The position numbers and the translations under genes are program-made. A stretch of DNA of 26,783 nt from a virus. Numbering within the stretch: the stretch's first letter is position 1; each line of letters opens with the position of its first letter. The notes below the pieces were generated by a model. That model worked only from the letters and a program-made list of their open reading frames with translations. It did no database searches and was not told the DNA's origin. This document shows, one piece after another, positions 1-26,783 of this stretch. The stretch is taken from the IMG/VR virus record IMGVR_UViG_3300018481_000730, positions 1 through 26,783 of that record. One strand, given 5' to 3'.

Positions 1-53
1 GCAACGGTCACGCAAGTCGTATCCCGTGCATGCCGTAGGGGATTCTGTACCAC

Positions 54-1556
54 TTGCGGAAGGCTGCCCGTTGCAGTTTCGAGTCAGTCAACAGTGGCGG
101 GCGCGTGGAATTTGACGCCTCTTTTGAAGACGCGGTTCTGAGCGAGTCGCTGCGCAACGAGTCGTTCTTGAAGCGGGCCGCTCGTGTGTGCCAGCAACAT
201 CACTTTGCGACGAAAGAGCGGGCGTGGTTGTGGACGGTCATTCATGAGAATTGGACGAAGTATCACGAACGAACGTCGGGCAAGATCGTTGCTTCGCGCG
301 CTCGACGCGACTTCGACAAGGTCGAGAAGCGGCGCCCCTATCTGCTACTCGCGAGAAAGGTGTTTCGGACCCGCGCGAAAGACCCGCAAGCGGTGCTCGA
401 AGAGCTCGAACGCTTCGTGCGACACGTCGGAGTTCAGCTGGCGATCGAAGAGTCGGCTACCTTGCTCGAAAAGGGCAAGATCGACGAGGCCGAGAAGGCC
501 ATCGCGAAGGCGTCGCGAAGTGTCACGCGTCAGCGTAACTACACGCACATTCGATGGATCGAAGAGTTCAAGGATCGCCAAGCTCAGCGCAAGTACGAGC
601 GCGAGCACCCCGACGAGTTCACGACGATTCCGCTCGGGTTCCCGCGCATTGACAAGACGCTTTCAGGGGGCGGGCGCAAGGGCGAACTTGCGTTGATCAT
701 GGGCACGACGGGCCGTGGAAAGTCGATTTTTCTGACCAATAGCGCGCAAGCATGCGTCGCGCGGGGATACAGGGCGATCTACTTCGGCTTCGAAATGCCT
801 GCCCGGCAAATTGCCGCGCGTCAAGACTCACGTTGGACGGGGCTTCAATACCAGAAGTTCAAGGGCTACGACTTCAAGCCGAGCGAGCTTCGGGCCATTC
901 GGGCGCGCATGAAGAAGGCCCGAAAACAGTTTCGCAATCGTCTGCATATCGTGTCGATGCCCGTGCGGTCGGCGACGATTCAGGATGTGCGCAACGCGAT
1001 CGAAGACATCCGACAGGATCATGGCTTCGAGGCCGATGCCATCTTTCTCGACAGCGCCGATCACCTTCGCGCGCTCGAAGCCTACGGCGGCAACTTCCGG
1101 CTTCAGCAAGCCGAAGTGTATTGGGCCGCCAAGGAGCTCGCCGAAGAAGACGGCTATTTCGTCATGAGCTCGACGCACGCAGGGCGCGAGTGGGCGACCA
1201 AGGTCGCGACCGCTGAAGCGACCTCCGAGGCATACGACAAGAGCCGGATCGCAGATATGGTGATGTCGATCAACGATCCGGCCGAGATGAAGCGCAAGGG
1301 TCGAAAGACCGTGCTAGCGGACGACGACGACTTCGACGACGACGGTGACGAGATTGGCGAGCCTGTCGTGAAGGAAGGCGCGCGCCTGATGGAACTCTAT
1401 CTTGGGAAGTATCGTGACGGCGACTCGCGCTTCATGGTGAACGTCGAGTGTGACTTCGCATGTATGACCATGAAGGAAGTGAAGGAAGGCGGTCAAGATG
1501 ACGATGACGATGACGACGACGAGCGAGACGACGAAGACGAGCTCGACGACGACTGA
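54..1556 (+). CDS. dnaB: DnaB-like replicative DNA helicase with acidic tail
   Basis: Predicted hexameric 5'-3' replicative helicase that would unwind the phage fork and work with the primase two genes downstream. Visible in the 500-residue product: an N-terminal helical region (about 20-170), then a RecA-type core with Walker A GTTGRGKS (217-224), a Walker B-like FLDS (331-334) and a late IADMVMSIN segment typical of DnaB. Two Asp-rich patches follow (422-432 and 481-500), the second forming the extreme C terminus, which is unusual for DnaB. The TTG start at 54 follows a GGGGA (38-42) and an in-frame TAG at 36-38; GTG at 105 is a plausible alternative because the family-like sequence begins there, though 54-104 already shows G/C wobble bias. 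The last 59 bases overlap the methyltransferase gene in another frame. Family call is firm; exact start is not. Confidence 0.9.
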   Translation: MRKAARCSFESVNSGGRVEFDASFEDAVLSESLRNESFLKRAARVCQQHHFATKERAWLWTVIHENWTKYHERTSGKIVASRARRDFDKVEKRRPYLLLARKVFRTRAKDPQAVLEELERFVRHVGVQLAIEESATLLEKGKIDEAEKAIAKASRSVTRQRNYTHIRWIEEFKDRQAQRKYEREHPDEFTTIPLGFPRIDKTLSGGGRKGELALIMGTTGRGKSIFLTNSAQACVARGYRAIYFGFEMPARQIAARQDSRWTGLQYQKFKGYDFKPSELRAIRARMKKARKQFRNRLHIVSMPVRSATIQDVRNAIEDIRQDHGFEADAIFLDSADHLRALEAYGGNFRLQQAEVYWAAKELAEEDGYFVMSSTHAGREWATKVATAEATSEAYDKSRIADMVMSINDPAEMKRKGRKTVLADDDDFDDDGDEIGEPVVKEGARLMELYLGKYRDGDSRFMVNVECDFACMTMKEVKEGGQDDDDDDDDERDDEDELDDD

Positions 1557-2361
1557 CGCGCTTCGTTGGCGCTGGGATTGCGCTTCAGACTGGATTGCGA
1601 CGGTCGACGCGCGCGCGCTCGTGTTCAAGTGCGACGCGTTCGAGGCCATGCGTCTTATGCCCGACGGCGTTGTCGATCTGGTCGTGACCGACCCGCCCTA
1701 TGCGTCGCTAGAAAAGCACCGAGACAGCAAGGCGCGGATTCGGAAGTACGAGCGCGAGAAGGCCGCGGGCGAGCTGACAGGAACGCGCATTCCGCGCCTG
1801 CGCGATTGGTTTCCGATCATGCCCAACGAACGCTTCCCGGAGCTCTTGGCCGAGCTTTACCGGGTCATGGCGCCTGATTCGCATCTATACATTTTCGCCG
1901 ACGACGACACGAGCGATGTCATCCGGGCCGCGGTCGCGGCGATGGCCAAGGAGCGGGGCAAGGACTCGTTCACATGGTGGAAGCGTATCGTCTGGGATAA
2001 GTTGCATCGCGGGCAGGGCTACCACTACCCCAATCAGCACGAGTTCGTCGTGTTCCTGGAAAAGGGGAAGCGGAAGCTGAATCTGCATGCGCACACGTCG
2101 GTGCTCGCGTGTAAGCGAGTGTCGAAGACGTCGCTCGGAGGTCGAGCGCCCGGGCCGACCGAGAAGCCGGTCAGCTTGATCGCGAAGTTGATCGACAACA
2201 GCTCGAAGCCTGACGACCTCGTCTTTGACCCGTTCTGTGGTCGAGGCGCGACGGGCGTGGCGGCCGTCTTCGCGGGCCGTCAGTTTCTCGGCTTCGACGT
2301 TCAGCGGCGGGCCGTGCGGATCACGCGTGCGCGTCTACGTGAAGTCGAAACGGTGACCTAG
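1498..2361 (+). CDS. DNA methyltransferase, beta-class (DPPY)
   Basis: Predicted S-adenosylmethionine-dependent DNA amino-methyltransferase, most likely N6-adenine because the catalytic motif is DPPY (65-68). The order is catalytic motif first, then a C-terminal SAM-binding block: TEKPVSLIAKL (221-231) followed by VFDPFCGRGATG (242-253). This is the beta-class circular order. No restriction endonuclease is adjacent, so it may be an orphan that protects phage DNA or marks it. ATG 1498 has a strong Shine-Dalgarno sequence, AAGGAAGG at 1482-1489, eight bases upstream, which decides the start even though it lies inside the helicase gene. Because the GAC-rich helicase tail is read one frame over, the first 20 residues are almost all Thr, Met and Ser and are probably disordered. 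GTG 1621 is an alternative start without a visible ribosome site. The target sequence cannot be predicted. Confidence 0.9.
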   Translation: MTMTMTTTSETTKTSSTTTDALRWRWDCASDWIATVDARALVFKCDAFEAMRLMPDGVVDLVVTDPPYASLEKHRDSKARIRKYEREKAAGELTGTRIPRLRDWFPIMPNERFPELLAELYRVMAPDSHLYIFADDDTSDVIRAAVAAMAKERGKDSFTWWKRIVWDKLHRGQGYHYPNQHEFVVFLEKGKRKLNLHAHTSVLACKRVSKTSLGGRAPGPTEKPVSLIAKLIDNSSKPDDLVFDPFCGRGATGVAAVFAGRQFLGFDVQRRAVRITRARLREVETVT

Positions 2362-3407
2362 TGCGGTTCGACATTGAAGATTACGTCGAAGGCAACCTGA
2401 CGAAGGTCAAGACTGTACAAGCCGGCAACGGCAACGAGATGACGGCGGTTTGTCCGGCCTGCGATCGATACGGCGGGTTCTACATCAACACAGAGACGGG
2501 CGCCTATGTGTGTTGGAAGTGCGACTTTCGCGCGCACACGGTCGTCGGCTTGGTGGCTCAGGTCGAGGGCATCACGTGGAGCGAGGCGCGCGGGTTCATT
2601 TTCACGCGTTCGGTCAAGCTTCGGCGGAAGCAAGACGTGTTCTCGCTGGCTGATCGGGTGCGGGCGCTCAGGCCGCACGCAATCGTCGAAGACGAGGCGA
2701 CCCCGAACGTCAACGTCGACCTGCCCGACTATTACGTTCAGATATACGACCCGAAGCGCGATCCCGTGTGGCAGGTGCCGCGCTACCTGAAAGAACGCGG
2801 CGTGAAGGCGCGCACGGCGCGCGCGTGGGGCCTTGGGTACTGTCGGAAGGGCAAGTACGGCGACCGGCTGATCATCCCGATTGACTGCCCGGCTGGCGTC
2901 TCATGGACGGCGCGCGCGATGTCTGACGATGTATTCGGACCCAAGTATCTGAATCCGCCCGGGGCAGATCATCGGCGCTTGCTGATCGGCTGGCACGTGT
3001 CTCGGGTGACGGGTGACATCGTGCTCTGTGAAGGTCCGCTCGACGCTGTGCGCCTGTATCAGCACGACCTTCCGGCGCTGGCGCTCGGAGGCAAGGAGCT
3101 ACACGACGAACAGCTCGACATGTTGCGCGCGCTTCCGCCAAGGGCCGCGGTGACGGTCATGCTCGACCCCGAAGAAGAGCTCGCACCGTATAAACTAGCT
3201 GAACGGCTAGCGCTGCATTTCGAGGCCATCTACGTCGCCAAGTTGCCCGCCAAGACCGCCGACGGCCGGAAGCTCGACCCGGGCGAGTCGACCCGGGAAC
3301 AGGCCCACAAGGCCGTTGACGAGGCCGTCTTGTGGACGTCATCGCGGGCGCCGCGCACGGCGGCCTTGATAAGGCAAGCGCGAAAAGCCTGGCAGAAAAG
3401 ACTGTAG
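2361..3407 (+). CDS. DnaG-like primase, zinc ribbon plus TOPRIM
   Basis: Predicted DNA primase laying RNA primers for the phage fork. The 348-residue product has an N-terminal zinc ribbon, CPAC (31-34) and CWKC (51-54), the usual template-recognition module. A central region follows (RYLKERGV, about 141-148; RLIIPI, about 169-174), then a TOPRIM fold with catalytic-type CEGPLDA (223-229) and LDP (268-270). It is shorter than bacterial DnaG (about 580 residues) and lacks an obvious C-terminal helicase-interaction domain, as is common for phage primases. The GTG start shares one base with the methyltransferase stop (TAGTG), implying translational coupling. The helicase-methyltransferase-primase order supports a fork role. 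The family could also be described as a TOPRIM primase-like protein; activity is inferred from motifs. Confidence 0.88.
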   Translation: MRFDIEDYVEGNLTKVKTVQAGNGNEMTAVCPACDRYGGFYINTETGAYVCWKCDFRAHTVVGLVAQVEGITWSEARGFIFTRSVKLRRKQDVFSLADRVRALRPHAIVEDEATPNVNVDLPDYYVQIYDPKRDPVWQVPRYLKERGVKARTARAWGLGYCRKGKYGDRLIIPIDCPAGVSWTARAMSDDVFGPKYLNPPGADHRRLLIGWHVSRVTGDIVLCEGPLDAVRLYQHDLPALALGGKELHDEQLDMLRALPPRAAVTVMLDPEEELAPYKLAERLALHFEAIYVAKLPAKTADGRKLDPGESTREQAHKAVDEAVLWTSSRAPRTAALIRQARKAWQKRL

Positions 3408-3415
3408 GTTGAAGA

Positions 3416-3457
3416 CTATCGGCAAGTGCCGATAGCGGGGTTCAGACACTCACCCCG
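3416..3457 (+). other. Two consecutive hairpins after the primase gene
   Basis: Nine bases after the primase stop is a near-perfect inverted repeat: CTATCGGC (3416-3423), loop AAGT, GCCGATAG (3428-3435). A second stem follows at once: CGGGGT (3436-3441) and ACCCCG (3452-3457). Neither is followed by a T tract, so a classical intrinsic terminator is not shown; the nearest T run is at 3496-3499. They could end or protect the upstream transcript, or the first palindrome could be an operator. The rest of the gap (3458-3620) holds a promoter, a stray TATAAT at 3468-3473 and an untranslated leader. Confidence 0.45.
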
Positions 3458-3500
3458 GTTCAAGCCATATAATTCGAGCCTGTATTCGTCGGGGGTTTTA

Positions 3501-3528
3501 TTGCGGTGTTGAAGCGGCGGTGTAGTAT
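3501..3528 (+). promoter_or_regulatory. Promoter with TTGAAGCG in a 16-bp spacer
   Basis: TTGCGG (3501-3506), a 16-base spacer, then TAGTAT (3523-3528). The spacer carries TTGAAGCG at 3509-3516, six bases before the -10 hexamer. This is the same arrangement, to the base, as the site at 24356. It lies in the only long gap of the window and points at the CobS-like gene. Transcription would begin near 3535 and leave a leader of about 85 bases before ATG 3621. The element is inferred from shared sequence, not measured. Confidence 0.55.
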
Positions 3529-3620
3529 CTATTGCTGTGGAATGTGCACATGACACTTGACCATCGTGACGGCGGCGCGTTATCAAGTGCGCCCCTGTCA
3601 GTTGAAGGATTCAGTCAGTC

Positions 3621-4730
3621 ATGGGAAGCGCACGCCAGCGACACGACGATCGCGGTCGTGAGAAGGTGCAGTGTCGCGATTGCTCGCTGTGGTATCACCG
3701 GCTCGACCTGCACATCGTCTCGCGACACGAGGGGATCGAGCCCTATCGCGTGCGACATCCGGGCGCACCGTTGTTGTCTGAGACGGCGCGACGGAAGGTG
3801 GCTTCGTCGCCCGACGATCGCGCGTTCAAGTTCGGCGTCGCTCGGATGGCCATGCGCGAGTGCGACGAGTACGATCAGCGCTTCGTTCCGATTCACGATG
3901 ACGATTGGACGCTCGGGGAGGTCGAGCGGGAAGCGCTCGACGCGCTGGCGCTGGCCATCGAAGACGACGAAAACGTCCTAATTGTAGGACCGCCCGGGGT
4001 CGGCAAGTCGACGCTCGTCAAGGAGCTTGCGGCGATCACGAACAGCCCCTTGCGACGGCTACCGTTTCGGGGCGACATGCGTGTCAGCGACCTCGTCGGC
4101 GCAAAGACGCTTTCGGTCGACGCGGCGACGGGTCAGTCGGTGACGCAATACGAGCGCGGCCTTTTGCCCGATTCGGCGACGCGGGGTCACTGGTTGTTGG
4201 TCGACGAAATCGACGCGGGGCCGCCCGAAGTGATGTTTACGCTCTTTCCGGTCCTGGAAGCCGATCGGTCGCTCGTGCTGACCTCGGATCGCGGCGGGCA
4301 GGAAGTGACTTTCGATCCGCGGTTTCGCTTCATCGCCACGGCGAACACGTTGGGATGGGGCGACGAGTCGGGGCTGTATGCGGGCACGGCGCCGATGAAC
4401 GAGGCGCTTCTTGATCGCTTTCACACGGTGATAAACCTCACCTACCCCGACAACGACAGCGAGGTGCGACGGCTCGTTCAGGCGTCGGGTATCGCTCTCG
4501 CTACCGCTGAAAAGATGGTCGCGGCGGCGACCAAGATTCGCGAAGCGCAGCAACGCGACGCGATGACTTCGAGCTTTTCGCCCCGACGGCTGGTCATGTG
4601 GGCGAAGAAGGCCGCGCGCATGGGCGACCCTGCCCGGGCCGCCCGCTACACGGTGACGAATCGCCTACCCGTCGAAGAGAGCGCTTTCGTCTCGGGCATC
4701 ATTCAGCGCCACTTCGGCGGCGGCGTATGA
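3621..4730 (+). CDS. CobS-like MoxR-family AAA+ ATPase with N-terminal zinc finger
   Basis: Predicted AAA+ ATPase of the MoxR/CobS group, which partners VWA proteins in metal insertion or protein remodelling. In the 369-residue product, Walker A is GPPGVGKS (123-130), Walker B LLVDEID (192-198), sensor 1 TAN (240-242), arginine finger LLDRF (263-267) and sensor 2 SPRRL (320-324). Residues 18-36 form a Cys2His2 cluster (C18, C21, H31, H36) followed by a GIEPYRVRHPGAPLLSE-type stretch resembling the MucR/Ros zinc-finger fold. The CobT-like gene follows with an ATGA overlap, supporting a two-protein complex. No CobN-like large chelatase subunit is present, so cobalt chelation is unlikely; a phage-specific remodelling job is more plausible but unproven. 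AAGGA lies at 3604-3608, 12 bases before the ATG. Confidence 0.85.
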   Translation: MGSARQRHDDRGREKVQCRDCSLWYHRLDLHIVSRHEGIEPYRVRHPGAPLLSETARRKVASSPDDRAFKFGVARMAMRECDEYDQRFVPIHDDDWTLGEVEREALDALALAIEDDENVLIVGPPGVGKSTLVKELAAITNSPLRRLPFRGDMRVSDLVGAKTLSVDAATGQSVTQYERGLLPDSATRGHWLLVDEIDAGPPEVMFTLFPVLEADRSLVLTSDRGGQEVTFDPRFRFIATANTLGWGDESGLYAGTAPMNEALLDRFHTVINLTYPDNDSEVRRLVQASGIALATAEKMVAAATKIREAQQRDAMTSSFSPRRLVMWAKKAARMGDPARAARYTVTNRLPVEESAFVSGIIQRHFGGGV

Positions 4731-6490
4731 GCCGGGTTTGTGTCGAGTTGTTGGGCCTCGCTGGCCCGTTCACGCGTATTGCGCGGGCGATGTCGTCGGA
4801 GTGGAACGTGCGGATCGTTCCGACGGGCACGAAGTGCGACACTGACGGCGAAGTTATTCGGATTCCGTTCACCGCCGATTATCTGCCCCTTGAAGCGCGA
4901 CAGTTGCTGCATGGCATGCTTGATCATGAAGTGTGTCACGTGTCGGAAGAGCGCCGACACAGGCAGGCGTTCCGAACGACCCCGGTCGAGACGTTGCGCG
5001 CCGAAACTGACCGGCGCGTTCAGCTGCTTTTGAACGTGGCCGAAGACGTGCGGATCGAGAAGCGCTACAGCGCACAATATGTCGGCGTCGCGCAGAATCT
5101 CGCGGCGTTGAACCTGCAAGCCGCAAGCGAATGGGCCGAGAAGCACGACGCGGGATGGTGGTTGTCGTTCGGGGCCGCGCTGATCCTGCGCGCGCACGGG
5201 CTTGACGCTTCGTGGGCTGACGCTGAATTCGGCGAGTATCTGACCTTGTGTGAACCCGAGCTCGCGTGCATGCGCGGGGGCGTCGGCGAATGGTGCGATG
5301 CGTCGCTCGACGTCGCGAAGCGCATTTTCGAGAAGGTGAAGCATCGGCACGAAGAAAAACAACGCGAGAAACAAAGCGGAAAACAACGCGAGAAACAAAG
5401 CGGAAAACAACGCGAGAAACAAAGCGAAACTGACGGCCCGGAAGATCCCGAGCCAGATGGTGAAGCGGGCGGTGAGCGGGCGCCTGTCGATGACGCTGGA
5501 TCGATCGACATGCTCGTCGAGATCCGGGTCGGGCTCGAAAAGCATGTGATCCGCGATGCGACCTTGAATCGTCGGTATATCCCGCACCCGAAGGCGCATG
5601 CGCTCGACGCGGTCGTGTCGGTGATCGGCAACATGGCGGTATACGCTGGCGCGCGTGCCGAAGTGTTGGCACAGATCCGCGTTCTAAGGCAGAAGCAACG
5701 CGCGCTCGTGTCGGCTTGGGCTCGTAGGCGTGTTCGCCCGGGTCTCGAACGCGGCGACGTTGACGAGCACGTTCTTGCCGATGTGCGAGTCGGCGCAACT
5801 GACTTGTTCGCTGAGTTGACGCGCAAGCGTTACCTAAACACGGCGATCACCGGGCTCGTCGATTGCTCGGGGTCGATGGGCGATAACCAGATGTTGGGTA
5901 ACGGGGCGTATTACGCGCTGCGAACGGCGATTGCACTTGCTGAGTCGTGGTCGGCGCTCGGTATCGCGAATGAATGGCTCGGTTTCACGGCGCAGGATTT
6001 TGTGCCGACGGGTATCACGGTCGACGATCTCTCGGGCCCGTATTTCTGTCGACCGCCGCTTCATCATTTCGTCTTCAAGGCGTTCGGTGACTCGATCCGT
6101 GAGTCGCGGGCGGCGTTCGGCGGCATTCGGGGCATAGGTAGTAACGTCGACGGCGAAGCCGTCATGTGGGCCTGGCAACGGCTCGTCGTCCGTCGTGAAG
6201 CGCGGAAGATTCTTGTCGTCATCTGTGACGGCCAACCCGCCACATGGAACGGGTGCGCCGATCAGCAAGAGTATGCCGACGAGGGCGCCTTGCATGCGCA
6301 TCTTCGCGATGTCGTTCGCATGGTGACGAAGTCGGGCGTCGAGGTCATCTGTATCGGCGCGGGCACCGACGACCCTGCACAGTTTTTCAACGCCGACACC
6401 GGCGCGAAGTTCGTTCACGTGCGCAGCGTGTCGACGCTGGCGCTCGACGTGTTCCGAATCATGAAGCAACGCGTAACCGATCTGACATAG
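4727..6490 (+). CDS. CobT-like protein, HExxH motif plus VWA domain
   Basis: Predicted partner of the upstream AAA+ ATPase. The 587-residue product starts with a metallopeptidase-like region containing HEVCH (57-61) and a later NVAEDVRIE segment (103-111) that could give the third metal ligand. A charged linker follows (about 205-250) with three copies of an eight-residue Lys/Gln repeat, then a VWA domain with a complete MIDAS DCSGS (379-383). SNVDGEAVMWAWQRL (472-486) and ILVVICDG (495-502) closely match the C-terminal pattern of aerobic cobaltochelatase subunit CobT. The start was set at ATG 4727 because it overlaps the CobS-like stop as ATGA; a 43-codon longer reading frame exists but lies inside the upstream gene. 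Whether the HExxH site cleaves peptides is unknown. Family similarity is strong; the function in a phage is not established. Confidence 0.82.
   Translation: MSRVCVELLGLAGPFTRIARAMSSEWNVRIVPTGTKCDTDGEVIRIPFTADYLPLEARQLLHGMLDHEVCHVSEERRHRQAFRTTPVETLRAETDRRVQLLLNVAEDVRIEKRYSAQYVGVAQNLAALNLQAASEWAEKHDAGWWLSFGAALILRAHGLDASWADAEFGEYLTLCEPELACMRGGVGEWCDASLDVAKRIFEKVKHRHEEKQREKQSGKQREKQSGKQREKQSETDGPEDPEPDGEAGGERAPVDDAGSIDMLVEIRVGLEKHVIRDATLNRRYIPHPKAHALDAVVSVIGNMAVYAGARAEVLAQIRVLRQKQRALVSAWARRRVRPGLERGDVDEHVLADVRVGATDLFAELTRKRYLNTAITGLVDCSGSMGDNQMLGNGAYYALRTAIALAESWSALGIANEWLGFTAQDFVPTGITVDDLSGPYFCRPPLHHFVFKAFGDSIRESRAAFGGIRGIGSNVDGEAVMWAWQRLVVRREARKILVVICDGQPATWNGCADQQEYADEGALHAHLRDVVRMVTKSGVEVICIGAGTDDPAQFFNADTGAKFVHVRSVSTLALDVFRIMKQRVTDLT
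5354..5425 (+). repeat. 24-bp tandem repeat, three copies, inside the CobT-like gene
   Basis: Three head-to-tail 24-base units at 5354-5377, 5378-5401 and 5402-5425, the second and third identical and the first differing at one base. They keep the reading frame and encode EKQREKQS then GKQREKQS twice. A-rich composition contrasts with the surrounding GC-rich gene. The array sits exactly in the linker between the HExxH and VWA domains, so copy-number change would alter linker length without destroying either domain. Confidence 0.9.
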
Positions 6491-6503
6491 GGGCTCGGCT
6501 CTC

Positions 6504-7211
6504 ATGGACGACCATCACGACGCAATTTACAAAGCGGTTGAAGTGATGGTGCGGCCGATCCTTCAGTCGAACGCACGGAAGTTCGCGCGACAGCTCGGCA
6601 TGTCCTATGCCGAAGCGATCCAAGAAGCGCGCTTCGGGCTCTTGCTCGCGTTGCGAAAATACGACTACAACGACAGTCGTGGCGGGATTTTCAACTTCGC
6701 GAAGATTGCGGTGCGCAGGCACTTTTTGAAGGTGTGGGCAGTGCAACGGGCACAGGCGCGGCGGCCGCACGTGTTCGTCGTCGCGGAAGACGGCAAGCGA
6801 AAGACGCTTTCGTTGCCATTCGTGGAACCGAGCACGACTCAGCCGGTCAGCGACTTCATGGATTCCTTCGAGGGGACGCTCAGCGCGCCCGATGCGCCGC
6901 TCGTCGAGGCCGATGCGAACCAGACGGCGACGGCGTTTCAAACGGCGCTTGAAGGCGAGCTCAGCGAGCGCGATCGACAGGTGCTTCGCTGCAAGTTCGA
7001 TCCGCCCCGGGGCCTGCGAATGCTCATGCTCGACGAACTTGCCGACGAGCCGACGATTCCGCTGATCGGCCGATATTTGGGCCTGTCGAAGAACGAGGTC
7101 GATTGGGCCGTTCGGCGCATTCGGGACGCGGCGATCGAGCTGATTGGGCGCGATTTCAGCGACCTGACCGACCTCGCGATAGTTCGGGCGTATGTGGAAA
7201 GGCGGCCGTGA
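6504..7211 (+). CDS. Divergent sigma-70-like factor
   Basis: Probable phage transcription initiation factor. The 235-residue product has a region resembling sigma region 2: AEAIQEARFGLLLALRKYD (36-54), followed by FNFAKIAVRRHFLKVW (63-78), which parallels the core-binding and -10-recognition helices. A C-terminal segment, LSERDRQVLRCKF (153-165) through LGLSKNEVDWAVRRIRDAA (192-210), resembles region 4 with its helix-turn-helix. The middle is not recognisable. ATG 6504 follows the CobT-like stop by 13 bases with a GGGG upstream, and the gene ends in a GTGA overlap with its neighbour. It could recognise the phage promoters that share TTGAAGC. An alternative is a sigma-like DNA-binding protein that no longer binds RNA polymerase. 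Confidence 0.65.
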   Translation: MDDHHDAIYKAVEVMVRPILQSNARKFARQLGMSYAEAIQEARFGLLLALRKYDYNDSRGGIFNFAKIAVRRHFLKVWAVQRAQARRPHVFVVAEDGKRKTLSLPFVEPSTTQPVSDFMDSFEGTLSAPDAPLVEADANQTATAFQTALEGELSERDRQVLRCKFDPPRGLRMLMLDELADEPTIPLIGRYLGLSKNEVDWAVRRIRDAAIELIGRDFSDLTDLAIVRAYVERRP

Positions 7212-8581
7212 CGGAAAAGACGGTTGACTACGGGCGAAAACTGCCCGTGTGCTTGCGAAAATACGATCGGGGTAACCCCGAGTGTGACGGTCGTGCGCGC
7301 GCTCGCACGCCTGAAGAGCGCATGCCCTGTGTCTATCGTGATCGCTGTGTCGCTCTTCAGCGCTTGGTTCGTGTGAAGGGATACAAGGCGCGCGATCTTC
7401 TGAAGCTTCGGAAGGTGCGCGATGTGGACGGCAAGCGCCGCGTGTATGCGTTCGCGATGGGCGAGAGCGAGGCGTTTCAACAATGGCTCACAAGGGCGAT
7501 CGATCGCTACGGGATCCGAAACGGGCGAATCACGATTGCACATCCTGACGAAGACGGCGGGTCGCCGAAGCCGCGCAAGATTCGGAATCGAAGCGACGAG
7601 TCGAAGAAGAAGAGCGCTGTGGCGCTTGTGAAGGCGCGTCAGTTCGCGACGCGGGCCTTGCGCGAGAAGGCGCGCGAAGACCTCGAAGCGACGCTCTTGC
7701 TCCTGCAATGGTTTGTTTCGCGGCTTCAGCGGGCGACACATCGTGAGCTTGCCGCGAATCAAGCGACGGCGGAAGACGGTCAACTCTTTCTGATCGATCG
7801 GGTCGAGTCGTCGCGCTATGTCACGCTGTATGTGAAGGTCGTGAAGCGCGCTTCGAGCAACAACCGAAAGCGGATTTCGAGGCGACCGATCGCGTGCATC
7901 ATTCTCGCCGTGCGGACTCACAGCTTACAGTTCCGATTTCCCTTTGGTCGGGAAGAACTGGAATCCTTCTTGCCGGCGCCAGCGGTGAAAAAGATTGCGC
8001 CCGCCGACTTCGTCGAGGGGCGGTATCGGTCGCGCACCTGTCAGCTCGGGAAGGAAGGCGCTTCGATCGTCGCAGAAGCGATCGCCCGGGCTATCAACCG
8101 AGGCACGGTCGAGGCGCGTGAAGACCTCGACGCGACGCGCTTGCTGGTCGACTTGTTCGTGTCGCGCGTGAAGCGAGCGACGGGGCGTGAGTTCGCGACC
8201 GACCGAGCGAGCGCAAAAGACGGTCAACTCTTTCTGATCGATCGCGCAGAGTCGGCGCGCTACGTCACGCTGTGCGCAAAGGTCACGCAACGAGACACAG
8301 ACGATCACCGAAAGCGGATTTCGAGGCGGCCGATCGCGCGTATCATTCTCGCTGCTCATGCTCATAGTCTACAGTTCTGTTTCCCGTTCGACCGCGACAC
8401 GCTGGAATCGCTCTTGCCCGCACACGGTGCGAAGGCGCTTTCGCCGGCTGACCTCGTCGAAGGTCGGTATCTGTCGCGGACATGTCAGGTCGGGAAGGAA
8501 GGCGTTTCAGTTGTCGCGGAAGTGATCGCGCGGGCCATCGGCAAGGGCGCAATTCGCATACCCAAGGCCCTTACGTCATAG
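7208..8581 (+). CDS. Unknown protein: Cys4 head and duplicated 148-residue domain
   Basis: Not recognised as a named family. The start is GTG 7208, overlapping the previous stop as GTGA; a longer frame back to 7103 falls inside the sigma-like gene. The 457-residue product has an N-terminal Cys cluster (C15, C26, C41, C47) that could bind zinc or an iron-sulfur cluster. A basic, Ser/Lys/Arg-rich linker follows (about 117-150), then two tandem copies of one domain (157-304 and 305-452). Both copies contain GQLFLIDR, RKRISRRPIA, a short Phe-rich FPF motif, and GRY-SRTCQ-GKEG. High Arg/Lys content suggests nucleic-acid binding, but this is inference. No catalytic motif is evident. The position between a sigma-like and a flavoprotein-like gene gives no decisive clue. 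Confidence 0.75.
   Translation: MTEKTVDYGRKLPVCLRKYDRGNPECDGRARARTPEERMPCVYRDRCVALQRLVRVKGYKARDLLKLRKVRDVDGKRRVYAFAMGESEAFQQWLTRAIDRYGIRNGRITIAHPDEDGGSPKPRKIRNRSDESKKKSAVALVKARQFATRALREKAREDLEATLLLLQWFVSRLQRATHRELAANQATAEDGQLFLIDRVESSRYVTLYVKVVKRASSNNRKRISRRPIACIILAVRTHSLQFRFPFGREELESFLPAPAVKKIAPADFVEGRYRSRTCQLGKEGASIVAEAIARAINRGTVEAREDLDATRLLVDLFVSRVKRATGREFATDRASAKDGQLFLIDRAESARYVTLCAKVTQRDTDDHRKRISRRPIARIILAAHAHSLQFCFPFDRDTLESLLPAHGAKALSPADLVEGRYLSRTCQVGKEGVSVVAEVIARAIGKGAIRIPKALTS
7676..8563 (+). repeat. 444-bp in-frame tandem duplication
   Basis: Two adjacent copies, about 7676-8119 and 8120-8563, offset by exactly 444 bases (148 codons). Long stretches remain nearly identical in DNA, for example around AGACGGTCAACTCTTTCTGA at about 7779 and 8219. 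Other parts have diverged, mostly without frame changes. This fits a gene-internal duplication that has been kept under selection for protein function. Confidence 0.85.
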
Positions 8582-8594
8582 ATTGGGGATCCCG

Positions 8595-9497
8595 ATGCGC
8601 GTCTGTGTCAGCGGGGGCGATGTCGTAGGGCTGATCGCGGCCTACCTGTGTCGGGCGCGGGGTCATTCGGTCGTGCTTGTCGAGCGCTCGACGGTGCTCG
8701 GTCAGGCCGCGTATCTGCCCGCGTTCAAGTACCTCGAACGTTCGCAAGAGGTGTTGGCGTTGCTTGACGAACTCGGTGTCGTTTACGGCGAATACACGCT
8801 TGCGACGGGCCTTCTTGAACGAGGGTCGGTCGTGTTGTGCCCGCGTAAGGTGTCGGAAGCTGTTCACCATGCCCATTGGCGCAAGACGCGGTTGACGGCG
8901 ATGCCCGCGGGCGTGGTTGGGCTGTCTGACCCCGAAGTGACTTCGAGGCGGTATGCAGTGTCGTTCGATTGGCGCGATTTCGTGAAGCGATTGTCGGCGG
9001 GGCTGACGGTCGTGCAGACCGTGGGCGCGCTCGCGAGTTCTGCCGACCTCGTCTTCGAAACGTTGCCGATGTGGGAATCGTGCTTGCTTGGGCACGAAGA
9101 AGAAGCGCGCGACGCGATGGCCGTCGCGCTGAACATGCTTCCGATTCGCGCCAACAAAGACAGATACCTTCGATGGGATGTTGTGTATACGCCACACACC
9201 CCGGGTTGTGCAATTCACCGGCTGTATCACGGCGAAGAGACAGGTTACGTGTGCGAGTTCAGCGGCGTGGCGCCTGAAGATGCTGTGACGTCCGATCTGA
9301 ATTATCTGTTTCCTGACGGCTGGCACATCGACGGGCCGCTTGCGACGACCTACGGCAAGCTTGTCGCAATGCAAGAGCGCCCGGCATGGGGGCCGAAGGT
9401 GCGGCCGCTTGGGCGTATCGCGCAATGGAACGAAGGTGTCACGTTGACGCGTGTTGTTCGCGAGGTCGTCGAGGGGATTCGTCATGCCAACCCTTGA
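8595..9497 (+). CDS. FAD/NAD-fold protein, UDP-galactopyranose mutase-like
   Basis: Predicted dinucleotide-binding flavoprotein-like protein of 300 residues. The N terminus, MRVCVSGGDVVGLIAAYL then HSVVLVE (24-30), has the beta-alpha-beta shape of an FAD-binding Rossmann fold, but the usual GxGxxG is changed to GGDVVG, with Asp in place of the second Gly. Near the C terminus, VRPLGRIAQWNEGVTLTRVV resembles the GR-W motif of UDP-galactopyranose mutase and amine-oxidase-like flavoproteins. Catalytic residues cannot be assigned. ATG 8595 has GGGGA (8585-8589) five bases upstream and was preferred over TTG 8583. The gene overlaps the next by 14 bases. Why a replication module carries it is unclear; nucleotide or glycan modification are both possible. 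Confidence 0.6.
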   Translation: MRVCVSGGDVVGLIAAYLCRARGHSVVLVERSTVLGQAAYLPAFKYLERSQEVLALLDELGVVYGEYTLATGLLERGSVVLCPRKVSEAVHHAHWRKTRLTAMPAGVVGLSDPEVTSRRYAVSFDWRDFVKRLSAGLTVVQTVGALASSADLVFETLPMWESCLLGHEEEARDAMAVALNMLPIRANKDRYLRWDVVYTPHTPGCAIHRLYHGEETGYVCEFSGVAPEDAVTSDLNYLFPDGWHIDGPLATTYGKLVAMQERPAWGPKVRPLGRIAQWNEGVTLTRVVREVVEGIRHANP

Positions 9498-9795
9498 CGA
9501 GCTTCGGAGGTGGGCGCGAGGCGAGCCGGTCGAAGGGCTTCCGCCGGTCAGCCTGATCAAGGAGGTCGAGCGGCCAAGACTCGTTCCTATGCGCTCGACA
9601 GGGAAGTATCGAATCAACGCTGACGGTACCGATGCGCTGCTTCAGTTCGGTAGGTTTCGGGGCCATACGCTGTCGAAGCTCGTGATGACGGCGCGCGGGC
9701 GAAAGTATCTTCACTGGATCCTCGACAAGGATTTCGACGAAAATCTAAAGGAGGTGTGTCGATACACCTTGGAGGCGCACAAGCGTGTCAAGTAA
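9484..9795 (+). CDS. Small DUF3820-like protein
   Basis: A 103-residue product. The segment LQFGRFRGHTLSKLV followed by GRKYLHWILDKDFDENLKEV matches the FGK-x-G-x-T-L ... YL-W-L ... F pattern of DUF3820. That domain often sits alone in phages or at the end of DnaQ-type exonucleases. No exonuclease catalytic residues are present here, so it is probably a stand-alone accessory to the polymerase that follows with an 11-base overlap. ATG 9484 is preceded by GAGGGGAT (9472-9479) and was chosen over the longer frame from 9451. Role inferred only from context. Confidence 0.65.
   Translation: MPTLDELRRWARGEPVEGLPPVSLIKEVERPRLVPMRSTGKYRINADGTDALLQFGRFRGHTLSKLVMTARGRKYLHWILDKDFDENLKEVCRYTLEAHKRVK
9747..9775 (+). 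promoter_or_regulatory. Strong SD-like sequence in a small hairpin ahead of dnaE
   Basis: AAAGGAGGTG (9747-9756) is an almost perfect anti-SD complement, but no start codon in the dnaE frame lies at a useful distance. Part of it pairs in a small hairpin: AGGTGT (9752-9757), loop GTCGAT, ACACCT (9764-9769). A second, open GGAGG (9771-9775) lies nine bases before the dnaE GTG at 9785 and is the likely true ribosome site. The arrangement may stall or load ribosomes for coupled translation. Confidence 0.4.
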
Positions 9796-12700
9796 CTCTG
9801 AATCCTTCGTTCACATGCACACGCATAGCGACATGTCGCAGCTCGACGGTTGTGGCTTGATTGGCGACTACGTCGCAGAAGCGAAGGCGCGTGGAAATCC
9901 GGCGCTCGCGTTCACCGAGCACGGGTCGATGCGCGGCTACTTACAGCTTCGAAAGGAAGCCGAGAAGGCGGGTATCAAGCCGATCTACGGGATCGAGTTC
10001 TACGTGTCGCGCGACATGCACCGGAAGGGAATCACCGATGAAGAGAAGGCGGCGTTGCTCGTCGGGGTGAAGAAGAACGATCGGCGACGAACGTTGAAGG
10101 CGTTCGAAGAGCGCGAAGGGATTCGCGACCGTTGGCACACGACATGCTGGGCGCTCACACAAGAGGGCATGTTGAATCTGCAACGGCTCTCTTCGGCGGC
10201 GTTCGTCGACGGGTTCTACTACAAGCCCCGAGTCGACCTGAACGCGCTGTGCGAATACAGCGAAGGCTTGGCGCTCTCGACCGGATGTATGAACGGGCCG
10301 GCGCACGACAGCTTTTTGCAGGGGCGCAGGCGCGACGCGCTGAACTTCGTCGATCGTCTTCACGAAGCATACGGCGATCGGCTGTATCTGGAAATTCAGC
10401 CGCATGCGATCAAGGATCAGGCGCGCGTAAACGAGTTCGAGCTGACGCTTCGTGACCGCACGGGCGCGAAGCTTCTGGCCACGCAAGACGCGCATTACGT
10501 GCGACCCGAAGACAGTCAGGCGCACGATGTGCTTCTGTGTATCGGCACAGGGGCGAAGCTCAGTGACGAAGACCGTTTTCGGTTCGACGGCGACGAGTTC
10601 TATTTTCGAACACGTGCGCAGATGCGCGACGCGTTCGTGCGACATCATGGGTATCTGCGCAAGTCGCACATCAAGGAAGCGCTCGACTCGACGGTCGAGC
10701 TTGCGTCGCGAAGCGACGTCAAGATTGAAATCGACTACCTGCGCGCCCTGTTGCCGACGCCCGGCATGCCGAAGAAGTATGACGGCGACGAATTTCGGTT
10801 CTTGAAGGATCTGTGCCTCGACGGTTGGACGTGGCGGGCCATTCCTGCCCGTGCGCGGGCCTACGCTCGGAAGCACGGCGTGGGGTCGGGCGATGCGCTC
10901 GGGCGCTATGCGGAGCGCTTGAAGGTCGAGCTCGCGGCGCTGAAGCGCCAGCGCTTGATCCTGTATTTCTTGGTCGTGCGCGACCTGTATACGTTTGCGC
11001 GCAAGGAAGAAATCTTCTGTGGGCCGGGCCGTGGAAGCGCGGGCGGTTCTCTCGTGTCCTACCTGCTAGGTATCACGTCGATCGATCCGATCGAGCATGG
11101 TCTTCTGTTCGAGCGCTTCATCAACCCCGATCGCCATGACTTGCCCGACATCGACATGGATTTCGAGGATTCGCGGCGACGCGAGGTGATCGAATACCTT
11201 GTGCGCAAGTACGGGAAAGACAAGGTCTGTCAGATTGCGACGGTCGGTCGGCTGTCGGGCAAGAGTGTCTTGCGGGATGTATCGCGCGTGGTTGGCGTGC
11301 CGCTGTCGGAGGTGACCGCGATCAGTCCGTCGATCTTGGAGCGACCCGACGGGCACCCGCGCGAGTTTCGAACGCTCGAAGACAGCTTTGACGAGTTCGA
11401 AGCGTGCCGGGCCTTCGACAAGCGCTACCCGGCGGTGAGGCGCTATGCGACCAAGCTCGAAGGTATGGCCAAGACGCTTGGTATCCATGCCGCGGGCGTG
11501 GTCGTGAGTCCAGTCACGCTGACGAATCTCATTCCACTAGAGATCCGGAAGCACAAGGGCGAAGACGTCGTCGTCAGCGCGATCGACATGAACGAAATCG
11601 CGTCGGTTGGGCTTGTGAAGCTCGACGTGCTTGGCCTGCGCACGCTGACGGTGATCCGCGACTGTGTGCGCGCGGTGAAGGAACGGCACGACGTCGCGCT
11701 CGACATGGAACGGATCGAGATGAACGACCCGAAGGTGCTCGACCGTTTTACAGCACACGACTTCGCGGGCGTGTTTCAGTACGACACCGCGGGCGCCTAC
11801 AAGATATGCCAAGACGTCGTTTTCGAAGACTTCGAAGACATCGCGGCGATGACCGCTCTAAATCGCCCGGGCGCGACGCGGTCGGGTCTGGCCGAGCGGT
11901 ATCTCGTGCGCAAGAAAGACGCGCGCAAACGGGCCGCGGTCGACTTTCACCCGATCATCAATGCTATCTGCGCCGATACGCTCGGGGTCATCGTCTATCA
12001 AGAGCACGTGATCAAGATTTTCACAGACCTCGCCGGCTTCTCGCCGGGGGTCGCTGACAGCTTGCGGAAGGCCATCGGCAAGAAGAAGGCCGAAGAGCTG
12101 AAGGCCGCGCGCGCTGACTTCGTGGCGGGTTGTGGGGCCCTGCATGGCGTCGCCCCGAAGCTCGCCGGCAAGATTTTCGGAGCGATCGAGGCGTTCGGCG
12201 CCTACGGCTTCAACAAGTCGCATGCGACCGCCTACGCGACGATCGCCTATTGGTGCCAATTCCTGAAGGTGTATCACCCGACCGAATTCTATTGGGCGCT
12301 TCTTCGGAACGAGCCGGATCGGGCGCGACTGAAGGCGCTGGCCAAGGAAGCGAAGAAGGCGGGCATGCAGATACTAAGCCCGCACGTGTCGTTCAGTCGT
12401 GACGTCTTCAGTATCGACCCCGACGGCAACATTCGCGGGTCGTTGGTCGACATCAGGGGTGTCGGTAAGGGCGCCGCGGCAACGGTCATGCAATGCCAAC
12501 CGTTCAAGAGCTTTCTCGACTTTGCTCAGCGTGTAGACCGGCGCCGCTGCAATCGCGGCGTGGTTGTCGCGCTGATCCAGGCCGGCGCTTTCGAAGGCTT
12601 GATACCAAATCAGCGCTTCTTCGAAGAGCATCTTGACGAGCTGTGGCGAAGCTTCACGAAGAAGCGCCAGCGACGCGAAGCGATCTATGACTTTTGGGAA

Positions 12701-13594
12701 CGGGCGAAGAAGGCGCCAGACCACACACCCGAAGAGCGTATGCTCGTCGCGGGGAAGGTGAACCCGCTGGCGTTCGGCGATCACCCGCTCGACGCTTACC
12801 GGGGCTTTATGGCCGACCATGTCGGCGTTCCGCTGACGAGGATCGACGCGCAAGCGTTGCAAGACCTCGACGGCGAGTCGGTGTATGTGGCCGGGCTCTT
12901 GCTCGACGCGCGGGTTCAACAGATCGGCGACTTCCACACGGGCGAGCTTCCGACCGAGCGCGAGCGGGCGCGCATGTTTTGGGGCGCTCGCTATGCGAAT
13001 GTGAATGTCGAGCTCGACAGCGGTGAAGCGTTCCGGATCCGCTTCGATTTCCCGATTTTCGAGGCACATCGCGATCTGATAGGGGCCGACGCAGGAACGC
13101 CGATGATCGTTCACGCGACGGTCGACGCGAAGTACAACCGGCTGATTGCGCATTTCGCGATCGACTTGGAGCGCTACCGCGTGGCAGTGCGTCGGGGCGA
13201 CGAAAGCGACTTTTGGGGGCGTATCGTCGCGGGCGAACATCCTGCCCGCGATTATGCGTGGCCGACGCCTGAGATTGGCAAGAAGCGCCGCTTCAACCGG
13301 CGCTTTCTTCGCTCGGGGAATGGGGTGTTTACTGGCGTCGTGACGCATGTGCGGCGGAAGTTTGACGTTCGCGGGGAAGAAATGGCGTTCTTCGGCCTTC
13401 TTGGCGAGAAGGGATACGTCAACGTGGTCGTGTTCGCGTCGTCGTGGAGTTCGGCGCGAAAGGTCATCAAGCGAGGTCGTCTCTTGTCGATGCCTCTTGA
13501 AAAGACTAGCGATCCCGAACGGGGAGTATCGATTTTCTTCAACGGCGGAAAAGTTAGGCACCTCAATTCAGCGAACTGGGCCCCAAGCCCGTAG
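9785..13594 (+). CDS. dnaE: DNA polymerase III alpha subunit (DnaE type)
   Basis: Main replicative polymerase, C-family, 1269 residues (bacterial DnaE is about 1160). It opens with a PHP domain: FVHMHTHSDMSQLDG (8-22), FTEHGSM, KPIYGIEFYV, STGCMNG and ATQDAHYVRPED, in canonical order. The palm carries PDIDMDF with Asp455 and Asp457 and a third Asp614 in VKLDVLGL, matching the E. coli catalytic triad. HAAGVVVSP and FNKSHATAYATIAYWCQFLK are also conserved. Near the C terminus, FTGVVTHVRRKF looks like an OB fold. PHP metal ligands appear intact (H10, H12 among them), unlike E. coli DnaE, so intrinsic proofreading is possible; no DnaQ gene is in the window. The GTG start overlaps the preceding gene by 11 bases. 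Confidence 0.95.
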   Translation: MSSNSESFVHMHTHSDMSQLDGCGLIGDYVAEAKARGNPALAFTEHGSMRGYLQLRKEAEKAGIKPIYGIEFYVSRDMHRKGITDEEKAALLVGVKKNDRRRTLKAFEEREGIRDRWHTTCWALTQEGMLNLQRLSSAAFVDGFYYKPRVDLNALCEYSEGLALSTGCMNGPAHDSFLQGRRRDALNFVDRLHEAYGDRLYLEIQPHAIKDQARVNEFELTLRDRTGAKLLATQDAHYVRPEDSQAHDVLLCIGTGAKLSDEDRFRFDGDEFYFRTRAQMRDAFVRHHGYLRKSHIKEALDSTVELASRSDVKIEIDYLRALLPTPGMPKKYDGDEFRFLKDLCLDGWTWRAIPARARAYARKHGVGSGDALGRYAERLKVELAALKRQRLILYFLVVRDLYTFARKEEIFCGPGRGSAGGSLVSYLLGITSIDPIEHGLLFERFINPDRHDLPDIDMDFEDSRRREVIEYLVRKYGKDKVCQIATVGRLSGKSVLRDVSRVVGVPLSEVTAISPSILERPDGHPREFRTLEDSFDEFEACRAFDKRYPAVRRYATKLEGMAKTLGIHAAGVVVSPVTLTNLIPLEIRKHKGEDVVVSAIDMNEIASVGLVKLDVLGLRTLTVIRDCVRAVKERHDVALDMERIEMNDPKVLDRFTAHDFAGVFQYDTAGAYKICQDVVFEDFEDIAAMTALNRPGATRSGLAERYLVRKKDARKRAAVDFHPIINAICADTLGVIVYQEHVIKIFTDLAGFSPGVADSLRKAIGKKKAEELKAARADFVAGCGALHGVAPKLAGKIFGAIEAFGAYGFNKSHATAYATIAYWCQFLKVYHPTEFYWALLRNEPDRARLKALAKEAKKAGMQILSPHVSFSRDVFSIDPDGNIRGSLVDIRGVGKGAAATVMQCQPFKSFLDFAQRVDRRRCNRGVVVALIQAGAFEGLIPNQRFFEEHLDELWRSFTKKRQRREAIYDFWERAKKAPDHTPEERMLVAGKVNPLAFGDHPLDAYRGFMADHVGVPLTRIDAQALQDLDGESVYVAGLLLDARVQQIGDFHTGELPTERERARMFWGARYANVNVELDSGEAFRIRFDFPIFEAHRDLIGADAGTPMIVHATVDAKYNRLIAHFAIDLERYRVAVRRGDESDFWGRIVAGEHPARDYAWPTPEIGKKRRFNRRFLRSGNGVFTGVVTHVRRKFDVRGEEMAFFGLLGEKGYVNVVVFASSWSSARKVIKRGRLLSMPLEKTSDPERGVSIFFNGGKVRHLNSANWAPSP

Positions 13595-13616
13595 TTAGGG
13601 AAGAGACAGGATCAAA

Positions 13617-13973
13617 ATGGCAGGAATTCATGAAATCGCGCGTGCGGCGGGCCTGAAGGCAGACGTCGTGACAGACGTCTTCGAGGCAGTTTTTCAGCTT
13701 GTGCGCTCGGGCGAGTCCGTTCGAATCGCCGGATTCGGTTCGTTCGACCGGAAGACGTTTCCGGGGCGCACGGTGCAGAGTCCGGTCATCAACGACGGCA
13801 CACCGACGACGTTCGGGGAATCGTGGCGCATGGCGTTCCGACAGAGCGATCAGGCCAAGCGCCGGCTGAACATGTCTCGGAAGAAGCGCGAGGCGAAGAA
13901 GCGCGCCGCGGCCGAAGCCGAGAGCGCCGCCGTTCCGAAGAAAAAGAAGAAGGCCAAGAAGGAACGAAAATGA
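13617..13973 (+). CDS. HU/IHF-family DNA-bending protein with Lys-rich tail
   Basis: Predicted nucleoid-type architectural protein, 118 residues against about 90 for HU. The N-terminal helices and GESVRIAGFGSFDRKTFPGR match the HU core and its GFG(S/T)F hallmark. The DNA-clasping arm region is degenerate. Residues about 83-118 form an extra tail rich in Lys, Arg, Ala and Glu ending in KKKKKAKKERK, which should add nonspecific DNA affinity. ATG 13617 has AGG at 13608-13610. The stop overlaps the next start as ATGA. It may compact phage DNA or assist replication and recombination complexes. Family call is good; the partner is unknown. Confidence 0.85.
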   Translation: MAGIHEIARAAGLKADVVTDVFEAVFQLVRSGESVRIAGFGSFDRKTFPGRTVQSPVINDGTPTTFGESWRMAFRQSDQAKRRLNMSRKKREAKKRAAAEAESAAVPKKKKKAKKERK

Positions 13974-14620
13974 CCGAAGAGTCCGAATACGTCGAACGGT
14001 TCGCGCGCCAGCGAATCAAGGTGCAAGGAACGGTCGTCGACGTCTACATCGTAGGCGATGGGGCCGAACTTCCGATCGGCGCCGACCTGTCTGACGAGAT
14101 GGATCGGGTGTCGGCACAGCTCGCGTATTGGGGCTCGGTCGCGGCTGAAGCGAAGGGCGAGCTGACGCAGGTCGACGCGTGGTACCGACGCTTCCGGGCG
14201 CAGCAAGCGCTCGAAGTGCTCGCCAGCGACGCGAAGGCGGGCGAGTGGAAGGTTCGCGTTCGGATCGAGGCGAGTGACGGCTTCGTTCAGCACAAGAACG
14301 CGATCGCTCTTGCTGAGAAGAACCTTGCTTTGGCCGAAGCCATGGTGCGGGCCTTCGAGAAAAAAGCGAATCAGCTTCAGAGCAAGGGCGCGCGGGTGCG
14401 CTCGGAACTCAATTCGCAAGGGATGACGACGCCGACGACAACTGGCGAGGCTCGCGGCTGGAATCTGTCGGCGCGAGGCAGCGACAAGGACGACGACGGG
14501 TATGTGTCGGCATCACCGTCGGAAGGTGTTCGGCGACCTTCCACAGACGACAAGATTCGCCGAATGGAAGAGATCAACGGTGCGCGCCGCAAGGCACGAA
14601 GCAAAGGTAAGGTGACATGA
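13970..14620 (+). CDS. Putative UvsY-like recombination mediator
   Basis: A 216-residue, highly charged helical protein. The part from SDEMDRVSAQLAYWGSVAAEA through AWYRRFRAQQA, KVRVRIEASDGFVQHKNAIALAEKNLALAEAMVRAFEKKANQL resembles the arrangement of T4-type UvsY: a YW near the start of a helical bundle, basic middle, then a long helix. UvsY loads RecA-type recombinase onto SSB-coated DNA. Lying directly upstream of the SSB gene, with RecA next, gives strong context. The C-terminal 60 residues are polar and probably disordered. The start is ATG 13970, overlapping the HU stop as ATGA; the longer frame from 13823 lies within the HU gene. No strict motif proves the family, so the call rests on shape and position. 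Confidence 0.5.
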   Translation: MTEESEYVERFARQRIKVQGTVVDVYIVGDGAELPIGADLSDEMDRVSAQLAYWGSVAAEAKGELTQVDAWYRRFRAQQALEVLASDAKAGEWKVRVRIEASDGFVQHKNAIALAEKNLALAEAMVRAFEKKANQLQSKGARVRSELNSQGMTTPTTTGEARGWNLSARGSDKDDDGYVSASPSEGVRRPSTDDKIRRMEEINGARRKARSKGKVT

Positions 14621-16263
14621 CTGGCGTCAACATGGATGCAATGCGACGCGGCTACGACGAGCAACAACGGGGCGGCGGCGAGTATCTGAATTTCGAGAAG
14701 GGCGAAACGCTCTTGTACGTACACCCGCCCTGTCGTGACAACGACAAGCACCCGCTGACGAAGGGTAAGAACTACGTACCGATCACGGTGCACTACGGTG
14801 TCGGTAAGAATAATCGGATGGTTGTCGGGCTCGATCCTGAGACGAATCCGATCATCGATCATCCGTTCGTCGAAAGGGTGCTCATCAAGCGGAAGGTGCA
14901 CCTGACCGGCAAGTGTCCGATGAAGCGCGCGCTCGACTCCGGGAAGACGTTTTCGGACGAAGAAGCCGACGAGTCGCGGCCTCAGACGAAATACCTGTGG
15001 GGCGTTGTGCCCATGGGGTTTCGCAAGAAGTCGTCGAGTGATTGGCAGGAACACGACAAGCAAGGTCACCCGCTTGTCGCGATGGTCGGGAAACAGATTT
15101 TTGACGGGATCATGGAATGCTTCTTCGACAACGGTGACGTCAGCGATCCGCGGGCGGCCGTGTTGATACGTATCATCAAGAGCGGCAAGGGTCGTCAGAC
15201 GAAGTACGAAGTGAAGGTCGATCCCGAGACATCGAAGGCGCCGCGGAAGTTGCCGAAGGTCGTTCGGGCGGCGGTCGCGAAGGCCATGACAGAAGACGGC
15301 GAGTGTGACTTGTTCCGCGTGGTCGGGAACATGATCCGATCACCTGACGAGGTGACAGCTATCATCAAGGGTGTCGAGGTCGATGACGCTGACGACGATG
15401 ACGACGACGAGGCAGGAAAGGGAAGAGCCGGCATGAAGAAGGCGAAGGGCAGCAAGCGATCCGACGACGACGAAGATGACGACGAAGACGAACTCGACGA
15501 CGAAGACGAGCTCGACGACGACGAAGGCGCAGACGACGACGAAGACGACGAACCCAAGGCCAAGAACGCCAAGGGCGCGAAGTTGAAGTCGAAGGATGAC
15601 GAAGAAGACGACGACGAAGACGACGATGACGTCGAGGTCGACGACGATGACGACGACGATGACGACGAGCCGAAGGCCAAGAAGGGCGCCAAGGGCTCGA
15701 AGTCGAAGGCCGCCGACGACGAAGACGAAGACGACGATGAAGACGACGATGACGACGTCGAAGCCGACGACGAAGACGACGACGAAGAAGACGACGAGCC
15801 GAAGGCCAAGAAGGGCGCCAAGAGCGCCAGCGCCAAGGGCTCGAAGTCGAAGGCCGCCGAAGAAGACGACGAAGACGACGACGAAGACGACGACGAGGCC
15901 GACGAAGACGACGAGGCCGACGACGACGAGGCCGACGAAGACGATGACGAAGACGACGAGCCGAAGGCCAAGAAGGGCAAGAAGAAGGCCGAAGAGCCGA
16001 AGGCGAAGAAGGTGAAAGAGGCCAAGAAGGGGAAGAAGGGCAAGGCGTCTGACGATGACGACGACTTGGGCCTCGACGACCTCGACGAGGCCCTTGCTGG
16101 GCTCGAAGAAGACGATGACGATCCGCCCGCCCCCAAGAAGAGCAAGAAGGGCGACGTCAAGGCCAAGGTCAAGCCATCTGGCAAGGACAAGGCCGCCGAC
16201 AAGGTGAAGGCCAAGCTGAAGGCTAAGCTGAAGGAAAAGGGCGCGAAGAAGGGCAAGAAGTAG
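14617..16263 (+). CDS. Phage single-stranded DNA-binding protein with long charged tail
   Basis: Predicted SSB coating unwound DNA at the fork. Residues 1-253 form the folded part, with LNFEKGETLLYVHPPCRD (24-41), YVPITVHYGVG, KVHLTGKCPMKRAL and LWGVVPMGF in the order seen in gp32-type phage SSBs. Candidate metal ligands (H36, C39, C100) are present, but the usual CPxC is reduced to CPMK. Residues about 254-548 are low complexity: Asp/Glu runs alternate with EPKAKKGAK-type Lys blocks, and the last 45 residues are Lys-rich, ending KKGKK. SSBs normally end in a short acidic tip, so length, alternation and a basic end are all odd. ATG 14617 overlaps the previous stop. Context (mediator, RecA, helicase) supports the function. 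Confidence 0.75.
   Translation: MTGVNMDAMRRGYDEQQRGGGEYLNFEKGETLLYVHPPCRDNDKHPLTKGKNYVPITVHYGVGKNNRMVVGLDPETNPIIDHPFVERVLIKRKVHLTGKCPMKRALDSGKTFSDEEADESRPQTKYLWGVVPMGFRKKSSSDWQEHDKQGHPLVAMVGKQIFDGIMECFFDNGDVSDPRAAVLIRIIKSGKGRQTKYEVKVDPETSKAPRKLPKVVRAAVAKAMTEDGECDLFRVVGNMIRSPDEVTAIIKGVEVDDADDDDDDEAGKGRAGMKKAKGSKRSDDDEDDDEDELDDEDELDDDEGADDDEDDEPKAKNAKGAKLKSKDDEEDDDEDDDDVEVDDDDDDDDDEPKAKKGAKGSKSKAADDEDEDDDEDDDDDVEADDEDDDEEDDEPKAKKGAKSASAKGSKSKAAEEDDEDDDEDDDEADEDDEADDDEADEDDDEDDEPKAKKGKKKAEEPKAKKVKEAKKGKKGKASDDDDDLGLDDLDEALAGLEEDDDDPPAPKKSKKGDVKAKVKPSGKDKAADKVKAKLKAKLKEKGAKKGKK
15376..16260 (+). repeat. Low-complexity GAC/GAA-rich coding repeat
   Basis: About 885 bases dominated by GAC, GAA, GAT and GAG codons, interrupted by recurring blocks starting GAGCCGAAGGCCAAGAAGGG (for example 15667-15686, 15799-15818 and 15958-15977). 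The repeats are imperfect and hold the SSB reading frame. The region has a strong purine excess on the + strand. The long antisense frame it creates (Ser-rich) is a shadow. Confidence 0.9.
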
Positions 16264-16290
16264 GTCGCGGTGCTCAGTTGAAGGAACGAC

Positions 16291-16322
16291 GGGGCCGAGC
16301 CAGTGCGGGGCGGCCCCTTTTT
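16291..16322 (+). terminator. Intrinsic terminator after the SSB gene
   Basis: GGGGCCG (16291-16297) pairs with CGGCCCC (16311-16317) across a 13-base loop, followed directly by five T bases (16318-16322). This is a clear Rho-independent terminator shape. It begins 28 bases after the SSB stop and ends only two bases before the recA ATG at 16325, so it also occupies the place where a ribosome-binding site would be. Confidence 0.8.
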
Positions 16323-16324
16323 CT

Positions 16325-17404
16325 ATGCCGAAGAAACCGAAAACGTCGAAGCGGAAGGCGCGACTAGAGTCGCCGTCGGATGTGATCGCGGACTATCTCG
16401 CCGGCATGCAGGCCGACAAGGCGGTCACACATCCGGTTCGGGTCTTGGGCGAAGTGGCGTTTCGGAAGCGCGTGCGCGGCGTGTTGTCGACGCATTCGGC
16501 GACGCTCGACGCGGCGATCGGGCGCGGCGGGTTCCCGCTGTCGCGGGTCGCGATCCTGCATGGCAAGGAAGGGTCGGGCAAGACGACGATCGCTCTTCAC
16601 TTGTGCGCGGAAGCACAGCGCCGCGGGGGCGTGGCGGTGTTTCTGGACAAGGAGCACAAGTTAGATCCCGACTATGCTCAGAAGCTCGGGGTCGACCTGT
16701 CGAGGCTCGTGACGCCAGCGACGCCGACGCTCGAAGACGTCGTGACGCAGATTCGGGCGACCATTCGGCGCGCGCGCGAGATTCGGAAGAAGACGAAGGC
16801 CCCGGTGCCGTTCGTCATCGTTGTTGACTCGCTGAACGCCTGTAAGGCGTTCGAGACGTTGGAAACGCCGACGGGTAAGAAGCGCTACCCGACCGAAGCG
16901 CGCATCTGGTCCGAAGAGCTTCCGGGCATCTGTGAGAGCCTTGCGAGTGAGAACGTCGCGCTCGTGTTCGTGTCACAGGTGCGCAAGAAAATGAATGTGA
17001 TGTTTGGAAATGACGAAGAGATGGCCGGCGGCAACGCGCCGCGGTTTTTTGCTTCGCTGATCGTGTATGTGACTCGCGTGGGCACCGAGAAAGACGGCGC
17101 GAAGACGAAGGTCGGTAGTCTGGTCGAGACAGATTGCCGCAAGAACCAGATCGGGCCCCCGTTCAAGAAGGCGCGGTTCGCGATTTACTGGGCGCGCGGT
17201 ATCGACTATGAGCACAGTCTTGTGCTTCAGCTCGAAGCGATGGGCCTCGTGCGGAAGGTCAAACAGGGCCATCTGATCATCGGGAAGGTCGAGCTCGGGC
17301 AGGGCTACGCGGCGGCGGCGAACACACTTCGGGCGCGGCCGAAGTTGCGTGCGAAGCTCGTCGAGGTGTTGTGTCAGCGCATGGGATGGGAACTTGCAGC
17401 ATGA
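16325..17404 (+). CDS. recA: RecA/UvsX-like strand-exchange recombinase
   Basis: Predicted ATP-dependent recombinase that forms filaments on single-stranded DNA for strand exchange and recombination-dependent replication. The 359-residue product has Walker A GKEGSGKT (80-87), LDKEHKLDPDYAQKLGVDL (107-125) with the catalytic-type Glu110, Walker B VIVVDSLNA (164-172), and SQVRKKMNVMFGN ... GGNA (217-238), which matches the RecA L2/filament segment. A basic N-terminal extension precedes the core. ATG 16325 has no visible Shine-Dalgarno because a terminator hairpin occupies that place; the next in-frame options are GTG 16381 and ATG 16406, also without good sites. The stop overlaps the SbcD-like start as ATGA. 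Family call is very firm; the start is less so. Confidence 0.92.
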   Translation: MPKKPKTSKRKARLESPSDVIADYLAGMQADKAVTHPVRVLGEVAFRKRVRGVLSTHSATLDAAIGRGGFPLSRVAILHGKEGSGKTTIALHLCAEAQRRGGVAVFLDKEHKLDPDYAQKLGVDLSRLVTPATPTLEDVVTQIRATIRRAREIRKKTKAPVPFVIVVDSLNACKAFETLETPTGKKRYPTEARIWSEELPGICESLASENVALVFVSQVRKKMNVMFGNDEEMAGGNAPRFFASLIVYVTRVGTEKDGAKTKVGSLVETDCRKNQIGPPFKKARFAIYWARGIDYEHSLVLQLEAMGLVRKVKQGHLIIGKVELGQGYAAAANTLRARPKLRAKLVEVLCQRMGWELAA

Positions 17405-18528
17405 AGGCGCCAGTCGAAGCCTATCGGTCACTTCACATCAGCGACATTCACATGTCGAACTCGTTGCCACATGCGAAGCAAACTGACGCGCGGGGCGTGA
17501 CCGATCGTCTCGCTGATCAGCTTGCATTGTGGGGGCGCGTGTTCAGCGCGGCGTCGAAGGCGCGTTGTGAAGCGATCTTCGTTCAGGGCGATCTGTTCGA
17601 CCATAGTCGCACCGATGCCATCACTCTGACCGAGACGTTTCGCGCGCTCGGGCGCGCTCCGGTTCCGCTCTTTGTCGTGCCGGGCAACCACGACGGCGTG
17701 AACACTCGCGGCGAACGCTTTACGGTCGAGGCGCTGTCGGAGATCAAGGGGTGTCAGTACATGGAAACCGGCGCGGTGTTTAGCCCGCGGCCGTGGCTCT
17801 CGTTTTGGCCGCTAGAGTTCTCGCCGATCGAGCGAACGCGCGAGGCGCTGAAGGCGATGAAACTCAAGCGGGGCGCGACGAATGTGCTTCTTATGCACAA
17901 CTCGATCGTGGGGTGCACGCATAGCGGCTGGACATGCGAAGAAGGGCAGGGCCTTGATCCGACTGAGCTGACCGACCACTTCGATCACGTGCTCTCGGGG
18001 CACTTTCACGATCCACAGCGGTTCGGGCGCAATGGGCGCTACTTGGGCGCCCCGATGCATCACAGGTTTGACGACGTCGGGCGACCGGCCGGCTTTTGGG
18101 TCATGGAATTTCGGCGGTCGGGCGTGCGGAAAGAAGCTTTCATCGGCGGCGGTTGTCCGCGCTTTCACACGGTGAGCTTCGCTGACGGCGACGCATGCGC
18201 GAAGCTCACGGCGCGCCCGGGCGACTACGTGCGGGTGATTGTGCGGTGTACACACGCGAAGCTCGTGAAGCGCCAGCATGCGGCGACGCGCTATGTCGAA
18301 GCGCTCACGGCGCAGGGGCTTCGGGCGAGTTGGGTTCACGAGCCGGTGTATCATCACGTGTCGCGGCTACCATCGAAGAGCGGGGCGATCGAGGTGCTGA
18401 CGCCTCGAAGGATGGTGACGAGCTACGTCGAGGCGGTCGAGGTCGACACGAGCGGGCTTGACACGAAGGCGCTCCGGCAACTAGGGCGCGACATCTTCGG
18501 CGTGGTCGAGGGCGAATGGCGCGGCTGA
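17401..18528 (+). CDS. sbcD: SbcD/Mre11-like nuclease
   Basis: Predicted metal-dependent exo/endonuclease subunit acting with the SbcC-like ATPase on DNA ends and hairpins (T4 gp47 equivalent). The metallophosphoesterase motifs are all present in the 375-residue product: SDIH (14-17), GDLFD (63-67), GNHD (95-98), LMHN (164-167) and GHFH (200-203). The C-terminal 150 residues would contact SbcC and cap the active site. ATG 17401 overlaps the recA stop; a frame ten codons longer lies inside recA. The gene ends 13 bases into the SbcC-like gene. RecA, SbcD and SbcC in one operon imply joint action in recombination-driven replication. Confidence 0.92.
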   Translation: MKAPVEAYRSLHISDIHMSNSLPHAKQTDARGVTDRLADQLALWGRVFSAASKARCEAIFVQGDLFDHSRTDAITLTETFRALGRAPVPLFVVPGNHDGVNTRGERFTVEALSEIKGCQYMETGAVFSPRPWLSFWPLEFSPIERTREALKAMKLKRGATNVLLMHNSIVGCTHSGWTCEEGQGLDPTELTDHFDHVLSGHFHDPQRFGRNGRYLGAPMHHRFDDVGRPAGFWVMEFRRSGVRKEAFIGGGCPRFHTVSFADGDACAKLTARPGDYVRVIVRCTHAKLVKRQHAATRYVEALTAQGLRASWVHEPVYHHVSRLPSKSGAIEVLTPRRMVTSYVEAVEVDTSGLDTKALRQLGRDIFGVVEGEWRG

Positions 18529-20387
18529 TCGACATGACTGGCGAGAACTTCGCCGGCTTCGAGGGCTTCACGATGAAGCTTGCGAAGCAAGGGCTCGTTT
18601 TCGTCATCGGCGACAATCGCGACACCGAAGCGGCGACGTCGAACGGCGCCTGTAAGTCGGGCCTGTTCAAGGCGCTCGGTTGGGGCTTGTATGGCGAGGC
18701 CATCGACGGCGAAGCGGGTGACCGTGTGATCCGCCGGGGCGCGAAGTGCGCGCGGGTGACGTTGCAACTCGAAGACGGGGCTGACGCTTACCGTGTCGTT
18801 CGCGAGCGCTGGAAACAGAGCCCGAAGCTGTATGTCGAGAAGAACGGCGCGCCCGTGTCGGCGTCGAAGGCCGACCTGCAACGGGCGATCAACGCGTTGA
18901 TCGGTGTCGATTGGCAAGGCTTCCGAAACACGGTGCTATACGGGCAGGGCGACCGTGACCGCTTCGTGTATCCGACGACGAAGGATAGCGAGCGCAAGGG
19001 GATCCTTCATCGCATTCTTGGTACGGGCGTCTTCGAGCTCTGTCACGTCGAAGCGAAGCGGCGGCGACTCACGGTCGAGAAGGAACGCGACGGCGCGCGC
19101 GCTGACGCTGAGCGGCTGACGCAACGAATCGGCGAACACGACCTGACGGCGCTTCGGGCGCGCAGAGACAGTCACACCAACGAGGTTGAAGCGCGGGTGC
19201 GAGAGCTGACCGAAGACGCGCGGGCGCTTGGCGAGAAGGCCAAGGCCGCTGGGTCGACGATCGATGCGCAAGCGCTTCGTGACGAGCTCGCGGGGGTCGA
19301 GGTCGAGCTTGCGGCGTCGCGGGCGGCCATCGGGCACGCCAACGAGAGCAGGAAGAAGGCGCGGGTCGAACTACGGGCCGCGGCTGATGTCAAGGCCAAT
19401 CTGAATGCGGAGTTGCGTTCACAGACGGGCGCGCTCGCACAGCTGAAGGGCGATCGGTGCCCGGTATGCACGGGCGACTTGTCGAAGGGTCATGCTGCGA
19501 CTCACAGGGCCGGCTTGCTGGCCCGGGGCGACCAGTTGGCGGCCGAACTCAGGGCGGCCGAACAGGGCGAACAGGGGGCCGCCAAGGCCGAGCGGGCGGC
19601 CGAGCGGTGTGTCGCTGAGCTTGAAGACGGTCAGCGCCGCACAGCGGAACGTCGTGCGCGCGCACGGGCGGAACTCGACGGCCTCGACACGGCGAAAGCG
19701 CGCGTGCGCGAACTCGTCGCCCGGGCGGCTGAGAAGGCCGATGAGGCTCGTGTGATCCGAGATGCGCCGAATCCGCACCTTGCGCCCTATGTGCAGGCGA
19801 GAGAGAAGGTGCGGGCGTTGAAGGTCGAGCGGAAGGCCGCGCGAGCGGCGGCGCGTCGGCTGACGGCTGAGCTTGAACTTCTCACGTTTTGGGTTCGCGG
19901 CTTCGGGCCGACAGGTATACCGTCGTTCGCTCTCGACTCGGTCATGCCGCTTCTGACCGATCGGGCGAATCACTACCTGATGACGCTGTCGGGCGGCGAC
20001 ATCGTGATTCATTTCAGCACGCAACGCGAGCTGAAGGGCGGCGAGATGCGCGACGAAATCGGCATCGCGTGGAAGATCGAAGGGATCGAGGGCTACCCAC
20101 CGAGCGGCGGGCAGTGGAAGAAGATGGAAATCGCGACGAACTTCGCGCTGATGGATCTTGTGCGAACGCGCGAAGGCTCGCACGTCAACATTCTGTGTCT
20201 CGACGAGTGTCTTGACGGCCTCGACGACGAGGGGCGTCAGCGGGTCGTCGAACTCTTGCAGGCGCTTCGCAAGGAGCGCGAAAGCATCTTTCTAATTTCG
20301 CACGATCCGGACCTCGCGGAAGCGTTCGAACGGACGTTGATCGTGATCAAGGAGCGCGGCGTGTCGCGGTTGGAGCGGGCTATGTGA
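18516..20387 (+). CDS. sbcC: SbcC/Rad50-like ATPase with zinc hook
   Basis: Predicted SMC-like ATPase controlling the SbcD-like nuclease (T4 gp46 equivalent), 623 residues and much shorter than E. coli SbcC (1048). Visible: an N-terminal P loop in unusual form, GDNRDTEAATSNGACKS (32-48), coiled-coil arms rich in Ala, Arg and Glu (about 180-310 and 325-450), a zinc hook CPVC (315-318), an ABC signature PSGGQ (529-533), Walker B LCLDE (560-564) and a switch His596 in LISHDPDL. The Walker A region carries an insertion and Cys instead of Gly before the Lys. The ATG lies 13 bases inside the SbcD-like gene, giving tight coupling. Confidence 0.9.
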   Translation: MARLIDMTGENFAGFEGFTMKLAKQGLVFVIGDNRDTEAATSNGACKSGLFKALGWGLYGEAIDGEAGDRVIRRGAKCARVTLQLEDGADAYRVVRERWKQSPKLYVEKNGAPVSASKADLQRAINALIGVDWQGFRNTVLYGQGDRDRFVYPTTKDSERKGILHRILGTGVFELCHVEAKRRRLTVEKERDGARADAERLTQRIGEHDLTALRARRDSHTNEVEARVRELTEDARALGEKAKAAGSTIDAQALRDELAGVEVELAASRAAIGHANESRKKARVELRAAADVKANLNAELRSQTGALAQLKGDRCPVCTGDLSKGHAATHRAGLLARGDQLAAELRAAEQGEQGAAKAERAAERCVAELEDGQRRTAERRARARAELDGLDTAKARVRELVARAAEKADEARVIRDAPNPHLAPYVQAREKVRALKVERKAARAAARRLTAELELLTFWVRGFGPTGIPSFALDSVMPLLTDRANHYLMTLSGGDIVIHFSTQRELKGGEMRDEIGIAWKIEGIEGYPPSGGQWKKMEIATNFALMDLVRTREGSHVNILCLDECLDGLDDEGRQRVVELLQALRKERESIFLISHDPDLAEAFERTLIVIKERGVSRLERAM

Positions 20388-20393
20388 GGGCGC

Positions 20394-21212
20394 GTGCGTA
20401 GGAAGCCGATTTTCGTTCAAGGTTGGGATATCAGCTTGAATCACGGCGCAATCGTACAGTTGCGCGACGGCAAGCTCGACGACTTCTGGTTCTATTCCGA
20501 CAAGGCAGGAAGTGTCGCGCGCTCGAAGAAACATGGCGCCCGGGTCGAGTTGCCAACGACAACGCGTCAGCCCGACAGGCAGGTGCGCTCGATCATCCGG
20601 CTTGATTGGGTAAGCCGCTGGATCGAGCGCACGGCGTTCGCGACCCCGGTTGGTTACGTGGGGCTCGAAGACTACGCGATCGGGGCAGATCAGGGCGCGC
20701 ACTATCTCGGAGAAATCGGCGGGCAGGCGCGTCGGCTCATGTGGGCGCACGGTGTGCGCTATCGCTTGCACGATCCGATCGCTGTCAAGTTGTTCGTCGC
20801 ACATGACGCTACTGCACAGAAAGACCTGATTGAACGCAGTGTGTTCGAACGTTGGGGCGCTGACTTTGGCGCGTGCAACGCGACGAGCTCAGGTCGAGGC
20901 AAGCCGTCGCGTCAGACCTCGGAAGACTTGGCTGATGCGTTCGGGCTCGCGCAGATGATTTGGACCGAATACCGCTTGCGGAAGGGCTTGATCCGGCTGT
21001 CGTCGCTGCATGTGAAGGAAATTCAGGTGTTCAATCGTGCAACGAAGGCGTTCCCGGTCAACGTGCTCGGGCGAGAGTGGATTCGGAATCCGCGCGGGCC
21101 GTATGGCCCAAGTCGGTTGTGTGGCAATGGGCGATGCGTGGTCGGTTTGCTCGTCGCGCAAAATCGCCTAAGCGAACGCGCCTCGCTTGCGCTACTTAGG
21201 GCGACCCGCTGA
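20394..21212 (+). CDS. RuvC-like Holliday-junction resolvase
   Basis: Predicted RNase H-fold endonuclease resolving four-way junctions made by RecA and replication. The 272-residue product shows the RuvC pattern of acidic residues: Asp12 in GWDIS, Glu92 in VGLEDY, and Asp178/Asp181 in SEDLADAFGLA, with RLHDPIAVKLFV between. It is longer than RuvC (about 170), with an extra C-terminal 80 residues of no recognised type. The GTG start at 20394 follows the SbcC-like stop by six bases with GAGGG partly overlapping. Position among recombination genes supports the role. Other RNase H-fold nucleases cannot be excluded. Confidence 0.75.
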   Translation: MRRKPIFVQGWDISLNHGAIVQLRDGKLDDFWFYSDKAGSVARSKKHGARVELPTTTRQPDRQVRSIIRLDWVSRWIERTAFATPVGYVGLEDYAIGADQGAHYLGEIGGQARRLMWAHGVRYRLHDPIAVKLFVAHDATAQKDLIERSVFERWGADFGACNATSSGRGKPSRQTSEDLADAFGLAQMIWTEYRLRKGLIRLSSLHVKEIQVFNRATKAFPVNVLGREWIRNPRGPYGPSRLCGNGRCVVGLLVAQNRLSERASLALLRATR

Positions 21213-21249
21213 AGCAAACACGCAAGAGGCTCACCGGAGCGCATGAACG

Positions 21250-21438
21250 ATGGGCCGAACACGCCAACAAGAAATGATCGACGACATCCGAGCGGCTGAA
21301 GGCGCGCTTGGCGATTTCATGCCGCTCTCGCAATGGGAAGGCGAGTTTATCGAAAGCGTTGAAGATCGACTCAGTGACCGACGAGCGCTGACGGTCGAAC
21401 AGATCGCCAAGCTCGAAGAGATTTGGCGGCGGGTGTAG
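21250..21438 (+). CDS. Small acidic protein of unknown function
   Basis: A 62-residue, mostly helical, acidic product with Trp and Arg near the end (WEGEFIESVEDRL; LTVEQIAKLEEIWRRV). Not recognised, though short proteins of this shape are common beside phage replication genes. ATG 21250 has GGAG at 21235-21238, somewhat far upstream. The stop is three bases before the exonuclease start, so the two are probably co-translated. Codon pattern agrees with neighbours, which supports a real gene. Confidence 0.65.
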   Translation: MGRTRQQEMIDDIRAAEGALGDFMPLSQWEGEFIESVEDRLSDRRALTVEQIAKLEEIWRRV

Positions 21439-21441
21439 GCG

Positions 21442-22350
21442 ATGAAGGCCACGATCGTCGACGGCAAGAACTTACTTTGGCGCAATGCCGATGCGTTCAG
21501 TGAGCTGACCGCGCACGTCGACGGCGAAGAGATTCGCACGGGCGGCATGTACGGGTTCGTCGCGGGCCTCTTGCGCATTCGGTCGCGCTACCGCGCACCG
21601 ATTATCGTGGCATGGGAAGGCAGCAACAATTTTCGCCTGAAGCTGTGGCCGGAATACAAGCGCAAGCGCACCGAACAGGCGACGCCAGCACAGGAAGAGT
21701 TGTCGCGCGAGGTCGTCGCGAGCGAAGGCCGACTGAACGAGCTTCTGTCGCACGCTGGCGTGCGCCAATACTACGGGGTCGGGTGCGAGGCCGACGACGT
21801 GATCGCGACGCTGGCGTTCGCGTTGCAGAGAAACGGCGTGAAGGTGACCGTCTACACTGGCGACTCCGACTTGCGTCAGCTTGCCGGGCCCGGTATCACG
21901 ATTGTTTCACCGGGCTTTCGAAGCGCGGGCGATACCATCTACGATGCGCCGGCTGTCTTGCGTCGCTATGGCGTGCGACCTCGTGACCTGCCTGTGATGA
22001 AGGCGCTCGGGGGCGACAGTAGCGACGGGATCCCGGGCTTGCCCGGGATCGGCGAGAAGACGGCGGCGGCGCTGGTCGCGCGGTTTCGGACGATTGCGAA
22101 GATCGTCGAGTGCTCGCGGGCGAATGATGACATGTGGCCGGTCGCTGAGCGCTTCCGGGCGGTTGTTCAGCGCGACGCAGACAAGGCCGAGTTGTTCTTG
22201 CGCCTGACGACGGTGAAGAACGACGTGCGCGTGCGCCCGGTGCCGGTGTCGTTTGATCGAGACGAGGTGATCCGTCTACTTCGGGTGTACAAATTTCGAA
22301 GCTTGTCGAGCGCGGCCGAGCTCCTTGAAATTCTGAGGCTAGGGCAGTGA
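21442..22350 (+). CDS. FEN-type 5'-3' exonuclease (Pol I N-domain-like)
   Basis: Predicted flap endonuclease/5' exonuclease removing RNA primers and flaps during lagging-strand synthesis. The 302-residue product has Asp7 in IVDGKNLL, a WPEYKRKR basic segment (69-76), EADDVIATLA (116-125), TGDSDLRQL (139-147) and a helix-3-turn-helix GDSSDGIPGLPGIGEKTAAAL (191-211). This is the acidic-cluster arrangement of the family. No polymerase domain follows, which is normal for phage versions such as T5 D15. ATG 21442 is preceded by GGCGGG within the previous gene, and the stop overlaps the glycosylase start as GTGA. Confidence 0.92.
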   Translation: MKATIVDGKNLLWRNADAFSELTAHVDGEEIRTGGMYGFVAGLLRIRSRYRAPIIVAWEGSNNFRLKLWPEYKRKRTEQATPAQEELSREVVASEGRLNELLSHAGVRQYYGVGCEADDVIATLAFALQRNGVKVTVYTGDSDLRQLAGPGITIVSPGFRSAGDTIYDAPAVLRRYGVRPRDLPVMKALGGDSSDGIPGLPGIGEKTAAALVARFRTIAKIVECSRANDDMWPVAERFRAVVQRDADKAELFLRLTTVKNDVRVRPVPVSFDRDEVIRLLRVYKFRSLSSAAELLEILRLGQ

Positions 22351-22949
22351 GCGAAGTTGATGCCAAGCGAAAGAGGCTCGAACAGCTCTCGCTGTCGTGG
22401 CGCAGCTGTACCGATTGCGCGCTGTCTCATTCGCGGTCGCGGGTCGTGTTCTATCGCGGCAACCCTGACGCTCGTATGGCCATCGTCGGCGATGCGCCCG
22501 GGCGCGAAGAAGACGTGCGCGGGGTGCCGTTCGTCGGGCCGGCTGGCAAGTTGCTTGACGGGCTTTTGGTCGAGGCGAAAGTTTCTTTCGACGATGTGTG
22601 CTTTGTAAACATGGTCGGTTGTCGGGCGCCAGCGGGTCGCATGCCGAAGCGTGACGAGCTCGCGGCGTGTCGACCTCGAACGCTCGACATGCTTCGGACG
22701 GTCAACCCTGTCGTCGTGCTCATGCTCGGGCTGACGGCCGCTGCGAAGCTCGCGGGGGTCACGTCGATCGGGCCGTGGCGAGGCATGCCAGTTGCGGTCG
22801 AGCTTGGCTTGCAACGGTCGTGCCGCGGGGTCGTGACTTATCACCCTTCGTTCTTGCTGCGACAGAGTAACAGCCCGAAGGTCCGTCGGTGCATGTTGTC
22901 TGACATCAGGGTTGCGCGAGCTATTTCGAGAAAGGATCGAGCCGAGTGA
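22347..22949 (+). CDS. Uracil-DNA glycosylase, family 4/5-like
   Basis: Predicted glycosylase removing uracil from DNA. The 200-residue product has motif GDAPGREEDVRGVPFVGPAG (48-67), which is GEAPG in most family-4 enzymes. Four cysteines, C21, C24, C92 and C108, fit the iron-sulfur cluster, and YHPSFLLRQ (165-173) supplies the His of motif B. The start is GTG 22347, overlapping the exonuclease stop; the end overlaps the next start as GTGA. The neighbouring dCTP deaminase-like gene produces dUTP, so the two likely form a uracil-handling pair. A repair or a nuclease-like role against uracil-containing DNA are both possible. Confidence 0.85.
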   Translation: MSEVDAKRKRLEQLSLSWRSCTDCALSHSRSRVVFYRGNPDARMAIVGDAPGREEDVRGVPFVGPAGKLLDGLLVEAKVSFDDVCFVNMVGCRAPAGRMPKRDELAACRPRTLDMLRTVNPVVVLMLGLTAAAKLAGVTSIGPWRGMPVAVELGLQRSCRGVVTYHPSFLLRQSNSPKVRRCMLSDIRVARAISRKDRAE

Positions 22950-23509
22950 CTTACTCTGACCTCGACATTCAAGACGCACTTCGGCGCGAGCCGAGCGTGT
23001 GCCACAACTGGATCCGGGTCGAGCCGGTCGAGCCGTGGCAATTTCAACCGGCCTCGATCGATCTGCGACTCGGGGCTGACTTCGTGCGGTTCCGGTCGAC
23101 CGCTTTCGTCGACATGCGCGACCGTGTCGTACCGAGCTATCACGAGAACGTCGGCACGAATCGTGACAGCTATCTCGAACTGAAGTCGGGCGAGCTCGTG
23201 CTCGGGACGACGATCGAGCGGGTGCATCTTGGACGCGGTGTGTGGGCGAGTCTTGAAGGGAAAAGTAGCATCGGGCGCATGGGTCTTGCGGTGCATGTCA
23301 CCGCCGGCTTCGTCGACCCCGGCTTTGTCGGACAACTGACGTTAGAGCTGTTCAACATCTCGCCAAGCCCGATTCGCTTGCGGCCGACGATGCCGATCTG
23401 TCAGCTCGCGTTCGGCGAGTGTGTGCGACCTGCGAATCGGCCGTATGGTTCATGCGGCCTTGGTAGTCGGTATCAACATCAGACCGGCGCGACCCCGGTT
23501 CGATTGTGA
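22946..23509 (+). CDS. dcd: dCTP deaminase / dUTPase-superfamily enzyme
   Basis: Predicted nucleotide enzyme of the Dcd/dUTPase fold, 187 residues, converting dCTP to dUTP and possibly on to dUMP for thymidylate synthesis. Motifs: QPASIDLRLG (34-43), EGKSSIGRMGL (104-114), AGFVDPGFVGQLTLELFN (120-137) with the catalytic-type Glu134, and RYQHQTGATP near the end. These match dCTP deaminases more than dUTPases. Whether it is mono- or bifunctional cannot be told by eye. GTG 22946 overlaps the glycosylase stop, and the stop overlaps the next GTG. No thymidylate synthase gene is in the window. Confidence 0.88.
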   Translation: MTYSDLDIQDALRREPSVCHNWIRVEPVEPWQFQPASIDLRLGADFVRFRSTAFVDMRDRVVPSYHENVGTNRDSYLELKSGELVLGTTIERVHLGRGVWASLEGKSSIGRMGLAVHVTAGFVDPGFVGQLTLELFNISPSPIRLRPTMPICQLAFGECVRPANRPYGSCGLGSRYQHQTGATPVRL

Positions 23510-23751
23510 CGGGCCGCGGCTGGCTTCAGTTCAGCGACTTGCCCTACATGAGCGGGCCGGAACGAGGCGAGTTCAGTCGTCTGCGACTGGGCGGTGTTGT
23601 GACGGTGTTCGGCGTGGCAATTTGCGCGGCCGATGGCTGCGACGCGGAAGTTCCGCGCGCTGTGAAGCTGTATTGCAGTGTCGCATGTTGGCGAAAAGAA
23701 GAAGGCCGGATCGATGAAAAAGAAGAAGATCAGGGCGGGTCAATGGATTGA
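23506..23751 (+). CDS. Small Cys4 zinc-finger protein
   Basis: An 81-residue product with C40, C45, C57 and C61 arranged as C-x4-C-x11-C-x3-C, in a context (YCSVACWRKEE) like small FCS/treble-clef zinc proteins of phages. The C terminus is acidic. GTG 23506 overlaps the previous stop as GTGA. The last 38 bases overlap the Sm-like gene in another frame. Zinc binding is inferred; function unknown. Confidence 0.65.
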   Translation: MTGRGWLQFSDLPYMSGPERGEFSRLRLGGVVTVFGVAICAADGCDAEVPRAVKLYCSVACWRKEEGRIDEKEEDQGGSMD

Positions 23752-23953
23752 CGATGTGGTGACCGCAATCGGTCGTAACGTGCATCTTGAGACGACCGAC
23801 GGCGTGCATCGAGAAGGCCGTTTCACGGGGCTCGCGATGCGCGAAATCGAGGTCAACGGCGAGCCTCGCGAGGTGCCTTCGCGGGTCGAGCTGAACGGCG
23901 ACCCGAGCGACTACGTCGACTTCGCGCTGATTGCCCGGATGACCATCGACTGA
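23714..23953 (+). CDS. Putative Sm-like (Hfq/LSm fold) protein
   Basis: A 79-residue product. VVTAIGRNVHLETTDGVHREGRFTGL, then EIEVNG, then PSRVELNG and FALIARMTI give a run of short beta strands with G-x-V-x-L ... DG-x-x-x-EG-x-(L/F)-x-G. That is the Sm1 pattern of LSm proteins. The Sm2 part is weaker. It could bind RNA or be a structural adaptor. The start was set at ATG 23714 (MKKKKIRAGQW), with GAAGG at 23699-23703, rather than at 23678. Only a fold-level guess. Confidence 0.5.
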   Translation: MKKKKIRAGQWIDDVVTAIGRNVHLETTDGVHREGRFTGLAMREIEVNGEPREVPSRVELNGDPSDYVDFALIARMTID

Positions 23954-23966
23954 ACGAAGGGGCCCC

Positions 23967-24359
23967 ATGTCGAAACTACGTCGCGCGGTTCCGAAAACGC
24001 TGGCGCCACGACTCGGTCAGGATGTCGAGTCGAAGGGGCGGCGTGTCGCGCTTCGCGAGCGCCGCAAGCGGGCCCGTGGGGTCGAGAGTGGCGCCGTCAA
24101 GGTGGGCAGTCACCTACCCGCCAACGAGAACGGCGGCGGTCAGTCGGCGCCCGAAGAGCCGGAAGCGATCCGGGAAGCGCGGAAACGCCTGCGCGCGATG
24201 ATCGTGGACGTGGCGAAGAACGCCCCGAAGCCCGCGATCGGCATCGTGCTCGCGATTGTGAACCAAGAGACGGGCAACCATTCCGCGGCGAACGCGCTGA
24301 TCGACGAATACGGGCTTGACAGGCTCTTCGGTATCAAGAAGTTTTGCCTGAATGGTTGA
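23967..24359 (+). CDS. Hypothetical basic protein
   Basis: A 130-residue product with an Arg/Lys-rich, probably disordered first half and a helical second half. It ends ANALIDEYGLDRLFGIKKF, a pattern seen in small phage proteins of unknown role. AAGGGG at 23956-23961 sits five bases before ATG 23967, a good ribosome site. The stop codon lies inside the -35 element of the following promoter, so this gene ends its operon. No function can be given. Confidence 0.65.
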   Translation: MSKLRRAVPKTLAPRLGQDVESKGRRVALRERRKRARGVESGAVKVGSHLPANENGGGQSAPEEPEAIREARKRLRAMIVDVAKNAPKPAIGIVLAIVNQETGNHSAANALIDEYGLDRLFGIKKFCLNG

Positions 24360-24383
24360 CTCGTTGAAGCGAAGTGCTATCGT
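24356..24383 (+). promoter_or_regulatory. Promoter TTGACT-16-TATCGT
   Basis: TTGACT (24356-24361), 16-base spacer, TATCGT (24378-24383). The spacer carries TTGAAGCG six bases before the -10, exactly as at 3501. Transcription would start near 24390, about 22 bases before ATG 24412, which has AGGGG at 24399-24403. This decides the start of the following gene. It is the best sigma-70-like hexamer pair in the window. Confidence 0.65.
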
Positions 24384-24399
24384 TGAAGCAAGGAAGTAT
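24362..24399 (+). repeat. Tandem 19-bp direct repeat, operator-like
   Basis: CGTTGAAGC at 24362-24370 recurs at 24381-24389, and the following bases remain alike (GAAGTGCTAT against AAGGAAGTAT). The copies abut with a 19-base period and cover the spacer, the -10 and the start region. Such placement suits a repressor or activator site; no regulator is assigned. Confidence 0.55.
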
Positions 24400-24411
24400 A
24401 GGGGTATTGGT

Positions 24412-25362
24412 ATGCGGATTCAACATAGCTATTTGATGTGGGTCGGTGCGGACAATTACGAGACAATTTCGGAATACGTCGACGAGGTGCGCAAGGTTGG
24501 CGTCTCGAAGCGACTTCCCGGGATCGGTATGGCGAACGCGCTGTATGAGCCGGGGTCTGTCGTCTTCGTCGCACACGACGACGGCGAGGCTTACAGCTGT
24601 GATACATGCATGGGGCAGGTCGAATGCTCCGAGTGTCGGATGTGGTCGGGCAGGATCGCGAAGTGGCAGGCCGAAGCTGACGTTGTGCGGCATCGGTACG
24701 CCGATGACGACGAGACGCCCCGGGGTAAGGCGAGAATCGTCGAAATTCGGGAAGCGCGGATCGCTCGGGCTCGGGCCGTCATGGCGAAGTGTGAGTTGTG
24801 CGACGGTCACGGCGTCTACGAGTGTGGCACGGGCGGTTATGTGCTGCGCACTGACGGCGTGCGCATGGACTATCGCGCATATAACTACTGGATGCGACAG
24901 CCGAAGAAGTTCGACGCGGATCGCGAAGTGGCCGCGCGCCACATCTGCCCCGATTGCGGCGGAACAGGCAAGCGCCCGGCGGCGGTCGTCTTCGGGGCGT
25001 TCGTGCCCGAAATCGAGGTCGTGTTGACGGGTCGCGAGAATGAAATTGTGCAGGAACAGATCGCGCGGTTCGGTCATGTCACGCTGGCCGCGGCCTCGAA
25101 AGAGGTCGAGCGCAAGGGTAAGCAACGTCACCCCGGCTACTACGCTGTAGCGACGGCGGGCAAGCCGACGAAGCGTGCTCTCGCGGTCGCCAAGGAGCTT
25201 CAGGCACACCGAGCGGTGAAGGGTGAAGCCGAAGTGATTGGCGACTTCATTCTGTTCGCCAAGCCGCTGAAGGTCGGCGAGATGAAGCGGTTTCGCGGCG
25301 TGAAACGGTATAGCCCGCTGTCTGGCACCGACGTTCAGCGCCCGTCGGAAATGACCGGCTGA
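24412..25362 (+). CDS. CxxC-rich protein with DnaJ-like zinc motifs
   Basis: A 316-residue product of unknown function. Four CxxC pairs, CDTC (63-66), CSEC (72-75), CELCDGHG (127-134) and CPDCGGTG (179-186), resemble the zinc-binding repeats of DnaJ without any J domain. They probably make two zinc centres. A helical, Arg-rich segment (about 84-122) separates them. The C-terminal 120 residues are unrecognised. ATG 24412 was preferred over ATG 24352 because a promoter (24356-24383) overlaps the longer start and AGGGG precedes 24412. It is probably transcribed separately from the upstream operon. Confidence 0.7.
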   Translation: MRIQHSYLMWVGADNYETISEYVDEVRKVGVSKRLPGIGMANALYEPGSVVFVAHDDGEAYSCDTCMGQVECSECRMWSGRIAKWQAEADVVRHRYADDDETPRGKARIVEIREARIARARAVMAKCELCDGHGVYECGTGGYVLRTDGVRMDYRAYNYWMRQPKKFDADREVAARHICPDCGGTGKRPAAVVFGAFVPEIEVVLTGRENEIVQEQIARFGHVTLAAASKEVERKGKQRHPGYYAVATAGKPTKRALAVAKELQAHRAVKGEAEVIGDFILFAKPLKVGEMKRFRGVKRYSPLSGTDVQRPSEMTG

Positions 25363-25389
25363 GCTCGAAGCGGGTGCGCGAGAAGCATC

Positions 25390-25420
25390 TTCGCCCATGG
25401 CTCGTTAGCTATGGGGCGAA
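25390..25420 (+). terminator. Long hairpin, possible terminator
   Basis: TTCGCCCATGGCT (25390-25402) pairs with AGCTATGGGGCGAA (25407-25420) across loop CGTT, a 13-bp stem with one G-T pair and one bulged G. No T run follows at once, only a T-rich stretch (25432-25441). It lies 27 bases after the CxxC gene and before the next promoter, so a terminator is the likeliest role, but a regulatory RNA fold is possible. Confidence 0.45.
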
Positions 25421-25453
25421 AGCGCACACCTGTATTTCATTCTGAACATTTTG

Positions 25454-25481
25454 TTGCCTTCATGCTCGTTCTGGGTAATCT
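25454..25481 (+). promoter_or_regulatory. Promoter TTGCCT-16-TAATCT
   Basis: TTGCCT (25454-25459), 16-base spacer, TAATCT (25476-25481). It lacks the TTGAAGC word but keeps the spacer length of the other promoters. Transcription would start near 25488, giving a leader of about 53 bases to the ParB-like ATG at 25541. A weak hairpin (25480-25486 with 25491-25497) overlaps the -10 and start point. Confidence 0.5.
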
Positions 25482-25540
25482 CTCGTTCTTACGAGGGGAG
25501 AGCTTTTGTCGGCTTTTGAAGAAAGGCGACCTGTTCAGTC

Positions 25541-26383
25541 ATGCCCGTGAAACGCGCGACCCTATTGCGGTTCGAGCCTGAAGCGCTCGTGATCATCGGC
25601 TTCGACACGAAAGACGGCCCCGAACACGAACTGTGGGATGAACGCATCAAGCTACCGCTCGACGAACCCATGATTCTGAACATCATGGCTGTCGGCGTGA
25701 AGGAATCGATCACCGTTCGGAAGGGCGGAAAGGGCTACGAAGTTGTGAACGGGCGGCGGCGCGTCTTGCATGCCCGAGAAGCGAATAGGCGGCTGAAGAA
25801 ACAAGGTGAACCTCTTGTGCGTGTGCCGGCGCTTTCCGAGTCGGGCGACGACGTCTACATGGGGAAGCTTGCCATCTCGCTGAATGAGATTCGGCGCGAC
25901 GATGACACGCTGACGAAGGCCGAAAAGTGCATGCGCTTACTACACAGGAACGGCAACGACTACCGTGACGCCGCTGTGGCGTTCGGTGTGTCAGTCGCTG
26001 CGATCCGAACGTGGGCGAAGGTCGCTGAACTGACCCCGAAGGTGAAGCGGGCGGTCGCCGCTGGCGATATCAGTGCTTCGGCGGCGGCCGAACTTCATGG
26101 CATCGAACCGGGACAACAGATCGCGCGGCTCGACAAGCTCGTCGGTCAGGCGAAGGCGACGGGCAGGAAGAAGGCGACGGTCGCGAAGGCGAAGGCGCTT
26201 GCGGGGCGCCGTGTGACGGTTCCGAAACGTGTTTTGCTTCGGCTTGTAGGCGATCGCGCTCTTTCGTCGGGTGTGCCCGCTGAGTTTCTGTCGGGTATCA
26301 AGCTTGCGCTCGGGGCGTACTTACCGCCCGAAACGTCGAAGGTCGGAAAGTTGCTTGTTCAGGCCGGCTTCAAGTATGAGTGA
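25541..26383 (+). CDS. ParB-like DNA-binding protein
   Basis: A 280-residue product with a ParB/sulfiredoxin-fold region containing VVNGRRRVLHAREANRRL (68-85). A helix-turn-helix follows: YRDAAVAFGVSVAAIRTWAKV (141-161), with a further helical segment ISASAAAELHGI. Phage ParB-like proteins act in partition, transcription control or as DNA nucleases. No ParA partner or clear parS site was seen here, so partition is unlikely to be the role on present evidence. AAAGG (25524-25528) precedes ATG 25541. It has its own promoter and leader. Confidence 0.75.
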   Translation: MPVKRATLLRFEPEALVIIGFDTKDGPEHELWDERIKLPLDEPMILNIMAVGVKESITVRKGGKGYEVVNGRRRVLHAREANRRLKKQGEPLVRVPALSESGDDVYMGKLAISLNEIRRDDDTLTKAEKCMRLLHRNGNDYRDAAVAFGVSVAAIRTWAKVAELTPKVKRAVAAGDISASAAAELHGIEPGQQIARLDKLVGQAKATGRKKATVAKAKALAGRRVTVPKRVLLRLVGDRALSSGVPAEFLSGIKLALGAYLPPETSKVGKLLVQAGFKYE

Positions 26384-26390
26384 AAAGTGG

Positions 26391-26418
26391 TTGCGTTGAA
26401 GCGGGCGCCCGCTATGCT
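26391..26418 (+). promoter_or_regulatory. Promoter TTGCGT-16-TATGCT
   Basis: TTGCGT (26391-26396), 16-base spacer, TATGCT (26413-26418). CGTTGAAGC is present at 26394-26402, three bases nearer the -35 than in the other two sites. The spacer also contains the palindrome GCGGGCGCCCGC (26401-26412). The ATG of the next gene is at 26425, seven bases after the -10, where transcription itself would begin. Confidence 0.55.
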
Positions 26419-26424
26419 CTGAAC

Positions 26425-26783
26425 ATGTCGATCAGTTTCATTGTCGATGTGGTCGCGGATCGTGGTTCGAGGATCGAGCCGTGCTTGTGTGCGCAGATGG
26501 CCCCCGAGTGGGGCGCGCTGTATCGGAGTGAAAGCGACAATTGGGGCGCGCTGCGCTCGCATGCCGACCCGAGTTGTCCACAGTGCGGCGGTCATGGTGT
26601 CGAGCGGGTCGAGCTCGATCAGCGTCCGCAAGTGAACTTCGCGAATGAGAATGCAGCCATCGTCGCCCGGGCGATGGGGGTCGACCTCGACGGGGGCTTC
26701 GGGCGCATGAGCCTTGCGACCCTGCGTCGGGGTCTTCTTCGGGCCCGTAACATGACGTTGCCAAAACTGTTTCAAACAGACGA
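26425..26783 (+). CDS. Partial Cys-cluster protein, runs off the window end
   Basis: Open from ATG 26425 to the end of the window (119 codons, no stop seen). The product has CLC (20-22) and CPQCGGHG (52-59), a likely zinc site, then NFANENAAIVARAMGVD. That is a layout I associate with small unnamed phage and bacterial proteins. The CPQCGGHG motif resembles those of the CxxC-rich gene at 24412. No Shine-Dalgarno precedes the ATG; a promoter places the mRNA start at or next to it. GTG 26380, overlapping the ParB-like stop as GTGA, is an in-frame alternative but would run through the promoter. Function unknown. Confidence 0.6.
   Translation, partial: MSISFIVDVVADRGSRIEPCLCAQMAPEWGALYRSESDNWGALRSHADPSCPQCGGHGVERVELDQRPQVNFANENAAIVARAMGVDLDGGFGRMSLATLRRGLLRARNMTLPKLFQTD

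Follow-up and report, generated by a model that had tools for sequence, protein, structure and literature searches.

A CobS/CobT-like gene pair in a viral replication module reads as a probable AAA+/VWA remodelling protease rather than a cobaltochelatase

The adjacent CobS-like and CobT-like genes of a 26,783-nucleotide stretch of viral DNA (IMG/VR record IMGVR_UViG_3300018481_000730, positions 1 to 26,783; hereafter the window) probably encode not a cobaltochelatase but a DNA-directed AAA+/VWA remodelling protease that works at replication or in replication-coupled transcription, its proteolytic step being putative. The evidence comes from the domains and active-site residues of the two proteins, from the genes that surround the pair in diverse phages and plasmids, and from a search for CobN.

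Results

The two proteins are distant homologues of CobS and CobT

The initial annotation placed CobS- and CobT-like reading frames at positions 3621-6490, and both were found there on the plus strand. The upstream gene (3621..4730) encodes an AAA+ ATPase of the MoxR/CobS/midasin type (369 residues; PF07728, PHROG_249, TIGR01650) and the downstream gene (4727..6490) a CobT-like protein composed of a predicted metallopeptidase N-domain, a linker and a VWA/MIDAS domain (PF11775, PF06213). The likely start of the CobT-like protein is the ATG at 4727, which gives 587 residues, rather than the mechanically chosen GTG at 4598; this ATG overlaps the CobS-like stop codon as ATGA and hence the VWA protein directly adjoins the AAA+ gene.

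Profile matches were far beyond chance for the CobS-like protein (AAA_5, PF07728, 5e-20; PHROG_249, 4e-50; TIGR01650, 1e-37), for which the PDB matches were midasin and CobS chains, and likewise for the CobT-like protein (CobT_C, PF11775, 5e-19; phrog_1576, 1e-36; TIGR01651, 2.5e-19). Neither protein reached the equivalog cut-off of its family, the scores being 130 bits against 558.55 for TIGR01650 and 69 bits against 759 for TIGR01651. The match to cobaltochelatase subunits reported earlier thus stands as homology to CobS and CobT, but falls far short of equivalence.

As expected of the AAA+ member of a MoxR-type pair, the CobS-like protein has an intact Walker A (GPPGVGKS, residue 123; 3987..4010, plus strand), Walker B (LLVDE, residue 192; 4194..4208, plus strand) and sensor 1 (ATAN, residue 239; 4335..4346, plus strand). 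The MIDAS of the VWA domain (DCSGS, residues 379-383 of the CobT-like protein; 5861..5875, plus strand) is also intact, with the D379, S381 and S383 columns invariant in the alignment. An AF2 model of the full-length CobT-like protein had a mean pLDDT of 85.9, dropping below 60 in the linker around residues 221-260; a low-complexity KQREKQSG repeat (5353..5430, plus strand) lies between the peptidase and VWA domains. The closest solved folds to the VWA domain were the Rea1-MIDAS/UBL complex (Z 22.0) and NorD (Z 21.4). As the fold search with the full-length model was informative on the VWA domain only, the N-domain was folded separately.

A predicted metallopeptidase site sets the CobT-like protein apart from CobT

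The N-domain contains HExxH (HEVCH, residues 67-71; 4925..4939, plus strand), a predicted metal site with its catalytic Glu, followed by an NxxED..IE motif (N103, D107, E111; 5033..5059, plus strand) in which D107 would supply the third ligand of the metal. Two sequence features of a zincin are present, an HExxH with a general-base Glu (H67, E68, H71) and a putative third-ligand residue downstream (D107). Among 92 CobT-like proteins from viruses or plasmids, 88 had HExxH, and each of these 88 also has the Asp of the downstream NxxxD, the presumed ligand. One count of HExxH was set aside as biased, since a search pattern behind that alignment itself contained the motif; the recount used proteins carrying the VWA search pattern, among which HExxH occurs in 60 of the 62 viral proteins whose N-terminus is intact, and extended to cellular CobTs. 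Both HExxH and D107 were absent from all 83 cellular CobTs sampled, which have Ala, Leu, Arg or Thr at these places and retain the scaffold residues G63, D66, E106, E111 and G120. As judged from the sequences, HExxH is the feature that separates the phage CobT-like proteins from CobT, because neither the sampled cellular CobTs (0/83) nor solved CobT has it. The catalytic motifs had been described as complete in two cobaltochelatase-like subunits; this description holds for Walker A/B, MIDAS and HExxH alike, but the last of these is not a motif of cellular CobT.

Relatives of 38-70% identity keep HExxH, so the loss of catalytic residues in close relatives that would have counted against the initial reading is not seen among them, but the motif was lost in nickie, BUCTxx99, pABTJ2 and L082. 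The first three are about 24-29% identical over the VWA part and, like L082, keep the pair, so that some lineages may do without the peptidase step. None of the 88 HExxH proteins has lost the general base Glu68, which is also retained by the four that have lost a His.

The N-domain of the window protein matched PF06213 at 1.6e-5. Its family is homologous to the CobT N-domain, with PF06213 found in 20 of 24 rows (best 7e-19) and solved CobT matched by the N-domain profile at 1.2e-5. The family also aligned with the metallopeptidase domain of N4 gp25 (hhalign 77%, E 2e-5; controls null), with TDG, HExxH and NxxxD in register and the gp25 segment NYACDIYIN opposite NxxED..IE; the gp25 relatives were drawn from a phage collection, there being too few among viral contigs. 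Modelled alone, the N-domain had a pLDDT of 94.2. The nearest solved structures by VIA-align were weak matches with Z below 8, under what the tool rates as safe, namely the ArdC metalloprotease (5.8), jannalysin (4.4) and abylysin (4.0), and Foldseek gave no solved relative below E 0.85. The solved CobT chains 9uka and 21vu, found by sequence, were absent from the fold-search matches (library to April 2026).

Many of the shorter CobS-like proteins carry a Ros-like zinc finger

The suspected MucR/Ros-like Cys2His2 finger at the N terminus of the CobS-like protein (C18-x2-C21-x9-H31-x4-H36; 3672..3728, plus strand) was borne out by profile comparison with 2jsp and PF05443. A profile built from 23 aligned N-termini of such CobS proteins matched Ros87 (2jsp) at 3.7e-6, 16 of the 23 rows matched PF05443 (ROS_MUCR), and the two Cys and two His ligands were invariant throughout. 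By these profile matches, the finger is genuinely Ros-like. It was found in 32 of 42 CobS proteins shorter than 470 residues and in none of the 37 of at least 470 residues, which belong to marine podovirus-like lineages; a Pfam search of the long N-terminal regions of the marine proteins gave nothing convincing. In cyanophage CobS, the corresponding place gave a weak match to a helix-turn-helix instead (E 0.024).

The pair recurs in replication modules

Genes for a DnaB-like helicase, a DNA methyltransferase and a primase lie upstream of the pair (54..3407, plus strand; PHROGs 19, 67 and 47, and synteny). Directly downstream is a sigma-70-like protein (6504..7211, plus strand; phrog_351, 6e-5), and farther on DNA polymerase III alpha (PolIIIa; 9785..13594, plus strand; phrog_405, 3e-288). 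The pair therefore sits between the primase on one side and the sigma-like gene and PolIIIa on the other, and the PHROGs of the window genes confirm the replication-module setting proposed at the outset.

Comparison of phage CobS/CobT neighbourhoods placed the pair in replication blocks of several unrelated lineages, more than once with a sigma-like gene next to it. The order DnaB-primase-(ligase)-pair-sigma-PolIIIa is found in two lineages, with the two pair genes in opposite order, and the sigma-like family of the window aligned with that of the other PolIIIa lineage (hhalign 93.6%, E 2e-7). Overall, the pair lies inside a replication/recombination block in the window, PolIIIa phages, phage-plasmids, ICP2 and T4-like cyanophages; in cyanophage Syn2 it lies between gp55/gp47/gp46 and gp45/clamp loader, and an IncC plasmid has a relative within its Bet/exonuclease region. 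A sigma-like gene is next to the pair in 28 of 73 loci. We considered this neighbour as a universal partner and rejected it, as it is limited to the two PolIIIa lineages and the L048/L082 group; the marine podovirus-like lineages, which have no finger, have no sigma neighbour either. Locus L063 has genes for terminase and portal on the opposite strand, within a few kb of the pair.

No CobN accompanies the pair

CobN (PF02514) was not found in the window, although in a 26.8-kb fragment its absence by itself proves little. A search of 50 records of related viruses, phages and plasmids, of which 11 were complete phages or plasmids, likewise gave no CobN. The absence of a CobN-like gene reported for the window therefore extends to its relatives. 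Class II ribonucleotide reductase (RNR) reached the cut-off in just 3 of the 50 records. The pair is kept in phages and plasmids of E. coli and Klebsiella, and an E. coli control genome gave no CobN match. What marks the CobNST cobaltochelatase (a CobN encoded alongside, similarity at the equivalog level and an N-domain free of HExxH) was not found for the pair, and on these comparisons the database label "cobaltochelatase" is misleading.

Discussion

In the mechanism that we favor, the CobS-like protein would form an AAA+ ring, as its family does, which the Ros-like finger may bring to DNA. The VWA/MIDAS domain of the CobT-like protein would hold a client for the ring to pull on, much as happens with NorQ/NorD and Rea1, and the N-domain would cut that client at the metal site formed by HExxH and Asp107. 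Judged by the conserved gene order, the machine probably works at the replication apparatus of the phage or in transcription coupled to replication; leading candidates for the client would be the sigma-like factor encoded next to the pair, the regulator of that factor, or a subunit of the replisome or of RNA polymerase. In the few lineages that have lost peptidase residues, the remodelling step alone is probably kept. The initial annotation had suspected client remodelling instead of B12 synthesis, which our data support; metal insertion, its other suggestion, gained no positive support here. Counted against a remodelling protease are the fold matches of Z below 8, the four losses of HExxH, the marine podovirus-like lineages with neither finger nor sigma neighbour, and the setting of L063. 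More tentatively, phage CobST might be a DNA-tethered ATP-dependent metalloprotease at the replication fork or in replication-coupled late transcription, with sigma or its regulator as client and the cobaltochelatase subunit CobT as a later derivative of this mobile-element protein that has lost catalysis; this fuller version is plausible but somewhat doubtful.

Several other functions must be weighed. Proteolysis might not occur at all, the pair being a remodeller like NorQ/NorD or CbbQ/CbbO that possibly inserts metal into a phage enzyme, with HExxH as a structural site. Close matches to NorQ/NorD in both the VWA and the AAA+ part speak for such a remodeller, as does the retention of the pair by several relatives that lost HExxH. 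Yet 88/88 HExxH proteins have kept, along with the metal ligands, Glu68, for which a structural site would have no use, an argument that is not decisive given that the four His-losers keep it too; we consider a remodeller without proteolysis unlikely. Processing of structural proteins in virion assembly or maturation, as proposed for jumbo phages (PMC7824862), would suit the terminase and portal genes near the pair in L063. It is rather unlikely, for in the window, the PolIIIa phages, the phage-plasmids, ICP2 and T4-like cyanophages the pair is in the replication/recombination block and not among head or tail genes, and the IncC plasmid that carries a relative makes no virion. Improbable to a similar or slightly greater degree is a counter-defence protease, which would recognise a defence or restriction protein of the host on DNA and destroy or inactivate it. 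Among solved folds, the antirestriction protein ArdC comes nearest to the N-domain (weak, Z 5.8); genes related to defence typically show such a spread over phages, phage-plasmids and conjugative IncC plasmids, and a change of targets would fit the lost catalytic residues of some lineages. However, a fixed replication-block position across unrelated lineages and the status of cobS as a core gene of cyanophages (PMC3037559) are both more in keeping with a core process than with a patchily distributed arms-race gene.

A role in cobalamin synthesis, in which viral CobS and CobT join host CobN, raise cobalamin and feed a B12-dependent RNR, has been put forward for tailed viruses of archaea and for phages (PMC8651126) as well as for cyanophages (PMC2984593), and the proteins are true CobS/CobT homologues. 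We nevertheless regard it as very improbable: both proteins score far under the equivalog cut-offs, carriers include phages and plasmids of E. coli (CobN-free in our control) and Klebsiella, CobN is missing from all 50 records and class II RNR is rare among them, and conservation of HExxH and D107 plays no part in such a model.

The distinction matters because cobS of T4-like cyanophages is routinely counted as a B12 auxiliary metabolic gene, although its role is described as uncertain (PMC11288001, PMC2984593). Should the pair prove to be a replication-linked remodelling protease, much ecological inference on viral B12 metabolism would need correction, and this cyanophage core gene would belong to a protease of replication or transcription and not to vitamin synthesis. 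CobT would then have descended from a peptidase-VWA protein to become an inactive assembly subunit of cobaltochelatase, and the role of the pair would become testable with active-site mutants.

Among known systems, the aerobic cobaltochelatase CobN-CobS-CobT shares the homologous CobS AAA+ protein, the CobT N-domain and the VWA domain, whereas the phage pair lacks CobN, scores below equivalog level and has HExxH, D107 and an extra zinc finger. NorQ/NorD and Rea1/midasin, which act on nitric oxide reductase and pre-60S factors, respectively, likewise combine an AAA+ ring with a MIDAS/VWA client gripper and provide the best solved folds for the VWA domain, but have no metallopeptidase domain. 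The CobS of T4-like cyanophages (PHROG_249) is an AAA+ neighbor of an HExxH-VWA protein within a replication block; unlike the window protein, it has an N-terminal helix-turn-helix-like segment and no Ros finger. In N4, gp24 and gp25, whose family belongs to the core genes of N4-like phages (PMC4193335), are an AAA+ protein followed by an HExxH-NxxxD and VWA protein with the N-domains in register, but they lack full-length matches to the CobS/CobT profiles and a zinc finger. Closest in architecture is the pair described by Iyer et al. 2021 in group 2.2 jumbo phages, a MoxR-type AAA+ protein beside a VWA protein whose N-terminal domain is a metallopeptidase, for which virion assembly with proteolysis was proposed (PMC7824862). 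The window pair differs in that its VWA protein is of the CobT family, its CobS has a Ros finger and its neighbors are replication and sigma genes. Hence, the AAA+/metallopeptidase-VWA architecture was already known from jumbo phages, and what is added here is the link to CobT, the Ros finger and the replication/sigma context.

The pair lies among replication genes

The window (G000, 26,783 bases), which IMG/VR classes as a virus contig and probably a fragment, reads as a single replication/recombination block. Genes encoding a DnaB-like helicase (54-1556), a DNA methyltransferase (1498-2361) and a primase (2361-3407) precede the CobS-like (3621-4730) and CobT-like (4727-6490) genes, which are followed by genes for a sigma-like protein (6504-7211), DNA polymerase III alpha (9785-13594) and HU-like, UvsX/RecA-like, SbcD, SbcC, RuvC-like and exonuclease proteins. 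The helicase, primase, polymerase and recombination genes around the pair bear out the replication-module setting proposed in the initial annotation. Uracil-DNA glycosylase and dCTP deaminase genes are neighbors (22347-23509), a ParB-like protein with a helix-turn-helix domain is encoded at the fragment end (25541-26383), and an orphan protein (7103-8581) lacking significant Pfam or PHROG matches has a long internal tandem duplication, its two similar halves each containing '...DGQLFLIDR...SRTCQ.GKEG...'. The mechanical start of the CobT open reading frame is GTG 4598, but ATG 4727, which overlaps the CobS stop codon (ATGA), is the likelier start, and the overlap suggests translational coupling. 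A short DNA tandem repeat of about 24 bases per unit (5353-5430) encodes KQREKQSG repeats in the CobT linker.

The gene order of the window lineage is DnaB-(methyltransferase)-primase-CobS-CobT-sigma-PolIIIalpha, whereas a second lineage (nickie, Rhizobium phages, a Stenotrophomonas phage and Acinetobacter/Klebsiella/E. coli phage-plasmids) has the pair reversed: DnaB-primase-ligase-CobT-CobS-(sigma)-PolIIIalpha-exonuclease-RecA. The sigma-like families of these lineages are homologous (hhalign 93.6%, E 2e-7), and in a third group (loci L048 and L082) a sigma-like gene lies directly 3' of CobT. Cyanophage Syn2 has the order gp55-gp47-gp46-CobT-CobS-gp45 clamp-clamp loader-RegA. Its CobT carries HEVGH and NVLEDARIE, which suggests that the peptidase annotation of cyanophage cobT, held to be a mistake (PMC8651126), is nearer the truth than that report allows. 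On IncC plasmid L184 (1303-8768) genes encoding AAA+ and HExxH-VWA proteins surround those for Bet and lambda exonuclease. At this locus and L021 (3882-5675), AAA+, Bet, lambda exonuclease and DUF3150 proteins are encoded with a CobT-like VWA protein that carries HEAAH, so that a plasmid-borne relative of the pair sits within a recombination module.

HExxH separates the viral proteins from cellular CobT

The CobT-like protein contains a MIDAS motif (DCSGS) and HEVCH. HExxH was found in 88 of 92 CobT-like proteins of viral contigs, isolated phages and plasmids in an alignment shared with cellular CobTs. The count in another alignment, A4, is biased because one scan pattern included HExxH; the figure for viral VWA-pattern proteins with an intact N-terminus was 60 of 62 (the table minus two cellular entries and one truncated entry). 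All 88 HExxH bearers have the downstream NxxxD aspartate, which is also lost in two of the four lacking HExxH. In the shared alignment both features were absent from all 83 cellular CobTs, of which 80, mostly from Rhodobacterales, came from a genome scan and the others are plasmid copies from Cereibacter, Shinella and Methylobacterium; solved CobT (9uka, 21vu) lacks them as well. The cellular proteins replace H67 (window numbering) by Ala or Ser, E68 by Leu, Phe or Tyr, H71 mostly by Arg and D107 mostly by Thr, and retain G63, D66, E106, E111 and G120. Judged by this comparison HExxH, initially listed among the motifs matching cobaltochelatase, is no cobaltochelatase motif.

In the VWA tree the sampled cellular CobTs group in a single clade (support 1.0) that lies within proteins bearing HExxH. 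Cellular CobT may thus descend from such proteins, a direction kept tentative because the tree is rooted at its midpoint and cellular sampling is narrow. HExxH losses are scattered over the tree; hence those in L010, L013, L015 and L082, loci that retain the gene pair, are probably independent events.

PF06213 matched 20 of 24 viral CobT N-domain rows (best 7e-19) and the viral N-domain profile retrieved solved CobT at 1e-5; the two domains are homologous. In a profile alignment the viral N-domain also matched that of phage N4 gp25 (77%, E 2e-5), the TDG, HExxH and NxxxD motifs of the two coinciding; unrelated controls gave no match, and by this alignment these N-domains are related. N4 gp25 (L187, 2165-3307), which follows the AAA+ protein gp24 and is a core gene among N4-like phages, contains HELWH, NYACDIYIN and a MIDAS. 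Its relatives occur in 642 phage records under names that include metallopeptidase, frequently HNH endonuclease and, in one case, putative anti-sigma factor. A dCTP deaminase gene follows gp25; the window pairs its own with uracil-DNA glycosylase. Modeled with AlphaFold2 (pLDDT 94.2), the N-domain had as best structural neighbors the ArdC antirestriction metalloprotease (Z 5.8), jannalysin (4.4), abylysin (4.0) and selecase (3.6). Each score is weak by itself, and what carries weight is that these matches agree with the motif. Anti-CRISPR AcrIIA26 (PDB 9zq6_B) matched the NxxED..IE region of the viral CobT N-domain (E 1.3e-4, search with profile A5), perhaps by chance.

The CobS-like protein has a Ros/MucR-type finger

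The CobS-like protein has Walker A (GPPGVGKS), Walker B (LLVDE) and sensor 1 (ATAN) motifs, and its nearest PDB chains are midasin and CobS. The predicted N-terminal Cys2His2 finger (C18-x2-C21-x9-H31-x4-H36) was confirmed: a 23-sequence profile matched Ros87 at 3.7e-6 and PF05443 matched 16 of the 23 rows, so by profile the finger is genuinely of the Ros/MucR type. Among CobS proteins below 470 residues, 32 of 42 have it; none of the 37 longer ones does. Syn2 CobS has a helix-turn-helix-like segment at that position (E 0.024, a weak match). Two different DNA-binding-like modules at one position, the second weakly matched, suggest that CobS is directed to DNA.

The pair is unlikely to be a cobaltochelatase

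Viral CobST has been proposed to borrow host CobN (PMC8651126) and thereby act as a cobaltochelatase. CobN (PF02514) was found neither in the window nor in any of 50 pair-carrying records, 11 of which cover a whole phage or plasmid (45 to 122 kb), in agreement with the annotated lack of CobN. Control genomes gave CobN matches in five organisms and none in E. coli. Carriers of the pair include E. coli, Klebsiella and Acinetobacter phages and plasmids, and only three of the 50 records had a class II (B12-dependent) ribonucleotide reductase above cut-off. These data weigh against borrowing of host CobN. CobS scored 130 of 558.55 bits and CobT 69 of 759 bits against the curated equivalog models, by which the pair is far from true CobS/CobT. 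As CobN, equivalog scores and a CobT-type N-domain all tested negative, the pair was not filed as a cobaltochelatase.

The closest solved structures to the CobT VWA domain were the MIDAS domain of Rea1 with a UBL client bound (Z 22.0) and NorD (Z 21.4). Both are gripping modules that act together with an AAA+ ring, which supports a remodeling role by fold only. Beyond the observed sequence motifs, their conservation, the domain homology and the conserved context, we infer a machine in which CobS would form a ring and be targeted to DNA, the MIDAS would grip a client on which ATP hydrolysis would drive pulling, and the predicted protease would cleave that client at its metal site; the presumed site of action is the replication machinery or replication-coupled transcription. 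Its position makes the sigma-like factor the most attractive candidate client, but its gene is missing beside the pair at many loci.

A MoxR AAA+ plus metallopeptidase-VWA architecture is known from group 2.2 jumbo phages, where a role in virion assembly was proposed (PMC7824862). Compared with that system, the window pair is a CobT-family variant that putatively works alike, distinguished by its Ros finger and replication context.
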